A stretch of 64,000 nt of DNA, taken from contig NZ_CP116967.1 of the NCBI RefSeq assembly GCF_032050975.1, forward strand, positions 4,399,001 through 4,463,000, read 5' to 3'. Position 1 is the first letter of the stretch. Each line of letters starts with the position of its first letter. Under the pieces are notes generated by a model. The model was not told the DNA's origin. It ran no database searches and saw nothing but the letters and a program-made list of their open reading frames with translations. This document shows positions 1-64,000 of the stretch, one piece after another. Source of the DNA: Candidatus Nitrospira allomarina (GTDB lineage: Bacteria; Nitrospirota; Nitrospiria; Nitrospirales; UBA8639). Both the position numbers and the translations under genes were made by a program.

Positions 1-753
1 GCCATCGCCAGCGGAAAAGCCAACCTTGTTTTTGGTCCCTGGTATCAGACGGAATTTTTCTTAAATGTTGGAACCGGGTTTCACAGCAATGATGCGCGTG
101 ATGCCGTGGAAAATCCGTCGACTAACAGCTTAACTCGAGCTATTGGCTATGAAATCGGTATCAGGAGCCGCCCGTGGAACTGGTCCGAATTTCTAGCCAC
201 ATTTTGGCTGTTGGATCTAGGATCTGAATTGGTATTCGTGGGGGATGAAGGGACCACGGAACCGCGAGGAAAGACGCGTCGCCTGGGAACAGAATTCAGC
301 TCTCGAATCACCCCGCTGGATTGGCTCACCATTCGAGGAGACGTGACATATACGCATGCCGAGTTCCGAAAAACTGGGGATTCCGTCCCTTTGGCGCCAC
401 AGTTCACTGGATTTTCATCAGTCACAGCCCGCCTCCCGATTGGACTATCGGGAACGTTGCAAATGTTGACGGTGGGAAGCCGTGCCGGCACGGAAGATGA
501 CAGTGTGAAACTGGAACCATTTACGATTTTCGATCTGGTTCTTCGCTACAAAATCCCTCTTGCGCCACCAACCGGACGTCTGGAGGCATTTTTTAGCATC
601 CGCAATTTGACCGATACCGATTGGCGTCAGGCCCAGTTTTATTATGAGTCCCGTCTTCCCGGAGAACCCGCCGGAGGTATTGCGGATATTCACTTTGTCC
701 CGGGCACTCCCCGAATGTTCATGGGTGGGCTGACGTGGTTTTGGTCGACATAA
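1..753 (+). CDS. TonB-dependent outer-membrane receptor, C-terminal part (5' end outside window)
   Basis: The frame is open from the first base to a TAA at 751-753, so only about the last 250 residues are present. The visible part alternates hydrophobic and polar residues as in an outer-membrane beta-barrel. It contains FLNVGTGFHSNDARD, the strand/loop signature typical of the barrel of TonB-dependent receptors, and it ends on an aromatic-rich strand (GGLTWFWST) as expected for a protein handled by the BAM complex. Family members import siderophores, cobalamin or metals using TonB energy. The plug domain and TonB box, which would help to define the substrate, lie upstream. The neighbouring bacterioferritin hints at iron, but it is on the opposite strand and the two genes are convergent, so this is only suggestive. 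Confidence 0.85.
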   Translation, partial: AIASGKANLVFGPWYQTEFFLNVGTGFHSNDARDAVENPSTNSLTRAIGYEIGIRSRPWNWSEFLATFWLLDLGSELVFVGDEGTTEPRGKTRRLGTEFSSRITPLDWLTIRGDVTYTHAEFRKTGDSVPLAPQFTGFSSVTARLPIGLSGTLQMLTVGSRAGTEDDSVKLEPFTIFDLVLRYKIPLAPPTGRLEAFFSIRNLTDTDWRQAQFYYESRLPGEPAGGIADIHFVPGTPRMFMGGLTWFWST

Positions 754-847
754 CAGACAGGACAAAGACCGCTTTCACAAGGCCTGCATCAGACAGCCCA
801 GAGCAGACTTCTCTACTATAAACCCGTCATCAATGATCCCATGAAAA

Positions 848-886
848 AGGGCTTTCCAGGAAGCATCGGCAATCCCGGAAAGCCCT
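848..886 (-). terminator. intrinsic terminator of bfr
   Basis: A perfect 10-bp inverted repeat (848-857 with 877-886, AGGGCTTTCC/GGAAAGCCCT) has a 19-nt loop. Read on the minus strand the stem is followed by a run of T (844-848 are A on the plus strand). It lies just after the bfr stop codon and could also help to end the convergent receptor transcript. Confidence 0.75.
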
Positions 887-910
887 GTTTATCTGGAGGA
901 ACAGAAACGC

Positions 911-1384
911 TTATTTTTCGTGCATGTGTTGAGCCAGATAATTCTCTACTCCCACCTGCTTAATGGTTTCCATTTGCGTTTCGATCCAATCGATATGCTC
1001 CTCTTCACTCTTCACAATTTCTTCCAATTTGTGTCGAGTGGTGAAATCACCGACGCTGGCACAATGGGTAATCGCCTCGGTGAGAAGGACCACCGCTTCG
1101 TGTTCAAGAGCCAAATCTGATTTAAATTGCTCAGGAACCGTCTCTCCAATTTTCAGCGTACCCAATTTCTGCAGATTGGGAACACCGTCCAAATACAGAA
1201 TATGCTCAATCAGTTCTTCTGCATGCTTCATTTCATCAATCGAATGCTTCCTAATTTCATTATGCAATTGTTCATATCCCCAATGTCCACACATTTCGCC
1301 ATGCAGAAAATATTGATTAATCGCCGTGAGTTCATTCGTCAAAATTTTATTGAGAAAATCGATCACACCCTTTTTTGCCTTCAT
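911..1384 (-). CDS. bfr: bacterioferritin
   Basis: This 157-residue protein has the normal length for bacterioferritin, the heme-containing 24-mer that oxidises Fe(II) and stores it as a ferric mineral in the cytoplasm. The four-helix ferritin fold is recognisable throughout. The ferroxidase ligands sit in their usual contexts: Glu18 in NELTAINQYF, Glu and His in IDEMKHAEE, Glu in LEHEAV and Glu-His in SEEEHIDW. The Met within DEMKH corresponds to the heme axial ligand (Met52 in E. coli), so this is a heme-binding Bfr and not a plain ferritin. An AGGAG ribosome site lies about 6 nt before the ATG. The gene stands alone with its own terminator. A Fur site was looked for in the AT-rich upstream stretch but none could be defined with confidence. 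Confidence 0.95.
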   Translation of the reverse strand: MKAKKGVIDFLNKILTNELTAINQYFLHGEMCGHWGYEQLHNEIRKHSIDEMKHAEELIEHILYLDGVPNLQKLGTLKIGETVPEQFKSDLALEHEAVVLLTEAITHCASVGDFTTRHKLEEIVKSEEEHIDWIETQMETIKQVGVENYLAQHMHEK

Positions 1385-1607
1385 GGAAGTTCTCCTTTTT
1401 TAAAAATTGTCTCAGAAGTGAGAAATTGCTTGTTCTGCTTCAATTACTTTGAATATTTTATCGGTCCAGCTTCGGCCTGGTCAATGTTTTTATTTAGGGA
1501 AAATTAATTAATATTGAATTCCTTTCTCAACCTCGTTGATCTACATTTTCAAGTTCAATTATTCCCGAGCATGGAGAATATGCAGCTCCTCGTCCGTCAC
1601 CCAACAC

Positions 1608-1928
1608 TTATTCGACTCTCACGGCAGTCCCGCTTACACTCACCATGAGCATGCTTCCGGTTTCTCCCATGACTTCGTAATCCAAATCAATTCCAACAAT
1701 GGCATTGGCTCCCACCCTTAAGGCTTCTTCCTGAATTTCCTGAAAGGCGATTTCACGCGCGCGTCGCAATTCCTTTTCGTAGGCCCCTGATCGGCCCCCA
1801 ACAATATCACGAATATTGGCAAAAAAGTCCCTAAAAAAATTCGTGCCCAAAATTGCTTCCCCTGCCACCACACCTAAATATTCTTTAATCCGATGGCCTT
1901 CAACATTGGGCGTAGTTGTCAGAATCAT
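1608..1928 (-). CDS. ybjQ: YbjQ/UPF0145 family protein
   Basis: This 106-residue protein matches the YbjQ (DUF74, heavy-metal-binding-like) family over its whole length. The N-terminal [20 protein letters not shown], the central [14 protein letters not shown] and the C-terminal [14 protein letters not shown] are the family hallmarks. These proteins form small ring-shaped oligomers. Their function is not settled, although metal binding has been proposed from structural similarity. A strong GGGAGGAAG ribosome site precedes the ATG. The gene is transcribed toward bfr with about 220 bp between them and no obvious terminator, so read-through is possible. Confidence 0.9.
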
Positions 1929-2424
1929 GTTCTCTTCCTCCCTTACCTGATTAGCAATGCTTCAAATACTCAATCGATTGATGTCCAGGATATGTTCAAC
2001 GGGCGTGGTCCCATCGTAATTTTTCCACAAACAGTTCGTGTATGTCAGTTATGGGAGCGCGACAAAGGGTCGCGAATCAATACAGGAAGAAAAATTTCAT
2101 CTCTGAAATCCGGATCTTTTCCTGAACAACTTTGTGACCCAACCCGTGGTAGGAGTTTCATCGGTCACTACTATGCCCATCAAATAAGCAATCTGCTTAA
2201 CGCGTTCTCTCCCTTGGCTTTCATTCTCATCCTAACGATTTATCCACATACTTGTGCCCATTTTTTCTGGATTACTTTTTTTCAATTCTCCTTAGGATTT
2301 CTCCAATTTATTCTTGCAATTTTTGAAAAATTCAGAAACCGGCCCGCGCGCGTTTTTTCCCATCGTGATTTCATTTGACTTCATTCGAGGTGCTCATTAG
2401 AATTTTTAGGGAAGGACCATATGA
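1929..2424. other. intergenic region upstream of dnaE
   Basis: About 495 bp separate the divergent ybjQ and dnaE genes. A plus-strand open frame crosses it, but it has no recognisable protein features and no ribosome site, so I regard it as non-coding. The region is AT-rich near 2220-2350 and presumably carries the dnaE promoter. I see no repeat or RNA structure I can defend. Confidence 0.5.
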
Positions 2425-5400
2425 GTGCCAGCACAATTCGTTCATCTTCATCTTCACACACAGTATAGTCTCCTCGACGGGGCCAACCAACTGACACCCC
2501 TGTTCCAACAGGTGAAGAATTTTGGTATGCCCGCCGTCGCCATGACTGACCATGGCAATCTCTTCGGCGCCATTGATTTTTATCAAAAGGCCAAAGCTCA
2601 CGATGTCAAGCCGATTATCGGGTGTGAAGCCTATATGGCTCCGGGGCACCGGACGCAACGTGCAGGGCACCTTGCGCATAACGAATATTTTCATCTGATT
2701 CTTCTTGCCACGAATCAAGTCGGCTATCACAACCTCATTAAACTCTCCAGCAAGGCCTATCTTGAAGGCTTTTATTACAAGCCTCGCATGGACAAGGAAT
2801 TATTACAGGAACATCAGGAAGGTCTCATTGCCCTGTCAGGGTGTTTGAGCGGAGAGGTACCACAGCTCATTAATCACCAGGATATGGAAGGGGCTCTCCG
2901 GGTGGCCGATGAGTATCGGTCAATCTTTGGAAAGGACCGCTATTACCTGGAAGTCCAGGCCAACGGCTTGGATCATCAACTTACTGCGAATCGAGGGTTG
3001 CTGGAAATTCATGAAAAGCTTGGCATTCCACTGGTCGGCACCAACGATTGCCATTATCTCAATAAACGAGATGCGCGTCCCCATGAGATCATGTTGTGCC
3101 TTCAAACGGGAAAAACGCTCAAAGATCCCAACCGGATGAAGTTCGACACTGATCAATTATATGTGAAATCCACTGAAGAAATGATCGCGGAATTTGCCGA
3201 ATTTAACCGGGCGGTCTTGAATACCACCCAGGTGGCCGAACAGTGCGATCTTCAATTGGAGTTCGGAACCTCCTATTTGCCGGATTATCACGTTCCTGAA
3301 GGCCAGACTCATAATTCCTACCTTCAGCATCTTGCGGAAGACGGTCTTCGAAGCCGGTTACGAGAACGCCCAACGGGCATCCCATCCGAGGCCTATCAAC
3401 AGCGACTCCACACCGAACTGGCTGTCCTGAACGCCATGGGGTATGCCGGATATTTTTTAGTTGTGTGGGATATCATCAATTTTGCCAGATCCCGCAACAT
3501 TCCGGTCGGCCCCGGGCGAGGATCGGCCGCCGGAAGCCTTGTGGCATACGCCCTGAGAATTACGGACCTCGATCCCCTCACCTACAACCTGCTCTTTGAA
3601 CGTTTTCTCAACCCCGAACGTGTCACCATGCCGGATATCGACATGGACTTTTGCATGGACCGCCGTGGCGAAGTGATCAACTATGTCATTGAGAAGTACG
3701 GAGAGGCGCATGTATGCCAGATCATTACCTTTGGCACACTAGGTGCCAAAGCGGCCATCCGGGATGTGGGGAGAGTGATGGACTTTCCCTATGCCGAAGT
3801 TGACCGGGTCGCGAAGCTGGTTCCCACGCAACTCAACATCACACTCCAGGATGCCCTGAAACAGGAACCACGCCTGCAGGAACTTGTCGATCAAGATGCC
3901 AACATGAAGGAACTCATGGACACGGCCATGGCCCTGGAAGGCCTGGCGCGACATGCGTCGACTCATGCGGCGGGAGTGGTCATTTCGCAAAAACCCCTTA
4001 TGGATCATGTGCCCCTCTACAAAACAAGTAACGACGAAATCGTGACCCAATACACGATGACCGATCTGGAAAAAGTCGGGTTGGTGAAATTTGATTTTCT
4101 GGGGCTTAAAACCCTGACGATGATTCATGACGCAGTTCGGATGGTCAATGCTCAACATCCTGATGAGCCGCCATTGGACATCAACAATCTGCCCTTGAAT
4201 GATCTCCAGACGTTTGAGCTGCTCAGCTCCGGAAAAACTTCAGGAATTTTCCAACTGGAAAGTTCCGGCATGCGAAACCTGTTGGTTAAAATCAAGCCGG
4301 AAACGTTTGAAGATCTGATCGCCATCCTCGCGCTCTATCGTCCCGGCCCCTTAGAAAGCGGCATGGTGGACGATTTCATCAAGCGAAAACGGGACGCCTC
4401 CCAAATTGTCTATGACCCTCCGCAATTGGAACCCATTCTCAAAGAAACCTATGGGGTGATCGTTTACCAGGAACAGGTCATGGCCGTCGCCAACCAGTTG
4501 GCAGGATTTTCATTGGGGCAAGCGGATTTACTCCGCCGGGCGATGGGCAAGAAAAAACATGAGGAAATGGCCAAACAAAAGGCATTGTTTGTCTCGGGCG
4601 CGAAAGGAAAGGGAATTTCGGAAAAACTCTCTGAAAAATTATTTGACCAAATGGCCTTTTTCGCAGGCTACGGATTTAACAAGTCTCACTCCGCTGCCTA
4701 CGCGGTCGTGACATACCAAACGGCTTACCTGAAAGCCCATTTCCCCACTGAATTTATGGCCGCCCTGCTGACATCTGAAATGGGAAATACCGACAAGATG
4801 GTCGGCTATTTTACCGAATGTCGTGAATTGGGGGTACACATCCTGCCCCCCGATGCCAACCAGAGCTTAAAAAATTTCAGTGTCGTGCCTGAGGGTATCC
4901 GGTTCGGGTTAGTGGCGATCAAGAACGTCGGCGGAAACGCCGTGGACGTGATTTTGGAATCACGAGACCGGGAAGGCCCATTTTCCTCCTTTATTGATTT
5001 TTGTTGCCGCATTGATTCGCAAAAGGTCAACAAACGGGTGCTGGAAGGACTCATCAAGGTCGGAGCCTTTGATTCCATGGGTTTCACGCGCGCCAGCATG
5101 TATAAGGTCCTGGATGAAGCCTTGGACCATGCCTCGACGGTCCAACGCAACAAACGGGAAGGACAAACCAGTCTGTTTGAAATACTGGCTCCGGAGCCGG
5201 CAGCCCCCAAGCAGGAAGGTTTTGGTTTCGTCATTCCACAGATTCCCGAGTGGTCTCAGAATGACTTACTCAAATATGAACGAGAGCTGACCGGCTTTTA
5301 TATCACCGCGCATCCTCTCAACCGCCACAGCGTTGGGATCACTCATTTTTCTACCTGCTCCACCCAGACCATTCGCGACGTCGGCGACGGACGAGAGGTC

Positions 5401-5889
5401 AAAGTCTGCGGGGTCATTTCCAGTCTCAAAATTACGACGACGAAAAAAGGCCACAGGATGGCTTATGCCCAATTGGAAGACTTGCACGGAACCGTTGAAG
5501 CGATTATTTTCCCTGAGACCTTTAAGCAGCACGAAGAATTATTGGGGCCGGAATCGGTGGTTCGGATTACCGGGACCGTGGACCTGATGGATAATGGCGC
5601 CCGGATCAAAACCACCAAAGTCGAATCGCTCTCCCAATTAGAAAATGAAACGGTGAAGCATGTGACGCTCAAGGTCCACGAACAGGACGTTTCCCCCCAC
5701 AATCTGCTAGACTTAAAAGACATATTCGAACGCCACCGCGGTCCGACCCCTATTTCGTTGGCGTTTCACTTGCACCCTAATCTGACGGCCAGCATGTCGG
5801 GATTATCGGATATCGGCATTTCTCCGTCACCGGAGTTTTTAGAAGAAGTGGAACATCTCCTCGGCGCATCCACGGTCACCTTCCAATAA
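2425..5889 (+). CDS. dnaE: DNA polymerase III subunit alpha
   Basis: This 1154-residue protein is the replicative polymerase catalytic subunit and has the normal length of bacterial DnaE1. In order it carries an N-terminal PHP domain (HLHLHTQYSLLDG near residues 7-19, then TDHGNLFGAIDFY and SGCLSGE), the C-family palm with the catalytic aspartates in PDIDMDF (403-409), the fingers with GRGSAAGSL, the tandem helix-hairpin-helix region, and a C-terminal OB fold (VKVCGVISSLKITTTKKG). The start is GTG at 2425, 8 nt after AGGGAAGGA. An ATG at 2421 overlaps the start in another frame and would give only a 15-residue peptide. No epsilon-type exonuclease domain is present, so proofreading would come from a separate subunit or the PHP domain. 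accA follows closely, probably in the same operon. Confidence 0.97.
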   Translation: MPAQFVHLHLHTQYSLLDGANQLTPLFQQVKNFGMPAVAMTDHGNLFGAIDFYQKAKAHDVKPIIGCEAYMAPGHRTQRAGHLAHNEYFHLILLATNQVGYHNLIKLSSKAYLEGFYYKPRMDKELLQEHQEGLIALSGCLSGEVPQLINHQDMEGALRVADEYRSIFGKDRYYLEVQANGLDHQLTANRGLLEIHEKLGIPLVGTNDCHYLNKRDARPHEIMLCLQTGKTLKDPNRMKFDTDQLYVKSTEEMIAEFAEFNRAVLNTTQVAEQCDLQLEFGTSYLPDYHVPEGQTHNSYLQHLAEDGLRSRLRERPTGIPSEAYQQRLHTELAVLNAMGYAGYFLVVWDIINFARSRNIPVGPGRGSAAGSLVAYALRITDLDPLTYNLLFERFLNPERVTMPDIDMDFCMDRRGEVINYVIEKYGEAHVCQIITFGTLGAKAAIRDVGRVMDFPYAEVDRVAKLVPTQLNITLQDALKQEPRLQELVDQDANMKELMDTAMALEGLARHASTHAAGVVISQKPLMDHVPLYKTSNDEIVTQYTMTDLEKVGLVKFDFLGLKTLTMIHDAVRMVNAQHPDEPPLDINNLPLNDLQTFELLSSGKTSGIFQLESSGMRNLLVKIKPETFEDLIAILALYRPGPLESGMVDDFIKRKRDASQIVYDPPQLEPILKETYGVIVYQEQVMAVANQLAGFSLGQADLLRRAMGKKKHEEMAKQKALFVSGAKGKGISEKLSEKLFDQMAFFAGYGFNKSHSAAYAVVTYQTAYLKAHFPTEFMAALLTSEMGNTDKMVGYFTECRELGVHILPPDANQSLKNFSVVPEGIRFGLVAIKNVGGNAVDVILESRDREGPFSSFIDFCCRIDSQKVNKRVLEGLIKVGAFDSMGFTRASMYKVLDEALDHASTVQRNKREGQTSLFEILAPEPAAPKQEGFGFVIPQIPEWSQNDLLKYERELTGFYITAHPLNRHSVGITHFSTCSTQTIRDVGDGREVKVCGVISSLKITTTKKGHRMAYAQLEDLHGTVEAIIFPETFKQHEELLGPESVVRITGTVDLMDNGARIKTTKVESLSQLENETVKHVTLKVHEQDVSPHNLLDLKDIFERHRGPTPISLAFHLHPNLTASMSGLSDIGISPSPEFLEEVEHLLGASTVTFQ

Positions 5890-5914
5890 TTTCCCTCTAC
5901 CAAGGAGCTTGTCC

Positions 5915-6904
5915 GTGCGTGAATACCTGGACTTTGAAAAACCCCTGAAGGAACTTGAAGAACGCATCGCCAAGTTAGTGAAATCCAAATCCAAAAAGGT
6001 CTCGGTTCAGGAGGCCATTGTCAAATCGACCGAACAACTGGCAAACCTTGAACGTGAGATCTATGCCAATCTTTCCCCATGGCAACATAGCCAAATCGCC
6101 AGGCACCCACAGCGCCCTTCAATTTCTGATTACCTGGAGCACATGACCAATGGTTTTATGGAACTCCACGGTGACCGCCTGTTCGGCGACGACCGGGCGA
6201 TCATTGGAGGGTTTGCCACATGGAGGGGTCGCTCCATCATGGCCATCGGTCATGAAAAAGGAAAGACCTTAAAAGAACGCATGCGCCGAAATTTTGGTAT
6301 GGCCAAACCGGAGGGCTATCGAAAAGCCTTGCGTCTCATGAAATTAGCGGAACGCTTCAATCGACCAATCATTACCTTTATCGATACTCCAGGAGCATAC
6401 CCCGGCGTCGATGCGGAGCAGCGCGGCCAAGCCGAGGCCATTGCCAGAAATTTACTGGAAATGTCCAGATTGCAAGTGCCGATTCTTGCCGTGGTCACAG
6501 GAGAAGGCGGCAGTGGTGGCGCCTTGGCCTTAGGTGTGGCCGATCGGGTTCTGATGCTCGAACATGCCATTTATTCGGTAATATCCCCAGAAGGCTGCGC
6601 CGCCATTTTGTGGGGAGACGCCACAAAATCCTCCGATGCCGCAACGGCCTTACGAATGACGGGACCGGAGTTACTCAAACTTAATGTTATCGAAGAGGTT
6701 ATACCTGAACCCATGGGAGGAGCCCACCGCGATGCGAAAGTCATGGCCGACCGGCTCTCCCAGGCACTCGACACCCATTACCTGCAATTACAGAAATTGT
6801 CCCCCGCCGCACTCCGAAATCAGCGAGAGACTAAATTCCGGAGTCTGGGTACATTTGGTTCTTCTCAGACCACACCCAAACAGGTGAAAATGGTCAACTC
6901 ATGA
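5915..6904 (+). CDS. accA: acetyl-CoA carboxylase carboxyltransferase subunit alpha
   Basis: AccA joins AccD to move the carboxyl group from carboxybiotin to acetyl-CoA, giving malonyl-CoA for fatty-acid synthesis in the cytoplasm. The protein has the family length (about 329 residues), the N-terminal YLDFEKPLKELE helix, and the crotonase-fold core with HGDRLFGDDRAI, MAKPEGYRKA, FIDTPGAYPG and the oxyanion-hole stretch GEGGSGGALALG, then VISPEGCAAILW. I choose GTG at 5915 because AAGGAG at 5902-5907 is 7 nt upstream. A TTG two codons earlier (5909) would be almost on top of the ribosome site. The gene begins 25 nt after dnaE, an arrangement common in bacteria, and the two are probably co-transcribed. 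Confidence 0.96.
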   Translation: MREYLDFEKPLKELEERIAKLVKSKSKKVSVQEAIVKSTEQLANLEREIYANLSPWQHSQIARHPQRPSISDYLEHMTNGFMELHGDRLFGDDRAIIGGFATWRGRSIMAIGHEKGKTLKERMRRNFGMAKPEGYRKALRLMKLAERFNRPIITFIDTPGAYPGVDAEQRGQAEAIARNLLEMSRLQVPILAVVTGEGGSGGALALGVADRVLMLEHAIYSVISPEGCAAILWGDATKSSDAATALRMTGPELLKLNVIEEVIPEPMGGAHRDAKVMADRLSQALDTHYLQLQKLSPAALRNQRETKFRSLGTFGSSQTTPKQVKMVNS

Positions 6905-7068
6905 CCTGCAGAAAATCCGTAAACGGGTTTACGCGACCAAGACCCCACAGGGTAATTTCCTTTTGAGTTGTTCGCCTCTTCTTCAGGCGGTTGTTCATTC
7001 CCCCCCATTAAGTATCACGAGGTTCACGTTTCGCAGTCCCATTATTTTTGTTCCTCAGGCAACTGCCA

Positions 7069-7479
7069 TTAGTTTGAAGATGCTGGAGGATTCAAATTGT
7101 CTGGAGGAGGTTCCCACTGTTCTAACCGCTCGACCAAAGGACGGGCTTCCGGAGTCGATTCGCGTGTCGGTTCACTTGGTGGATGATCCCAGGTCAATTC
7201 AACAAAACCATGCTCTTCGAAGGTTTGTCGGATCACATGGACCAAGGCTTCTAGAGTGATTTCATCACTCAGGGTCAAATCCAGGACCCGCTCTCGCGTC
7301 TTCACAGGCGGAGGGCTTTCATGCATTAATGCCCAACACCGATTGAAAACCGTCTCTCTCACAGAATATGGGGCATTCATCGTTTCGAGATCCGACGTAC
7401 ATAATGCCAATACCATGAGGACAAATTGGATATCGGGCAACTCAGGATTAATGAGATCTAATCGTTGCATAATAACCAT
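7069..7479 (-). CDS. hypothetical protein (136 aa)
   Basis: I do not recognise this protein. It is 136 residues and soluble, with a helical, acidic N-terminal two-thirds (RLDLINPELPDIQFVLMVLALC, then TLEALVHVIRQTFEEHG) and a proline-rich, probably disordered tail (PPSEPTRESTPEARP, PPPDNLNPPASSN). There is no signal peptide, membrane segment or metal-binding motif. A GAGG sequence lies about 6 nt before the first ATG. It starts only 17 bp from the divergent metallophosphoesterase gene, so either the promoters overlap or one of the two starts is wrong. Codon use looks normal for the window, which is the main reason for calling it a gene. Confidence 0.6.
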   Translation of the reverse strand: MVIMQRLDLINPELPDIQFVLMVLALCTSDLETMNAPYSVRETVFNRCWALMHESPPPVKTRERVLDLTLSDEITLEALVHVIRQTFEEHGFVELTWDHPPSEPTRESTPEARPLVERLEQWEPPPDNLNPPASSN

Positions 7480-7496
7480 GCTACCTCTGATCCCAC

Positions 7497-8477
7497 TTGG
7501 CTGACAAGCACATGATCCACCACCACGACCAAGAAGCCTTTGCCAAATTAGTGGACCGTATCGGATCTGATCATGCAGGCCAGCGCATGGAAATGCAGGC
7601 CCACTATTCGGCTCTTCTGTTAAAAGGCTATCACCTCCACATTCACATGGAGGAATTTCCAGCCATTGCCTGGCTCATCAAAACCCTCTTAAAAACGACT
7701 GGGCTTTGGCCGCTGGCCGTCAAGAACACGTCCCAATATCGAATTGTCGAGCACACTGTCCCGATTCCTCATCTGCCCGAGTCCTTTGATGGATTTCGAA
7801 TTCTGCATTTGTCAGATCTTCATATCGAAGGGATGATCGATAAAGGCCAGGCGCTTCAGACAGCTCTTTCTAGCTTGCAATACGACCTGTGCGTCATGAC
7901 CGGCGATTTTCGCTTTCTCACATATGGCCATTATGACAAGACACTGACACTCATGGAGTCATTGGTCAGCACGATCCAGGCTCCCTATGGCATTACGGGT
8001 ATTTTGGGAAATCACGATTGGCTGGAAATGGTGCCCGGACTTGAGCGTTGCGGAATCCGCATGCTCCTCAATGAAGCTCAATCCCTGGAAAAGGGATCGG
8101 ATGCGATTTGGCTCCTCGGATTAGATGATGTTCATTATTACGAAACGGGCGACCTGGATAAAGCCATACGCCTCGCGCCCACCGACGCCGTCCGAATTCT
8201 CTTAGTGCATTCCCCGGAGATTATTCCGGAGGCCTCGACTGCCGGAATGGATCTGTACCTTTGCGGCCACTCACACGGAGGACAAATCTGCCTTCCAGGA
8301 AGCAAACCCATCATTACCCATTGCCGCTGCCCGAGGGCCTACAAGGCAGGCCCATGGGAATATCAATCCATGCGCGGGTACACCTCTCGAGGAGTCGGCA
8401 CCTCCCTGTTTCCCATCCGGCTGTTCTGCTTTCCGGAAATTATCATCCATACGCTCACACGAGCCCCTAAACCTTGA
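7497..8477 (+). CDS. metallophosphoesterase family protein
   Basis: This is a calcineurin-like phosphoesterase with the full set of dimetal motifs: LSDLH (D-x-H), MTGDF (GD), GNHD, then LLVHSPE and the closing GHSHGGQ. It resembles the YkuE-like branch that includes membrane-associated phosphodiesterases and lipid-A-pathway pyrophosphatases, but the substrate cannot be told from sequence. The protein is 326 residues if the TTG at 7497 is used, or 321 if the ATG at 7512 is used. Neither has a convincing ribosome site. The first 100 residues are His-rich and mostly amphipathic helix, with no clear transmembrane segment, and the catalytic domain starts near residue 100. Confidence 0.85.
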   Translation: MADKHMIHHHDQEAFAKLVDRIGSDHAGQRMEMQAHYSALLLKGYHLHIHMEEFPAIAWLIKTLLKTTGLWPLAVKNTSQYRIVEHTVPIPHLPESFDGFRILHLSDLHIEGMIDKGQALQTALSSLQYDLCVMTGDFRFLTYGHYDKTLTLMESLVSTIQAPYGITGILGNHDWLEMVPGLERCGIRMLLNEAQSLEKGSDAIWLLGLDDVHYYETGDLDKAIRLAPTDAVRILLVHSPEIIPEASTAGMDLYLCGHSHGGQICLPGSKPIITHCRCPRAYKAGPWEYQSMRGYTSRGVGTSLFPIRLFCFPEIIIHTLTRAPKP

Positions 8478-8656
8478 GCGCCGCCGATCATCAATGCCTA
8501 TACGGACAGACAGACAGACTCATCACACAGTCTTAGTAGCCCCAGCAGCAATCATGCGGCCTCCGATTCCAGATACGCTTGACCTGTACTTCTCTCTTTT
8601 GCCACGCTATGCTCTGAGCGATCATCTGTTGTGGCATCTTCCTTCGTTCTTTCATC

Positions 8657-10075
8657 ATGAGCCCCCAAATCACGACACCCTCACCATTTCAATACGACCT
8701 GATTTGTATCGGTAGCGGACCGGCTGGACAGCGGGCAGCCATTCAAGCAGCCAAGGTAGGAAAACGCGTGGCAGTTATTGAAAAGAAGCGTGCGGTCGGC
8801 GGTGCCTGTTTAGAGACCGGAACCATTCCCAGTAAAACCTTTCGGGAAGCCGTCTTGTCCTTTACCGGACCCCAACACCATTGGGGTCGCTTACCGGAAA
8901 CCACGAAAACACGACCCACGGCCGCCCAACTGACCACTCGCGTGGCAGAAGTCATTCGCATCGAAGGTGAGGTGATCAACGATCAATTACGAAGAAACGA
9001 TGTGGAATTCTTACAAGGAGAAGCCTCCTTTGTGGATCCCCACACCCTGTTGGTTCACACCGACCAACATTCACAAACCCTGTCGAGCGCCCACATTCTG
9101 ATTGCCGTGGGAACCATGCCAACGCCTCCACCCAATATTGCCGTTGACGGCCAATATATTCTCGACAGTGATAGCATCATCCATCTGCAACAGCTTCCAC
9201 GAACCATGACCGTGGTTGGAGCCGGGATCATCGGCATTGAATATGCCTCAATGTTAGGCGCACTTGGCGTCGAAGTGACCCTCGTGGATTCACGAATTCG
9301 ACCGTTGGAATTTCTGGATGGCGAAATTGTCGATGAACTCATCTATCAGATGCGAAACCACCAGGTTACGTTTCGCCTGGGTGAAACTGTCGAAAAATTA
9401 GAAATCGCGAGGACACCATCCTCAAAAGTCGTGATTCATTTGGCCTCCGGGAAACGACTGGTCTCAGGCCTGGTCCTCTATTCCGTCGGACGAACGGGAG
9501 CCACATCGACACTCCACCTCGAGAAGGCCGGATTGACCGTGGATGCCCGTGGCCGTCTGCAAGTCGATTCGCACTATCGCACGACTGTCCCGCATATTCT
9601 GGCCGCGGGCGATGTCATCGGCTTTCCAAGCCTGGCGGCCACATCTTCCGAGCAAGGCCGTTTAGCGGCCTGCTATGCCTTCAATATGGAAGCCACACCA
9701 ATGACGAGCCTATTTCCTGTTGGTATTTATGCCATTCCGGAAATTTCTATGGTGGGAGCCACAGAGGAACAACTGACGCTTGAAAAAGTTCCGTATGAGG
9801 TGGGAGTCGCCCGTTACCGCGAGATCGCAAGGGGCACCATCATGGGTGATCCAAACGGCATGATGAAACTGTTATTTCATCGAAAGGATCACCGGCTATT
9901 GGGTGTGCATGTGATCGGGACGGGAGCCACCGAGCTGATTCACATCGGACAGGCCATCCTTCATACCGAACGGGGACTCGAATACTTCCTCACGACAGTC
10001 TTCAATTATCCAACGCTAGCGGAATGCTACAAAGTCGCAGCCTTGGACGCCTACAATAAGCTTTGTGAAATATAA
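8657..10075 (+). CDS. sthA: soluble pyridine nucleotide transhydrogenase (Si-specific)
   Basis: This 472-residue FAD protein belongs to the pyridine-nucleotide-disulfide reductase superfamily. SthA transfers hydride between NADPH and NAD+ in the cytoplasm and balances the two pools. The N-terminal FAD-binding Rossmann motif is IGSGPAGQRAA and the NAD-binding one is VVGAGIIGIEYASMLG. The region that holds the redox CxxxxC in lipoamide dehydrogenase reads CLETGT, so the second Cys is replaced by Thr56. Loss of the disulfide is the diagnostic mark of SthA. The C-terminal dimerisation domain is complete. The gene has its own upstream gap and converges with the TIGR03545 gene. A decayed relative lies at 58566-58775. 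Confidence 0.92.
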   Translation: MSPQITTPSPFQYDLICIGSGPAGQRAAIQAAKVGKRVAVIEKKRAVGGACLETGTIPSKTFREAVLSFTGPQHHWGRLPETTKTRPTAAQLTTRVAEVIRIEGEVINDQLRRNDVEFLQGEASFVDPHTLLVHTDQHSQTLSSAHILIAVGTMPTPPPNIAVDGQYILDSDSIIHLQQLPRTMTVVGAGIIGIEYASMLGALGVEVTLVDSRIRPLEFLDGEIVDELIYQMRNHQVTFRLGETVEKLEIARTPSSKVVIHLASGKRLVSGLVLYSVGRTGATSTLHLEKAGLTVDARGRLQVDSHYRTTVPHILAAGDVIGFPSLAATSSEQGRLAACYAFNMEATPMTSLFPVGIYAIPEISMVGATEEQLTLEKVPYEVGVARYREIARGTIMGDPNGMMKLLFHRKDHRLLGVHVIGTGATELIHIGQAILHTERGLEYFLTTVFNYPTLAECYKVAALDAYNKLCEI

Positions 10076-10094
10076 TACACATCTGAGGTCACAG

Positions 10095-11885
10095 TTAAAA
10101 CGGAAGTTTGAATCCGTCGGGAAGGTCCTTTAGACCCTTCTTGGGAAGACCTTTTTCCAGAAGACTCTTGAGAACATCGTTATGCTGCGTGACCCGCTCC
10201 GTCAACTCACCGGCAATTCGTTCAAACCCGGATAAATCATTCTTGAGTTGTTGCATCGGTTCTGCAATCTTCGCCGAGATGGCCGCCTGAAGCTCAGAAC
10301 CAAACTTCGCAGCCAATTCCTTCACCATCTTGCCAGCCGCATCCTGAAGAATACGATCCAGGTCGGAGGATATCCTGACATCAGGTTGCTCCAATGTCCC
10401 CGTCACATCGGCCTGAATAGACAATTGGGAAATATCAGTCACGGCAGAGCTGAGCGCTTTGGTCAAAGGATTGGGATCATCCTCCCTTCCTGCGGACAGG
10501 TGAAGGCCACGAAGATTCCCGGCGCCATGAACCGTCAAGGCCCGGCCCTTGAGTTCCGTGTTCACATTGATATCGCTCATCCCGCTCGTCAGGGTAACCG
10601 GCCATTTGGCATCTTTGGACAATGCGAGATTGGTGAGTTCATACCCTTTCGCCTGCACCGTAAACTGATCCTTGGAATCGGCAGGCTCCACGTGGTTGAG
10701 AGCCCCTTCCAATGCAACAGACTGAACCCCTTTCAACCGGTCCCCGGAAAAGGCGAATGTCGTGAGTTGCCCCAACATCGGTTGATCGGTGGTGATATTG
10801 TGAACAGTCCCTGCCAACTCCCCTAAGTCTAAATCGATTGATACCTTCGTCAAACGAATCAGAAAGTCGGGGAGCGGATGCGCTTCCTTGAAATGCACAT
10901 CCAGGCCCTTCCCCCGCAAAGGCTTGTGCACCTGAGGACCGACCTCCCCATCCACTGTCCTTGCTCCTTCCAGAAGCGGCTTCGCTCGCCCATACCAAAA
11001 CGCCCCCTGGTGAACCCACGATCCAATCTGAGGCCCTAATAGCGTTTGGCTCATATTGGCCAATCCTTGCGGAGACAAATTATATTTGGCCTTGAGGTGT
11101 TGAATATCCCGTTGTGGTGCGGTTTGAATCTGCTTCAACCGGGTACGAAACAACGCCACAGTATTTTCAAATTCCTTTTTGGCGCCTGTTAACGACTCAA
11201 TTTCCTGTTCAATATCCTGCTTCAACGTTTGCACTTCGCCAACCCCTCCCAGCAAGCCCTCTAATCCCCCCTTCCCCGCTTTTTTTAAATTTTTTATGCG
11301 TTCCTCATATTGGGCAAGCTGAGCTTTTCCCGGTAAATTCTTCAGTCGTGATTCCCACGCCTCTTGTTCCCGCTGCAGATCCGCCTTCAGCGCTTCAATC
11401 AACCGGATGGTTTCCAGATCTTCTTTCTCCAAAATATTTTTCACGTCAGGCACTTCTAGAGCCGGAAGCGCAAGAGAAAACATTCCGGACTCTTCTTCAG
11501 GAGACACATCTGAGAGAGGCTGAACGGCGCCGGAAGTGGTTCTGGGAGTATCCAATCGAACCCCTTCCACAGTCATTTCCTCAACAATGACTTTTCTCCG
11601 AAACAGGTTCAGTCCGTCTAGACTCATCGTCACCCTGGCCACTTCCACCGCATTCGTCATGGGAAACTTGGGATTGGCCACTTGCAGTCCCGCCAAGGAA
11701 AGTCCTGCCGGAAACAGGCTGAGATCGGCCTCATCTACCTCCACCTTGGCTCCCACAGCTTTGGTCCCCGCACTTTCAATTGCTCCTTTCACCCACTCAT
11801 CCACAAAAAATATCCACACACAACCCACAATGGCCGCAAACACCACAAATGCCCCAAGACCCCACCACCGAATCCATTTCGTCAT
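10095..11885 (-). CDS. TIGR03545 family protein (AsmA-like)
   Basis: This 596-residue protein has an N-terminal signal anchor (GAFVVFAAIVGCVWIFF near residues 11-27) and then a long envelope part resembling the AsmA/lipid-transport style, with a coiled-coil stretch around residues 150-250 (EALKADLQREQEAWESRL and following). It matches the uncharacterised TIGR03545 family, which is found only in bacteria with outer membranes and typically beside TIGR03546, as here. The start overlaps the upstream stop by one base (TGATG), and GGAGG lies 8 nt before the ATG, so translation is probably coupled. The function is unknown. A role in outer-membrane lipid or protein traffic is inference from the AsmA resemblance. 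Confidence 0.85.
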   Translation of the reverse strand: MTKWIRWWGLGAFVVFAAIVGCVWIFFVDEWVKGAIESAGTKAVGAKVEVDEADLSLFPAGLSLAGLQVANPKFPMTNAVEVARVTMSLDGLNLFRRKVIVEEMTVEGVRLDTPRTTSGAVQPLSDVSPEEESGMFSLALPALEVPDVKNILEKEDLETIRLIEALKADLQREQEAWESRLKNLPGKAQLAQYEERIKNLKKAGKGGLEGLLGGVGEVQTLKQDIEQEIESLTGAKKEFENTVALFRTRLKQIQTAPQRDIQHLKAKYNLSPQGLANMSQTLLGPQIGSWVHQGAFWYGRAKPLLEGARTVDGEVGPQVHKPLRGKGLDVHFKEAHPLPDFLIRLTKVSIDLDLGELAGTVHNITTDQPMLGQLTTFAFSGDRLKGVQSVALEGALNHVEPADSKDQFTVQAKGYELTNLALSKDAKWPVTLTSGMSDINVNTELKGRALTVHGAGNLRGLHLSAGREDDPNPLTKALSSAVTDISQLSIQADVTGTLEQPDVRISSDLDRILQDAAGKMVKELAAKFGSELQAAISAKIAEPMQQLKNDLSGFERIAGELTERVTQHNDVLKSLLEKGLPKKGLKDLPDGFKLPF

Positions 11886-12403
11886 CAGCCCGGCCTCCAG
11901 GACGAAAGGGTTTCATAGGTACGATACAACTTGCTGGCTTTAAACATTTGCATAATCCTGTTTTTTTGGACCCAAACCATGACATGTTGGCGATAGCGCC
12001 GAATCAGGAGGTTCGAAAGCAGAAGAACAGGGACAAACAAAGCCACGGAAAACACCAGGCTGCCCATCACAATAGAATTATTGAAATGCTCCAGTCGCCA
12101 CCACACCGATTGATAGAGTGAGGTCCATAGATCTGCGAGGGACGGGGCGGTCAGAACGGCCAGCCCGAGCTGGTGAAAAAGTGGATCAAGCAGATAGGCA
12201 ATCCCCGTAAATAGCGCCAGCCCCAACAGAAAAGCCGAAAGATTCACACGCAGAACAAATACCAGCAGGACCACAAAGAGATTGTGCAAGCTCACAAGTG
12301 GGGTGAGCCCTACGATCATCGCAAAACACAATCCCAAAGAAATTTGCCCTGGGTCGGTTTCTGAATTTAGAACGCGGAGGAGTTTGGCAAGAAGCTTAAT
12401 CAT
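11885..12403 (-). CDS. TIGR03546 family inner-membrane protein
   Basis: This 172-residue integral membrane protein has four or so hydrophobic stretches and a short charged N-terminus. It matches TIGR03546 (DUF2062-like), the usual first gene of the two-gene pair with TIGR03545. The sequence LVSLHNLFVVLLVFVLRVNLSAFLLG and the double-glycine turns fit a small membrane partner of the AsmA-like protein encoded next. The ribosome site is weak (AAGGA is almost adjacent to the ATG). No function is established for the family. Confidence 0.82.
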   Translation of the reverse strand: MIKLLAKLLRVLNSETDPGQISLGLCFAMIVGLTPLVSLHNLFVVLLVFVLRVNLSAFLLGLALFTGIAYLLDPLFHQLGLAVLTAPSLADLWTSLYQSVWWRLEHFNNSIVMGSLVFSVALFVPVLLLSNLLIRRYRQHVMVWVQKNRIMQMFKASKLYRTYETLSSWRPG

Positions 12404-12504
12404 GTCCTTTAAAAGGCAGGTGCTATGGACATAATATCAGAATAGCTTTGAAACCGTGCTACGTCTACCTAATAGGTAGCAGAAATTCCCAAACAGGTTG
12501 GAGC

Positions 12505-14121
12505 TTAATTTATACTTGGAGAGGTCAGTAACGTAGCCGCGGTTTCGTTCCTTCCGCTTGTGGTCTTTTCCGGATCAACGGCCCGCCGCGATACGCTGCG
12601 CTTACTTATGGTTTTTGCCTTTGTCCGATGCATTTTCTCCCGCGAGTGGTACGGAAGAATTCCGCTTAGGACCTCCGCCAGGGTGTCGCACGGGACATCC
12701 TCCAATAACTTGATGGCAGGCTTGGGATCGGGGCCGGAACGGCCACCGACAAAGATATCCACCGCTTCGAGCACCTGACCTTTGACTTTAATCTTTTTCC
12801 CTAACAGACCGACATCGGCGACGAGATGATTGCCGCAGCCTGCCGGACATCCCGACCAGTGCATGGTGATGGGTTTCATCTCCGTGCCGATCATCGCTTC
12901 AATTCGTTTGGCGGTTTCCACCGCTCGACTTTTGGATTCAATGACTGCGAGATTACAGTAGTCGCTTCCCACACAACTGACTAAGCCTTTTTGCACCGGC
13001 GTGGGATTGTAGACAAAGCGTTGCAAGAGGGGCTCCTCCGTCAGGTCTCCCAACACGCGATCTGAAACATGAGGCATGATGACCGCTTGATTGGCCGTCA
13101 GACGGAGTTCCCCCGTGCCGTAGATGTCGGCCAGTCCCGCTATTCCGTGCAAATCATCCGCCTGAATACGGCCGACGGGAATTTTGAGCCCCACATAGTT
13201 CAAGCCTGTCTGCTTTTGCCGATAGACACCCATATGATCGTTGACTGCCGACTTCCGGACATCGGTCCCCGCTCGCGACAATTCCCATCCCACCTCCCGC
13301 TGAACTTCCAGACGAAAACGTTCTTCGCCCCAGTCATCCAACAAAAAAGCCAGTCTGGCAGTGGTACGGGAGTCCCGGCATCCATGATTCCGAAAGACCC
13401 GAAGGATGGCTCCGGTCACCGCCACGACTTCCCGGGGAGTCACGAACACGTCGAGGGGGGTGGCAATGCGGTACCCGCCGGATCCAAGTTTGCCTCCGGC
13501 CAACAGGTTAAATCCGGTGATCGGGCTGCCCTCCCCCTCGACCGTCGCGGGCACCAGAGCCAGATCTTGTGTTTCAAGGTGTAAACAGTTGTCGAGACAG
13601 CCGGTAATCGCCATATTAAATTTTCGGGGAAGATTCGAATAGGCCCGATGCCCTACCAGTTCTTCTGTGAGCCGCTTCACCAAATCCGTGGCGTCCAGTT
13701 GTTCCTGCGCCGTTAACCCGGCCACGGGACACGTCATGATGTTACGGACGTTATCCATGCCGGTTTGCAAGGAGTACAAGCCCGCCTCCTCCATTTGACG
13801 AAACACTTCCGGTACATGCTCAATCTTCAAATGGCGTAACTGAAACTGCTGACGGGTTGTCAGATCCAACACGCCGTTTCCAAAGGTGTTTGCGAGGTGC
13901 GCCAATGTGCGCATCTGGACCGACGTGGTTCTTCCTCCTGGAATCCGCACGCGAATCATGAAGTATCCCGGCGTGGGATTTCGCAAAAATAATCCATACC
14001 ACTTCAATCGTTGAATATCTTCATCCGGAATCGCCTCCCACCCTAATTCCGCATATCGGGCAATATCCTCTTTGATGTCCAAGCCGTCTTTTTCTCCCTT
14101 GAGCACTTCAATCTTATTCAT
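12505..14121 (-). CDS. nirA: ferredoxin-dependent assimilatory nitrite reductase (siroheme)
   Basis: NirA reduces nitrite to ammonium with six electrons from ferredoxin in the cytoplasm. The 538-residue protein has two ferredoxin-like half-domains (LTTRQQFQLRHL and LRLTANQAVIMPHV) and the four Cys that hold the [4Fe-4S]-siroheme centre: Cys383 and Cys389 in CVGSDYC, and Cys425 and Cys429 in GCPAGCGNH. I use ATG at 14121, preceded by GGGAAGGGA at 5 nt. Upstream in-frame starts reach 14193 but would overlap the nirC gene. The last 45 or so residues are basic and Ser/Thr-rich, beyond the usual family end. The gene lies 52 bp after nirC and is co-transcribed with it. A sulfite reductase is the main alternative, but the partner channel favours nitrite. 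Confidence 0.9.
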   Translation of the reverse strand: MNKIEVLKGEKDGLDIKEDIARYAELGWEAIPDEDIQRLKWYGLFLRNPTPGYFMIRVRIPGGRTTSVQMRTLAHLANTFGNGVLDLTTRQQFQLRHLKIEHVPEVFRQMEEAGLYSLQTGMDNVRNIMTCPVAGLTAQEQLDATDLVKRLTEELVGHRAYSNLPRKFNMAITGCLDNCLHLETQDLALVPATVEGEGSPITGFNLLAGGKLGSGGYRIATPLDVFVTPREVVAVTGAILRVFRNHGCRDSRTTARLAFLLDDWGEERFRLEVQREVGWELSRAGTDVRKSAVNDHMGVYRQKQTGLNYVGLKIPVGRIQADDLHGIAGLADIYGTGELRLTANQAVIMPHVSDRVLGDLTEEPLLQRFVYNPTPVQKGLVSCVGSDYCNLAVIESKSRAVETAKRIEAMIGTEMKPITMHWSGCPAGCGNHLVADVGLLGKKIKVKGQVLEAVDIFVGGRSGPDPKPAIKLLEDVPCDTLAEVLSGILPYHSREKMHRTKAKTISKRSVSRRAVDPEKTTSGRNETAATLLTSPSIN

Positions 14122-14173
14122 CCGAATCCCTTCCCGTTCCTTTCTCGATTCCATCAACCACCCGTGGTAATTC

Positions 14174-15064
14174 CTAATTTCTCCGACCAACAACTAGGGG
14201 CTGAGGCAATAATTTCCCCTCCGCTGGTAGATGGATCGGCCGTGACGAGTCAGGTGACACACCTTCCACAACCCTTTCTGTTTTCTTGATCCACCCACGG
14301 ACAGGACTGATGATCCAATAGGCACCTCCCATAAACACGACCCCACCGACGATATTTCCGGATACCACCCACATCTGATTCCAGAAAAACCCGGCCCAGG
14401 AAACATCCGGACCATGTGGAAGGAATAACGCGATCCCCAGTAGCGATTGATTCGCAATGCTGTGTTCAAACCCGCTTCCGATGAACGCGAAGAGGCACCA
14501 AAAAATCAGCATGATCTTGGCGGCATCATTGGTCGTGCGAGCAGCCGACCATACAGCCAAGCACACAAGCCAGTTGCAAAGAATCCCGCGAATAAACAGT
14601 TCCCCCATCGGAAGATTCATTTTAAGGGATGCTACGTGCAGCAATAGCTCGCTTTGCGGCGCCTTTCCCACCACGCCTGAATACGCGACCAACCAGGCCA
14701 ATCCCAATGATCCGGCCAGATTGCCCACAAACGACCAGAAAAAAATCAGCCCGGCCTCTTTCATCGAGATGGACTTAGCCAGAACACCAAGAGCACACAC
14801 CATATTGTTTCCGGTAAATAGCTCCGATCCCGCAAAGATGACAAGGGTGAGCGCAATGCCAAATGACACGCCCATCACAAGTTTCAATCCGGCAGAACCT
14901 TCAGCCCAGAATGGAGCTCCCACACTAAAAATCAAACATATCCCAAACCCGAGATAAATGCCGGCCAGGGCGGATAAGACGAGGTATCCGATGGGATTGC
15001 TTCGGAGGTACTCCACTTTCCTCTCTGCCAGTTGAACCATCCGTTCGACATCCACCGTATGCAT
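14174..15064 (-). CDS. nirC: formate/nitrite transporter family channel
   Basis: This 296-residue inner-membrane protein of the FNT family has six transmembrane helices with the expected motifs: GIYLGFGICLIFSVG, the Omega-loop helix break AGSELFTGNNMV, and the GNLAGSLGLAW and FWCLFAFIGSGFEHSIAN stretches. FNT channels form pentamers that move formate, nitrite or hydrosulfide. Being the first gene of an operon with nirA, the likely substrate is nitrite. A good ribosome site (AAGGAG) precedes the ATG. About 35 nt upstream is an intrinsic terminator that the transcript must read through, which suggests attenuation control. Confidence 0.92.
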   Translation of the reverse strand: MHTVDVERMVQLAERKVEYLRSNPIGYLVLSALAGIYLGFGICLIFSVGAPFWAEGSAGLKLVMGVSFGIALTLVIFAGSELFTGNNMVCALGVLAKSISMKEAGLIFFWSFVGNLAGSLGLAWLVAYSGVVGKAPQSELLLHVASLKMNLPMGELFIRGILCNWLVCLAVWSAARTTNDAAKIMLIFWCLFAFIGSGFEHSIANQSLLGIALFLPHGPDVSWAGFFWNQMWVVSGNIVGGVVFMGGAYWIISPVRGWIKKTERVVEGVSPDSSRPIHLPAEGKLLPQPLVVGRRN

Positions 15065-15098
15065 GACGTTCTCCTTACCAGGTTATTCAGTTGTCCCC

Positions 15099-15163
15099 CA
15101 AAAAAAAAGCGCCACCTGCCTGAACTACGGTCGGATTTTTCCGCCTTGCCCGGGCAGTGGCGC
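15099..15163 (-). promoter_or_regulatory. intrinsic terminator in the nirC-nirA leader (probable attenuator)
   Basis: On the minus strand a GC-rich stem (15152-15163 with 15109-15120: seven pairs GCGCCAC/GTGGCGC, one bulge, then four more pairs) is followed by at least nine T (15100-15108 are A on the plus strand). It ends only 35 nt before the nirC start codon. A small CGGA/TCCG hairpin sits in the loop. Because a separate terminator at 15309-15344 already ends the upstream gene, this one appears to sit inside the nirC-nirA leader. Nitrate/nitrite assimilation operons elsewhere use ANTAR-type antitermination, but I could not define the paired ANTAR hairpins here. Confidence 0.7.
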
Positions 15164-15308
15164 CTTTGCCACCTTCCCCACCATTCGCTCCTCGAAAGAT
15201 GGAGTATGAATTCTTTTTCTTACCTAATAGCTAAATCATTCGTTTGGGAAGATTGTCGTTTCAAAATGTCAGTTCCCTCGATTCATCACCCAATTCTCGC
15301 ATTCGACT

Positions 15309-15344
15309 AAAAAAAAACGCCCAATCCCTCTGAGGAATTGGACG
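15309..15344 (-). terminator. intrinsic terminator of the cupredoxin gene
   Basis: An 8-bp stem with one G-T pair (15337-15344 with 15318-15325) is followed on the minus strand by nine T (15309-15317). It lies 200 bp after the cupredoxin stop codon. The stretch between here and the next terminator is where the nirC promoter should be. Confidence 0.75.
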
Positions 15345-15543
15345 CCCATTGTCCAAAATCTCTATTTAAATTATAAAGCGACGTCATCGTCACTTTCCAT
15401 CATTTTTATCAGACAACCAAACTGATGTCAAATATGGAGCTGGTCAATAGACCTGAGTTACATGCACCTATCGAAGGTATACAAAGAACAGGGCCCCTGA
15501 ATCGATGTGAACCAGAGACCCCGTTTCTTATGGCCCTAAAAGG

Positions 15544-16023
15544 TTAGAACGCGCCGGTCCCAGTCCTGGAATCTGCGACAACCACTTCCCCCCTCATGCT
15601 CCCCTTCCCGTGAATGGGGCAGTAGAACACCTCCCAACTTCCACCAAAGTTTTCCCCCACTTTGGGCGTGACTTTGAGTACCACGGTTTTCCCCGGCTTT
15701 ATCTTCCAACCGCTAGCGGCTCCGTCCTTAACCACATCGGCTTCCCCAGACATCTCCACATCCATGTGCTTGAACGACTTGGATACGAATTCGTGGGGTG
15801 TCATGTCTTCGTTCTTCAAGGTAATGGTGTTGGTCATTCCGGCGTCCATGGTGAAACCGGGGGTCAAGGTGCCGGATGGGCTTTCAGAGGTAATGTGATA
15901 ACCATTATCCTTCACCACGATGGTTGTGGTCGGCCATACTGCCGCCAGGACCGGAAACGCCATGGCAAGAACGAGGGTTCCTATGAGTAAAAACTTTAAA
16001 TTGTTAAAATTGAAATTCTTCAT
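15544..16023 (-). CDS. periplasmic cupredoxin (plastocyanin-like)
   Basis: This 159-residue protein has a signal peptide (FLLIGTLVLAMAFPVLA, cleavage near residue 28) and a single cupredoxin fold. The type 1 copper ligands are visible as His77 in MTPHEF and Cys135, His138 and Met143 in YCPIHGKGSM. It is therefore a small blue-copper electron carrier in the periplasm, probably between cytochromes and oxidases. It differs from short plastocyanins by a longer N-terminal strand region. An AGGA ribosome site is 6 nt from the ATG. It has its own terminator and an upstream region with the same repeated motif as the B12-MerR intergenic region, so regulation by that protein is plausible. Confidence 0.88.
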   Translation of the reverse strand: MKNFNFNNLKFLLIGTLVLAMAFPVLAAVWPTTTIVVKDNGYHITSESPSGTLTPGFTMDAGMTNTITLKNEDMTPHEFVSKSFKHMDVEMSGEADVVKDGAASGWKIKPGKTVVLKVTPKVGENFGGSWEVFYCPIHGKGSMRGEVVVADSRTGTGAF

Positions 16024-16701
16024 AAGGCGTCCTGTCGGTTGTAAGATATTAAATGTTGAAAGTCGGGGAGAACCAAATCCTCCATATCAATTCCCTCATC
16101 AACTTTCCCCTTACCCCCCAAATTACTGACAAACACTTCACAACATCAAACAATGTTCAATAAAACATTAGACAGCATTAATTTATACCTGAGTTCCCTA
16201 TGGAATTTTAAGCAGGAAAACTCGTTTAAATTGAGAAGAAAATCTACTCTGTCCTCTATTAGCTTCAAGCCATACCTTTACCCGATTTTCTAGGTTTTGC
16301 TTTCCCGCCCAGGAGTCCGGCCCACTCCTGACCAACGCGCATTTTTCCCTTGTCCCTTTTCTAAAAGGTCAGAAGTTCGTCTAATTACAGGAGTCACTTG
16401 CCTTCGCTACCCTGGCAATGAGGCAGAGCTTTTTATTCACCCATTTCTCTGGAAATTTATAGCGTGATTTTATAATTGCGGAACTGTTCGGTTTGCATGA
16501 AGTTCAGAAATGACTATCGGGTGGTTCAAGGAATTTGGAAATTGAATTCAGATCATGAAATCCGGATTTCATGGACATGGTGAATGCACGGCTGACAAAC
16601 CAAAACATGTCCAACGAGAGATGGAGAGAGGAAGATCAGTAGGGAAATCGCTTCACGGGAAAACCCATCAAAAATCCGAAACTGAAGAGGAAAAAACCCC
16701 T
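16024..16701. other. intergenic region with cupredoxin promoter
   Basis: About 680 bp lie between the cupredoxin and MerR genes. The MerR-proximal half has no defensible gene: a plus-strand frame starting at 16555 is antisense to the MerR 3' end and has no family features. The proximal part (16128-16180) contains the shared motif described separately. Confidence 0.5.
16128..16180. promoter_or_regulatory. candidate operator upstream of the cupredoxin gene
   Basis: The sequence GACAAACACTT at 16128-16138, followed by AACAATGTT and TAAAACATTA within the next 32 bp, resembles the cluster in the MerR intergenic region (GACAAACATTA, TAAAACATTAAA). It lies about 110-160 bp before the start codon of the minus-strand cupredoxin gene. 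This is a by-eye match. Confidence 0.45.
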
Positions 16702-17601
16702 TTAGTGAGGAAGAGAGCGTACGAAGGCATCAAGCGATTGCATGTCTGGAAAGACCGTGATTTTTTCATCCCAAAAAAGAGAGGAATGGGCTTGCGCAAA
16801 TTGTCCGCCTACGCCGATCGGTGCAAGGGGTTTAATGAGTGAGGCTAATTCCTTGACGATCATTTTGGCCTCTGTAAGGGTACGATCGACCGTCAGGGAA
16901 AGGAGAACATAAGATGGGCGGAATTGTTCACAAAATTTTGCCAGTTCGGGAATAGGAAGATTGGCCCCTAAATAGTGTACGCGACATCCACGCACCGCAC
17001 ACAGGTAGGCTGCCGTCATGGCCGATATTTCGTGCCACTCCTGGGCCGGACAGGCCACAACCACATGCGGATCTCCCTCTGATAATTGAAATTGATTTAG
17101 GGCCGAAAAGATTTTCTGCTTGACTTGGTTTGAGACGAAGTGCTCTTGGGCGACCCCCATCACGCCGTCATGCCATAGCTGGCCAACCCTCTCTTGTAGA
17201 GGAAGCAAAAATCGGTGCAGCGCTTCCTCAAACGGGATGACAGCCAATGCGCCATTCAGTTTTCGCTGAAAACCGAGCCGATTGCCCTCCTGGATCGCCT
17301 GAATCAATTCGGAGATTAGGTTCTCGGAATGCGGCGTCTCAGCCGCGGATCTCACCCAGTCCTGATGAGCCAGCCTGAGAAGTGTTTCCCGCCCGGTCTC
17401 TGCTAGCTGCCCGATGCTCATCCCCTGGTCGACCTGCGATTTCAGGTATCTGAATAGTCGAACATCTTCATCCCTGTAGAGCCTATAGCGATTGGCTCCC
17501 CTAGTTGGATCTACTAATCCATAACGTTTTTCCCAAGCGCGTATGACATGTGTCGAAATTCCCGTAAGCTTTGAGAATCGTTGAATTCTATACATTGCCA
17601 T
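16702..17601 (-). CDS. MerR-family regulator with cobalamin-binding domain (LitR/CarH-like)
   Basis: This 299-residue protein has an N-terminal MerR helix-turn-helix (MYRIQRFSKLTGISTHVIRAWEKRYGL, residues 3-29), a helical middle with the cap-type pattern LPLQERVGQLWHDG and QEHFVSNQVKQKI, and a C-terminal B12-binding Rossmann domain (VVVACPAQEWHEISAM, His as the candidate lower cobalt ligand, then VHYLGANLP). Proteins of this architecture (LitR, CarH, CarA) repress light-induced genes in the dark using adenosylcobalamin as the chromophore. There is no clear ribosome site. A TTGACA at 17632-17637 with a TAATTT 18 nt on would start the RNA close to the ATG, so the mRNA may be leaderless. A second family member is at 25510-26478. 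Confidence 0.9.
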   Translation of the reverse strand: MAMYRIQRFSKLTGISTHVIRAWEKRYGLVDPTRGANRYRLYRDEDVRLFRYLKSQVDQGMSIGQLAETGRETLLRLAHQDWVRSAAETPHSENLISELIQAIQEGNRLGFQRKLNGALAVIPFEEALHRFLLPLQERVGQLWHDGVMGVAQEHFVSNQVKQKIFSALNQFQLSEGDPHVVVACPAQEWHEISAMTAAYLCAVRGCRVHYLGANLPIPELAKFCEQFRPSYVLLSLTVDRTLTEAKMIVKELASLIKPLAPIGVGGQFAQAHSSLFWDEKITVFPDMQSLDAFVRSLPH

Positions 17602-17607
17602 ATTAAG

Positions 17608-17637
17608 AAATTACAATTAGAGTCTAATGTATGTCAA
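17608..17637 (-). promoter_or_regulatory. putative sigma70 promoter of the B12-MerR gene
   Basis: On the minus strand TTGACA (17632-17637) and TAATTT (17608-17613) are 18 bp apart. The expected RNA start is near 17601, the first base of the start codon. Confidence 0.45.
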
Positions 17638-17658
17638 ATATTTAAATACAAAATAATT

Positions 17659-17711
17659 GACAAACATTATACTAAGTGCTAAAACATTAAACATACTATA
17701 GACAAACATTA
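17659..17711. promoter_or_regulatory. candidate B12-MerR operator with two GACAAACATTA copies
   Basis: Identical 11-bp copies GACAAACATTA begin at 17659 and 17701, 42 bp apart (about four helical turns), with TAAAACATTAAACAT between them. The cluster lies between the divergent MerR gene and the zinc-ribbon gene, the usual place for an autoregulatory operator. Confidence 0.55.
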
Positions 17712-17759
17712 ACTATTAACGATTCACTTATGTGATGATCATTCAAGGGAGGAGCTAAA

Positions 17760-18047
17760 ATGTACAACCAAAACAAACTTGATAACATTGGCTCAATTGG
17801 CAGATCTATTGCCGACCCTGAAACCCCATCGACATGCTCAAGATGCGCAGGACTCTTAGTCAGTACGTTCTGCGTTTCCCCAGACGAGGAAACCTCCCAT
17901 TTTCAAATTCCTGTTGCCAAGTGTCTCCAGTGCGGTGATGTGATCGACCCGCTAATTATAAAGCACCGACTCTCAAAGACCCTGCCACAACCGCAGCCCA
18001 AGAAAAGACGTCCCTTTGCCAATCTGCAGGTTATTTCAAAGGGATGA
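17760..18047 (+). CDS. small zinc-ribbon-like protein
   Basis: This 95-residue protein has two CxxC knuckles, CSRC (about residues 26-29) and CLQCGD (about 56-61), separated by roughly 26 residues, and a basic tail (QPKKRRPF). This is the layout of a small zinc ribbon that could bind nucleic acid or protein. An excellent GGGAGGAG ribosome site precedes the ATG. It is divergent from the B12-MerR gene across the repeated motif and so is a likely target. I do not recognise a named family. The cytochrome c gene follows after 150 bp. Confidence 0.72.
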   Translation: MYNQNKLDNIGSIGRSIADPETPSTCSRCAGLLVSTFCVSPDEETSHFQIPVAKCLQCGDVIDPLIIKHRLSKTLPQPQPKKRRPFANLQVISKG

Positions 18048-18198
18048 ACTAGGGAGACAGGTAATCTTTTTTTATTTATCTTTACAGGCACGGATCAGGA
18101 ATTTCCAATAATAGAAAATTTCATTGTACATATTGATCAAATTCTAGATAGCGGCCATGAAACATTCTCTAATCAATAATTTATCCACAGGCTAAATA

Positions 18199-18705
18199 AT
18201 GATGCAGCGAGGCAATTTATATTTCACTTACCTAGCCGTATTCCTTATAATGGGGTGCGGTCAAGGAGGGACTTCTTCGCGACCAACCTTAGACGTTCCG
18301 CTTGAATTCGCCGACAAGCACATGCCAAAAGGATGGTGGAATGACCCAGTGGTTTTGTCGGAAGGTCGCTTACTGTATCAGGGTGTAACGAAACCATTCG
18401 TGAATTGTGCGAAATGTCACGGGAGAGATGGAAAGCCTACCAAGAGGGGTGCCCCGGATCTCACCGATGCCAAGAGAGTTAAGAGGTTTTCCGATTCCTA
18501 CTGGTTTTGGCGCATCGAAGAGGGAGTTCCCATGACCTCGATGGAGGGCTGGTCCAAAAAGTTGTCTGATCAGGAGATCTGGAAGATTATTGCCTACCAG
18601 CGGAACTTTGCACTCAGGGGGCAGGCTTATAATCCTGCAACCGACCGATGGGAGGACCCGGAAGCCCAGCAACAAGCCGCTGCCAGCCCGGTTAAAACAA
18701 AATGA
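18199..18705 (+). CDS. cytochrome c lipoprotein (monoheme)
   Basis: This 168-residue protein has a lipobox ending at Cys20 (LIMGC), so it is probably a membrane-anchored periplasmic lipoprotein. One heme c is attached at CAKCH (Cys70-His74), and Met112 or Met115 in VPMTSM is the likely second ligand. The helix KKLSDQEIWKIIAYQRNF is typical of the C-terminal helix of class I cytochromes. The signature HMPKGWWNDP before the heme recurs as HMPDGWWADK in the protein at 37682-38173, so the two are paralogs. Such cytochromes usually shuttle electrons between periplasmic oxidoreductases and terminal oxidases. The ribosome site is weak. Confidence 0.88.
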   Translation: MMQRGNLYFTYLAVFLIMGCGQGGTSSRPTLDVPLEFADKHMPKGWWNDPVVLSEGRLLYQGVTKPFVNCAKCHGRDGKPTKRGAPDLTDAKRVKRFSDSYWFWRIEEGVPMTSMEGWSKKLSDQEIWKIIAYQRNFALRGQAYNPATDRWEDPEAQQQAAASPVKTK

Positions 18706-18821
18706 AGCGAAACGTAACATCGACTAATAAAAAAAGGGACTCAGAGAGCAAGGAGGTAACGACGTCTGTGTGTAATGTGCAGGCCGGGCCGGCGGTTCAT
18801 GCGACGGAGTGTCACAATTAA
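18702..18821 (+). CDS. possible 39-aa peptide overlapping the cytochrome c stop
   Basis: An ATG at 18702 overlaps the preceding TGA (ATGA) and opens a 39-codon frame ending TAA. The product is basic then Cys-containing (SVCNVQAGPAVHATECHN). Coupled translation is possible, but without homologs I cannot tell it from chance. Confidence 0.25.
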   Translation: MKRNVTSTNKKRDSESKEVTTSVCNVQAGPAVHATECHN

Positions 18822-18861
18822 AATCTATTATTAATTTTATGATCCACCTGGGAGGTATGAA

Positions 18862-19920
18862 GTGATGATGTTTAAAAACTCACTCGCTGAAACAAGAAAA
18901 GTCGGCGATCAACTCAAAATTCGATTGTTCGCATCCGCCCTCATCGTGCCGGCCGTTCTCATGTCATTCGGGTCTGTGCTAGCGAACGAAATGGTCCACA
19001 TTCCATCCGGAAAATTCATTATGGGAATCGATAAGGTCATGCCGACCTCGGCCAAGGGAGGGAAGTTGAAACCCTGGTCCGCGGAAGCTTTTCATGATGA
19101 AGGTCCTGCACACCAGGTTGAGTTGGGCTCTTACATGATCAACAAATATGAGGTGTCCAATGGTGAGTATAAGGAATTCATGAAGGACACCAACCATCCT
19201 GCGCCTGCTTACTGGGACGACCCTCGTCTCAATAAGCCTAATCAGCCAGTAGTCGGAGTCAATTATCATGATGCAACAGCCTTTTGCGAATGGAAGGGGG
19301 CACGCCTCCCCACCGAGGCTGAATGGGAAAATGCCGCACGCGGGCCGCAGGGACTCAAGTATCCATGGGGAGACCAGCTCGACCCCAAGCTCGCCAACTT
19401 CGGAAGGAATCAACCTTCCACCATGCCGGTCGACTCTCTCCCTGAAGCAGCCAGCCCTTATGGACTCCATCATATGGCCGGAAATGCATTCGAGTGGGTT
19501 TATGATTGGTATGATCCCCGGTTTTATGAGAAGGGCCCATTCATCATGAACACAACTGGTCCGGAAAAACCGGTATGGCTCGGGGGAACCGGTCTCTATG
19601 TTGACCGGCTCACGACCGGTGAAAAGAGAGTGATCCGCGGTGGGTCTTGGAACGCGCCAGTTACCAGTATTACCACCACGCATCGGTTTTGGAATCAACC
19701 CATGAACAACAGTTACGGTGTGGGCCTGGGATTCCGGTGTGCCAAGACAGCCACCAAAGAACCGGAGCAGTACGTGCAATATCACTTCATGCATGCTCTG
19801 ATCAGCATGGGAGAAGAAAAGTGGAAAGACGCGCTTGATTCAATAGAGAAAGCCCTCCAGGAGGACCCGGAAAATGCGGAGTACAAAGCCACCCGAGAGG
19901 TCATCAAAAAGATGATGTAA
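18862..19920 (+). CDS. secreted SUMF1/FGE-sulfatase-fold protein with C-terminal helical repeat
   Basis: This 352-residue protein has a signal peptide ending near LMSFGSVLA and a SUMF1 (formylglycine-generating-enzyme-like) domain: MVHIPSGKFIMGIDKV, YEVSNGEYKEFMKD, WCEWKG-type CEWKGARLPTEAEWENAARG, MAGNAFEWVYDWYD, VIRGGSWN and GLGFRCA. The pair of active-site Cys needed for copper-dependent formylglycine formation is not seen (RGGSWNAPV has no Cys), so it is probably not a true FGE. The last 50 residues (MGEEKWKDALDSIEKALQEDPENAEY) form a TPR-like helical hairpin. GGAGG lies 6 nt before GTG 18862, with two ATG codons immediately after. The family is common beside electron-transfer genes in nitrite oxidisers (established context), but its role is unclear. 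Confidence 0.83.
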   Translation: MMMFKNSLAETRKVGDQLKIRLFASALIVPAVLMSFGSVLANEMVHIPSGKFIMGIDKVMPTSAKGGKLKPWSAEAFHDEGPAHQVELGSYMINKYEVSNGEYKEFMKDTNHPAPAYWDDPRLNKPNQPVVGVNYHDATAFCEWKGARLPTEAEWENAARGPQGLKYPWGDQLDPKLANFGRNQPSTMPVDSLPEAASPYGLHHMAGNAFEWVYDWYDPRFYEKGPFIMNTTGPEKPVWLGGTGLYVDRLTTGEKRVIRGGSWNAPVTSITTTHRFWNQPMNNSYGVGLGFRCAKTATKEPEQYVQYHFMHALISMGEEKWKDALDSIEKALQEDPENAEYKATREVIKKMM

Positions 19921-20230
19921 GCACTTCGGATAAGATTCTGACGAGGCAGCATCATCATGATCTGCCTCGTCACCCATCACTCTTTGCGAGCCGTCTTATG
20001 CTGGCAAGCACAATCAAGTAGTTCAACGAGAAACCAACTTCTCGGTCATTCCTTTTCAGTAAGAAAACAGGAGACAGTGCGAATGGGGTGTCCCCGAGTG
20101 GAGACCAGAATCCGAAGCTTACCCAAAATACGTCTTAGGAAATCAACGTGATCGCACCCTATCCGAAAAAATTCTGAAGTGGAGTGGCGGCAAAGAAGAT
20201 TGAGGAGAAAATTCTTAATAAGAGGCTGTC
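19921..20230. other. intergenic region with strong hairpin at 19940-19971
   Basis: The gap contains a perfect 10-bp inverted repeat (GACGAGGCAG at 19940-19949 with CTGCCTCGTC at 19962-19971) 20 bp after the SUMF1 gene stop. There is no T-tract on either strand, so it may act as a 3'-end stabiliser or an atypical terminator. The rest holds nothing I recognise. Confidence 0.6.
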
Positions 20231-20590
20231 ATGAAATACCTAATGCCAATTGCGATCGTACTGCTAGTCACAATCTCCGAACCCGCAGCAGCAGAGCCAA
20301 TCCGGCCAACTCAGGATAGACTCGCCGAAGCCCAACATCTAATCCATGATGCTAGTCATTCCATGGATAATGCATGGGATGCCTTTCACAAAGCCGCCCT
20401 GGGAGGGACTCTGGCTTCTCCGGAAATTCAAACTGCCGCGGAGGCAGACCTCATGAAAGGTCGCGACCTGTTGCGGAAAGCCATGATGGCGCAACATGAG
20501 GGCAACATAGAAGAGGTGAGAAATTTAACGAAACAAATACATCAATTGAGTGCTGAGATCCAACGAAAAAGCCAAATGGAGAAAGAATAA
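20231..20590 (+). CDS. small secreted helical protein
   Basis: This 119-residue protein has a signal peptide cut near AAA-EP (about residue 22) and is then almost entirely helical with charged and Gln-rich stretches (RPTQDRLAEAQHLIHDASH, EADLMKGRDLLRKAMMAQHEG, LTKQIHQLSAEIQRKSQ). It has no Cys. The stop overlaps the next start by one base (TAATG), so it is translationally coupled to the SUMF1-fold gene and the two products probably work together in the periplasm. GAGG lies about 5 nt before the ATG. I know no named family for it. Confidence 0.75.
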   Translation: MKYLMPIAIVLLVTISEPAAAEPIRPTQDRLAEAQHLIHDASHSMDNAWDAFHKAALGGTLASPEIQTAAEADLMKGRDLLRKAMMAQHEGNIEEVRNLTKQIHQLSAEIQRKSQMEKE

Positions 20591-21393
20591 TGGTCCTGCT
20601 GTCATTATTGGTATTCCTGTTGTCCATAGGGTTGGCACAACCCTCATGGGCACTTCATCTCGAAGAACAATGGGATTATGCACCGATGATCAAAATTCCT
20701 AAGGGTCCCTTTCTCCGCGGAAGCCTTCCGGAAACTGGTCGATTGGACGAATTCCCACAAAGGGAAATTTATTTGGATGAATTTTTCATAGACAAGTACG
20801 AGGTCACCAATCATCAATATACAGAGTTTTTGGTGGCAACCGGACATAGGGAACCGTTGAACGTGTATGGAGAGGTCTCTCTAAGCCAGGAAGAGGGGAT
20901 CGATCATTTGCCGGTCGTTCAAGTGAACTGGAATGACGCTGAGGATTACTGCATATGGATAGGGAAACGTCTTCCAACCGAAGCTGAATGGGAAAAGGCC
21001 GCCCGCGGGATTGATGGGCGCATCTATCCATGGGGGAACTCCACTCCCACGAAAACTCTCGCCAACTATGATCGGGAATGGGATGACGGAAATGCGCTTC
21101 AATTGATCGGGACTCTTCCAGGCGGGGCATCACCATATGGCGTGCAAAACATGGCCGGGAACGTCAGGGAGTGGGTCCAGGATTGGTACGCCGAGGACTA
21201 CTACAAAGATTCTCCAGATCGAAATCCCAAGGGTCCGGGTACAGGAATTCTGAAGGTCGTTCGGGGTGGCTCCTGGCATAGTTTGGAGGCCGATATCAGA
21301 ACGGCAGCCAGGGGAAAGGGAGGGTTTGCCCTGAAGACTCATGGTGTGGGCTTTCGATGTGCACGGGATACCGAATCATTGGAGACTAAATAA
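20590..21393 (+). CDS. secreted SUMF1-fold protein
   Basis: This 267-residue protein has a signal peptide (LLSLLVFLLSIGLAQPSWA) and a single SUMF1 domain: MIKIPKGPFLRGS, FIDKYEVTNHQYTEFLVATG, VVQVNWNDAEDYCIWIGKRL, PTEAEWEKAARG, MAGNVREWVQDWY, VVRGGSWH and GVGFRCARD. As in the protein at 18862, the catalytic Cys pair of formylglycine-generating enzymes is not evident, so catalysis is doubtful and a structural or binding role is likelier. It is the second gene of a coupled pair with the small helical protein. The two SUMF1 proteins are only distantly similar, which argues against a recent duplication. Confidence 0.85.
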   Translation: MVLLSLLVFLLSIGLAQPSWALHLEEQWDYAPMIKIPKGPFLRGSLPETGRLDEFPQREIYLDEFFIDKYEVTNHQYTEFLVATGHREPLNVYGEVSLSQEEGIDHLPVVQVNWNDAEDYCIWIGKRLPTEAEWEKAARGIDGRIYPWGNSTPTKTLANYDREWDDGNALQLIGTLPGGASPYGVQNMAGNVREWVQDWYAEDYYKDSPDRNPKGPGTGILKVVRGGSWHSLEADIRTAARGKGGFALKTHGVGFRCARDTESLETK

Positions 21394-21733
21394 ACCGGGA
21401 CTGTGATGTGGGTCTCAACATCTCAGGGAGGATGCTTGACCGGCACCCCGATTGGGACCATGAACAAGATTTCAACACAACTTTTAAGATTTTGAGGGCA
21501 AAAGGGTCGGATCCCATTGATGATTTAGCCCCAAACCCGGTTCTTATGAGGTGCGAAACTCAAGGACGCTTTGCTCATGAAACCATCGATTGCCCCTCCT
21601 CCAACGTTTCATCCTATTTTCAATCCGGACTTTGTCCATTAAGGGCGAATTTAGTTGAGAATTCCTGTCGATCGAACTCCTTCATCTGCTCCTTAAAGAT
21701 CTGAATGAGGGAAGATTCCAGAGAGGATTAATT
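21394..21733. other. intergenic region
   Basis: 340 bp without a convincing gene. A plus-strand frame beginning with GTG at 21408 (98 codons) has no ribosome site and no family features. The epimerase promoter probably lies here. Confidence 0.45.
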
Positions 21734-22666
21734 ATGAAAATTGTCATTGCCGGTGGAACAGGATTTATCGGACGAGAGGTTTGCCGGGTACTACATGATG
21801 CAGAGTATTCCGTTTTCATCCTTACCCGACATGCAGGGGACCAGACCGCGTCTGCCGCCCCACAAAGTCGTTTCGTCCAGTGGGACGGGGTGACTCAGGG
21901 ACCATGGGTTCGGGAATGCGAGGGGGCAGATGTCGTCATTAATCTATGCGGTGCACCGATTGCGGATTCCCGCTGGACGGACAAGCGAAAACAAGAGCTT
22001 ATTGACAGCCGGGTGCAACCGACACAAGCCCTGCTTCAAGCCATCTCGAGCTGGAAAAACAAACCACACACATTTATTTCCGCATCAGGAGTCGGTTTCT
22101 ATGGAGCCAGAGGTGAAGAAGAGCTGAATGAATCTTCTACTCCTGGCAAAGGCTTTCTTTCTGATCTTTGTCAGGTTTGGGAAAATACGGTTATGGAAGC
22201 CGAAGCCTTGGGTCTTCGGGTGATTCCAATCCGATTCGGTATGGTGTTGGGACCGGATGGCGGAGCCCTAGCAAAAATGTCTTTGCCGTTTCGCTTGTTT
22301 CTGGGCGGTCCCGTTTTACCCGGAACGCAATATGTTTCGTGGATCCACCGGAATGATCTTGCCCGTCTCATTCTTTTTGTGATGACCCGCTCTACGCTGA
22401 TCGGACCGGTCAATGGAGTCGCCCCCGAGCTAGTCACCATGCGCGACTTTTGTACGACATTGGGACAATCCATGAACCGTCCATCCTGGTTCCCGGTTCC
22501 GGAATTTATATTGGAAACCGCCTTGGGAGAGCTCGCCACGATGCTAACAACTGGCCAACGCGTTCACCCACAAAAAGCCCTGAAGAGTGGATTTTCTTAT
22601 TCCTATCCCACCCTCCAGGAAGCGTTACAATCAATATTTCGCAAACCATCACCTCAAGCAACATAG
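21734..22666 (+). CDS. TIGR01777 family epimerase (YfcH-like extended SDR)
   Basis: This 310-residue extended short-chain dehydrogenase has the N-terminal NAD(P)-binding motif GGTGFIGREVC, then DVVINLCGAPIADSRWT, SASGVGFYG, and the C-terminal DUF1731 segment (PEFILETALGELATMLTTGQRVHPQKALKSGF) that defines the TIGR01777 family. The substrate is unknown. The canonical catalytic Tyr motif is altered to FYG, as is common in this family. Genes of this family are often part of light-induced sets controlled by LitR-type regulators in other bacteria, which fits the B12-MerR genes on either side. GAGAGGA precedes the ATG at about 7 nt. The downstream peroxiredoxin starts 35 nt later. Confidence 0.9.
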   Translation: MKIVIAGGTGFIGREVCRVLHDAEYSVFILTRHAGDQTASAAPQSRFVQWDGVTQGPWVRECEGADVVINLCGAPIADSRWTDKRKQELIDSRVQPTQALLQAISSWKNKPHTFISASGVGFYGARGEEELNESSTPGKGFLSDLCQVWENTVMEAEALGLRVIPIRFGMVLGPDGGALAKMSLPFRLFLGGPVLPGTQYVSWIHRNDLARLILFVMTRSTLIGPVNGVAPELVTMRDFCTTLGQSMNRPSWFPVPEFILETALGELATMLTTGQRVHPQKALKSGFSYSYPTLQEALQSIFRKPSPQAT

Positions 22667-22701
22667 CTGAACTATTCGCATTTATGCTAAGGAGCGAACC
22701 G

Positions 22702-23286
22702 ATGAACATCACAGATAAAAAACAATCACGTTGGCTCATTTTATTCATGGTGTGTTTTCCAGTTTTGACTGCCGGATTGGTTATTCTTTTCTGGGGATCC
22801 TCCGTCTTGGGAGCGCCTCTCTCATTAGAGAAAGGCAGCCTCATCCCCTCTGTGACCGTAATCGGAAAAGATGGAAAGGCCGTGAACCTTGATACCTTGA
22901 AGGGTCACGTCACCTTGATAAGCATTGTTCCCCAATTGAATACTCCGGTGTGTGATGAACAAACACACCGGTTTAGTGAACGCAATGGCGGCCTGGATCA
23001 AATGATGACCTTTGTCACATTGAGCACGAATACGTATGAGGACCAGCAGACGTTCGCCACCGAAGCAAATATTCACAATATGACCTTTTTATCTGATGCC
23101 CCTGATTATCATTTCGGGGCCAGTTCCGGTCTGCTCCTCGAACAACCCGGTATTCTTCATCGCGCCGTTGTGGTGCTGGATTATCAAGGCATTATTCGAT
23201 ATGTTGAAATGGTACCCATGGGACAGCTACCTGATTTTGACCAGGCCTTGCGGGTGTCCCGAAGCCTGCTCGCCAATGTTTCTTAA
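22702..23286 (+). CDS. membrane-anchored Tpx-like peroxiredoxin
   Basis: This protein belongs to the thiol-peroxidase (Tpx) branch of peroxiredoxins, which reduce hydroperoxides. The peroxidatic Cys84 sits in NTPVCDEQTHRFSE. The usual resolving Cys of Tpx, in the segment read here as SDAPDYHF, is missing, so it would act as a 1-Cys enzyme or use another thiol. A single hydrophobic segment (WLILFMVCFPVLTAGLVILFW, about residues 11-31) anchors it, with the enzyme outside the cytoplasm. I choose ATG 22702 because AAGGAG lies 8 nt before it. Longer in-frame starts overlap the epimerase gene. A DUF4149 gene follows after 11 nt. Confidence 0.85.
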   Translation: MNITDKKQSRWLILFMVCFPVLTAGLVILFWGSSVLGAPLSLEKGSLIPSVTVIGKDGKAVNLDTLKGHVTLISIVPQLNTPVCDEQTHRFSERNGGLDQMMTFVTLSTNTYEDQQTFATEANIHNMTFLSDAPDYHFGASSGLLLEQPGILHRAVVVLDYQGIIRYVEMVPMGQLPDFDQALRVSRSLLANVS

Positions 23287-23297
23287 GAGGTGACGCG

Positions 23298-23783
23298 ATG
23301 ACTGAACACATTCTCATTTTTTTTAATTTGTTGGCCAGCGCCGTGTTGGTGGGGAAAATTGTCTTTCTTTCCTTCGTCACAGCACCCGTGCTTTCACGGA
23401 CGCTGGATGCCGATGCTTTTGCACGAGTCGTGCGAAGTTTGTTTCCTCCCTACTACGGATTGGGAATGCTCAGTGCCGCCGTTGGATGGTTCACCAGCCT
23501 CGCCCTGGGTTTTTTCCATGGATTCGGACCCGTGGTGCTTGTCCCCGCTACGTTGTGGTTGGGAATACTGGCGATCGAGCAGTATTGCCGGACTCCTCTG
23601 ATTGCCCAGATTAATGAACTCAGCGATCAGCTCAAAGCCAAACAACTCAAAGGGATTTCCACACCTCTCCTTCAACGACAAAGAGATGGCCTCCATCGGC
23701 GTTCCGTGCAATTAAATTCTCTTGTCCTTCTCATGGGTTTGTGTATTCTCGGTTTTTCCGGCCTGTCATCCACACTGCCATAA
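23298..23783 (+). CDS. DUF4149 inner-membrane protein
   Basis: This 161-residue protein has four transmembrane helices (about 5-30, 50-72, 76-92 and 140-158) with the conserved FNLLASAVLVGKIVFLSFVTAPV start that characterises DUF4149/TMEM205-like proteins. The cytoplasmic loop between helices 3 and 4 is charged and helical. Function is unknown. A good AAGAGGTGA ribosome site and an 11-nt gap to the peroxiredoxin gene suggest one operon (epimerase, peroxiredoxin, DUF4149, PDZ protein). Confidence 0.85.
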   Translation: MTEHILIFFNLLASAVLVGKIVFLSFVTAPVLSRTLDADAFARVVRSLFPPYYGLGMLSAAVGWFTSLALGFFHGFGPVVLVPATLWLGILAIEQYCRTPLIAQINELSDQLKAKQLKGISTPLLQRQRDGLHRRSVQLNSLVLLMGLCILGFSGLSSTLP

Positions 23784-23794
23784 AGGAGATTTCT

Positions 23795-24283
23795 ATGCCG
23801 ATACGCTTACCCTTTAATACCAATGTAAATCAGTGTCTCAAAATTTTAGGAGCCCTGGTCCTTTCGACGATAGTATGCACACCATGGGCTTTGGGTGAGG
23901 ATGTCCGCTCGATTGATTTAGCGGCCACCACGAATCCTCATGCCAGTCCTCCAGGACCCAACACACTCCCTCCCTCGGGAATTGTGGGACTTGCATTGCA
24001 TATCACAGCCGGTCGAATTGGAGAACCAGCTCGATTGATCATTCGCGCCGTGCATCCGTCCGGGCCCGCCGCACGTGCCGGGCTGAATCATGGGGAAGAA
24101 ATTCTGACCGTCGACGGGGTCCCCGTAGCCGGCAAAACCTACCAGGAAGCGGTTGGGCTCATCCGCGGAGAAATAGGAAGCAGCGTAAGACTGGGACTCA
24201 CAGGACCACAAGGTGAACGCACCGTGAGCCTGGTCCGAATCAGTGAATCGGTTTTAATGGAGCAAACTCCTCAAGCCATGTAA
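23795..24283 (+). CDS. secreted PDZ-domain protein
   Basis: This 162-residue protein has a signal peptide (CLKILGALVLSTIVCTPWALG) and one PDZ domain covering about residues 60-155, with the carboxylate-binding loop region GIVGLALHIT and the core GPAARAGLNHGEEILTVDGVPVAGKTYQEAVGLIRG. Lone PDZ proteins of this size usually act as adaptors or protease cofactors in the periplasm. There is no protease domain. ATG 23795 is chosen for the AAAGGAG 6 nt before it; it begins 12 nt after the DUF4149 stop. It appears to be the last gene of its operon. Confidence 0.85.
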   Translation: MPIRLPFNTNVNQCLKILGALVLSTIVCTPWALGEDVRSIDLAATTNPHASPPGPNTLPPSGIVGLALHITAGRIGEPARLIIRAVHPSGPAARAGLNHGEEILTVDGVPVAGKTYQEAVGLIRGEIGSSVRLGLTGPQGERTVSLVRISESVLMEQTPQAM

Positions 24284-24482
24284 GCGGATTAAAAGTGTAC
24301 AGGACAGCAATCCATCCCTCTGGGTCACCGAATCCGAAGTGTTGATGAAGCTGAAAAGTATTGGGGCGGCTTGGGAGGCTGATGGTGCATGAACGGGTAC
24401 TCAACGCCGGAGAAGAATTGAGATATCTGCAACACGGGTCACGCGGATCCATCACCCCTTAGGAGAGGGATTACATATCCAT

Positions 24483-25517
24483 ATGACCACACGATTAATC
24501 GACATCGATCTCAAGCCTCACAACAAAACGACTCAACTTGACAAAAATTTGGCTGAGTCCCTTTCAGAGCATAAGCCGCGATTGGGCATCAGCCAATGTC
24601 TGCTCGGCGACACGGTTCGATACGATGGCGGACATAAACGGGATGCCTTCCTCACAGATGTGCTGGCCCCGTTTGTCGAATGGCTTCCGGTCTGTCCCGA
24701 AGTAGAAGCGGGACTAGGCACCCCGCGAGAGGCCATGCATTTGGCAGGGAATCCAGATGCCCCACAACTCCTGACCATCCGCTCCCACATTGATCACACC
24801 ATGACACTCCAGACCTTTAGTCAGCGCCGGGTTCAGGAGTTACAGGAAAGTGATTTGGATGGATATATTTTTAAAAAAAGTTCCCCCAGTTGCGGAGTCT
24901 ATCGGGTCAAGGTTTATACCGAGAAAGGGCAACCTTCAAAACAGGGTACCGGTATTTTTTCAGCCGCCTTTCAACAAGCGTTTCCCCTACTCCCTGTGGA
25001 GGAAGAAGGACGGTTGAGCGACGCACCAATTCGGGAAAACTTTATCGAGCGCATTTTCTGTTATCGGAGGTGGAAAACCCTCTATCAACAGGATCGGATC
25101 AGCCGTGGGGCCATTGTCCAATTCCATACCCGTCACAAATATTTATTGCTCACCCACAGCCGTTCGCATTATCACGACCTTGGACAACTCATCGCAAAGG
25201 CAGGCCAGTACACACCCGATGCCCTGGCCAGTCACTATGGCCCGCGTTTTATGGACGCGCTGAAAAGCAAGGCCACAGTACGAAAGCATGTGAATGTCCT
25301 CCAGCATCTGGCGGGCCACTTCAAAAAACAGCTGAAGCCGATTGAACGGGCCGAGTTGCAGGAAACCATTCAGGATTACCACCGGCAACTCACCCCCCTG
25401 GCCGTGCCGCTCACGCTCATTAAACATTATGTGCGCATCCTGGAGGTACCCTATTTAGTTGACCAGGTCTACCTCAACCCGCACCCCAAGGAACTCATGT
25501 TACGTAACCATGTCTAA
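24483..25517 (+). CDS. DUF523-DUF1722 fusion protein (YbgA-like)
   Basis: This 344-residue cytoplasmic protein has an N-terminal DUF523 domain with Cys motifs (GISQCLLGDTVRYDGGHKRD, VCPEVEAGLG, SPSCGVYRV) and a C-terminal DUF1722 domain (RGAIVQFHTRHKYLLLTHSR, LKRK-like PIERAELQ). The combination is often found next to photolyase genes (ybgA-phr in E. coli), and Cys clusters suggest iron-sulfur or thiol chemistry, but no activity is established. Its end overlaps the next gene by 8 nt (ATGTCTAA), so translation with the second B12-MerR regulator is coupled. The start at 24483 has AGGAGAGG at a rather long 13 nt. Confidence 0.9.
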   Translation: MTTRLIDIDLKPHNKTTQLDKNLAESLSEHKPRLGISQCLLGDTVRYDGGHKRDAFLTDVLAPFVEWLPVCPEVEAGLGTPREAMHLAGNPDAPQLLTIRSHIDHTMTLQTFSQRRVQELQESDLDGYIFKKSSPSCGVYRVKVYTEKGQPSKQGTGIFSAAFQQAFPLLPVEEEGRLSDAPIRENFIERIFCYRRWKTLYQQDRISRGAIVQFHTRHKYLLLTHSRSHYHDLGQLIAKAGQYTPDALASHYGPRFMDALKSKATVRKHVNVLQHLAGHFKKQLKPIERAELQETIQDYHRQLTPLAVPLTLIKHYVRILEVPYLVDQVYLNPHPKELMLRNHV

Positions 25518-26478
25518 CAATCTAAAAGATTCCCAGACCTATCGGATTAAATCTGTGGCCAGTACCACTGGACTCAGCACCCACGTGATCCGGAAATGGG
25601 AAGAACGCTACCATTTGGTCCATCCGCAGCGAGGCCCTAACGGCTATCGACTCTTTACCGAAGATGACATTCAATTCCTCCTGTACTTGAAATCACAATT
25701 GGATCATGGTGAATCCATTGGGCAATTGGCGCAAGCCGGTGAGCGCGAACTCCGACAATCGATGAATCAAGTCCCTCTCAATCTCTCGGGAATAGCCTCT
25801 CTCTATTGGAATGACACCCAGGACATGATTCGGTTGGCCCGGCACCAGGACGTACGGGCCATTACCACCATGATTGAGAAATGGATCAATCAATTGGGGC
25901 TTGAAAAAGCCCTGGATAGCATTATTTTTCCGGTCTTGCGTCTGATTGGCGACCTGTGGCATCAAGGAGGGATGAGTCTGAGGGGGGAACAAAGCGTGAG
26001 CCGGTTGGTGCGTCAACACCTCATTAACGTTCTACGAGAAGAACCTCCTCTTGGAGGACCGCACGCCTTAATCGCCTGTGTGCCTGGAGACTTTCATGAA
26101 ATTGCTCCACTGACTGCGGCGATTCTTCTGCGAGGGCTTGGATGGCACAGCATCTATCTCGGGCCCAATGTTGCATTTGAGATGCTGGAATTGGCCCTGC
26201 GCCGGAAACAAACACAGCTCATTCTCCTTTCCTGCAACCTAGAACTAGAAGAAAAAATACTACGGTCCTGGCTACAAAAGATCACTCGACTTCTTCAGCC
26301 TTCGTGTGCGGTAATGGTGGGGGGACCGGGGTTTAAACCGTATGTGCCTCTTCTTCGCACTCACAACATTACCTATTTCACCCAAGTCCAGGATGTCAAA
26401 ACATTGCAACTACGAACTGGCATGGGTGAAAACGCCACGACTTTCCACCCATCATCATCCATTTCCGGGCAATCATAG
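25510..26478 (+). CDS. second MerR-family regulator with cobalamin-binding domain
   Basis: This 322-residue paralog of the regulator at 16702 has the HTH YRIKSVASTTGLSTHVIRKWEERY (residues 10-33), the middle cap-type stretch IFPVLRLIGDLWHQGG and a C-terminal B12 domain (ALIACVPGDFHEIAPL with candidate cobalt-ligand His, YLGPNVAFEML). It is expected to bind adenosylcobalamin and sense light like LitR/CarH. I use ATG at 25510, inside the end of the DUF523-DUF1722 gene. Longer starts would overlap more and are not family-like. CbiX follows 12 nt downstream, linking the regulator to cobalamin supply. Confidence 0.9.
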   Translation: MSNNLKDSQTYRIKSVASTTGLSTHVIRKWEERYHLVHPQRGPNGYRLFTEDDIQFLLYLKSQLDHGESIGQLAQAGERELRQSMNQVPLNLSGIASLYWNDTQDMIRLARHQDVRAITTMIEKWINQLGLEKALDSIIFPVLRLIGDLWHQGGMSLRGEQSVSRLVRQHLINVLREEPPLGGPHALIACVPGDFHEIAPLTAAILLRGLGWHSIYLGPNVAFEMLELALRRKQTQLILLSCNLELEEKILRSWLQKITRLLQPSCAVMVGGPGFKPYVPLLRTHNITYFTQVQDVKTLQLRTGMGENATTFHPSSSISGQS

Positions 26479-26490
26479 GGAGCTCACAAC

Positions 26491-27000
26491 ATGTCAGAAG
26501 TCAAAAAAGCCATTCTTCTTGTCGGACACGGAGGCATTCCCAAAGGATACCCCTCTGATCTCATCACAAAACTGAAACGCCTTGAAGCCCAGCGAAGGGC
26601 AACCGGCAGCCCCATGTCGCCGGAAGAATTAGAATTGGACATCAAAGTTCGCACATGGCCCCGGACTCCTGAAACGGATCCTTACCAGGCTGGACTCGAA
26701 TCCCTTGGGGCCGCCATGAAGCCACTCTTAAATGGTTCGTTGTTCGGCCTGGCCTATAACGAGTTCTGCGGACCAACACTCGCCGAAGCGGTTGAATCCC
26801 TCATACACCAGGGGGCCCAGACGATTACCGTGGTCTCGACCATGTTTACTCCGGGAGGATCGCATTCCGAAAGTGAAATCCCCGAAGAACTGGAAGAACT
26901 TCGCAAGAAACACCCACAGATTACTCTCATCTATGCCTGGCCGTTCAACCTGGAAAAGGTCTCAAAAATGCTGATAGAGCACATCCAACAATTTTCATAG
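26491..27000 (+). CDS. CbiX family sirohydrochlorin cobalt/iron chelatase
   Basis: This 169-residue protein is a short-form CbiX, which inserts Co2+ (or Fe2+) into sirohydrochlorin on the way to cobalamin or siroheme. The N-terminal ILLVGHGG motif and the GGSHSESEIPEEL stretch near residue 130 carry the metal-binding and catalytic His residues of the family. A long insert (RRATGSPMSPEELELDIKVRTWPRTPETDPY) follows the first motif. It sits directly after a B12-binding regulator and in a genome region with a siroheme enzyme (nirA), so either product could be served. AGGGAG lies about 9 nt before the ATG. Confidence 0.85.
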   Translation: MSEVKKAILLVGHGGIPKGYPSDLITKLKRLEAQRRATGSPMSPEELELDIKVRTWPRTPETDPYQAGLESLGAAMKPLLNGSLFGLAYNEFCGPTLAEAVESLIHQGAQTITVVSTMFTPGGSHSESEIPEELEELRKKHPQITLIYAWPFNLEKVSKMLIEHIQQFS

Positions 27001-27054
27001 GGTTTTATTTTTTTCTTTCCTTAAACACACGTGAAGAGAGGTAAGCAAAAGCGC

Positions 27055-27411
27055 ATGGCTGCCAAAGGGCAAAACACCTTGACCAAAAAGCCAAATTCCT
27101 CGTCCAGACCTCCAAAACTGGATTCCATCCACCATGTGGCCATTCCCGTCCCGAACGTGGCCGAAGCGGTCGAATGGTATACCTCTCGCTTCAATTGTTG
27201 CGTGGATTATATCGATGAGTCCTGGGCGCTTCTGGCTTTTGCCAATACCAAGCTTGCCCTGGTCCTCCCTCAGGAACATCCTTCACATTTTGCGCTCAGT
27301 CGCCCAGATGCCAACAAATTTGGAGATCTCGTCACCCATCGGGACGGACTCAATTCGGTTTACATCACCGATGCCTTCGGCAATTCGATTGAGGTGTTAG
27401 AAGAGCCATAA
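27055..27411 (+). CDS. VOC (glyoxalase-like) superfamily protein
   Basis: A single VOC domain of about 100 residues follows a basic, disordered N-terminus. DSIHHVAIPVPNVAEAVEWY is the classic first strand/helix with a metal-ligand His, and the domain ends NSVYITDAFGNSIEVLEEP with the closing Glu ligand. Function (lyase, dioxygenase or resistance protein) cannot be read from this. I prefer ATG 27055 (118 residues) with AGAGAGGT upstream. GTG at 27031 is the longer option. Confidence 0.8.
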   Translation: MAAKGQNTLTKKPNSSSRPPKLDSIHHVAIPVPNVAEAVEWYTSRFNCCVDYIDESWALLAFANTKLALVLPQEHPSHFALSRPDANKFGDLVTHRDGLNSVYITDAFGNSIEVLEEP

Positions 27412-27479
27412 ATTGCACATCTTTCGACACAACAAACATATCTTTTTTCTTCCTCAGCTGACCCAAAGATATTTCATCT

Positions 27480-28727
27480 ATGAATGTTGATGTGCTCATT
27501 ATCGGAGCCGGCCTTGCCGGACTTTCCTGCGCAAAAACCATAGCGGACTATGGAATCGATTTTTTACTTCTGGAGGCATCCGAAGACGCAGGGGGGCGGA
27601 TTCGCACAGATCACGTCGATGGCTTCCTTCTAGACCGGGGCTTCCAGGTCTTTTCTACTGCTTACCCTGAGGCCAGACGCCTATTGGAGTATCAGGCCCT
27701 CGAGCTCCAACATTTTTTTCCTGGTGCGGCAATTCGGTGTCTTGGAAAATGGCATCGAATGCCGGATCCCTTCCGACATCCCATTCAGAGCATTCAAGCG
27801 CTCTTCACCCCTATCGGAACCCTTTCAGACAAAATCCGGGTGGCCACATTCCGCTATCGAGCAGGTACTGAAACCTTGAACGATCTGTTTCAAAGGCCCG
27901 AAACTTCAACACTCCAACATCTCAAAAATTTCGGATTTTCTTCCTCCATGATCGAACGATTTTTTCGACCATTTCTTGGTGGGGTTTTTTTGGATCCGGA
28001 ATTACAGACTTCCAGTCGTATGGCAGAATTTGCCTTACGGATGTTTGCGTCCGGAGACATTTCACTTCCCGCCTGGGGCATGGGAGCCATTCCCCGACAA
28101 TTAGTATCCCGTCTTCCGGCAGAACGGATTCGAACTCAAGCCAGGGTCGCATCCATTCAGAAAACATCAGTGACCTTGGAATCCGGGGAAGCCCTATCCG
28201 CTCGCGCTGTTGTCGTGGCCACCGACGGACCAGCCGCAATGAGACTTGTTCCCGGCCTTACATCGTCCGCCTATCGCCGCGTGACCTGTCTCTACTATGG
28301 GGCCCCTGAGCCGCCCTATTCGGGGCCACATCTTTTATTAAACGGAGAAGGGGTCGGTCCAATCAATAATCTCTGTGTCCTCACTCAGATTGCCCCGACC
28401 TATTCCACGACCAAAAAGCAATTAATCTCCGTTTCAGTCTTAAACCATTCGGATCCTTCCAAGGAAGACCTTGCCATCGGAGTTCGCCAACAATTGGGTG
28501 AATGGTTTGGTTCACAAGTCGAAGACTGGCAGCCAATTCGAGCCTATCACATCACATCCGCTCAACCCGTCCAGGTCCCACCATTTCCTAATCCATTATC
28601 CCGTCAGACACATGTTCAGGATGGAGTCTTCGTGTGTGGGGATTTTTGTGCCACCGGGACTATTGATGGCGCCCTCTTTTCCGGTCGGCGTGCCGCGGAG
28701 GATATTCGTAAATGGCTGGAGGCATGA
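27480..28727 (+). CDS. FAD-dependent amine oxidase/phytoene-desaturase-like oxidoreductase
   Basis: This 415-residue flavoprotein begins VDVLIIGAGLAGLSCA, the FAD Rossmann motif, followed by EASEDAGGRIRTD and FLLDRGFQVFS, and ends with FVCGDFCATGTIDGALFSGRRAAE, the C-terminal FAD-contacting segment of the amine oxidase/carotenoid desaturase superfamily. Substrate is unknown. Homologs of this type (COG1233/COG1232-like) recur in light-induced gene sets with photolyases and TIGR01777 epimerases, which matches the surroundings. There is no signal peptide, so it is cytoplasmic. The ribosome site is weak. Confidence 0.87.
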   Translation: MNVDVLIIGAGLAGLSCAKTIADYGIDFLLLEASEDAGGRIRTDHVDGFLLDRGFQVFSTAYPEARRLLEYQALELQHFFPGAAIRCLGKWHRMPDPFRHPIQSIQALFTPIGTLSDKIRVATFRYRAGTETLNDLFQRPETSTLQHLKNFGFSSSMIERFFRPFLGGVFLDPELQTSSRMAEFALRMFASGDISLPAWGMGAIPRQLVSRLPAERIRTQARVASIQKTSVTLESGEALSARAVVVATDGPAAMRLVPGLTSSAYRRVTCLYYGAPEPPYSGPHLLLNGEGVGPINNLCVLTQIAPTYSTTKKQLISVSVLNHSDPSKEDLAIGVRQQLGEWFGSQVEDWQPIRAYHITSAQPVQVPPFPNPLSRQTHVQDGVFVCGDFCATGTIDGALFSGRRAAEDIRKWLEA

Positions 28728-28954
28728 TATGCGGCATCCTCCCCGTTTTCTAGAATTTCCCTCGGCCGACAAAATTCCAATTTCGATTTCTGGTCATTGA
28801 GACCGTCTGCCTTCAGTCAAGTAAACACAGAGAGTGAACGGTCCGCTTGTCTAAGGTTTTCCAATTCCCTTCGGCCTCCTTTAGCCTCCTTCAAATCCCA
28901 GGGTGTACAATGTGAATGGAGCACCATTCAGAGACCATAAGGAAAGGCGTTGAC

Positions 28955-29593
28955 ATGGACCAAATTACCCCCAATTTTTCAGATACGGACATTCATATTC
29001 TGGAATGTGGTCTAGGATGGATTAAGGACGCTGAAGATGCTTTTGCCGATAAACTTTTCCATCGGCTGTTGCGTGATCATCCTGAGGTCACAACCTCTCT
29101 CCATTCAATGGGACTACAACCGTTCAGCAGGCGAATCGTCCAGATCCTCGATACGATTATCAGGGAAATCCGCTCATGCGGAAAAATTCAATCACCCATC
29201 AGAGAACAATGGACAGACCTGCTTCCCACAACGGTGAGCCACCTGGAACCGAGTCAACTGCTCAGGATGTCGGAAACGTATTTGGACATTTTTTCTGAGT
29301 TGGCGGAGGATGCCTGGAGCCCTGCCATGGAATCTGCCTGGAGAAAAATCATTCACGGGGTGAGCATCAGCTTGTGGGGACAACAACCTGAATCCTTGTC
29401 CCTTGCAAAGATTTCATCGCCCTTTCCATTCATCACAAGGAGGAATAATCGCATGAACCAACCGTTTACATTTCTTTTGGGGACTTTCATGATTTTGGCA
29501 GGCGGAATCGCCTCTATCGGTCTGTGGAGTCGTTATCGGCTTGCAGAAGTCAAGCTATCAAAGAAGCCAAGGCTTAAAAAAGCATGGTGCTGA
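28955..29593 (+). CDS. globin-like domain protein with C-terminal membrane helix
   Basis: This 212-residue protein looks like a distant globin: residues about 10-140 show the globin helix pattern, including DKLFHRLLRDHPEVTTSL (B-C region), His96 in TVSHLEPSQLLRMSETYLDIFSEL as the candidate heme-ligand position, and EDAWSPAMESAWRKIIHGVS (helices G-H). A single membrane helix follows (residues about 171-191) with a basic tail. I use ATG 28955, with AAGGAAAGG 7 nt upstream, over the earlier ATG at 28916. A globin with a C-terminal anchor could sense or detoxify O2 or NO at the membrane, but the assignment rests on pattern, not a clear match. An internal ribosome site is noted separately. Confidence 0.6.
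   Translation: MDQITPNFSDTDIHILECGLGWIKDAEDAFADKLFHRLLRDHPEVTTSLHSMGLQPFSRRIVQILDTIIREIRSCGKIQSPIREQWTDLLPTTVSHLEPSQLLRMSETYLDIFSELAEDAWSPAMESAWRKIIHGVSISLWGQQPESLSLAKISSPFPFITRRNNRMNQPFTFLLGTFMILAGGIASIGLWSRYRLAEVKLSKKPRLKKAWC
29437..29455 (+). promoter_or_regulatory. internal Shine-Dalgarno and in-frame ATG within the globin-like gene
   Basis: AAGGAGGA (29437-29444) lies 8 nt before an in-frame ATG at 29453. Initiation here would give a 46-residue membrane peptide identical to the C-terminus of the globin-like protein (29453-29593). Confidence 0.5.
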
Positions 29594-29681
29594 TTTGCCA
29601 CCGATGCCATGACAACATTCCAAAACAAACATGTCTTGAATTGGATTTTTGGGAATTCACCTCATAGCCAACAGGAACAAT

Positions 29682-30638
29682 ATGAAATATCCTATGCATC
29701 CACGCCGAACAATCTCAATCATGCTCCTCCCTGGAATTCTGATTGCAGCCGCTGCATTTGCCATAATCGACATCCCTCTAGCCGTAAGCCAACCGGTAAC
29801 GATTCCCATTACTTTAATCCAGGGTGACATCGCGATGGATGCGGCAAACCCAGTTTGGGAGTCCGTCCCTGGAGTCGTCGTTCCACTGAGTGGTCAGACC
29901 ATTACCACCCCGATGCATCCCAATATCTCCGTGAAGACGGTCATGGTGAAGATGGCGACCAATGGGAAAGACATTGGAGTCTGGGCCAACTGGGGTGACC
30001 AGACCCTCAACAATACCACCATTGGGCCTCAAGATTTCAGGGATCAAATGGCCATCCAGTTTCCGGTTCAGGATTCCGGAGCGCCCCCATTTCAGTGCAT
30101 GGGTCAATCGGGGGGGACCGTGAATATTTGGCGATGGAACGCTGAATGGCAAAAAGACCTTGGCGCGGGAGTGGCCGGCATGTGGGACGTGGATCAACAA
30201 TACCCCGCAATCGCCTGGGACTACTATTATGAGGAGCCGTCAGGAGGAGTCACGTATACGAATCGGACCGGACGAAGCTCCGGCCCGTTTAATGAGGGCA
30301 TCTGGTCTGGAAATATCATGTCAGACCCTTCACTGCGGATCAGTTCAGTAGAAGATCTGAACGCCAACGGCTTTAGCACTCTCACCACCCAGGCCTCACA
30401 AAACGTGCTGGGCAACGGATTATGGGAACCGTATGGTGCCCTTAAGGGAGGGTGCTGCAATGGACCAACGTGGCGGGTCGTCATGAAACGATCCCTGACC
30501 ACTGATGATCCCAGCGATGTCCAGTTTAAATCCGGTTCAAGCTTTCCGGTGGCCTTTGCCGTGTGGGACGGCTCGAATGTAGAGCGTAATGGGATGAAAG
30601 GGATTTCGACCTGGTTTACCGCTCAAATGCCGAATTAG
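29682..30638 (+). CDS. NxrC-like/ethylbenzene-dehydrogenase-gamma-type heme b protein
   Basis: This 318-residue protein has an N-terminal signal peptide (LLPGILIAAAAFAIIDIPLAVS) and the fold signature of the gamma subunits of type II DMSO-reductase-family enzymes, which bind one heme b by Met and Lys. ITLIQGDIAMDAANPVWESVP, VKTVMVKMATNGKDIGVWANWGD and FRDQMAIQFPV (Met123 a candidate ligand) fit, and Lys in WRVVMKRSL is the candidate second ligand. In Nitrospira, proteins of this family are proposed NxrC subunits of nitrite oxidoreductase. No nxrA or nxrB is nearby, so this is a stand-alone copy. AGGA is 5 nt before ATG 29682. Chlorate/selenate reductase gamma subunits are the alternatives. 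Confidence 0.8.
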   Translation: MKYPMHPRRTISIMLLPGILIAAAAFAIIDIPLAVSQPVTIPITLIQGDIAMDAANPVWESVPGVVVPLSGQTITTPMHPNISVKTVMVKMATNGKDIGVWANWGDQTLNNTTIGPQDFRDQMAIQFPVQDSGAPPFQCMGQSGGTVNIWRWNAEWQKDLGAGVAGMWDVDQQYPAIAWDYYYEEPSGGVTYTNRTGRSSGPFNEGIWSGNIMSDPSLRISSVEDLNANGFSTLTTQASQNVLGNGLWEPYGALKGGCCNGPTWRVVMKRSLTTDDPSDVQFKSGSSFPVAFAVWDGSNVERNGMKGISTWFTAQMPN

Positions 30639-31270
30639 TCATATGTTCTTTTAGGAAAATGATCAGTTTACCCTGAGCCCCCGGCTAAAACCGGGGGCTG
30701 GCCTCATATGTTGTTATTTCAAAATTGATTGGTCTTTGGAGTTAAAGCTAGACTGGCATTTTCGCCTGATACTTTCACTTACAGAAACTCCATCGAACCA
30801 GATGGACATGTTGTCTCCCAACATTGATCCAGGATGTCAGCCCTCTCCAGTTTTTTTTCGGACTTGAAATAGGCCTTTCCCCTAGCCGCGGAATGAAGGG
30901 TTGGGACTACCCCCACCGTCAGGCTATCCCTTGTCTCAGTGGTATTTTTTAAATTTTCATGTTGTGGAAATTGTTTTTCTTCACTAATGATAGTATACCT
31001 ATCACTTCAACAAGACTTGGCTTGGACCATTGCCTGAAGGGATATCTCAGCCATAAAGTTCAGGACCGTATTGGCGTTGAGAGAAAGGTTCCAACCCCCC
31101 GTCGTTTTTCAAGGAACAGACTTTTCTGTCCAAACGATCATTCAGCAGCGTCATGCCACAGCCACACAAACACGCATTCTGTCAATGGCCGGGATTTGAA
31201 CAGAAAAACAGGTCTTACATTCTGAAAAATATCTCTTTCAATAATATCAAAATACAAAGAGGGAACGAAC
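30639..31270. other. intergenic region with terminator-like hairpin at 30676-30699
   Basis: About 630 bp without a gene. A perfect 9-bp GC-rich hairpin (AGCCCCCGG at 30676-30684 with CCGGGGGCT at 30691-30699, loop of 6) lies 37 bp after the NxrC-like stop and is probably its terminator, although T are only scattered after it. I see no other structure; an AT-rich stretch at 30945-31010 may hold promoters. Confidence 0.6.
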
Positions 31271-31789
31271 GTGATCGAAGAACCTGCGCTCGGTTTTGAA
31301 TATGATGGCGAAAACCCTTCGTCCAAAGAACCTGGAGAGTCTCTTTCTCTTCGAATTAGGCGGCTAATGGACTCTCAGCCCTTCGCGGTGTTGTGCACAC
31401 AGGGGGAACAACATCCATATGGTTCTTTAGTGGCTTTTTCGATGACAGAAGATTTGGCTACCGCTGTCTTTGCCACCCCCGTCACCACAAGAAAATTCAA
31501 GCTACTAAGCCAAAGCGATCGGGTCGCACTCCTGATCGACAATCGGTGCCAGCATCCCGACAATATGATGAATGTGGAAGCCGTCACTGCAACAGGACAG
31601 GCCAAACGTGTTGGGGAAGGCATGGACTTCGAATTCTGGTCGCGTTTATTGACAGCGCGCCATGGGTATCTTTCCGGTTTCGTTCGCGCACCAACCGTGG
31701 CACTGTTTTGCATTGAAATCGTGAGGTATTTTCATGTCGAACGATTTCAGGAGGTCCGACAGTGGATTCCCCAAAAAATACCTGGATAG
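31271..31789 (+). CDS. pyridoxamine-5'-phosphate-oxidase-like FMN-binding protein
   Basis: This 172-residue protein has the split-barrel flavin-binding fold: LRIRRLMDSQPFAVLCTQGEQHPYGSLV, then ATPVTTRKFKLLSQSDRVALLIDN and VTATGQAKRV. These match the PNPOx-like and HugZ-like families that bind FMN, F420 or heme. The start is GTG at 31271 with GAGGGAA upstream. The 3' end overlaps the next gene by 28 nt, so the two are translationally coupled. The partner is a PEP/pyruvate-binding-type phosphotransferase, so a joint role in modifying a small molecule is possible. The actual reaction is not known. Confidence 0.85.
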   Translation: MIEEPALGFEYDGENPSSKEPGESLSLRIRRLMDSQPFAVLCTQGEQHPYGSLVAFSMTEDLATAVFATPVTTRKFKLLSQSDRVALLIDNRCQHPDNMMNVEAVTATGQAKRVGEGMDFEFWSRLLTARHGYLSGFVRAPTVALFCIEIVRYFHVERFQEVRQWIPQKIPG

Positions 31790-34050
31790 TTTCCCTTGGC
31801 GAGACGGCTGGTCATGATGTGAAGGTGGTTGGAGGAAAGGCGGCTGCTCTCACAAGGATGATCTCTGCAGGTGTCCAGGTTCCATCGGGTTTTTGCCTTA
31901 CCGTTTTTGCCTATCAACACGTGCTTTCTCGTTCAGATCTGCCGAATGTCATTCACATGGAGTTGGGACGGAAACCTTTGAACAAGATGCGCTGGGAAGA
32001 AATCTGGGACGCGGCCTTGCGAATCCGATCAGCCTTTTTGAGAACTCCCCCTCCGCTTGAGCTTGAGCAAGCCGTCTATGAGGCTCTATCCCGGCTAAAT
32101 TCGCGACATCCCCTTGCCGTGAGATCTTCGGCTCCTGGGGAGGACTCGGCTCAACGTTCCTTTGCCGGGCTTCATGAATCGATCGTGAATGTTCAAGGCC
32201 AGGAATCGGTGATTCGAGCCGTGCAGGCGGTTTGGGCCTCCCTCTGGTCGGATGCGGCCTTGCTGTATCGCAAGGAATTACGCCTCGACCCACGCCACAG
32301 TCTCATGGCCGTCATCATTCAGGAAATGGTTCCTGCTGAACACTCCGGCGTCGCCTTTGGGCGTGATCCTCGAAACCAGGCTCTGGATAGGGAAATTGTG
32401 GAAGCGGTCCCGGGCCCATGCTCGAATTTGGTTGACGGACTCTTGGAACCTGACCGGTGGATACTCAACCGGAGCTCCGGGGAAGTCGTCGAGTGGAAGG
32501 CGGGGGTCCGGAATAGCGAACAACATGACTCTGCCCTCTTGAGTGATCATGATCTACAAGTACTCCATACACGTCTTGGACAAGTGGAGGAATTGTTCGG
32601 ATGGCCTCCCGATATGGAATGGGCGGAACAAGGTGGCATACTGTCAGTCCTCCAGGCCCGTCCCATTACATCCGGTCTGTCTGTCGTCCAATCAGATGAC
32701 CGTGGCTGGTATCTGACCCTTCGCCCGAAACTCCCACAACTTCGTCAACTGGCAGAAAAAGTTTCCAAAACATTAATTCCTGAACTTGAACGCCTTGGAG
32801 CTCAATTGGCTACCCAGAACATTGAAATACTGGATGACAGCCATCTTGCGGAATGTATGGAGGAAAGACTTTCTACCCTCACATCCTGGAGGGAAATTTA
32901 TAAGAAAGACTTTATTCCTCTTGCCCATGGGGTACGCTATTTGGGGGCCTATTACAATGATGCCCTTCAGCCCCGGGACCCCTATGAATTCATGCTGCTC
33001 CTCAGGGGACAGGATTTTCTTGCTTCGCGACGCAATGCCGCTCTTGAACACATTGCTCAACAGGTCCAAAATATTCCCCTCCTCAAAAGAAAACTCAAGG
33101 AAAGTGCGATATCCGTATCGGACAAGTCATCAGAAAACTGGGAAGCTCTGAAGCAACAAATTATGAATATCCAAGGTGGGCCTGATTTTCTGAGGGATTT
33201 CGATCGCTTTCTCACGACCTTTATGGACACCTCCTATAATGGTGAACGTCTGGTGGATCGGCCGGACTCGTTGTTCAATTTGATATGCCAGGTCGAGACT
33301 TTCGCCACAACAAAACCAGCGCAAAGGGAGGAAAATGGAAAGATCAACTCCATGGCCATTCAACAGCGTTTGATAGAGGCTGTAGGAATGACGCGCGAGG
33401 ATGAAGCCCGGGAGGTCATCGCCATCGGCCAACTCAGCTGGCGCCTCCGTGATGATGACAATATTCTTTTGGGACGCATTGAAAGCCAGTTCCTTCGAGC
33501 GTTGCATCTTGGAGCTCACCGTTTACGCCCAGCCGGGCGACTGACCGGAAAAAATCCAAGTGAAACAACTGCACCCCTTATTTGCCAACTACTTCGAGAT
33601 CACCAACACGATCCCATTCACGTTGACGAAGATGAATCAGAAGCCTTGCATCAAACCTCGGACAACAACGAAAAGCCCCGTCAGCTCATAGGACAACCGG
33701 CTTCCCCCGGCCTGGCAGAGGGACCGGCATGTGTCGTGAACGGCATTGAAGAGTTCCGAAATTTTCAACAAGGCGACGTTCTGGTATGTGAATCCATTCA
33801 ACCGACCATGACCCATCTGGTTCTTCTCGCCTCCGCCGTTGTTGAGCAACGTGGGGGTATGTTGATTCACGGGGCCATTATTGCGCGTGAGCTTGGCATT
33901 CCCTGTGTGAATGGCATTACCCATGCGACTCAACTCATTGGCAATGGAGATCAACTGATGGTGGATGGTCACCTTGGAATTGTGACGATTGGAGATCCGG
34001 ATTTCGAACTGGAAGACCAGGCCTTTTCCGAACAAACGTACCCAATCTGA
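31762..34050 (+). CDS. PEP-synthase/rifampin-phosphotransferase-like dikinase
   Basis: This 762-residue enzyme has an N-terminal ATP-grasp-like PPDK_N domain (VVGGKAAALTRMISAGVQVPSGFCLT, then AVRSSAPGEDSAQRSFAGLHES and VQEMVPAEHSGVAFGRDP up to about residue 300), a unique middle part (about 310-650), and a C-terminal swivelling phosphohistidine domain with GGMLIHGAIIARELGIP (His703). It lacks the C-terminal TIM barrel of PEP synthase. This ATP-grasp, middle, phospho-His order is that of rifampin phosphotransferase, where the middle domain binds the acceptor. The acceptor here is unknown. GTG 31762 is supported by a perfect AGGAGGT 7 nt upstream, inside the previous gene. Confidence 0.85.
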   Translation: MDSPKNTWIVSLGETAGHDVKVVGGKAAALTRMISAGVQVPSGFCLTVFAYQHVLSRSDLPNVIHMELGRKPLNKMRWEEIWDAALRIRSAFLRTPPPLELEQAVYEALSRLNSRHPLAVRSSAPGEDSAQRSFAGLHESIVNVQGQESVIRAVQAVWASLWSDAALLYRKELRLDPRHSLMAVIIQEMVPAEHSGVAFGRDPRNQALDREIVEAVPGPCSNLVDGLLEPDRWILNRSSGEVVEWKAGVRNSEQHDSALLSDHDLQVLHTRLGQVEELFGWPPDMEWAEQGGILSVLQARPITSGLSVVQSDDRGWYLTLRPKLPQLRQLAEKVSKTLIPELERLGAQLATQNIEILDDSHLAECMEERLSTLTSWREIYKKDFIPLAHGVRYLGAYYNDALQPRDPYEFMLLLRGQDFLASRRNAALEHIAQQVQNIPLLKRKLKESAISVSDKSSENWEALKQQIMNIQGGPDFLRDFDRFLTTFMDTSYNGERLVDRPDSLFNLICQVETFATTKPAQREENGKINSMAIQQRLIEAVGMTREDEAREVIAIGQLSWRLRDDDNILLGRIESQFLRALHLGAHRLRPAGRLTGKNPSETTAPLICQLLRDHQHDPIHVDEDESEALHQTSDNNEKPRQLIGQPASPGLAEGPACVVNGIEEFRNFQQGDVLVCESIQPTMTHLVLLASAVVEQRGGMLIHGAIIARELGIPCVNGITHATQLIGNGDQLMVDGHLGIVTIGDPDFELEDQAFSEQTYPI

Positions 34051-34226
34051 CTGGCATCCCAATTAAATAATTTTAAAAAAATAAACGGCCGAGGCTTGGG
34101 GATAGTGAAGCCAATTTCATACTAATTTTCCTGAAGATCCTCAAGTGAAATTTTTGAACGGTCAATTGATCTGTATTGTGAGCTCTATGAGGTTTTTTTA
34201 GCCAAAATATAAGGGGGATTCAAACC

Positions 34227-34846
34227 ATGATCCAAATCACCTATTTGAGTTCGGCCACACGAGCCATGTCTCAGGGTGACTTAGAAGACATTCTGAAAAC
34301 GGCCCGAGAAAATAACGCCCGCTTAGGCATCACCGGAATGTTGCTTTATGGCAATAAAACCTTTATTCAAATCTTGGAAGGTGAAGAGGGCGTGGTTGAT
34401 GAATTAGTCAAAACCATCAAACGCGATCCGCGGCATACCAATTTTCAGATTGTCAAGAAAAAGCCCATCGACCAGCATGAATATGCCGACTGGAGCATGG
34501 GCTTTAAACGGGTCTCCGGCGAGGACTTTGAGGCGGTCAAAGGACTCGAGGATTTTGAGGAAAAGAATTTCAATACGACATTTTTGGGCAGTCAGGTGAG
34601 CCTGGTCGACTCCTTGATGGATCATTTCCGGAAGGAGCGGATCAGAAAAATCGGCCAGGAAGAACTCTCCCTGGATGAAGAAGATCGGTTTATGAAAATT
34701 CTTCATCACACTATTCGCGGAGCCGTAAAGGTTCTGGCCGTACTCATGGTCTTTACCATTCTCTGGGGCGTGGTTGATGTCGTATATATCCTCTATCAAC
34801 AGCTAGTGGCCCCCACCTTTACCACGTTCACCATTCGGGATATTGT
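34227..34846 (+). repeat. tandem-duplicated block, copy 1 (pairs with 35377-35996)
   Basis: These 620 bp match 35377-35996 with only three substitutions by direct comparison: C/T in an Asn codon, G/A changing Glu to Lys, and one silent G/A. Identity begins at the start codon and ends abruptly at TATTGT. The flanking upstream regions are unrelated and the 3' gene halves differ strongly. Confidence 0.95.
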
Positions 34847-35111
34847 CACCACCTTCGGTGCCTTTATGGCAGTGCTCATCGCAATAGAGATTTTTATTAA
34901 CATTACCCTTTATATTCGAAAAGATGTTATTCATGTCAAATTAGTGGTAGCCACGGCTCTGATGGCGATTGCCCGAAAGGTCATTATATTTGACTTTTCC
35001 AAAATCACCCCGCTTTATATCTTCGGCACGGCGACCGTGGTGTTGGCTTTAGGCATCACCTACTGGCTGATAGACAGACCGTTGCCCACCGGTGAGTCAG
35101 AAAATCAATAG
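34227..35111 (+). CDS. BLUF photoreceptor fused to PsiE-like membrane domain, copy 1
   Basis: This 294-residue protein starts with a BLUF (blue light using FAD) domain, residues about 1-96, with the flavin-switch residues Tyr6 (TYLSSATR), Asn30 (ENNARLGITG), Gln48 (FIQILEG) and Trp89/Met91 (DWSMGF). A charged linker (about 97-155) leads to four transmembrane helices (about 165-285) whose ITLYIRKDVIHVKLVVATALMAIARKVIIFD segment matches the PsiE (phosphate-starvation-inducible) family. BLUF joined to a PsiE-like membrane part is unusual, because most BLUF proteins are short or drive cyclases or EAL domains. The output is unknown; a light-gated membrane effect is inference. GGGGG with a poor SD precedes the ATG. 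A near-identical neighbour follows at 35377. Confidence 0.9.
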   Translation: MIQITYLSSATRAMSQGDLEDILKTARENNARLGITGMLLYGNKTFIQILEGEEGVVDELVKTIKRDPRHTNFQIVKKKPIDQHEYADWSMGFKRVSGEDFEAVKGLEDFEEKNFNTTFLGSQVSLVDSLMDHFRKERIRKIGQEELSLDEEDRFMKILHHTIRGAVKVLAVLMVFTILWGVVDVVYILYQQLVAPTFTTFTIRDIVTTFGAFMAVLIAIEIFINITLYIRKDVIHVKLVVATALMAIARKVIIFDFSKITPLYIFGTATVVLALGITYWLIDRPLPTGESENQ

Positions 35112-35376
35112 GTACCCACGACCTTACGGAGGTGTTCTGAAATTCAAGCTTCGCTCATCTTGCGTTGTCGTGGTCTATCCCTGAAATCGTGGACACATCT
35201 GAACCACACGAGAGTATACGAGCGGGGAGAGAATGAAAACTCGCGAAGTCTGAGACATACTCTCAAGGAGGCCTTTCAACGAAAACGGGTAAGGACTAGC
35301 CATTACGCTATACGCCAATGACAGCTTGCGACGTCCGCCTTAACCTTCAGAGAGTAGTCGGAAGGAAATTGAGCCC

Positions 35377-35996
35377 ATGATCCAAATCACCTATTTGAGT
35401 TCGGCCACACGAGCCATGTCTCAGGGTGACTTAGAAGACATTCTGAAAACGGCCCGAGAAAATAATGCCCGCTTAGGCATCACCGGAATGTTGCTTTATG
35501 GCAATAAAACCTTTATTCAAATCTTGGAAGGTGAAGAGGGCGTGGTTGATGAATTAGTCAAAACCATCAAACGCGATCCGCGGCATACCAATTTTCAGAT
35601 TGTCAAGAAAAAGCCCATCGACCAGCATGAATATGCCGACTGGAGCATGGGCTTTAAACGGGTCTCCGGCGAGGACTTTGAGGCGGTCAAAGGACTCAAG
35701 GATTTTGAGGAAAAGAATTTCAATACGACATTTTTGGGCAGTCAGGTGAGCCTGGTCGACTCCTTGATGGATCATTTCCGGAAGGAGCGGATCAGAAAAA
35801 TCGGCCAGGAAGAACTCTCCCTGGATGAAGAAGATCGGTTTATGAAAATTCTTCATCACACTATTCGCGGAGCCGTAAAGGTTCTGGCCGTACTCATGGT
35901 CTTTACCATTCTCTGGGGCGTGGTTGATGTCGTATATATCCTCTATCAACAACTAGTGGCCCCCACCTTTACCACGTTCACCATTCGGGATATTGT
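35377..35996 (+). repeat. tandem-duplicated block, copy 2 (pairs with 34227-34846)
   Basis: Second copy of the 620-bp block; see the first copy. The offset between copies is 1150 bp. Confidence 0.95.
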
Positions 35997-36264
35997 TCCA
36001 ATATTTAGTTCATCGTTAGCCCCAATCATTGCCATAGCAATTTTCATGAACATTACGCTCTATATTCGCCAAGACGTCATTCACATCAAATTAGTGTTGG
36101 CGACCGCTTTGATGGCCATCACCAGAAAGGTAATCATATTCGATTTTAAAGAAATAACCCCGCCCTATATTTTTGGGACTGCTGCGGTGGTATTGGCTTT
36201 AGGCACCACCTACTGGCTCATCGAAAGACGGCTCACCTGGAGTGAGTCCAATAATCGGAAATAA
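35377..36264 (+). CDS. BLUF photoreceptor fused to PsiE-like membrane domain, copy 2
   Basis: This 295-residue paralog is identical to the copy at 34227 over the BLUF domain and first membrane helix except for one Glu-to-Lys change near residue 108 (GLKDFEEK). From about residue 208 it diverges (PIFSSSLAPIIAIAIFMNITLYIRQDVIHIKLV and onward) while keeping the PsiE-like pattern. The BLUF switch residues are all kept, so both should be photoactive. The upstream 265 bp differ from those of copy 1, so each gene may have its own promoter. AAGGA lies about 10 nt before the ATG. Confidence 0.9.
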   Translation: MIQITYLSSATRAMSQGDLEDILKTARENNARLGITGMLLYGNKTFIQILEGEEGVVDELVKTIKRDPRHTNFQIVKKKPIDQHEYADWSMGFKRVSGEDFEAVKGLKDFEEKNFNTTFLGSQVSLVDSLMDHFRKERIRKIGQEELSLDEEDRFMKILHHTIRGAVKVLAVLMVFTILWGVVDVVYILYQQLVAPTFTTFTIRDIVPIFSSSLAPIIAIAIFMNITLYIRQDVIHIKLVLATALMAITRKVIIFDFKEITPPYIFGTAAVVLALGTTYWLIERRLTWSESNNRK

Positions 36265-36858
36265 AAAATGTAATTCATCTGCTCCTTTCATTGACGCAAG
36301 ACTTGCCCTGTCTTACGTCCTACCCGAAATTGTGTTTTTTTGCAAATACGTTTTTTCACGGTCCTATATTCCCGCGAGAATTGGCTAACAATTTACTCAG
36401 TCGTCGGACATTCTTGTATTCCAGCTCTTTCAGTCTTTGCGCCCATGTAATTCTCGACTAACTATGATCCCGTCACCTCCGGTAATCGTTTTGCCCTGTC
36501 GCGCCCACCTGCCGATATAGGGCAGATATCTTTTATACTTTTCCCAAGTCCAATTTCGATGTACCGAGAGGTTGCATGAATTTTCCCACAAACCGGTTTT
36601 CCACCAACTTTCCGTTATTCATGGCCGCCAGGTCCTGATTCACCCACTATCCCGTTCTAGAGACGGCTGGTTATTTCATTCGACAGGACTCTCCGTCAAC
36701 ACATAGGTCTTGCAGAATTGTCTAGGGTTTTTGAGGATCTCCTTGGAGAGTTCGCGGGTGATGTAGTTAAATAAAGGAAAGGACTCCTCAAGAAAATGTT
36801 AATATGGGGGTAGGGCATCAGCCGTCAATTAAAAAGAGACATAGCTTAGGACAATACA
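36265..36858. other. intergenic region with possible minus-strand coding remnant
   Basis: About 590 bp with no complete gene. On the minus strand a stop-to-stop frame of about 40 codons (roughly 36676-36798) reads like protein (SFPLFNYITRELSKEILKNP) without a start or family match, and may be a gene remnant. The rest is AT-rich and unremarkable. Confidence 0.4.
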
Positions 36859-37371
36859 ATGCAAAAACTCATCTTTGAACAAAACCCGAAAATGCAGATT
36901 CCGAAGCGCGGGCAAGAGTCTGTTTGGAGCTACCCTCGTCCACCCAGACTACAGCGGGTTCATCAACAAATTAGAGTTGAGTTTGGTGGACTGGTTCTGG
37001 CTGAAACAACTCAGGGCTATCGGCTTCTCGAAACCGGAAGCCCTCCGACATATTATTTCCCACCCACTGATGTCCGAATCGCCTACCTGATACTGAGCGC
37101 AAGACAAACCGTATGCGAGTGGAAGGGAATGGCACGATATTGGTCAATACAAATCGGGAAACGAATGTCGATAGATGCAGCATGGAGTTACCCTAATCCC
37201 GGGGAAAGGTATAAGAATATTGCCAATTATTTGGCATTTTTTCCCGGAAAAGTGGATGCCTGCTATGTGGGAAAGCAAAAGGTCAAAATACATACGGGTG
37301 AATTGTATGGTGGGTGGATTACCTCAAAAATACTCGGTCCATTTAAAGGCGAGCCGGATACGGAATTCTGA
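36859..37371 (+). CDS. DUF427 domain protein
   Basis: This 170-residue protein matches DUF427 over its length: ESVWSYPRPPRLQ, IRVEFGGLVLAETTQGYRLLETGSPPTYYFPPTDV, CEWKGMARYWSI and AAWSYPNPG then NYLAFFPGKVDACYV. These proteins have a small beta barrel fold and unknown function, and are frequent in the genomes of oxidative-stress-exposed bacteria. AGGA lies 7 nt before the ATG. It is convergent with the cytochrome c gene downstream and has no obvious operon partner. Confidence 0.9.
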   Translation: MQKLIFEQNPKMQIPKRGQESVWSYPRPPRLQRVHQQIRVEFGGLVLAETTQGYRLLETGSPPTYYFPPTDVRIAYLILSARQTVCEWKGMARYWSIQIGKRMSIDAAWSYPNPGERYKNIANYLAFFPGKVDACYVGKQKVKIHTGELYGGWITSKILGPFKGEPDTEF

Positions 37372-37681
37372 TAGACCAAATAGGACCACTCACATATCGA
37401 AAATTTCTATAAGGTACATCCTCGGGAAGAGGCAGAGCGTTTATTATTATGAAAATGTGACGAGAGACCATGGCCCCTTGAATAAACTTATTTCGTCACG
37501 AGACTTCACTCGAGGAGCCTCACAATCAGAAGCCTATCTTTGTGATGGACGGTGCATGCTTGATGAGGCAACAGGACTGTTGATAGAAGAAAATATGAGT
37601 GCTGAACCCATCCACCACGAAACCTGCTTGAGTAGGTCGAGTGGAGCATAGGAGCACAAGATTTTGACCTTTTCATAGACC
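37372..37681. other. intergenic region between convergent genes
   Basis: About 310 bp separate DUF427 from the convergent cytochrome c gene. Several short frames cross it, but none has a ribosome site or family features. I see no strong terminator. Confidence 0.45.
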
Positions 37682-38173
37682 TCAAAGATTTCCTCCCGGA
37701 CGCACCTTGTTGGGAATCCAACTTTTCGAATTGGGGTCATATCGCAAACCATCCATTCCTAACGAGCTCACAAACGCGATGACCTTCCAAATTTCATCTT
37801 GAGAGAGCTTATCCTTAAAGGCTCCCATAGTGCTGTAGGGCACTCCCTCGGAAATTCGCCACAGCATCTGGGAGTCCGAATAACTTTTCATTTTATCCAC
37901 ATCGAGGAAGCTCACAGCTGCGGTTATCACAGGTTTGCCGTTTTTACCATGGCATTGTGCGCAGTTGACATTCGATTTATTCAAACCCAGGTACAATTGA
38001 CGACCATCATCAATAATCGCTTTGTCGGCCCACCAACCATCCGGCATGTGTAAATCTGCGTAGACAGTTGGAATAGACTCAGCGGTATGAGGTGGCTCCG
38101 GGAGGTTGCACCCGCCAAACCACCCTACTAGTAAAATCATTACTCCTCTCAGAGTCCCATCAATAGAACGCAT
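37682..38173 (-). CDS. cytochrome c lipoprotein (monoheme), paralog of the one at 18199
   Basis: This 163-residue protein has a lipobox ending Cys22 (GWFGGC), one heme site CAQCH (Cys71-His75), and a Met ligand candidate in VPYSTM. The motif LHMPDGWWADKAIIDDGRQLYLG closely follows HMPKGWWNDPVVLSEGRLLYQG of the other protein. I use ATG 38173, which gives a proper lipoprotein signal. The longer frame to 38242 would put 23 extra residues before it. AAGG lies 3 nt before the ATG and GGAG farther away. Upstream (38251-38299) is a copy of the motif seen at the B12-MerR promoter. Confidence 0.87.
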   Translation of the reverse strand: MRSIDGTLRGVMILLVGWFGGCNLPEPPHTAESIPTVYADLHMPDGWWADKAIIDDGRQLYLGLNKSNVNCAQCHGKNGKPVITAAVSFLDVDKMKSYSDSQMLWRISEGVPYSTMGAFKDKLSQDEIWKVIAFVSSLGMDGLRYDPNSKSWIPNKVRPGGNL

Positions 38174-38619
38174 GTGCCTTATGGTCTCCGCTCCCGTATT
38201 TTTTATTTGAAGATATTTGATCACTGGATACAATTCCGACAATTCATGCGAAACATTAACATTTCTGGGGTGGTCTAAACTAAATGTTTGTCCAATGTTG
38301 GATAATTTTTCCTAACTTGAGATCTCAAATCTCTGTTTTACGCGTTGCTGACTTTCGCCACACACAGCAAGGCTGGGCTCGAAAAAGAGTGTTATCTTCC
38401 ATCAAGTAGACGTCTAGATGGACCACGAAATCTTTGATCGGTTGGCGGATAAAAAGCGGAATTTACTTAAAAACTATGGACGACATCCCAGTACTGATGG
38501 GCGGAATGTCTGACGAAAGTCTGTACCCACCAAATATGGAAATGAACCCACCGCAGTTTCTGTCGAAGGATTGAGTATTTTGATTGTTTGAGCTCCTGAA
38601 GTGCACGATATGATAAAGA
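38174..38619. other. intergenic region between divergent cytochrome genes
   Basis: About 446 bp divide the lipoprotein cytochrome (minus) from the pentaheme cytochrome (plus). It holds the candidate operator at 38251-38299 and probably both promoters. I see no gene; a minus-strand frame at 38463-38924 mostly lies antisense to the pentaheme gene. Confidence 0.5.
38251..38299. promoter_or_regulatory. candidate B12-MerR operator upstream of the cytochrome c lipoprotein gene
   Basis: On the minus strand GACAAACATTT (38282-38292) lies directly after AACATT, and AAACATTAACATTT occurs at 38251-38264. The pattern repeats that of 17659-17711. It is about 80-125 bp before the start codon. Confidence 0.5.
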
Positions 38620-40053
38620 ATGATGGAACGCCAGCAAAAGAATACGTCAAAGGATGCTGCCGACCGATCCCGCTCACAGACTATTCGGGTCAAGATAATG
38701 TATGTATTGATAAATATGAGACCCACCACATTCCACTTGGTCTTCGTGGTTGTTTTAAGCCTATCGCTGGTGGCTGCGGAGTTTTTTCCCAGCCCGGTAT
38801 GGTCACAGGAAGAGGGACAATCGACAAAGGATCTCACATGGCTCGATGAAATTGAGAAGATCTTTATCCCCTCAACACAGTGCAAGCAGTGCCATGACCG
38901 GCATTTTGAAGAATGGAAAGGCATGAGGGAACGTAGTGAGGATCTTCATTCGTTTGGACGGATGGATGGGGCCCTGCTTCATGGCACAGCCCTGAAGTCT
39001 CCTGTCTTCAGGACTGTGCTTGGTTTGTGGCTTCAGACTCAGCCCACTCTTGAACAACGAACAAAATGCCTGGCTTGCCATGTCCCAGCCGTCACCGTCT
39101 TCCCACAATATGCAGATCGCATTATTGACCAAGTCCAGAGAGGACCGAACCACATCAAAGTGGAAGGCATTGGATGTGCGTCCTGCCATCTCATCCAGGC
39201 CTCAGGGGGAAAGGATGATGATTATCCGGTATTTCAACTCGTTCCTGGATCCACATTTTTCGGCCCGTACGGTGATCCAGAGGATAACCTGGCCCATCAA
39301 TCACAAAAGGCGGAGATCTATGAAGGAGCGAATTTCTGTACCTCCTGTCACTTCAGCAAGGTCAAGGATGTTACCCAACCACATCTGAACGGAGCCATTC
39401 TGAAGGACCTGGTTTGCCAAAATTGCCACATGGAACAATCTTATGGCAGTTCCACCGACAAGGGGGGGACGCATTCCAGATCCCTGGCTCGCCACTGGTT
39501 TCAGGGAGTTGTGGCGCCGGGAATCATGTTGAGTAATCGCAACGTGCAGGCAGAATGGACATCACGCCTCAATATCGAGATCACACAGACCACGTTCTCG
39601 GTTCAGGGTATTCTGCATGTACCCAATGGCAGCTTGATACACATGTTCCCCGGGGGGGACCCTGTTCTCAAGCAATTCATTGTCAAAGTTATGGTAAAGG
39701 ATCAAACAGGAGCTATCATTGGTGAAGAGGACAAAACATTCGGACGCTCATTTGAAGAATTATTAAGAGGACCAATACCACAACCCTTGATCAACAGCGG
39801 TATCACCCGCCATATTCCCTTCAATATTGCAGTCCAGGAAGACACCACTCCGGCGTTCATCGAGGCCACAATTAGCTATGCTCTTATGCCGAAACCCGGA
39901 AAAGAATTACAGAGCCGCTATTTGTCAACCTTGTCTGGAGAAAAGCAGCGAAATGAGGCTTTACAAATTATCGACCAATATACGACTCCCCGTCTCCTGA
40001 CATTCCGCACGAAACCCTTGGAAACCATTCCTCATCTTTCGAAAAAATCATGA
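38620..40053 (+). CDS. secreted pentaheme cytochrome c (cytochrome c554-like)
   Basis: This protein of about 477 residues has five heme c sites at CKQCH (88-92), CLACH (150-154), CASCH (186-190), CTSCH (240-244) and CQNCH (266-270), all in the N-terminal 270 residues. The C-terminal 200 residues form a beta-rich domain without hemes. A hydrophobic signal (about residues 39-53) exports it to the periplasm. The start is uncertain: the first ATG is at 38620 with no good ribosome site, and in-frame ATGs at 38698 and 38716 lie closer to the signal. It overlaps the next, paralogous gene by 4 nt (ATGA). The layout fits the cytochrome c554/multiheme family that passes electrons from periplasmic oxidations. 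Confidence 0.88.
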   Translation: MMERQQKNTSKDAADRSRSQTIRVKIMYVLINMRPTTFHLVFVVVLSLSLVAAEFFPSPVWSQEEGQSTKDLTWLDEIEKIFIPSTQCKQCHDRHFEEWKGMRERSEDLHSFGRMDGALLHGTALKSPVFRTVLGLWLQTQPTLEQRTKCLACHVPAVTVFPQYADRIIDQVQRGPNHIKVEGIGCASCHLIQASGGKDDDYPVFQLVPGSTFFGPYGDPEDNLAHQSQKAEIYEGANFCTSCHFSKVKDVTQPHLNGAILKDLVCQNCHMEQSYGSSTDKGGTHSRSLARHWFQGVVAPGIMLSNRNVQAEWTSRLNIEITQTTFSVQGILHVPNGSLIHMFPGGDPVLKQFIVKVMVKDQTGAIIGEEDKTFGRSFEELLRGPIPQPLINSGITRHIPFNIAVQEDTTPAFIEATISYALMPKPGKELQSRYLSTLSGEKQRNEALQIIDQYTTPRLLTFRTKPLETIPHLSKKS

Positions 40054-41324
40054 ACCGACTTTTCCTCATTTGTAAAAAGAACCTGGCGCTCTTTTTGGGT
40101 GTCATGGTTATCTGTGGAATTTTGGTGATCAATGTCATGGCTTCATTTAACCAGATAATCTTGCGAGAGGCTCTGGCAGGCAATAATTCCAGCGTTCCGG
40201 ATAAGCCACTGGAAAAAGCCTTTCCGCCGTCCAATAAATGCCAGCGATGCCATTTACGTGCCTTTGAAGAATGGGAGTCCTCCGCACAATCCCGATCTAT
40301 TGAAACTGCGCCCTTTCGAGTCACCCTGGACCGTTATCTTCAAAGAGCGACAACGGACCAGCAAAAGATGTGTTTCCAGTGCCATGCTCCTCATATTCTG
40401 AAATACGGGCACCTGTTTCAGGATTTCGTTGAGGAGGTCAAATCGAAAGATCCGCAGATTGACGGAGTCGGCTGTTCGCAATGCCACCTGATTAGCGAGG
40501 TCGATTCCAGCACCCGTCCCCCTCACCCCATTTTCTCATTGGGTAAGACGCTTTTTGGGGGTTATGACAATCCCCAACACAACCTCGCTCATGATTCACA
40601 GAAGCTTGAACTGTATACGCAGTCTCAATATTGCGTGCCTTGTCACCAATCTCTTCCTTCTCACAACGGTGCCATCACACATTCGGACTGGTTGGGATCC
40701 TGGCAAGAGACCAAGGCTGAACAGAATGGGAAAACTTGCCAGGCTTGTCATATGCCGGAGGCATTTGGTGAATCGGCCACAGGGGAACCATCCAGGCGAA
40801 TTGCAAATCATAGCTTTCCAGGAAGGTTTGGAAAAGTGAGGGCCAATGCAGTTGAATTGCAGTTCACGACCCATGTTAAAGGGCAGGTATCCCAAGTGGA
40901 AGTGACCATCCACAGCCTGGTCCCTCACAATCTGCCCTTGCCCCACCCTGGTTGGTCTCGCATCGTGCTCGACCTGACCATTCTTGGGAAAAATCTCAAC
41001 AAAGTGTATGGTGAGCAACGTTTTTATGAGCGCATATATATCGATCCAGAGGGTGCCCAAACCGTGTTTGATTTTGAGGCCGTCAAAATCTTGAAGGATA
41101 CGTCATTGAAGCCTGAAGAAAAACGGGTGGAGAAATTCAGCTTTCCGACTCCGGCGAATGCCCCCTCGATGGACGTCATCGTCACCATGAGTTATGCGCC
41201 AGTGCATGGTTCGGATGATTTCTTGAAAGCCATCGAAGACGAAGCGACCCTTGGACGAAAAGATCGCTCCTTTCAGAAGGTGCTTATTAAAGAAGAAAGG
41301 GCAAACGTCCCGATCTCATCATAA
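40050..41324 (+). CDS. secreted pentaheme cytochrome c, paralog
   Basis: This 424-residue protein is a paralog of the previous one, with five heme sites at CQRCH (64-68), CFQCH (108-112), CSQCH (142-146), CVPCH (195-199) and CQACH (230-234). The N-terminus (LALFLGVMVICGILVINVMA) is a signal anchor. Shared stretches are FEEWE before heme 2 and LFGGYDNPQHNLAHDSQKLELY, close to FFGPYGDPEDNLAHQSQKAEIY in the neighbour. It starts in the stop of the first gene, so the two are expressed together and may form a complex. A membrane peptide gene follows after 35 bp. Confidence 0.88.
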   Translation: MNRLFLICKKNLALFLGVMVICGILVINVMASFNQIILREALAGNNSSVPDKPLEKAFPPSNKCQRCHLRAFEEWESSAQSRSIETAPFRVTLDRYLQRATTDQQKMCFQCHAPHILKYGHLFQDFVEEVKSKDPQIDGVGCSQCHLISEVDSSTRPPHPIFSLGKTLFGGYDNPQHNLAHDSQKLELYTQSQYCVPCHQSLPSHNGAITHSDWLGSWQETKAEQNGKTCQACHMPEAFGESATGEPSRRIANHSFPGRFGKVRANAVELQFTTHVKGQVSQVEVTIHSLVPHNLPLPHPGWSRIVLDLTILGKNLNKVYGEQRFYERIYIDPEGAQTVFDFEAVKILKDTSLKPEEKRVEKFSFPTPANAPSMDVIVTMSYAPVHGSDDFLKAIEDEATLGRKDRSFQKVLIKEERANVPISS

Positions 41325-41359
41325 ATGCATCGAATAAATCTCCACCAAAGGAAACCATC

Positions 41360-41500
41360 ATGGAAAATCTCGAACTGTTCGGGGTGTTGCTGGTCATTGT
41401 AGGTCTTGTTGGATTTGTCGTGTTTCTGAAAGCTCAATGGCCTTCTTATCACTCCTCAGACAATTCGCCCAAAGAAGAAAACAACCAGGTGGAAATTTAA
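41360..41500 (+). CDS. small membrane protein (46 aa)
   Basis: This short gene encodes 46 residues with one hydrophobic helix (LFGVLLVIVGLVGFVVFLKA, about 6-25) and a polar, acidic tail. AAAGGA lies about 7 nt before the ATG, and it is 35 bp after the pentaheme cytochrome gene. Small helical subunits of this size accompany respiratory complexes (as CydX and CcoQ do), which is the best guess for its role. No named family recognised. Confidence 0.65.
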   Translation: MENLELFGVLLVIVGLVGFVVFLKAQWPSYHSSDNSPKEENNQVEI

Positions 41501-41561
41501 GCTATTGGAATAATCCACTTCCTCACCTTTCCAGACAAAACAAGAACCCTCAGGAATGTTG

Positions 41562-42248
41562 ATGAGAAAAATTTTCCTGGTTCTCTCAATCCTCTACGTC
41601 GTCTTTTTTGCTGGCGTGCCTTTCCCACTGGCAAAGCCAGTCAGCAAGAACTCCGTCATACTCGACACAGTCAGGGATCTCACCACCGCCCAAGGTTCAG
41701 TCTACGCCGGAGAATCGATTTACGTGGGAGGAATAACAGCTGATCAATCGATCAAGCCAGGCCCAGGGAGCCAGGAGAGTAGTATGGTCCTCAGGGAACT
41801 ACATTCACCAGATGGCGTTTTCACCGTTACGAAGGGCGGTTCGACTGTAGAAATACAGGTCGTTCCCATGGTGGTGGAATCCCATCAAAATGGCCGGTTC
41901 CGCCCTGCCTTAGGTCATTGGGAATTCACATTTGAAAATACGAATAATTATGAAAGCGTGATCCATGTGCAGATGGCTGGGGACTTGGACATTGCCTATC
42001 AGAGTTCACAGATGAAGATAGGAGAACAGGAGGATGTCTTGCATTATGGCCTCAGCGGCAATCCACACGCCATCAGTTTATCCAGAAAGCGCCTCCAAAA
42101 AGCCTTTGCATCCCAAACTTCTTTCTCAAACATTAAGCCTGTTCTGAATTACCAAGTTCCGAATGACATCATTATTGTTCTGATAGAAGTTACCCCGGAA
42201 GGCTTCGTATTTGAACCGCTTTTTGATTATCAGACGGCAAAGGAGTAA
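41562..42248 (+). CDS. secreted hypothetical protein
   Basis: This protein of about 228 residues has a signal peptide (IFLVLSILYVVFFAGVPFPLA) and a predicted beta-sandwich (SQESSMVLRELHSPDGVFTVTKGGSTVEIQVVPM in alternating pattern). It has no Cys and no heme or copper motif. I use the ATG at 41562, with AGGA 6 nt before it; ATG 41556 sits on the ribosome site. It probably belongs to the pentaheme operon (62 bp after the small membrane protein). I do not recognise the family; a periplasmic partner of the cytochromes is inference from context. Confidence 0.7.
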   Translation: MRKIFLVLSILYVVFFAGVPFPLAKPVSKNSVILDTVRDLTTAQGSVYAGESIYVGGITADQSIKPGPGSQESSMVLRELHSPDGVFTVTKGGSTVEIQVVPMVVESHQNGRFRPALGHWEFTFENTNNYESVIHVQMAGDLDIAYQSSQMKIGEQEDVLHYGLSGNPHAISLSRKRLQKAFASQTSFSNIKPVLNYQVPNDIIIVLIEVTPEGFVFEPLFDYQTAKE

Positions 42249-42384
42249 CCTGGCACCTGAAATAAAAAATGAAAATGCTTGATCGGTCAATTAAGCCATT
42301 CAGGGTCCGACACAACCAGTTGGCATGAAGAAAAACATGACAGGGGGCATGAAATCAGGGCTACGAATGTTCAAGGCATAAGGC

Positions 42385-43818
42385 ATGACAACACACACCT
42401 TCCCAGTCGTCGTCTGGTTTCGGCAGGATTTACGCATCAAGGACAATCCGGCACTGTTGGCCGCCCACCAAACAGGACAACCTATTGTCCCGTTATTTAT
42501 TTTGGATGAGGAAAATTGCGGTGAATGGAAGTTAGGCGGGGCCAGCCGTTGGTGGTTGCATGAAAGTCTCAAGGCACTGAACGAAGCCTTGGAGGACAAG
42601 CTTTGCTTCAAGGCAGGATCGGCACAAAACATACTGGTGGACCTCATCAAAGGGGTAGGCGCAGAAGCGATTTATTGGAACCGGTGTTACGAGCCCTGGC
42701 GAATCACCAGCGATGCCCACATTGAAGAGGCATTGCAGACCAAAGGAATCAAGGTGCACACCTTTAACGGGGCTCTTCTTTTTGAACCCCAGACGGCGCT
42801 CAAAAGCGACGGCACCCCGTATAAGGTGTTCACGCCCTTTTATCAAAATGGATGTCTCGGAAAGGGCAATGAACCACGACGACCCTCCAAAGTCCCAAAA
42901 GATTTAAGGCTATCCACACACAGAGGTATGGCACTAATAGATTTAGAACTGCTGCCCAATATTCCCTGGTACAAAAAACTTGTGAAACATTGGAAGCCCG
43001 GGGAAGCCGGGGCTCAGGCCCGACTGAAAGCATTTCTCAAAAGCGGCCTCAAACAGTACAAAGAAGGCCGGAACTATCCTTCTGGAAATAATGTCTCCCG
43101 ATTATCGCCGCATCTGCATTTTGGAGAAATCTCACCGAATGAGGTGTGGTATGCCGCCAAACAACATATGGGTGCGGAAGGATGGCGGAAGGACGGGGAA
43201 ACGTTTCTGAGCGAGCTTGGGTGGCGGGAGTTTTCCCACAGTCTGCTCTTCCATTTCCCCGAACTCCCCCGGAAAAATTTGCAAAAGAAATTTAATAAAT
43301 TTCCCTGGCGTAAAGATCAGAAGGCTCTGAAAAAATGGCAACAAGGCCAAACCGGCTACCCCATCGTGGATGCCGGCATGCGTGAGCTGTGGGAAACCGG
43401 CTACATGCATAACCGCGTGCGCATGATTGTCGGATCGTTTCTGGTCAAAAACCTTCTGTTGCACTGGCACCTTGGGGAGGACTGGTTCTGGGATACATTG
43501 GTTGATGCCGATCTTGCCAACAACAGTGCTAGCTGGCAATGGATTGCAGGCTGTGGAGCCGATGCCGCACCGTATTTTAGAATTTTCAATCCCGTCACGC
43601 AGGGGAAAAAGTTTGATCAAAATGGTGAGTATGTTCGCCGGTTCATCCCAGAGTTAAAAAAGATACCAGACAAATACCTCCATAATCCATGGGAAGCGTC
43701 TGAAAAAGTGTTGACGGAAGCGGGGGTGCACCTCGGAGAAGATTATCCCCTGCCGATCGTCACACTCAGGGATTCCCGTGAGCGGGCGTTGGAAGCATTT
43801 TCTGGATTGGCTCAATGA
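42385..43818 (+). CDS. phr: deoxyribodipyrimidine photolyase (class I CPD)
   Basis: This 477-residue enzyme repairs cyclobutane pyrimidine dimers with blue light. The N-terminal Rossmann (antenna) domain has VVVWFRQDLRIKDNPAL and PLFILDEENC; the C-terminal helical FAD domain has NNVSRLSPHLHFGEISP, YPIVDAGMRELWETGYMHNRVRMI, HWHLGEDWFWDTLVDADLANN and WQWIAGCGADAAPYFRIFNP. The Trp-rich electron-transfer chain residues are kept in these stretches. The antenna pigment (folate or deazaflavin) cannot be told. A plain cryptochrome is less likely because the active-site Asn/Trp pattern is that of a repair enzyme. No close upstream operon partner. Confidence 0.94.
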   Translation: MTTHTFPVVVWFRQDLRIKDNPALLAAHQTGQPIVPLFILDEENCGEWKLGGASRWWLHESLKALNEALEDKLCFKAGSAQNILVDLIKGVGAEAIYWNRCYEPWRITSDAHIEEALQTKGIKVHTFNGALLFEPQTALKSDGTPYKVFTPFYQNGCLGKGNEPRRPSKVPKDLRLSTHRGMALIDLELLPNIPWYKKLVKHWKPGEAGAQARLKAFLKSGLKQYKEGRNYPSGNNVSRLSPHLHFGEISPNEVWYAAKQHMGAEGWRKDGETFLSELGWREFSHSLLFHFPELPRKNLQKKFNKFPWRKDQKALKKWQQGQTGYPIVDAGMRELWETGYMHNRVRMIVGSFLVKNLLLHWHLGEDWFWDTLVDADLANNSASWQWIAGCGADAAPYFRIFNPVTQGKKFDQNGEYVRRFIPELKKIPDKYLHNPWEASEKVLTEAGVHLGEDYPLPIVTLRDSRERALEAFSGLAQ

Positions 43819-44206
43819 TCCACTTGTTTCCTCCAAGACTGGCAAAATGAGAATCAGGGTCTTCCCGTACTTTCAAGGGGACTTCTGATGGTGCCTTTCA
43901 ACCAAAATTTGTGGGGCTATCTCCCAATAATCTATGAGTGGTCCTTTGTCGGTTATAGAGTTAACGAGATCGACCTACGCTTGCGAGGAATAATCTTTTC
44001 GGGAACCGAGATCACATACCCAGGCTGGGATTTCTCTAGTAATTGCTCCCGATTGTGGGAATTCTATTTTTGTTTTCGTGAGGGAGGATTTACGGAACGA
44101 GGCATCAGTGACGTTCAGATGCTGTCGACCAAACCTGGAATTGTCGTGAGCCGACTCCTTGCATTCAGGTACCGTGAAAGATCCACCAAGTCCAATGGAG
44201 GACATC
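43819..44206. other. intergenic region between phr and the multicopper oxidase
   Basis: About 388 bp. A plus-strand frame at 43888-44226 (112 codons, with AGGGGA before it) overlaps the next gene and has no family features, so I do not call it. The promoter for the multicopper oxidase should lie here. Confidence 0.4.
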
Positions 44207-45487
44207 GTGAAAAAACAATTGTTTGAAGGGCCTAAACTTTTTATCGTGGGTATTACTCTTTCAATCATGTTTTGGGGAATTTATGATCACATCATTTACG
44301 CAGAAGAAGTGCCCGTCAAAGAATTCTCCATCACGGTCGAAGAAATGACTATTACGTTACTGGAGGATCCCAAGAAAGACGTGCCAGTTTGGGCTTATGC
44401 CCTAAAAGGAGAAAAGCCTTCAGTTCCCGGCCCGGTCATTCGTGTCAACAAAGGCGACCTGGTCAAGGTTCATTTCACCAACACGCATCACCTTCCTCAC
44501 ACCATGCATTTCCATGGTGTGCATCCGTTTAATATGGACGGAAATGGTCAAAGAGCCATGGGACGGGAGCAACTCCAGATGCCCGGCGAATCCTACACCT
44601 ATGAATGGATGGCTGAAGATCCCGGTTATTATCTCTATCATTGCCATTTCGACACGGCGAACCATATGGATCATGGCATGTATGGTTTATTTGTTGTCGA
44701 AGATCCTACCTGGCCTCAAGTCGATCAGGAATTTGTCACATTTTGGGACGAGTGGGACACAAATGATGATGGCCACTACGATACTCACACAATTAATAGC
44801 CGTTCTGCCCCTGATTACAGTCCTATGAAAACCAATGTGGGGGACCGGGTTCGCATTGTTCTCGCCAATATCGGATTCGAGTTTCATACTCCGCACCTTC
44901 ATGGTCAAAAATGGATAGAAGTAAATGCTGGCAATCCTCGGCTTCCAGGATGGGACAATCCCAACGGAGTAATCTCCATCGGACCTGCGGAAATTAAAGT
45001 CGTCGAGTTTGTCACCAACCATGCAGGGACCTGGTTATTTCATTGCCACGTGGTGCCCCATGTGGCTGACGATCGGAAGTATCCTCGTGGAATGCTGACC
45101 CAACTGAAGGTCTCCGGGGAATCGCATATGTCTTCCACGCAACCGGCTAGAAACCAAAGTGTACAAGAAGACCAATCTGGTGTTTCCCGGAATTCCCAGG
45201 TCGCCTCTATCCCCGACTATCAGGGCAGGGAATTTCCATCCGGGCTAGCCGACCGGGGGTATGATGTGTACGACAAAAACTGCAAGGCCTGCCACGGGGC
45301 GCTGGCTAAAGGTGAATATGGTCCGGCACTGCAGCAGAATCCGATCCTCCAAAATAATGGGATGTTTTGGACTACGATTTTAAAGGGACGTGGGAATATG
45401 CCGGCGTGGGAAGATCGCTTAACTTCCCAGCAGATTGCCGACGTCCAAGCCTACTTGAAAACACTCAAGCCGGCCCCACCGCCCTGA
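44207..45487 (+). CDS. two-domain multicopper oxidase fused to cytochrome c
   Basis: This 426-residue exported protein (signal anchor about 11-30) has two cupredoxin domains and a C-terminal cytochrome c. Domain 1 has HTMHFHGVH (His101, His103) and YHCHFDTANHMDHGM (Cys146); domain 2 has HTPHLHG and LFHCHVVPHVADDRKYPRGM (Cys280). Both have the Cys-His-Met type 1 copper pattern, as in type A two-domain oxidases. The heme is at CKACH (359-363) with Met398 in GNMPAW. I use GTG 44207 with GGAGG 5 nt upstream. Fusion of an acceptor heme suggests a c-cytochrome-driven O2, nitrite or metal reaction. Copper nitrite reductase is an alternative, but the two HCH motifs favour a trinuclear oxidase site. 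Confidence 0.87.
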   Translation: MKKQLFEGPKLFIVGITLSIMFWGIYDHIIYAEEVPVKEFSITVEEMTITLLEDPKKDVPVWAYALKGEKPSVPGPVIRVNKGDLVKVHFTNTHHLPHTMHFHGVHPFNMDGNGQRAMGREQLQMPGESYTYEWMAEDPGYYLYHCHFDTANHMDHGMYGLFVVEDPTWPQVDQEFVTFWDEWDTNDDGHYDTHTINSRSAPDYSPMKTNVGDRVRIVLANIGFEFHTPHLHGQKWIEVNAGNPRLPGWDNPNGVISIGPAEIKVVEFVTNHAGTWLFHCHVVPHVADDRKYPRGMLTQLKVSGESHMSSTQPARNQSVQEDQSGVSRNSQVASIPDYQGREFPSGLADRGYDVYDKNCKACHGALAKGEYGPALQQNPILQNNGMFWTTILKGRGNMPAWEDRLTSQQIADVQAYLKTLKPAPPP

Positions 45488-45682
45488 GTGTGCGCATGTT
45501 CTCGGGAGAAAAAGTTGATTGGCTCGGCTTTTCTTCGGTCCACGTTCCTATGGGTGGGAACCGTCTATGCACACTGAGACTCAAGGACCCGTCCAGGACA
45601 CAAATGACCTTTTGGACACCAAATCAAAAGACCCGGGCTCATGGAGGAGATCCCACCTCCCCCTTTGGAGTATATTCGTTAA

Positions 45683-47017
45683 ATGAGTGACTTAATCGCT
45701 GCGAGATCCCTAATGGCCATGTCGTTGGGGTTTCATATTATTTTTGCGGTCGTGGGTATGGCCATGCCGCTCCTGATGGTGGTGGCCGAATGGCGCTGGC
45801 TGAAAACAGGGAAAGCCGTGTACCTGACCATTGCCAAACGCTGGGCCAAAGGCACGGCCATTTTTTTTGCCATTGGTGCCGTCACGGGAACCGTGTTGTC
45901 GTTCCAATTGGGCCTACTCTGGCCTCGGTTTATGGAATGGGCCGGTCCCATCATCGGACCGGCCTTCGCCATAGAAGGATTTGCGTTTTTTACGGAAGCC
46001 ATTTTTCTCGGGATCTATCTCTATGGATGGCAAAAGGTGAGCCCGGGCGCACACCTCGCGGCGGGAGGTGTGGTGGCGTTGAGTGGAATTACGTCCGGAG
46101 TCGTCGTCGTCATGGCGAATGGGTGGATGAATACCCCCAGAGGATTTATGATGCATGGCGAAGTTCTGGCCAATATCGATCCCGTGGCGGCCCTCTTTAA
46201 TCCTTCAGGCTTATTGCAGGCCCCGCATATGATCCTTGCCGCGTTTGCGGCTACCGGTTTTGCGGTGGCCGGCATTCACGCGTTCCTTCTTCTCCGCCAA
46301 CCCGGCCATGCGTTTCATCAATCGGCTTTGCAAATCGCATTGGTCATCGGTGGAATCAGCGCCATTATTCAACCGCTCAGCGGAGATTTCCTCGCCAAAC
46401 AAGTGGCAGAATTTCAGCCCTTAAAATTGGCGGTATTTGAAGCCCAGGTTGAGACGCAACAGGGCGCGCCGTTTCGAATCGGCGGAGTTTGGGATTCAAA
46501 AAGAGAAATGTTTGACTATGTGGTGGAAATCCCCTATGCCTTGAGCCTGCTGGTCACATCGGATCCCAATGGCCAGGTGGTAGGTCTCAAAGATTTCCCC
46601 AAGGAAACCTGGCCGCCCATTGGAATAACCAGGACGGCGTTTCAACTCATGGTGTTTATCGGATTTTTGATGATGGGCCTGGCTTTCTGGGGCCTCTGGC
46701 TTCTGTACAAGAAGAATCTTTTTCAATGCCGGCGGTTCCTCCAGGCGATGGTGTTGGCGACGCCGTTAGGTTTTCTAGCGATCGAAGCCGGTTGGGTAGC
46801 GACGGAAGTGGGCCGACAACCCTGGGTCATTGTGGGATATCTGAGAACCGCAGACGCCGTCACACCCATGCCGGGATTGATCATTCCTCTGATGATTTTT
46901 GGCGCTTTGTATGTTTTCCTGGCCTGTATCGTGATCTGGTTGATGTGGCGCCATGTCTCAGCCACCCCCGATCAGTTTGAGATGACACCCCCTCGGAAGG
47001 AGACGCAACCGGTCTGA
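45683..47017 (+). CDS. cydA: bd-type oxidase subunit I (CydA-like)
   Basis: This 444-residue membrane protein has the CydA features: ARSLMAMSLGFHIIFAVVGMAMP with the heme b595 His, IEGFAFFTEAIFLGIYLYGW with the proton-pathway Glu residues, QPLKLAVFEAQ (quinol-loop Lys and Glu), and the GRQPWVIVGYLRT signature. The Q-loop is short, as in cyanide-insensitive CIO-type oxidases. In Nitrospira, bd-like proteins of this sort are proposed terminal oxidases that may take electrons from cytochrome c or copper carriers rather than quinol. The next gene starts in its stop (TGATG). The multicopper oxidase-cytochrome c gene lies 195 bp upstream. Confidence 0.88.
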   Translation: MSDLIAARSLMAMSLGFHIIFAVVGMAMPLLMVVAEWRWLKTGKAVYLTIAKRWAKGTAIFFAIGAVTGTVLSFQLGLLWPRFMEWAGPIIGPAFAIEGFAFFTEAIFLGIYLYGWQKVSPGAHLAAGGVVALSGITSGVVVVMANGWMNTPRGFMMHGEVLANIDPVAALFNPSGLLQAPHMILAAFAATGFAVAGIHAFLLLRQPGHAFHQSALQIALVIGGISAIIQPLSGDFLAKQVAEFQPLKLAVFEAQVETQQGAPFRIGGVWDSKREMFDYVVEIPYALSLLVTSDPNGQVVGLKDFPKETWPPIGITRTAFQLMVFIGFLMMGLAFWGLWLLYKKNLFQCRRFLQAMVLATPLGFLAIEAGWVATEVGRQPWVIVGYLRTADAVTPMPGLIIPLMIFGALYVFLACIVIWLMWRHVSATPDQFEMTPPRKETQPV

Positions 47018-48039
47018 TGGAATTAGAAATCGCTCTCGCCAATGTCTTATTGATCGCTTTGACGTTTTACGCCTTGCTGGGTGGGGCAGACTTTGGGGCC
47101 GGAGTATGGCATCTCCTGGCCAGAGGTCCCACAAGGCGGGCGCAACACCAGCTGATTGGAGAAGCTATCGGACCGATCTGGGAGGCCAATCATGTATGGT
47201 TGATTCTGATCGTGACCATCGTCTTCACGGCTTTTCCGCGGGCCTATGTGCACATTTCCACCACGCTTCATATTCCTCTGACCATCCTGGTCATCGGCAT
47301 CGTCCTTCGCGGGTCAGCGTTTGCCTTTCGTCACTATGACATTAAAGATGATGACATTCACCTCAGGTGGGATCAACTGTTTGCCATTTCCAGTCTCATC
47401 AGCCCTCTTCTCCTGGGCATTATCATTGGTGCCATTACCTCCGGCCACTTTCCCGTCAACCCTGCAACCTTTTTTGAAGGGTACATTGCTCCCTGGCTAC
47501 AACCTTTTCCGTTAGGCATGGGATTATTGACTCTCCTGCTGTTTTCTTATTTGGCAGCCACTTATCTCCTTCTGGAAACCCGCGATCCCGCACTGCAAAA
47601 GATTTTCCGGAAACGGGCGATTACCGCGGTCCTCCTGGCGGGCATACTGGAAGAAGCCGTGTTGTACCTGGGAAGGTCCGGGGCACCGCGCCTCTGGGGA
47701 GAGGTAACGACGAGCCTTTGGGGAGGATTCATTCAACTCGGCGTCGGCAGTTTGACCATTATAGCTATCCTCTTGCTCCTGACGCAGCGCTACTGGTGGG
47801 CCAGGACATGTGCCATCCTGCAAGTCACCCTGACGATTTGGACATGGGGCATCGCACAATTTCCTTATTTAATCCCCCCCCACCTGACGGTCTTCAATAC
47901 CGCAGCTCCGGGGGTCACCCTTCAATTCATCGCAGGTGCCCTATTGGTTGGCATACTATTCCTGTTCCCTTCTCTGTTTTATCTGTTTCGAATTTTTAAA
48001 GGGAGCATGTTGTTCCGTCATAAGGGGCACCATGAATAA
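47017..48039 (+). CDS. cydB: bd-type oxidase subunit II (CydB-like)
   Basis: This 340-residue partner has eight transmembrane helices with the family motifs LTFYALLGGADFGAGVW, GPIWEANHVWLILIVTIVFTAFP, RGSAFAFRHYD and TLEPF-less long loops typical of shorter bacterial forms. CydB scaffolds CydA. Gene order and coupled overlaps with cydA (1 nt) and the DUF393 gene (8 nt, ATGAATAA) indicate one operon. No separate CydX-like peptide was seen in the gene. Confidence 0.88.
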   Translation: MELEIALANVLLIALTFYALLGGADFGAGVWHLLARGPTRRAQHQLIGEAIGPIWEANHVWLILIVTIVFTAFPRAYVHISTTLHIPLTILVIGIVLRGSAFAFRHYDIKDDDIHLRWDQLFAISSLISPLLLGIIIGAITSGHFPVNPATFFEGYIAPWLQPFPLGMGLLTLLLFSYLAATYLLLETRDPALQKIFRKRAITAVLLAGILEEAVLYLGRSGAPRLWGEVTTSLWGGFIQLGVGSLTIIAILLLLTQRYWWARTCAILQVTLTIWTWGIAQFPYLIPPHLTVFNTAAPGVTLQFIAGALLVGILFLFPSLFYLFRIFKGSMLFRHKGHHE

Positions 48040-48466
48040 AAAATCCTGTACGGGATACTGCCAAACATCCCCCGATGTGCCCCGGGATGTCACGCCCCAT
48101 CCCGGGGGAACCAAACCCTATCCCTTGACCGTGTATTTTGATGGCGACTGTCCAATTTGTCGTCGTGAGATCGATCTCATGAAAATATTTAACCGGAAGA
48201 AACATCTCAAATTCATTGATTTTGCCGCTTCATCCTATCTTCCGGCAGAACACGGATTAAGTCCATGTGATTTGGGCCAAGTCATTCATGCCCGGTGGGC
48301 GGATGGAACGCTCATGACCGGGGTCGAGGTGTTCAGGGAAATGTGGGAAGCCATCGGATTGCGCGCTCTCGCAAGATTGGCCAGACGGCCCACGATCAAC
48401 AAACTTCTGGTTCGCGCGTATGACTGGTTTGCCAGAAACCGGTTACGCCTGACCGGCCGCGCCTGA
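48032..48466 (+). CDS. DUF393 (DCC family) thiol-disulfide-like protein
   Basis: This 144-residue protein has the thioredoxin-like DCC motif VYFDGDCPICRREIDLM (DGDCxxC, Cys-Pro-Ile-Cys) near residues 32-48, and then a short helix-strand fold with LVRAYDWFARNR at the end. DUF393 proteins are thiol-disulfide oxidoreductase-like, with no settled substrate. ATG 48032 has AAGGGG at 5 nt and overlaps the CydB stop by 8 nt, so it is co-expressed with the oxidase. It may help assembly or thiol chemistry near it (inference). The photolyase-family gene starts about 90 bp downstream. Confidence 0.87.
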   Translation: MNKKSCTGYCQTSPDVPRDVTPHPGGTKPYPLTVYFDGDCPICRREIDLMKIFNRKKHLKFIDFAASSYLPAEHGLSPCDLGQVIHARWADGTLMTGVEVFREMWEAIGLRALARLARRPTINKLLVRAYDWFARNRLRLTGRA

Positions 48467-48553
48467 CCGGGTTCCTCGAGCGGATTGCAGCGGCATTCAT
48501 GTGTTTGGCTCATGCAGAGATCGCGTGAGCCCTGCTTCATTTCTGACTCCGGG

Positions 48554-50260
48554 ATGGTCCGACCGAGAATGGATGAATTTTTTAAAACCCTGAACGACTA
48601 TGCAAGCAGAGAAGGGCCGCGGAGCTGGATTCTCGTTTTAGAGGACCAACTTTCCGATGACATCGGCCCCTTGAGCCGGGAAGATCCTCATGGCCTTGGT
48701 GTGATCTTCATCGAGTCGCATTGGAAACTTAAAAGAAGGCCCTACCACAAGCAAAAAATTGCCTTTCATCTTCTCAACCTGCGTCACTTCGCCATCGAAC
48801 AAGCGAAGCGGGGTGTGGCCATTCGCTACCAAATAACCTCTGAATCCTTGCGAGAAACGCTAAAACCCCTTATTCAGAAATTAGGCTCTTTGCGAGTCAT
48901 GGAACCAGCAGAACTGGAAGTCAGGCAGGATCTTGACCCTCTCGTCAAAAGGGGTTTGGTCACCTTCATCCCTCACGAAGGTTGGTTGACCTCCAGGCAT
49001 GACTTTGAGGAAGGAGCGGGTAAAGAGCCTCCCTGGCGCATGGATACCTTCTATCGTTTCGTTCGAAAACGGACTGGCATCCTGATGAAAGGAACAAGCC
49101 CCTTAGGCGGAAAATATAGTTTCGATACCGAAAATCGTAAACCCTGGAAAGGAAGCCCGCTCCCCACGCAGGAACTCCGCTTTCCGCCCAATCCTATCAA
49201 GACCGAGATCGTCAAACTCGTTGAATCCCGATTTGCCGACCACCCCGGCACGCTTCATCCAGAGTTTCTTCCGGGAACAAAACAAGATGCCCTCCGGCAA
49301 TGGCACTGGGCCAAAACACATTGTCTCCCCCATTTCGGACCCTATGAAGATGCCATGGCCGAAAAAGAACAGACGCTCTTTCATACCCGCATGGCGGCTC
49401 TTCTCAACACTCATCGTTTGCTGCCCGGGCAGGTTGTCAAAGACGTCGAAGCCTTGAAGCTCCCGTTGGCTTCCAAGGAAGGTTTTATCCGGCAGGTTTT
49501 AGGCTGGCGTGAATTTGTCCGGCATGTTCATCAAGCAACCGATGGGTTCCGGAATCACTTCCCCAAAGCCGACGTCCCTGGTGATGCCGGATATAAAAAA
49601 TGGGGCACTCAAAATTGGAAATCTTCCAGGAATGTCCCCGATCTGGATGGAGGAGCAACTCCGTCATTCTTGGGAGCGACGAACCCTCTACCCGCCGCCT
49701 TTTGGGGGACCGCAAGCGGCCTCCACTGTCTTGATCACGTTATCGGTCAGGTCTGGGAACATGGCTATTCCCATCACATTACCAGGCTCATGATCCTTGC
49801 GAATATTGCCACCCTGCTCGATGTGTCTCCTCGTGAACTGACCGATTGGTTCTGGGTGGCCTATATTGATGCCTTTGATTGGGTCGTGGAACCAAATGTC
49901 CTGGCTATGGGAACCTTCGGAACAGGCCCGCTCATGACCACCAAACCGTATATTTCGGGAGCGGCCTACATCCATCGCATGAGTGATTTGTGCACCGGAT
50001 GCGCCTTTAACCCCAAAACGAATTGTCCCATTACCAACTTGTATTGGGCCTTTCTTGACCGCCACAAAAAGCAATTGCAATCAAATCCACGCCTCATGCT
50101 GCCACTTCGAAACTTGCAGAAACGAGGACAGGAAAAGAGTCGGAAAGACCGGGATATTTTTACGGTTGTGCACCGCGTTTTTGAAAAAAACACATTCTTG
50201 ACTCCCGGACATCTGTTCCATCCTGAGTCAACTGCAAAAATCCCCAAGAAGCGTTCCTAA
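48554..50260 (+). CDS. iron-sulfur cryptochrome/photolyase (FeS-BCP, PhrB/CryPro type)
   Basis: This protein of about 568 residues belongs to the bacterial cryptochrome and photolyase family with a [4Fe-4S] cluster. The four cluster Cys are Cys392 (SGLHCLDH), Cys480 and Cys483 (CTGC), and Cys491 (TNCPITNLYWAFLDRH). FAD-domain motifs are GFIRQVLGWREFVRHV, GYSHHITRLMILANI and WFWVAYIDAFDWVVEPNVLAMGTFG. Members repair (6-4) photoproducts or act in light signalling. The start is unresolved: ATG 48554 and ATG 48569 lack clear ribosome sites. This is the second photolyase-type gene of the window. Confidence 0.92.
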   Translation: MVRPRMDEFFKTLNDYASREGPRSWILVLEDQLSDDIGPLSREDPHGLGVIFIESHWKLKRRPYHKQKIAFHLLNLRHFAIEQAKRGVAIRYQITSESLRETLKPLIQKLGSLRVMEPAELEVRQDLDPLVKRGLVTFIPHEGWLTSRHDFEEGAGKEPPWRMDTFYRFVRKRTGILMKGTSPLGGKYSFDTENRKPWKGSPLPTQELRFPPNPIKTEIVKLVESRFADHPGTLHPEFLPGTKQDALRQWHWAKTHCLPHFGPYEDAMAEKEQTLFHTRMAALLNTHRLLPGQVVKDVEALKLPLASKEGFIRQVLGWREFVRHVHQATDGFRNHFPKADVPGDAGYKKWGTQNWKSSRNVPDLDGGATPSFLGATNPLPAAFWGTASGLHCLDHVIGQVWEHGYSHHITRLMILANIATLLDVSPRELTDWFWVAYIDAFDWVVEPNVLAMGTFGTGPLMTTKPYISGAAYIHRMSDLCTGCAFNPKTNCPITNLYWAFLDRHKKQLQSNPRLMLPLRNLQKRGQEKSRKDRDIFTVVHRVFEKNTFLTPGHLFHPESTAKIPKKRS

Positions 50261-50658
50261 TTACGGAGACCAACTGCCTTCCTCCATTTTTCTTTCCAAG
50301 TGTATTTCTCCTTAGTTGCCAAGAAGATAATTTAATATGCTTGGCTTGGCTTGGCTTGGCTTGGCTTGGCATTGTCCCCTGGCCATCAACAGACAAAGCC
50401 ATCCGGGCTTTGAACCATCAGATTTTAGGCCTTTGGAATTCAATAAAACCGGCGCTTGAGTTAACCCTCCATACCCCCCAAGACATGATCCCCCATTAAA
50501 AAGAAAACGAAACTTTTCTGACATCCAGAATTTTTATGATTACGCAAATATTTATGTATTTGTTTATCTTAAAGACTCTACGATTCAATAGAGGTATGAG
50601 AAACAATAATAGACAACCGGGTGCCATAACCCCGTTCAGGCACAAAGGAGGCCTTGCA
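50261..50658. other. intergenic region with pentanucleotide repeat
   Basis: About 398 bp without a gene. It contains the (TTGGC)6 array at 50341-50370, listed separately. Its downstream part is AT-rich with a good ribosome site for the next gene. Confidence 0.5.
50341..50370. repeat. (TTGGC)6 tandem repeat
   Basis: Six exact pentanucleotide units (30 bp) in non-coding DNA, about 290 bp before the WTLA-repeat gene and 80 bp after the photolyase stop. Such arrays can vary in length by slippage. Confidence 0.95.
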
Positions 50659-51006
50659 ATGATTAGCAAATCTAACAAAACCAATCGCTATCGTTGGATA
50701 CTCGCAATGACGGTTACAGGAATGTTTGTAATGCTTTTTTTAGGCAGTAGAGGTCTCGGGGAACGCTTCATTTCTTTCGCTTCTATAGACGATGAGACGC
50801 ACTGGACCCTGGCCAATGGAATAATAGTCACGGAAGAGGATGTGGATTGGACATTAGCTGGCAACGAAGATGTCCTGGAGAAAATGGTGGACTGGACACT
50901 CGCAAACAATGACTCCCAGGACACTAATGAAAAAGAACCCGATTGGACATTGGCCCGAAATGATGGCCATGATCAAGCAGACACAGATTGGAACCTGGCC
51001 TCATGA
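50659..51006 (+). CDS. secreted or membrane protein with five WTLA-type repeats
   Basis: This 115-residue protein has a basic N-terminus and one hydrophobic segment (ILAMTVTGMFVMLFLG, about 14-29), then an acidic tail with five near-identical motifs: HWTLAN, DWTLAG, DWTLAN, DWTLAR and DWNLAS. The Trp residues are at 49, 64, 79, 96 and 111, spaced 15, 15, 17 and 15. The linkers are Asp/Glu-rich. An excellent AAAGGAGG ribosome site is 8 nt before ATG 50659. I know no family with this repeat. It has no Cys. Repetition could reflect a binding scaffold or a multi-core precursor, but neither can be shown. Confidence 0.8.
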   Translation: MISKSNKTNRYRWILAMTVTGMFVMLFLGSRGLGERFISFASIDDETHWTLANGIIVTEEDVDWTLAGNEDVLEKMVDWTLANNDSQDTNEKEPDWTLARNDGHDQADTDWNLAS

Positions 51007-51148
51007 TCAAGGCAGATGGGAGGGGGATGTGCCAACTCCGCCCTCCCTGTTGTTGCAGTCCACCGGTGATACGCTGGCCATTCCATGACTCACCACTTAT
51101 GGATTGTTCACACTCTTAAATCGCACTTATGGTGATAGGAGACTTCCC

Positions 51149-52030
51149 ATGAAAAATTTTCACCCAAGTCCACCAAGCGGCACATTGGCTTTCCCAATTA
51201 TTAATGAGGCGAAGTACCGTTTCCAAAAAATAATGGCAGGATTGATGTTTCTTCTCTACTTCACAGTTTTAATGACTCTTTTATATGTTATCAGCGGGTG
51301 TAGCGCTTCTCCGCCTCCTCGACTTCCGAATCACTATCAAAGTGAGCCTCAATCGTCTAAAGTCATTCAGGAAAAATTTTCAGCTCACGCTCAGGGCCGG
51401 CTACCGGTCGGCTTGGCCATCGTCGCCAATGGTGATTCTTCCCAAGGGCCCTTGCCCTTCACCGAGGATTCCTGGACTCAGTTTGCGGCCAGAGTAAAAC
51501 AAAAAGTGCAAAGCCTCATGCCGGTCACCATGCAGGAGGTTATTCGCGTGGAAGATATTCCAGCCGGGGAAAAGGCATCGCTGATTCAGGGCATGGGAGG
51601 AACTCACCCGATTGATATGGTTTTAGTAGTTCTGCCCTCCAGCAATGAGGTTAGAGGTCCGGCTCAGTTCGATGTTCTTCCCGAAGTTGGGACGTTAAAC
51701 GGTCATCAAACGGAAAACCACGGAACGGTGGAATTAGGGTTCTTGGACGTGAATTCCGGGAAACTTTTACTCCAGTCGCAAGGTACCTCCCATGCCATGC
51801 TGGACCAACTGGATGTTCCACTGGCATCGAGTCGGTATCCCAGAGTCAGAGGATCCGCCATGACGAGCCCGATTTATCCTCAAGAGGAGAAGGCGCTTGA
51901 AACGTTGAGAATCGTCGCCATGGATGAAGCCTTGGACCAGGCAGCCATGAAGTTAGCCCAAAAGTGGCCGGATGGAATTGGCGGCTCTAGACCATCCGGC
52001 AGACCCTCTCAGCCAGGGGCGGAATCCTAG
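51149..52030 (+). CDS. lipoprotein of unknown function
   Basis: This 293-residue protein has a long signal (LMFLLYFTVLMTLLYVISGC) ending in a lipobox Cys and a soluble part of about 240 residues. The region LPVGLAIVANGDSSQGPLPFTEDSWTQFAARVKQKVQ and VEDIPAGEKASLIQGMGG resembles no family I can name. AGGAGA lies 7 nt before ATG 51149; earlier in-frame starts lack a ribosome site. It follows the WTLA-repeat gene by 142 bp and precedes a small secreted protein, so the three may form one locus. Confidence 0.72.
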   Translation: MKNFHPSPPSGTLAFPIINEAKYRFQKIMAGLMFLLYFTVLMTLLYVISGCSASPPPRLPNHYQSEPQSSKVIQEKFSAHAQGRLPVGLAIVANGDSSQGPLPFTEDSWTQFAARVKQKVQSLMPVTMQEVIRVEDIPAGEKASLIQGMGGTHPIDMVLVVLPSSNEVRGPAQFDVLPEVGTLNGHQTENHGTVELGFLDVNSGKLLLQSQGTSHAMLDQLDVPLASSRYPRVRGSAMTSPIYPQEEKALETLRIVAMDEALDQAAMKLAQKWPDGIGGSRPSGRPSQPGAES

Positions 52031-52060
52031 ACTTTTGAACGCATGAAGAATGGAGAAAAC

Positions 52061-52093
52061 CCGCTGTGGGGGGAATATTCCCTCCCACGGCGG
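52061..52093. terminator. strong hairpin after the lipoprotein gene (terminator-like)
   Basis: CCGCTGTGGG (52061-52070) pairs with CCCACGGCGG (52084-52093) over 10 bp with one G-T pair, and the inner GGGAATATTCCC is itself self-complementary. It lies 30 bp after the stop codon. There is no T-tract, so termination is only likely. Confidence 0.55.
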
Positions 52094-52198
52094 TAGTGAG
52101 ATGTTCCCAACAACTCAATCTGACTTTGACCTCTTCCCGTCTATTTTTTAAAATTTGTCATATCTACACGAGAAACAACCCAACAAGGAGGGATCACA

Positions 52199-52621
52199 AT
52201 GAAGGTTTTTGCGTATGTGTTAGTAGGCGTGTTAGGGGGAATTGGCATCATGATGTTTTCAGCTGGTGAGGGACAGCAATCCTCCCTGTTGTCACCGGTG
52301 GGGCATGTAATGGCAGCCACGGACACGGAAGACCCGAAACCCTGGACGGGAGACGATCTCCTGGAAATGGCACAAATTTATGATCAACAAGCCGATGAAC
52401 TTCAAATGGATGCTGTCCGCATAGAACAGCGGGCCACATCTCTGATGCTCAAACCGCATATGGATCCCAAAGGGTTTCAACGGACCAGCCTCATGCATGT
52501 AGCTTCCTCACGCTGGAAAGCGGCTCGAGACCTCCGTGAAATGGCAGTCATGCACCGGGCAGAAGGCCAGCGCCTGTTGGCCTTAAAAAACCCTGACAGA
52601 AAGAACCCTGAAAGGTCCTGA
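52199..52621 (+). CDS. small secreted helical protein
   Basis: This 140-residue protein has a signal peptide or anchor (VFAYVLVGVLGGIGIMMFSAG) and an all-helical, Met- and charge-rich body (LLEMAQIYDQQADELQMDAVRIEQRATSLM, RWKAARDLREMAVMHRAEGQ). No Cys after the signal. A strong AAGGAGGG ribosome site precedes the ATG. I do not recognise a family; the body resembles other small periplasmic helical proteins such as the one at 20231 only in style. Confidence 0.7.
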   Translation: MKVFAYVLVGVLGGIGIMMFSAGEGQQSSLLSPVGHVMAATDTEDPKPWTGDDLLEMAQIYDQQADELQMDAVRIEQRATSLMLKPHMDPKGFQRTSLMHVASSRWKAARDLREMAVMHRAEGQRLLALKNPDRKNPERS

Positions 52622-52736
52622 GCCGACAATGCGGATATGAGTGAGAAAGCCCACCGGCAGAAATCGGGACGGGTTCAAGCACCGTCGCAAGGGCACTAAA
52701 AATTTTCAGAAAGGAGAAAGTTCAAAGACCCGGTTT

Positions 52737-53666
52737 TCACGATGATTTGGAATCCCGAAAAATGATTTTTTGAGCCGAGTCTACGATAGCCAATACACCC
52801 GGATGTTTCAGACGTCGTTCGACGGAAAGAGCATAGAATTGTTCACGGACGTCAGGCACGTCTCCGACTTTTTTAACAAGGTATTGGCGGCTGATTTCTT
52901 TATCTACCACGGTTGAGCCGGGGAAAATTCCTTTTCCTGCCTGACCGAATGCCTTCATGGTCGCGCCATCTTCAAACTCCCCCACCACCCTGGGAGTGAT
53001 CCCTTTTGCGGAAAACCACTCATCCATTCCCCGACGAAGCATGGCATTACCGGTCGGCAGCAGGAAGGGTGCTCCATCGAGGGATGTGGGGAAATTTTTC
53101 CGATACTTGGCTGCGATTTTTGTGGTAGCAAACAACGACACACCGGATTCCCCGAGTAGATGGCTATGTCCCAGTATTCTGACAGTAGAAGGAATGGCCG
53201 TATCCGCGAGAACAATATCCAGAGTATGCAACGCTAATTCTCCCAATAACCGTTCCAATCGACCCTCCCAACAGATAATTTGCACGGAATCCGATACGGC
53301 AAAGGCGGATTTCAACAGTTTATATACCACCATCTTGGGAACGACCTCGGCAATGCCCACCACCAATTTCACCGGACGCTGGCTTGGTCGGCCTTTTATG
53401 AGATTGGTGAATTCCTGTCCTAGGGAAAAAATTTCCTGGGAATACCGATAGGCCATCTGTCCGACATCAGTCAGAACCAAGCTTCGCCCCACACGATGAA
53501 ACAGCTTTTCTCCCAAACTATCTTCCAAGGACCGTAGCTGAGCGCTCAGCGCCGGTTGGGAGAGGTTCAACTCTTCGCATGCTCGTTTAATACTGCCTTC
53601 ACGAGCGATAACCCAGAAATACAACAGATGATGGTAATTCAACCATTCCATGTCTGAAGCATACAT
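52737..53666 (-). CDS. LysR-family transcriptional regulator (NhaR-like)
   Basis: This 309-residue regulator has an N-terminal winged HTH (LNYHHLLYFWVIAREGSIKRACEELNLSQPALSAQLRSLEDSLGEKLFHR) matching the NhaR group, followed by a substrate-binding domain. NhaR controls sodium and stress responses in other bacteria, but close orthologs are often in unrelated contexts. The true start may be the Met of MEWLNYHH (sixth residue). The gene is divergent from the adaptor of the secretion-like operon, 229 bp away, and could control it. Confidence 0.87.
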   Translation of the reverse strand: MYASDMEWLNYHHLLYFWVIAREGSIKRACEELNLSQPALSAQLRSLEDSLGEKLFHRVGRSLVLTDVGQMAYRYSQEIFSLGQEFTNLIKGRPSQRPVKLVVGIAEVVPKMVVYKLLKSAFAVSDSVQIICWEGRLERLLGELALHTLDIVLADTAIPSTVRILGHSHLLGESGVSLFATTKIAAKYRKNFPTSLDGAPFLLPTGNAMLRRGMDEWFSAKGITPRVVGEFEDGATMKAFGQAGKGIFPGSTVVDKEISRQYLVKKVGDVPDVREQFYALSVERRLKHPGVLAIVDSAQKIIFRDSKSS

Positions 53667-53895
53667 CTAATTTTTAAATGATTCAATGACAAATCATGAA
53701 TTTGTAAATGTTCATGAATAATGGTAATACACTGATTGATACACGCACATCGATTGTACTTGGCTTAATAGCCGGAAAGACTTAATATTCAAAAACAGAG
53801 GAATAGGTCACACCACGCAACCATCGTATACGACCCCCTTTCAAGGTTGAGGTGGGCTGACATCTTGTAAAAAATGATCAACCCCCAAACTCTCG

Positions 53896-55335
53896 ATGTC
53901 TGAACTTATGGATCTGCCTCCTATTCCCACAAAACCATCCGGCTCTCAACTCGTTTCCCGCCAAAGTCTTTCTCCGTTACGAGTCACCGGTCGTCCGCCG
54001 CAGTATGAATCATGGGCGGCGGTGAAAATCCCGACGAAATTGTACACGGCGACCCGTCTCGCCATCGGTTTTTTTCTTCTGTTCACTCTCATTCTTGTCT
54101 TCGTTCCCTGGACCCAAACGATAACCGCTCAGGGCCAACTATCGGCCTATTCCCCTGCCGAACGACCGCAGGAAGTTCATGCGCCCATAGAAGGGCGCAT
54201 TATGACCTGGAAAATTAACGAAGGCATTATGGTGAAAACAGGTGAACTCCTGCTTGAACTTGCCGATGTCGATCCCAAATTTCTCGCCCCCGACCTGTTG
54301 TCACGCCTGGACCAATCCAGGAAGGCTCTAGAGGAGAGACGGGAAGCGGCGTTATCCCGGTCCCAGTTATTGGAGAACCAAATCGAGGAAATGAAAAAGC
54401 TAAGCGACGCGGCCACCCGCTCCGCCGATTCCCGGGTGCAGGAAGCCGCCCGGCGGATTCAAAGTGTCGAACAACGGCTGGCGGCCGCAAAAGTATCAGC
54501 CCAGACGGCTCAACTCAATTTACAGCGTTCCCAAGTCCTAGAAGCCGAAGGCCTCCTCTCCCGGCGGGACCTCGAGCTGGCCATTCAAGCGGAAGCGGCC
54601 GCTCAAGCCGAACTCAGAGCCAGTGAAGCGGCTCTTCAGGAAGTGGGCCAATCACGACAAGCCCTCTCGTATGGGCGGACTCAAATTGAAGCAGAGCTGA
54701 TCCAACGAATTCTTGACACCCGGTCACAACGGGCTGCGGCGCTGGGCGAGGCCGCCAACGCTTCGAAGGAACTGGCCGACCTGGCCTTGACGCAGTCCAA
54801 CGCCGTCCAACGACGGGCAGCCAGCCGTATCACCGCCCCCATGGATGGGACGGTGGTGCGAATGGCCCGAGTGGGCCCTGGTGAAATCGTACATCCCGGC
54901 GATCCATTGGTCACGATTGTTCCAACCACCGCCACTCGTGCCGTGGAGATGTGGGCGGACGCCTTGGATGCCCCACTACTCAAACAGGATCGAAGCGTGC
55001 TTCTGATGTTTCAAGGCATACCAGCCATACCCTTACCATCCTGGCCTGAGTTGATGGCGGGCACATTCGATGGCCGCATTCGTGTCGTGGATCAGACATC
55101 GGACGCACAAGGTCGCTTCCGATTCTGGGTGGTTCCGGATCCGGCAGGCTCACCTTGGCCGCCGCAAAATCAAGTCCGGCAAGGCACCCAAGTGATGGGT
55201 TGGGTCCTATTGAACCGGGTGCCTCTCTGGTATGAAATTTGGCGCCGCGTGAACCTTTTCCCGGCTGACTACCAAAAACATGACATAGCTTTGCCACATT
55301 CCATTCTGCCCAAGGCCGGAAGACCCGGAAAATAA
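53896..55335 (+). CDS. HlyD-family periplasmic adaptor (membrane fusion protein)
   Basis: This 479-residue protein has a cytoplasmic N-terminus, one membrane helix (about 54-75, LAIGFFLLFTLILVFVPW), a lipoyl/barrel-sandwich part (HAPIEGRIMTWKINEGIMVKTGELLLEL), a long coiled coil (about 125-300) and the beta-barrel return (RITAPMDGTVVRMARVGPGEIVHPGDPLVTIVP). HlyD proteins join an inner-membrane ABC exporter to TolC in type I secretion. The TolC-like gene follows after 58 bp and the ABC gene after that, so it is the first gene of the operon. There is no clear ribosome site. Confidence 0.9.
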   Translation: MSELMDLPPIPTKPSGSQLVSRQSLSPLRVTGRPPQYESWAAVKIPTKLYTATRLAIGFFLLFTLILVFVPWTQTITAQGQLSAYSPAERPQEVHAPIEGRIMTWKINEGIMVKTGELLLELADVDPKFLAPDLLSRLDQSRKALEERREAALSRSQLLENQIEEMKKLSDAATRSADSRVQEAARRIQSVEQRLAAAKVSAQTAQLNLQRSQVLEAEGLLSRRDLELAIQAEAAAQAELRASEAALQEVGQSRQALSYGRTQIEAELIQRILDTRSQRAAALGEAANASKELADLALTQSNAVQRRAASRITAPMDGTVVRMARVGPGEIVHPGDPLVTIVPTTATRAVEMWADALDAPLLKQDRSVLLMFQGIPAIPLPSWPELMAGTFDGRIRVVDQTSDAQGRFRFWVVPDPAGSPWPPQNQVRQGTQVMGWVLLNRVPLWYEIWRRVNLFPADYQKHDIALPHSILPKAGRPGK

Positions 55336-55393
55336 CTTCTATTTAGTAGATCCCAAACCATTCACTCTCGGCATTCACAAGGGAGGACCACCC

Positions 55394-56836
55394 ATGGCAA
55401 GACCACATATAATCCTGTTAGGCCTCTTGGGGATTTTAGAACTGCTTGCGCCTCTTCTCCGGGCTGCCCCGGGACCGGATGTCACTCCTACGCCAAACCA
55501 GCAATCCCGATCGCTCCACCTGGAAACCGTGCTGACACTCGTGGAAACCCAACATCCCCTTTTGCATGGAAGCCGGACGGAAAAACTGGAGGCGCAAGGC
55601 AAATTATTAAAAGCCATGGGAGCATTTGAACCGACCTTGGTCAATGATTGGGAATTGGAACGGCTCGTGAAAGACGGGCAGACCAAGAGTGTGGGGTTTA
55701 ACGACACGCTGATCCAGGCCCGCCATCCCTGGGGAATTCAAGGGTTTGCAGGCTGGCGCACCGGTATCGGAGACGTGGAGGTGGCCGACCTTGGAGTTCA
55801 ACGCACAAATCAACCTCTCCTCGGCATCGTGTTGCCTCTCCTTCGAGGCTTGGGAACCAACCCCGAACGCGGCGAATTGGAAAAATCCAAACTCGCTGAA
55901 CAAGAAGCGACCCTGAACATTCAACAAACGCGTCAGGACCTGTATTTGGGTGCGGCGACACAATTTTGGAAATGGGTCGGGTCAGGGAAGATTGTGGTAC
56001 TGCAGCAGGAAGCCTTGGACGTGGCCAAGGCACGTTTGCAGCAACTCACCCGTCAGGCTGCAGCAGGGGCGGTCGCGGAATTTGACGTCACTGAAGCCCA
56101 CCAGGAAGTCCAACGTCGATTGGAAAACCTCATTAAGGCCAAACGGGAAGCCGAACAGGAACAGTTCAAACTCTCCCTGTTCACCTGGAACAATAATGCC
56201 CTTCTCTCCTTCGACCGGTATTCGATTCCTGAATTCCCGATCCACAATGCGTCAAGCCAGCAGGCAGGCGGAGAACCCGAGACCGAGCTGGCACAACAAC
56301 GCCGACCCGAAATTCTTCAAGTGTCCCTTGAAGCCGCACGTAACAACATTGATCTTGGCGTGGCCAAAAACAATTTGCTCCCTGATCTTCGTGCGGAAGC
56401 CGAACCCACACGCAAACCCGGAGAGTTTGTGCTGGGGCTGGGGTACCGATTTGGCGTGCAATTGAGTTTTCCTTTTCTTCAACAGGACGCCACCGGCCAA
56501 AAGCTTCAATTAGAGGCCAAGGCTGAACGATTAGTGTGGCTGCAACGGTATCGGGTGCAACAGGTAGCCCTGGATATCGACAACGCCCGGTCGGCCCTGG
56601 ACCGGGCGAAAGAACGCATAGAGGCGGCATCCCAATCCCTCGCCTATGCCCGTTCTCTGGTGAAGGGTGAACGAAAACGCTTTCAAATGGGTGCCACGAA
56701 TTTATTGTTTGTCAATCTTCGGGAACGAAATGTGGTCGAGGCCCAAATCATTCACATTCAGGCACAGGCCGAATATCAACAAGCCAAAGCTTTTTATTCA
56801 TGGGCTATCGGCGAATGGACACAGCCTGCGACCTGA
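55394..56836 (+). CDS. TolC-family outer-membrane protein
   Basis: This 480-residue exporter channel has a signal peptide (IILLGLLGILELLAPLLRA) and two repeated helix-turn regions: VARGLLRQ-type AKARLQQLTRQAAAGAVAEFDVTEAHQEVQRRLENL and ERIEAASQSLAYARSLVKGERKRFQMGATNLLFVNLRERNVVEAQ. These are the coiled-coil hallmarks of TolC/OEP proteins. A GGGAGGA ribosome site is 7 nt before the ATG. It belongs to the operon with the HlyD-type adaptor and the degenerate ABC protein, so the three probably form a trans-envelope assembly. Confidence 0.9.
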   Translation: MARPHIILLGLLGILELLAPLLRAAPGPDVTPTPNQQSRSLHLETVLTLVETQHPLLHGSRTEKLEAQGKLLKAMGAFEPTLVNDWELERLVKDGQTKSVGFNDTLIQARHPWGIQGFAGWRTGIGDVEVADLGVQRTNQPLLGIVLPLLRGLGTNPERGELEKSKLAEQEATLNIQQTRQDLYLGAATQFWKWVGSGKIVVLQQEALDVAKARLQQLTRQAAAGAVAEFDVTEAHQEVQRRLENLIKAKREAEQEQFKLSLFTWNNNALLSFDRYSIPEFPIHNASSQQAGGEPETELAQQRRPEILQVSLEAARNNIDLGVAKNNLLPDLRAEAEPTRKPGEFVLGLGYRFGVQLSFPFLQQDATGQKLQLEAKAERLVWLQRYRVQQVALDIDNARSALDRAKERIEAASQSLAYARSLVKGERKRFQMGATNLLFVNLRERNVVEAQIIHIQAQAEYQQAKAFYSWAIGEWTQPAT

Positions 56837-56854
56837 GGACGTCAAGGACACGCG

Positions 56855-58519
56855 ATGCACAATGGCTCTTCCCATTCCGAACGATCCATGAATCAGGAAG
56901 TGCTTCAACATGTGGCTACCTTTTTCAGACAGGAACGCCAGATCCTGCTCACGATCATCATGTATGCCTTGGCCGTGGGCCTCTTTTCCCTGATTATTCC
57001 TCTCACGGTCCAAGAGCTGGTGAATACCTTCGCCTTCGCCATTCAACCGATCATGGTAGTCACCCTGGTCAGTATCATGGCCGGTATTCTTTTATTTGTC
57101 GGGATTTTCAAAGCCCTTCAATTTTTCGCCACGGATCTCCTTGAACGTCGTATCTTTGTCCGGTTCACTCTGGCCTTTGCGCGAACCTTTCCGTCGATTC
57201 AGGAAACCCAATTTCGTAGTGAATACGCCAGCCGGTTTTTTGAAATTATCTTTATGCAGCGAGCCGTTGCCGCGTTATTAGTGGATCTTACCAATGTGGC
57301 AGTCGGAGGAGTCATCGGCATGACCTTGCTCGCCTTGTATCACCCGTATTTTCTTTTCTTTGATCTTCTCCTCTTGCTCGCGGTGGGCGTCATTGGCATT
57401 TTGGGGCACGGAGGACTCCGGGCTACCCTACACATGTCCGAGGCAAAATATGACACCTACCATTGGTTTCAGGAAATTGCCGACAACCTCAGCCATTTTA
57501 AATCCAGCCTGAGCCGCGACCTTATTCTGCAAAAAGCCGATTCCCTGGCCCACACGTATGTCCATACACGACAATCGCGTTTTCGCATTCTTGTTCGACA
57601 ATACATCGGATCCCTCCTTCTTCAGGTGATCCTGCACACCGGCCTGTTGGGCACAGCAGGCTGGTTAATGAGCAAGGGGCAACTGACACTCGGTCAACTT
57701 GTCGCGGCGGAAGTCATTATTGCCTCCCTCCTGTTAAATCTGGAATCGGTGATCAAACGCACGTATGTCATCTTTTATTTTTTAACTGCCTTGACCGAAA
57801 TTCATCATATTTTTTCTCTTCCCAAGGATCAAAGACCGACCACTCAATTTGTCCAACTGCCGGCCACCGGTTCTCCTCAAGGATTGGCGCTTTCCCTCTC
57901 CCATGTGCGGGGCCTGCCTCCGCCATGGCCACCCACGCTGGAACTCAACATGGACCTTGCCCCGAGTGAAAAATGGGCCATCGTCTGTGTCACGGAATCC
58001 CAACGGCTGACGGTGTCCAGACTGCTGGCCGGATTGGATCATCCACCGCAAGGATCCATCCGGTACAATGGCATCGATGTCCGTGATCTCCACCCCGACG
58101 AGATCAATGGAGTTCGCGGGCTCGTCTTGAGTCGACATATGACCCTCTTTGAGGCCACCCTGATGGAAAACGTCACCCTGAGACGAAAAAATCTGGCCAC
58201 AGAAGATTTGTTGTGGGTATTGGATTTGGTGGGCCTACAGGAGGAAATCGAACACATTCCTGACGGATTACAAGGCATGGTTCAATACGGCGGAAAAAAC
58301 TTTTCTCCAAGTCAAACGATTCAAATTTTATTGGCCCGGGCCCTGATCGCCCGTCCAAAGCTGGTAATTATTGATGGGGGTCTTCATGAAATTTTTGCTT
58401 CCCGAAGGGAGTCCATTCTGAACGCGATTTGCGACACGAAATACCCTTGGACGGTTGTTATCGTTACAACCGATTCCAATATTAAAAAATTTGTGCAGCA
58501 GAGTATTGTATTGGAGTAA
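56855..58519 (+). CDS. ABC-type transporter with degenerate nucleotide-binding domain
   Basis: This 554-residue protein has an exporter-type membrane domain with about six helices (residues 25-320) and a C-terminal ABC-like domain. The ATPase motifs are altered: the Walker A position reads CVTESQRLTVSRLLAG (about residue 376, no GxGKST), the signature reads FSPSQT in place of LSGGQ (about 482), and Walker B reads LVIIDGGLHEI with Gly where the catalytic Glu is expected (about 505). The half-transporter should therefore not hydrolyse ATP by itself. AAGGA lies 6 nt before the ATG. It is the third gene of the adaptor-TolC operon. No intact ABC ATPase is seen nearby. Confidence 0.88.
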   Translation: MHNGSSHSERSMNQEVLQHVATFFRQERQILLTIIMYALAVGLFSLIIPLTVQELVNTFAFAIQPIMVVTLVSIMAGILLFVGIFKALQFFATDLLERRIFVRFTLAFARTFPSIQETQFRSEYASRFFEIIFMQRAVAALLVDLTNVAVGGVIGMTLLALYHPYFLFFDLLLLLAVGVIGILGHGGLRATLHMSEAKYDTYHWFQEIADNLSHFKSSLSRDLILQKADSLAHTYVHTRQSRFRILVRQYIGSLLLQVILHTGLLGTAGWLMSKGQLTLGQLVAAEVIIASLLLNLESVIKRTYVIFYFLTALTEIHHIFSLPKDQRPTTQFVQLPATGSPQGLALSLSHVRGLPPPWPPTLELNMDLAPSEKWAIVCVTESQRLTVSRLLAGLDHPPQGSIRYNGIDVRDLHPDEINGVRGLVLSRHMTLFEATLMENVTLRRKNLATEDLLWVLDLVGLQEEIEHIPDGLQGMVQYGGKNFSPSQTIQILLARALIARPKLVIIDGGLHEIFASRRESILNAICDTKYPWTVVIVTTDSNIKKFVQQSIVLE

Positions 58520-58565
58520 CTGGTAGTTCTTAGCAAATCCTAGTCAACCCCAATCGTTCAGGCAG

Positions 58566-58775
58566 ATGTTTACCAAAGAAGCTGACTTTTTATGTATCGG
58601 CAGACGTCCGGCAGGTCAAGGGGCCGCCGATTAAGTGAGCAAATTGGGATTGCGGGTGGGAGTCATTGAAAAGCATGGGGTACTAGGGGCTCGTATATCA
58701 ACTCGGGAACGATTTCCAGCAAAACATCAAGAGGCGGAATTGGCTTTGAATCCACCCAATCCCGGAAGCGTATGA
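58566..58775 (+). pseudogene. remnant of a pyridine-nucleotide-disulfide-reductase (SthA-like) gene
   Basis: The translated frame reads FLCIGRRPAGQGAAD, a stop, then VSKLGLRVGVIEKHGVLGA, closely following SthA residues (LICIGSGPAGQRAAIQAAKVGKRVAVIEKKRAVGGA). Gly-Ser of the FAD motif is Arg-Arg, an in-frame TAA is at 58632-58634, and the frame ends at 58773-58775 after a short unrelated tail. The start is shown at the in-frame ATG 58566. No further SthA sequence follows, so it is a truncated, decayed fragment. Confidence 0.75.
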
Positions 58776-58962
58776 TTAGCGCTTCATTCGATTTCTCCTG
58801 CTACCATGGGAGAATTGTTTGGCATGGTGAGTTCCCTTGCCAGGCCAGAATCCCGGATTGTCGAAAACCAATTGTTACGGAAAACCGTCACCTAAATGCG
58901 GGAGTGACGCATGGTTTAAACATTCCAATTTTGTCAGACTCAAAAATCAGCTTAGATGGATA

Positions 58963-59307
58963 ATGGATGAGATGATTTCAAACATTGAAGACCGCAAATT
59001 TGATGGGATAATTGAAAAGTCGACCGTGCCGGTTTTGGTGGAATTTTGGCAACCAGGCTGTGGACATTGCCGCGCTCTGACCAAAGAATTGGAGCACATC
59101 CAGGTAGAATTTGGGAAACGCCTTCTTATTCTCGCAATGAACGTGCAGGAGAATTTTCTCATTCCCGCCGAATTGGAGATTCAATCTCTTCCAACCTTAG
59201 CCCTATTTGTGAATGGGGAATTCAAGCGATTCATTGGTGGAATCGGGAAGAAGAACCTGATCCTCGAGCAAATCTTTCCTTGGCTTGAGGATTCACACAC
59301 TGCCTAA
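58963..59307 (+). CDS. thioredoxin-like protein
   Basis: This 114-residue protein has the thioredoxin fold with FWQPGCGHCRALTKELE, whose active site is Cys33-Gly-His-Cys36, and the cis-Pro motif SLPTLALFVNGE. The CGHC pair differs from the CGPC of classical thioredoxin and is more like protein-disulfide-isomerase types. No signal peptide, so it acts in the cytoplasm. I use ATG 58963. Longer frames start in unrelated, low-quality sequence. The ribosome site is poor. Confidence 0.85.
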   Translation: MDEMISNIEDRKFDGIIEKSTVPVLVEFWQPGCGHCRALTKELEHIQVEFGKRLLILAMNVQENFLIPAELEIQSLPTLALFVNGEFKRFIGGIGKKNLILEQIFPWLEDSHTA

Positions 59308-60066
59308 AATTAATATAGATCCTCACGGATTCCTACAAAACAACGTACACCAGAAAGGCTTCGCATTTGCATTGGCTTTCTTCGCTCATGCTAGGATGGT
59401 CTGCTTCCTTCACCTTACATGCCTCTTATTCCATAGTCTCTCTTCACAGCCGATTGTCTAAGGTTTCACCCTTTTCCTTTCACGCCGGAGGGACTGTAGG
59501 GATATGATGTCCAAGAGACATTAAACCATATAGAGACAATGGCCCCTGATTTAAATTGGCATTCTAGGGGGGAAACGGACTCAAATAATCAATGTCGAAG
59601 AATTCCGGATTCGTTTTTTTGCGACAGATTAGGAAAACCAGTTTCTAGAGGGTCATTAATGCGGATGGTCTGTCTGAAAGTACGATTCTAGAGACGCAGT
59701 CTGGTGATGGGATTTTTTGATCTCCCAATGCCGACCATAGATGGTCTAACAAGGCTGAACGGACTCCAACGATTGAATTCCTCCGTAGGGACAAGTCTCA
59801 CGATTACAAAGCCCACTCGATCGACCATGCCCATGGCTATTGAAAACGTGAAGGAAATTCTCTGATTAAACCTATCTTCGATTATAGTTTCAAGCACCGG
59901 TGTCTTCGACTTTCCCTCGAACCCTGTGCGTGTTTATTAGGAAAAAGTCCGAACACACGATGACACTGTTGACATTTTCATCCGGGGCAATTGCTTTGAC
60001 CTGAAATTGAGGATTAGACTGGTGTCAGAGAAGGATTGATTGTCGATCATTTGAGGAGGATCTTAC
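59308..60066. other. intergenic region
   Basis: About 760 bp without a gene I can support. A minus-strand frame at 59688-59897 (69 codons) reads somewhat like protein but has no start context or family match. The GAGGAGGA immediately before 60067 is the ribosome site of the next gene. Confidence 0.45.
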
Positions 60067-60741
60067 ATGCCATACTCCAATCCATTTGCTCCGCGTTATG
60101 CATTATTGGCCAGCTTGTGTGGTCTGGTAACCCTTGGCGGCTGTGGCCAAGACTATACCAACTCAATAGGTGAAGCCGTTGCCAATGAACCTCCGCCTCA
60201 AGTACTTCCTTCAAATCAACAATCATCAACATTTGATAACACAAAGAGTAAGCCGGCATCACAAATATACGACTTCATCATGGAAGATATTGAGAATAAA
60301 CCTCGCTCACTCAACGAGTTCAAAGGACAGGTCATCATGATCGTAAATACGGCAAGCTTTTGTGGGAATACGCCGCAATATGCCGGACTACAAACATTAT
60401 ATGAGCGATATCGTGATCAGGGGTTTACGATTTTGGCCTTTCCCGCAAATGACTTTGGCAAACAGGAACCTGGAGACAACAAGGAAATCGCCGAATTTTG
60501 CTATACAAAATATTCCTTGGAATTCCCGTTGTTTAGCAAAATCACGGTGGTTGGAGAACAGAAGCACCCTCTCTATCGCTATCTCACCGAAGACACCGAC
60601 TTTACAGGTGAGATCACATGGAATTTTCAAAAATTCCTTATCAACCGAAAAGGGACTGTCATTGCGCGGTATGATCCTAGACAGAAGCCACTGTCCCCAG
60701 AAATCGTCAACGATATAGAAAACACCTTGCAATCTTCCTAA
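60067..60741 (+). CDS. glutathione peroxidase-family lipoprotein
   Basis: This 224-residue protein has a lipobox ending at Cys26 (LVTLGGC) and a glutathione-peroxidase domain: VNTASFCGNTPQY (Cys99, the peroxidatic residue), AFPANDFGKQEPGDNKEIAEFC, and TWNFQKFLINRKG (the Trp-Asn of the catalytic tetrad). It is a Cys enzyme, likely using thioredoxin. As an envelope lipoprotein it would remove lipid or outside peroxides. GAGGAGGA lies about 7 nt before the ATG. The thioredoxin-like protein upstream could be a partner, though that one is cytoplasmic. Confidence 0.9.
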   Translation: MPYSNPFAPRYALLASLCGLVTLGGCGQDYTNSIGEAVANEPPPQVLPSNQQSSTFDNTKSKPASQIYDFIMEDIENKPRSLNEFKGQVIMIVNTASFCGNTPQYAGLQTLYERYRDQGFTILAFPANDFGKQEPGDNKEIAEFCYTKYSLEFPLFSKITVVGEQKHPLYRYLTEDTDFTGEITWNFQKFLINRKGTVIARYDPRQKPLSPEIVNDIENTLQSS

Positions 60742-60851
60742 ATCTAAGATCGTTTCTTAATATTATTGCTACTCATAGAAATAATCCTTGCTGAATAAAA
60801 GTGTTTTCCAATTTGTGAGCACACTTTCTTCGTCGGACTCTTTTTTTGGAG

Positions 60852-61259
60852 ATGATTGTTCAAAAACATCCGTTCCGATCTTTCCTAGACCAGGGACGGG
60901 ACATCCAAGGGTTTGGGATGCTTTTAGTCCTGGCAGGCACCTTGGATCTAGTATGGATAGCCAGCTACCCTCACTATGCACTCAAGATTTTCGGAACTAC
61001 ATTCAGCGGATGGGCAGGAGAATTGGTGAAATACCAACACCCTTTTATCCATTGGGCATTGGGATATGGTTTTTTGAAAAAAAACTTATGGGCATTCTGG
61101 GGCTACTTACTCTATCTTGGTCTCGGCTGCCTCAGTGAGTTGACGACCCAAGTAATCGAAGGACTCCATTCCACCCGGACATCCATGATTCTAGTTAGTC
61201 TTCTCTTTGGAAGTTACATTTTCCTACGGCGTGAGGTGTTTCTGTCTTCTGCCCCCTAA
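60852..61259 (+). CDS. membrane protein of unknown function
   Basis: This protein of about 135 residues has three hydrophobic segments (IQGFGMLLVLAGTLDLVWIA, LWAFWGYLLYLGLGCL and MILVSLLFGSYIFL) separated by aromatic-rich loops. The start is doubtful: ATG 60852 is directly after a GGAG, and an in-frame Met lies 24 residues on. No named family recognised. Confidence 0.55.
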   Translation: MIVQKHPFRSFLDQGRDIQGFGMLLVLAGTLDLVWIASYPHYALKIFGTTFSGWAGELVKYQHPFIHWALGYGFLKKNLWAFWGYLLYLGLGCLSELTTQVIEGLHSTRTSMILVSLLFGSYIFLRREVFLSSAP

Positions 61260-61485
61260 AAGATGAGTTAGGCTATTTCAATAAAGTGGCACCTATTTAA
61301 ACATGACCATTTTATAATTGGAAAGCACTCCAAGACCAATGACAGAAATTTGAAATATGGAAAAGGGACGACGTCCAAATAGGACAGAGCCTACTGAAGA
61401 TGTGTCTCTCAAAGGAAACAAGGGAAGAAGTAATAGGTAATCATACGATTGAGGAGAAAAAAGCAGAATGAGAAAAAGAAAAAAT

Positions 61486-62262
61486 CTAGATGAATTTATA
61501 AAGTGATTCTGGGATGTATAAATGCCTTTTCGTAAATACCATGCCAAGAAGATTTCCTTCCTGCATAAGAATCTGATCTCTGACCTTTTTTGCGACAGCC
61601 GAACGGGTTCGTTCGGCTTCAACCACCAGCACAATACCATCAACGGTTTCACAAAGCGCCAAGCTATCTGCTGTGACATTGGCCGGAGAAGAATCTATGA
61701 GGATGAGGGAAAACTGCTCACGAACAATTTTCCACATATCAGTAGGATTGTAAAAAGTGCGTGTCGTAAGAGCTGACTGAACTTTAGAAGATAATGTAGC
61801 TAGGAAAAGATTCGATTGTTCAACCTGAGAAACGACACCATCAAGCGCCTTCCCATCTTTTAATACATGATCTAAAGGAGTTTTAGCCTCGATCCCGAAT
61901 GCCTGATACTGACAAGGCTGCATAAGATCTGCTTCGACAAGAAGAACAGGCTTATTACTGTGCTGAGAGGAAACCAGAGCAAATTCCCGAACAAGGGTGG
62001 AGGTGCCTTCTCCCCTTCTTGACCCGATGAACTGAATGACGTTTTTGTCAGGACTTGGAAGTAATGCGGCGATATTTTGTGCCATGACCATTAATTCGGA
62101 TTCACCATATAGCCTTGGACAAGACGTTGTATTTCTAACTTGTAATAAAGAAGGGGACGGGATGGATACAGAAGGAACTTCTATTGGCTCCTTTTTTGAT
62201 TCATTGCCGGCAGCCAGCTTTTCTCCATACGCAATCTGAAGGGCATCGTAAATTTTACTCAT
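61486..62262 (-). CDS. CpsD/CapB-like tyrosine-autokinase ATPase
   Basis: This 258-residue protein has the fold of the cytoplasmic ATPases that control exopolysaccharide export. The Walker A region reads GSRRGEGTSTLVREFA, where Thr replaces the usual Lys of GEGKST, as in some XrtA/PEP-CTERM-associated autokinase homologs. Later motifs are VLLVEADLMQP (Walker A' Asp) and LILIDSSPA (Walker B). No Tyr-rich tail is present: the protein ends IPESLYKFI. It starts 9 bp after the AAA-LysM gene stop. The ribosome site is weak. Confidence 0.82.
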   Translation of the reverse strand: MSKIYDALQIAYGEKLAAGNESKKEPIEVPSVSIPSPSLLQVRNTTSCPRLYGESELMVMAQNIAALLPSPDKNVIQFIGSRRGEGTSTLVREFALVSSQHSNKPVLLVEADLMQPCQYQAFGIEAKTPLDHVLKDGKALDGVVSQVEQSNLFLATLSSKVQSALTTRTFYNPTDMWKIVREQFSLILIDSSPANVTADSLALCETVDGIVLVVEAERTRSAVAKKVRDQILMQEGNLLGMVFTKRHLYIPESLYKFI

Positions 62263-62271
62263 AATGTTGTC

Positions 62272-63636
62272 TTATTCTTTCACGTACTCAGGTAACACAA
62301 TTTTTTGACCTGGAAGAATGATATCGGGATCGCTGATTTGTGGGTTATGCCGTCGGAGCCATTCCACATATTGCCGGCTTGAGGAACCATAGGCTTCGTT
62401 GGCAATTTGACTCAAATTATCCCCTTCTTTGACCGCCCTGGTAATTGGTGAACCCTGGCTTGGCTTTGAAGCTACCCCGGTTTGATCCCTGAGTTTACCA
62501 TCAGACTTGGAGGTTTCTATTACCTTTTCGACGGATTTTTTTGTCAGACCGGAATCCACTCCCCCTTTATCCGCATGAGGAATGGGTCTTTCTATTTGAG
62601 AGACAGATGAGGCCATAGGGATTGACTGCTCTTCAATTTGCCCTATGTTTTCTTCGGACATTTTTTCAGAGGAGGTCGCCCTCGCATTCTGGCTATCACG
62701 TTCGCTCAAGCCTATTTGGGATACTCCCACGGTTCCAGGAAGGAATATCGGGCTTAACAAAAAAGCCCCAATTGCCAAAAGTATGATCACGGCAACACCG
62801 ACCGCCCACTTCATAAGATAAGATGAACGAGAGCCATCCAAGTCAGCAAGAATTTCCCGCACCTCGCTTACAGAAACCGGTTTTTGTTGCCTACCATATC
62901 CAGTGATCAGGGCATTATCGCAAAGAATATTAATTCTACGTGGAATGCCCTGAGCCTCGCGAATAATAAGCTTCATGGCTCCCTGCGTAAATAAAGGGGC
63001 CCCGGTGGTTGAAGACAGTGCAACCCGATGTTCAATATATGCTTGGCTCTCTTTGGGTTGCAGCGGGTGTATCGTTGCACGAAGGGCAATGCGTTGGTTC
63101 AAGGACTTCAAGGTAGGATGATTGAGTAATGCTGTTAATTCCGGCTGCCCGATTAAAACAATTTGGATAAGCTTGTCTGTGGATGTTTCCAAATTAGAGA
63201 GCAGCCGTAACTGTTCCAAGGTTTTAACCGGCATATTTTGAGCTTCGTCAATGACCAGCACAACCGTGCTGTCCGACCGGTATTCCTGAATCAATGCTTC
63301 CTGGAGTTGATTGACCATTTCAGCCGAATCTTCATGAGACGGAACAAGGTCAAGGCTTCGAAATATATCGGTCAGAAGCCCGTGAAATGATAAAACTGGA
63401 TTAAGAATGTAGACTGTTTTCTGTTTTCGGTCACTTGTCTTTTCAAGGTACGCACGAATAATCGTCGTTTTTCCTACGCCGACTTCGCCATATATGGCGA
63501 CAAAGCCTTTTCTTCTCTCAATTCCATAGATAATCGCCCCCATCGCTTCCTTATGGCTGGGGCTTAGATAAAGGAAATTTGGGTCAGGAGTAGTATGAAA
63601 TGGTTCTTTTTTGAGACCGTAAAACGCTAGATACAT
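62272..63636 (-). CDS. AAA ATPase (ExeA/TIGR03015-like) with LysM domain
   Basis: This 454-residue protein has a cytoplasmic AAA domain with YGEVGVGKTTIIRAYL (Walker A), VVLVIDEAQNMP (Walker B) and NLETSTDKLIQIVLIGQPEL (sensor), a membrane helix (about 272-292) and a periplasmic part ending in a LysM domain (GDNLSQIANEAYGSSSRQYVEWLRRHNPQISDPDIILPGQ). This is the layout of ExeA and of the XrtA-associated ATPase family, which act in cell-wall or export assembly. It lies between the Wzz-like gene and the autokinase-like gene. The ribosome site is weak. Confidence 0.87.
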   Translation of the reverse strand: MYLAFYGLKKEPFHTTPDPNFLYLSPSHKEAMGAIIYGIERRKGFVAIYGEVGVGKTTIIRAYLEKTSDRKQKTVYILNPVLSFHGLLTDIFRSLDLVPSHEDSAEMVNQLQEALIQEYRSDSTVVLVIDEAQNMPVKTLEQLRLLSNLETSTDKLIQIVLIGQPELTALLNHPTLKSLNQRIALRATIHPLQPKESQAYIEHRVALSSTTGAPLFTQGAMKLIIREAQGIPRRINILCDNALITGYGRQQKPVSVSEVREILADLDGSRSSYLMKWAVGVAVIILLAIGAFLLSPIFLPGTVGVSQIGLSERDSQNARATSSEKMSEENIGQIEEQSIPMASSVSQIERPIPHADKGGVDSGLTKKSVEKVIETSKSDGKLRDQTGVASKPSQGSPITRAVKEGDNLSQIANEAYGSSSRQYVEWLRRHNPQISDPDIILPGQKIVLPEYVKE

Positions 63637-63652
63637 AGTGATAAATTTCTGT

Positions 63653-64000
63653 TTACAGCTTTTGCCCGAAAGTAGCCAGGAGGGGGAGATTTAAATCGTT
63701 TGCCGCTTGTTCCGGGCGAGTATAGGCACCTTGAAAGTACTCTAGGAGAAGTCCAAATCCAGTTCCAGCCAATATCCCCAAAATAGCTCCCAAAGTTACA
63801 AGCAATATTGGAGAACGTCCCGCTGGCCCACCGGGTACCTCGGCGCGTTGGATTACACTAATGTTGGCCATTTTGAGCCGGTCCATTTCTTCAGATACAT
63901 TCGCTTCTTCTACTCGAGTAAGATACAAATTGTAATTTTGCTCATCTGCTGCTCTCTGCCGCTCAAGGACAATCAGTTCTTTATTTAATTCATCAAGCCT
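63653..64000 (-). CDS. polysaccharide chain-length determinant (Wzz-like), C-terminal part
   Basis: The frame is open to the window edge. The visible part is a coiled coil (RLDELNKELIVLERQRAADEQ onward), SVIQRAEVPGGPAGRSP and a membrane helix (ILLVTLGAILGILAGTGFGLLLEYF), then a short cytoplasmic tail. This is the C-terminal part of a Wzz/GumC-type protein that controls exopolysaccharide length. With the AAA-LysM and autokinase-like genes it marks an exopolysaccharide export locus. Confidence 0.85.
   Translation of the reverse strand, partial: RLDELNKELIVLERQRAADEQNYNLYLTRVEEANVSEEMDRLKMANISVIQRAEVPGGPAGRSPILLVTLGAILGILAGTGFGLLLEYFQGAYTRPEQAANDLNLPLLATFGQKL

Follow-up and report, generated by a model that had tools for sequence, protein, structure and literature searches.

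What do two adjacent genes of a marine nitrite oxidiser, each joining a flavin-based BLUF domain to a predicted membrane domain, contribute to the cell? The genes lie in a 64,000-nucleotide stretch (the window) of the genome of 'Candidatus Nitrospira allomarina VA' (PMC10579370), and were singled out from the sequence as tandem BLUF photoreceptors fused to PsiE-like membrane domains.

Domain organization of the two fusion genes

The coordinates and reading frames of the tandem pair are correct as originally given, and the two genes and their parts are positioned as follows.

34227-35111, + strand: copy A, BLUF-PsiE fusion, 294 aa (ORF and Pfam)
34227-34502, + strand: BLUF domain of copy A (Pfam, AlphaFold)
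about 34503-34682, + strand: helical linker of copy A (Pfam, AlphaFold)
34725-35078, + strand: PsiE domain of copy A (Pfam, AlphaFold)
35377-36264, + strand: copy B, BLUF-PsiE fusion, 295 aa (ORF and Pfam)
35377-35652, + strand: BLUF domain of copy B (Pfam)
35875-36231, + strand: PsiE domain of copy B (Pfam)

Both copies match the complete BLUF profile (PF04940, positions 1-92 of 92, E = 5e-32, 110 bits; curated Pfam cut-off, 25 bits). The PsiE profile (PF06146; curated cut-off, 23.9 bits) is covered over nearly its entire length in both, at residues 167-284 of copy A (E = 9.6e-37, 126 bits) and 167-285 of copy B (E = 2.5e-31, 109 bits). The profile search that the original prediction had named as a possible refutation of its C-terminal assignment thus returned PsiE matches far above the cut-off. 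The description "PsiE-like" holds at the level of the superfamily and not for PsiE itself: the copies score 15.8 and 10.6 bits against the NCBIfam PsiE equivalog (NF002763, cut-off 138), and we rejected them as orthologues of E. coli PsiE. Both BLUF domains of the source genome reside in copies A and B, and two further PsiE genes are present, unfused.

All five residues of the proposed flavin pocket (Tyr6, Asn30, Gln48, Trp89 and Met91) are present in both genes. Across 25 aligned fusion proteins Tyr6, Asn30, Gln48 and Met91 are invariant and Trp89 is nearly so; an ungapped alignment equates the five with Tyr8, Asn32, Gln50, Trp91 and Met93 of the solved PixD Tll0078. AlphaFold predicts the BLUF fold with confidence (pLDDT ~90), and a Foldseek comparison on the first model superposes it on TePixD at ~1 Å rmsd over 95 columns. 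Four long hydrophobic helices follow in the AlphaFold prediction (residues 153-194, 203-232, 237-254 and 262-283) with which hydropathy peaks agree, as expected for the four membrane helices proposed after the BLUF domain. The charged linker of about 60 residues proposed between the two domains survives in part. About half of it (residues 117-145) is predicted to form helices that resemble the cap found C-terminally in short BLUF proteins, and the stretch that is poorly modelled lies at ~144-152. A fold search of the PDB was uninformative for the PsiE part, as only BLUF was represented among the matches listed, and a PDB profile search with PsiE gave nothing significant, so that by sequence the PsiE part has no counterpart among solved structures.

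Distribution of the fusion

A BLUF ORF of fusion length is found in 7 of the 21 genomes of the genus, and the fusion was confirmed. Outside the Nitrospirota, the search of other genomes that had been suggested as a check recovered the same architecture in Nitrospinota (Nitrospinaceae), 'Ca. Nitrotoga', Nitrosomonadales, Methylohalobius and many Methylococcales. Full-length fusions occur in at least 21 of the 151 genomes of the Methylotuvimicrobium order (17 of 20 checked candidates, and G268, G269, G272 and G279); the collection search was seeded from the window protein, making the fusions listed a lower bound to which more distant ones may be added. In 246 sampled Nitrospirota genomes, BLUF ORFs of fusion length were confined to the genus of the window; one BLUF ORF of 1110 aa occurs elsewhere among them, and we rejected BLUF-PsiE as a general trait of that phylum. 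An origin in phages was likewise set aside, since there was no match in phages.

A 2014 census of BLUF proteins recorded 64% short BLUF proteins and 34% with EAL domains (PMC4844311), in agreement with the original remark that PsiE is not a standard BLUF output. Our search of openly available papers found no publication linking BLUF with PsiE; the two terms occur together only in an E. coli stress-network paper and a riboswitch paper, each term with one to three mentions, and neither title points to such a protein. Domain databases may list the architecture. BLUF-PsiE is a real and recurrent fusion that gives a known sensor a new membrane output, and is apparently undescribed.

Two loci carry other arrangements of these domains. 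In the gammaproteobacterium L061, a BLUF-only gene (5279-5692, − strand) is divergent from an adjacent PsiE-only gene (5959-6459, + strand), possibly an unfused version of the same pair. The methanotroph locus L038 contains two BLUF-PsiE genes (1019-1885 and 4733-5599) that lie 3 kb apart and form a strongly diverged, unhomogenised pair.

Gene conversion between copies A and B

Over their first ~620 nt, which encode the sensor, the linker and the first membrane helix (TM1), copies A and B share 99% identity; beyond, the figure falls to 72%.

34225-34846, + strand: homogenised tract in copy A, covering sensor, linker and TM1, with 3 mismatches relative to copy B
35375-35996, + strand: homogenised tract in copy B, converted from A

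The near-identity begins 2 nt ahead of the start codon and stops at codon 207; of the 258 positions beyond, 73 differ between the copies. At background divergence, a tract like this would arise with a probability of ~10^-80 (log10 P = −80). Synonymous divergence between A and B is 0.015 in the N part and 1.9 in the C part (dS above 1 being saturated). A second species, represented by an independent single-contig genome (G001), has a tandem pair with the same N/C split (dS = 0.063 and 3.5). Trees of the two parts conflict: the N part groups A and B by species, and the C part groups them by copy.

Comparison with the single-copy relative L010 gives copy B a dS of 0.27-0.42 in the C part and 1.1-1.4 in the N part. 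The C part value is similar to that of flanking genes compared between the window and L025-L028 (dS = 0.24-0.64), which identifies B as the resident gene, its sensor half having been overwritten by A. On these sequence comparisons, the pattern is that of gene conversion, in which paralogues are more alike within a species than to their orthologues and the ends of the tract are sharp. As in other cases of gene conversion between paralogues, the homogenised tract is recent; here, it covers the sensor, linker and TM1, and the remainder of the membrane domain has stayed divergent. A simple recent duplication was rejected on the contrast between a dS of 0.015 in the first part and saturation in the rest, together with unrelated upstream regions of A and B. 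An assembly artefact was rejected on the identical break in G001.

Two genes lie directly upstream of copy A.

31271-31789, + strand: PNPOx-family protein, probably arrived with copy A
31762-34050, + strand: PEP-synthase/PPDK-like protein, probably arrived with copy A

Copy A probably arrived together with this pair, since it stands behind both genes, only 3 of 21 genomes of the genus have the PPDK-like gene, and both genes also occur in NPIRA01 (L024). In NPIRA01 copy A is present, and the place of B downstream of it is taken by a broken BLUF remnant only. The PNPOx-like gene overlaps the PPDK-like gene, whose Pfam matches are limited to the ATP-binding domain and the mobile phosphohistidine domain, with none to the PEP-binding domain.

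Divergence of the second membrane helix in copy B

Immediately beyond the tract, the second membrane helix (TM2) of copy B departs from the rest of the family.

35998-36048, + strand: rewritten TM2 of copy B, residues 208-224, with E221A, F213S and V216P

The motif TFGAFLAVLIAIEIFINI is nearly universal in TM2 of fused and unfused relatives alike, whereas copy B has IFSSSLAPIIAIAIFMNI and is without G211, F213, V216 and E221, the last of these (Glu221) being otherwise near-invariant. Copy B of G001 differs from L010 by 8 changes within 17 residues and by none in the next 70 (p = 4e-7, for a 17-residue segment picked post hoc). Between the two species, the C part of copy B has a dN/dS of ~0.11, which shows continued constraint on copy B. 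In a search for the donor of the rewritten TM2, no other DNA match was found in the genome, and one other PsiE gene of this genome, L005, was rejected as donor as it is not similar.

Light-response genes in the neighbourhood

The window contains several genes of the kind found in light-response islands.

16705-17601, − strand: MerR-B12 regulator with an intact CarH-type Wx9EH motif (WHDGVMGVAQEH)
24483-25517, + strand: DUF523 (2-thiouracil desulfurase) and DUF1722 protein, a recurrent neighbour
25459-26478, + strand: MerR-B12-binding (LitR/CarH-like) regulator with an altered Wx9EH motif (EQ)
42385-43818, + strand: photolyase/cryptochrome (Pfam)
45683-50260, + strand: cydA (Pfam), a cydB-like gene (by similarity and position) and a photolyase-related protein (DPRP)

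Wx9EH is taken here to be the CarH-type motif. The second photolyase of the window is at 48485, within the 45683-50260 segment, and the two belong to different families; a CbiX-like protein and an amine-oxidase-like FAD protein are also encoded. A MerR-B12 regulator and a photolyase thus share a gene neighbourhood, as in LitR/CarH islands. In the islands of P. putida and P. mendocina a MerR-type LitR, photolyases and an FAD oxidoreductase likewise lie near a flavin photoreceptor gene, but the photoreceptor is a short soluble LOV protein, unlike BLUF-PsiE (PMC9758184).

Photolyase is also a neighbour of BLUF-PsiE in six other loci (L025, L026, L028, L030, L037 and L038). A photolyase, DUF523 or MerR-B12 gene is found near 12 of 24 fused loci and near none of 55 PsiE-only loci, all from one search; the loci are related and the effective number is smaller. 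Outside the Nitrospirales, light genes are near 8 of 19 fused and 0 of 55 PsiE-only loci (p = 5e-6). As the Methylococcales loci share ancestry, the linkage has perhaps about four independent origins (Nitrospirales, Nitrospinota, Methylohalobius and Methylococcaceae). MerR genes stand beside the fusion in the Nitrospinota loci L029 and L030; around the fused methanotroph loci, no gene of the MerR-B12 type was found. In two methanotroph loci the fusion is followed by cytochrome bd genes, which in the window are situated 9 kb downstream of it. The light-controlled membrane process originally proposed for these genes fits this neighbourhood; the membrane output through PsiE is one that we infer.

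We rejected a shared promoter or operator, as neither GGTCAATT, upstream of both copy A and the photolyase, nor TGTACA is conserved in relatives, and found no sigma-70 promoters above chance. Two adjacent multiheme cytochrome c genes (38620-41324) share 61-66% nucleotide identity with their L024 homologues, a strong divergence. The region 28916-29593 encodes a protein of 225 aa that has no match in Pfam and ends in a hydrophobic segment at the C terminus; globin-like by eye only, it is conserved upstream of BLUF-PsiE in Nitrospirales (L025, L027 and L028).

Association of PsiE-only relatives with cation transporters

A clue to the output comes from PsiE genes without a BLUF domain. A Kef-type antiporter, NhaA or a P-type cation ATPase is encoded near 11 of the 55 PsiE-only loci, in five of them as a P-type cation ATPase directly downstream of PsiE; none of these transporters was found at the fused loci, and the association is one of PsiE-only loci. 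The stand-alone PsiE proteins accompanied by these transporters (L048-L050, L055, L057-L059, L068, L087, L092 and L094) are 60-70% identical to the window domain.

The PsiE domain of the window is 34% identical to PsiE-GI of the heat-resistance island, which also encodes KefB (PMC7010813). With the transporters at the PsiE-only loci, this suggests, by guilt by association, that ion or proton homeostasis is the theme of the PsiE family and that light is the input of the fused branch. BLUF-PsiE shares its Pfam family (PF06146) and a stress setting with these proteins (PMC7010813), and differs in carrying a sensor domain, which is absent there, and in falling below the PsiE equivalog cut-off (15.8 vs 138 bits).

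A proposed function and its alternatives

We tentatively favor, with a little less than an even chance of being right, a blue-light receptor that is tethered to the membrane, belongs to a photo-oxidative stress island and acts through PsiE on the ion/proton balance of the inner membrane. The flavin photochemistry, signal path and ion-balance output that we infer would be as follows. The cytoplasmic BLUF domain would bind flavin, and blue light would switch its hydrogen-bond network. The signal would pass through the C-terminal BLUF helices (117-145) to TM1 of the PsiE domain, whose four helices would lie in the inner membrane. The island to which this receptor would belong comprises the LitR/CarH-like regulators, two photolyases, DUF523 and cytochrome bd. 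When light endangers the respiratory chain, which is rich in cytochromes, PsiE would most likely alter the ion/proton balance or else a partner transporter. For the two marine Nitrospira, one input may serve two outputs, with the sensor half kept identical by conversion of B from A and the membrane halves differing, chiefly in TM2. Several observations count against this explanation: half of the fused loci are without any tested light gene, shared ancestry reduces the independent origins of the linkage to perhaps four, the cation transporters were found at PsiE-only loci and at none of the fused ones, the full-length AlphaFold model has a pTM of only 0.47, and we found no PsiE protein with an established activity or a solved structure.

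Alternatively, BLUF-PsiE could be a tethered anti-repressor that, depending on light, binds or releases a MerR regulator of the LitR/CarH type, with PsiE merely as its anchor. The BLUF protein AppA with PpsR is a precedent for an anti-repressor. The two MerR-B12 regulators of the island, one with an altered Wx9EH, and the MerR genes beside the Nitrospinota fusions are consistent with such a role, as is a further precedent in Pseudomonas mendocina, where a short LOV protein acts through a class II LitR encoded beside it, in a region with photolyase genes (PMC9758184). We consider it unlikely, given that the fused methanotroph loci are without a nearby MerR-B12 gene, and that conservation of the PsiE domain (~50 near-invariant positions) goes far beyond the need of an anchor in a family with many stand-alone members. 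The BLUF domain might instead report mainly flavin or redox state, or temperature, and modulate the PsiE membrane domain in stress. BLUF proteins such as YcgF/BluF and BlsA can respond to temperature besides light, and cytochrome bd and multiheme cytochrome genes lie in the island; with the photochemical residues conserved throughout and photolyases as recurrent neighbors, this seems to us improbable.

As for the pair itself, copy B could be a decaying duplicate that is in frame by chance, with conversion as a by-product of tandem repetition, which would be compatible with copy A as a working light receptor. The loss of several near-invariant TM2 residues, E221 included, and the broken remnant in NPIRA01 point in this direction. 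Copy B is, however, intact in two species with its C part at a dN/dS of ~0.11, and its changes in G001 are confined to one short segment, which makes decay a poor prospect in our estimation.

The receptor reading can be carried further, to a claim that we regard as rather doubtful at present: that BLUF-PsiE represents a hitherto unrecognised class of regulators, single-chain and gated by blue light, which control bacterial membrane ion/proton balance in photosensitive nitrite oxidisers and methanotrophs, and that two different membrane outputs in marine Nitrospira are driven by one identical, conversion-locked sensor.

Comparison with known photoreceptors

We know of no photoreceptor that acts directly on the membrane of a nitrifier. 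Nitrifiers, including Nitrospira, are strongly inhibited by light, and nitrite oxidation perhaps most (PMC9797979). BLUF-PsiE would let light act directly on the cell membrane in light-sensitive nitrifiers and methanotrophs, and its recurrence makes light sensing testable in nitrite oxidisers and methanotrophs. The fusion would also offer a handle on the general function of PsiE, including PsiE-GI of the heat-resistance island, and might serve optogenetics as a small flavin-based membrane tool.

Short BLUF photoreceptors (PixD/Tll0078, Slr1694 and BlrB) share with BLUF-PsiE a complete BLUF domain, the same pocket residues and the C-terminal helical cap, but are soluble and signal through separate partners, whereas BLUF-PsiE has a membrane domain in the same chain. 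BLUF-EAL and BLUF-cyclase proteins and AppA resemble it in placing an N-terminal BLUF domain on a larger protein with an output domain; their known outputs, either enzymes or a repressor-binding region, are all soluble, whereas that of BLUF-PsiE is the PsiE membrane domain.
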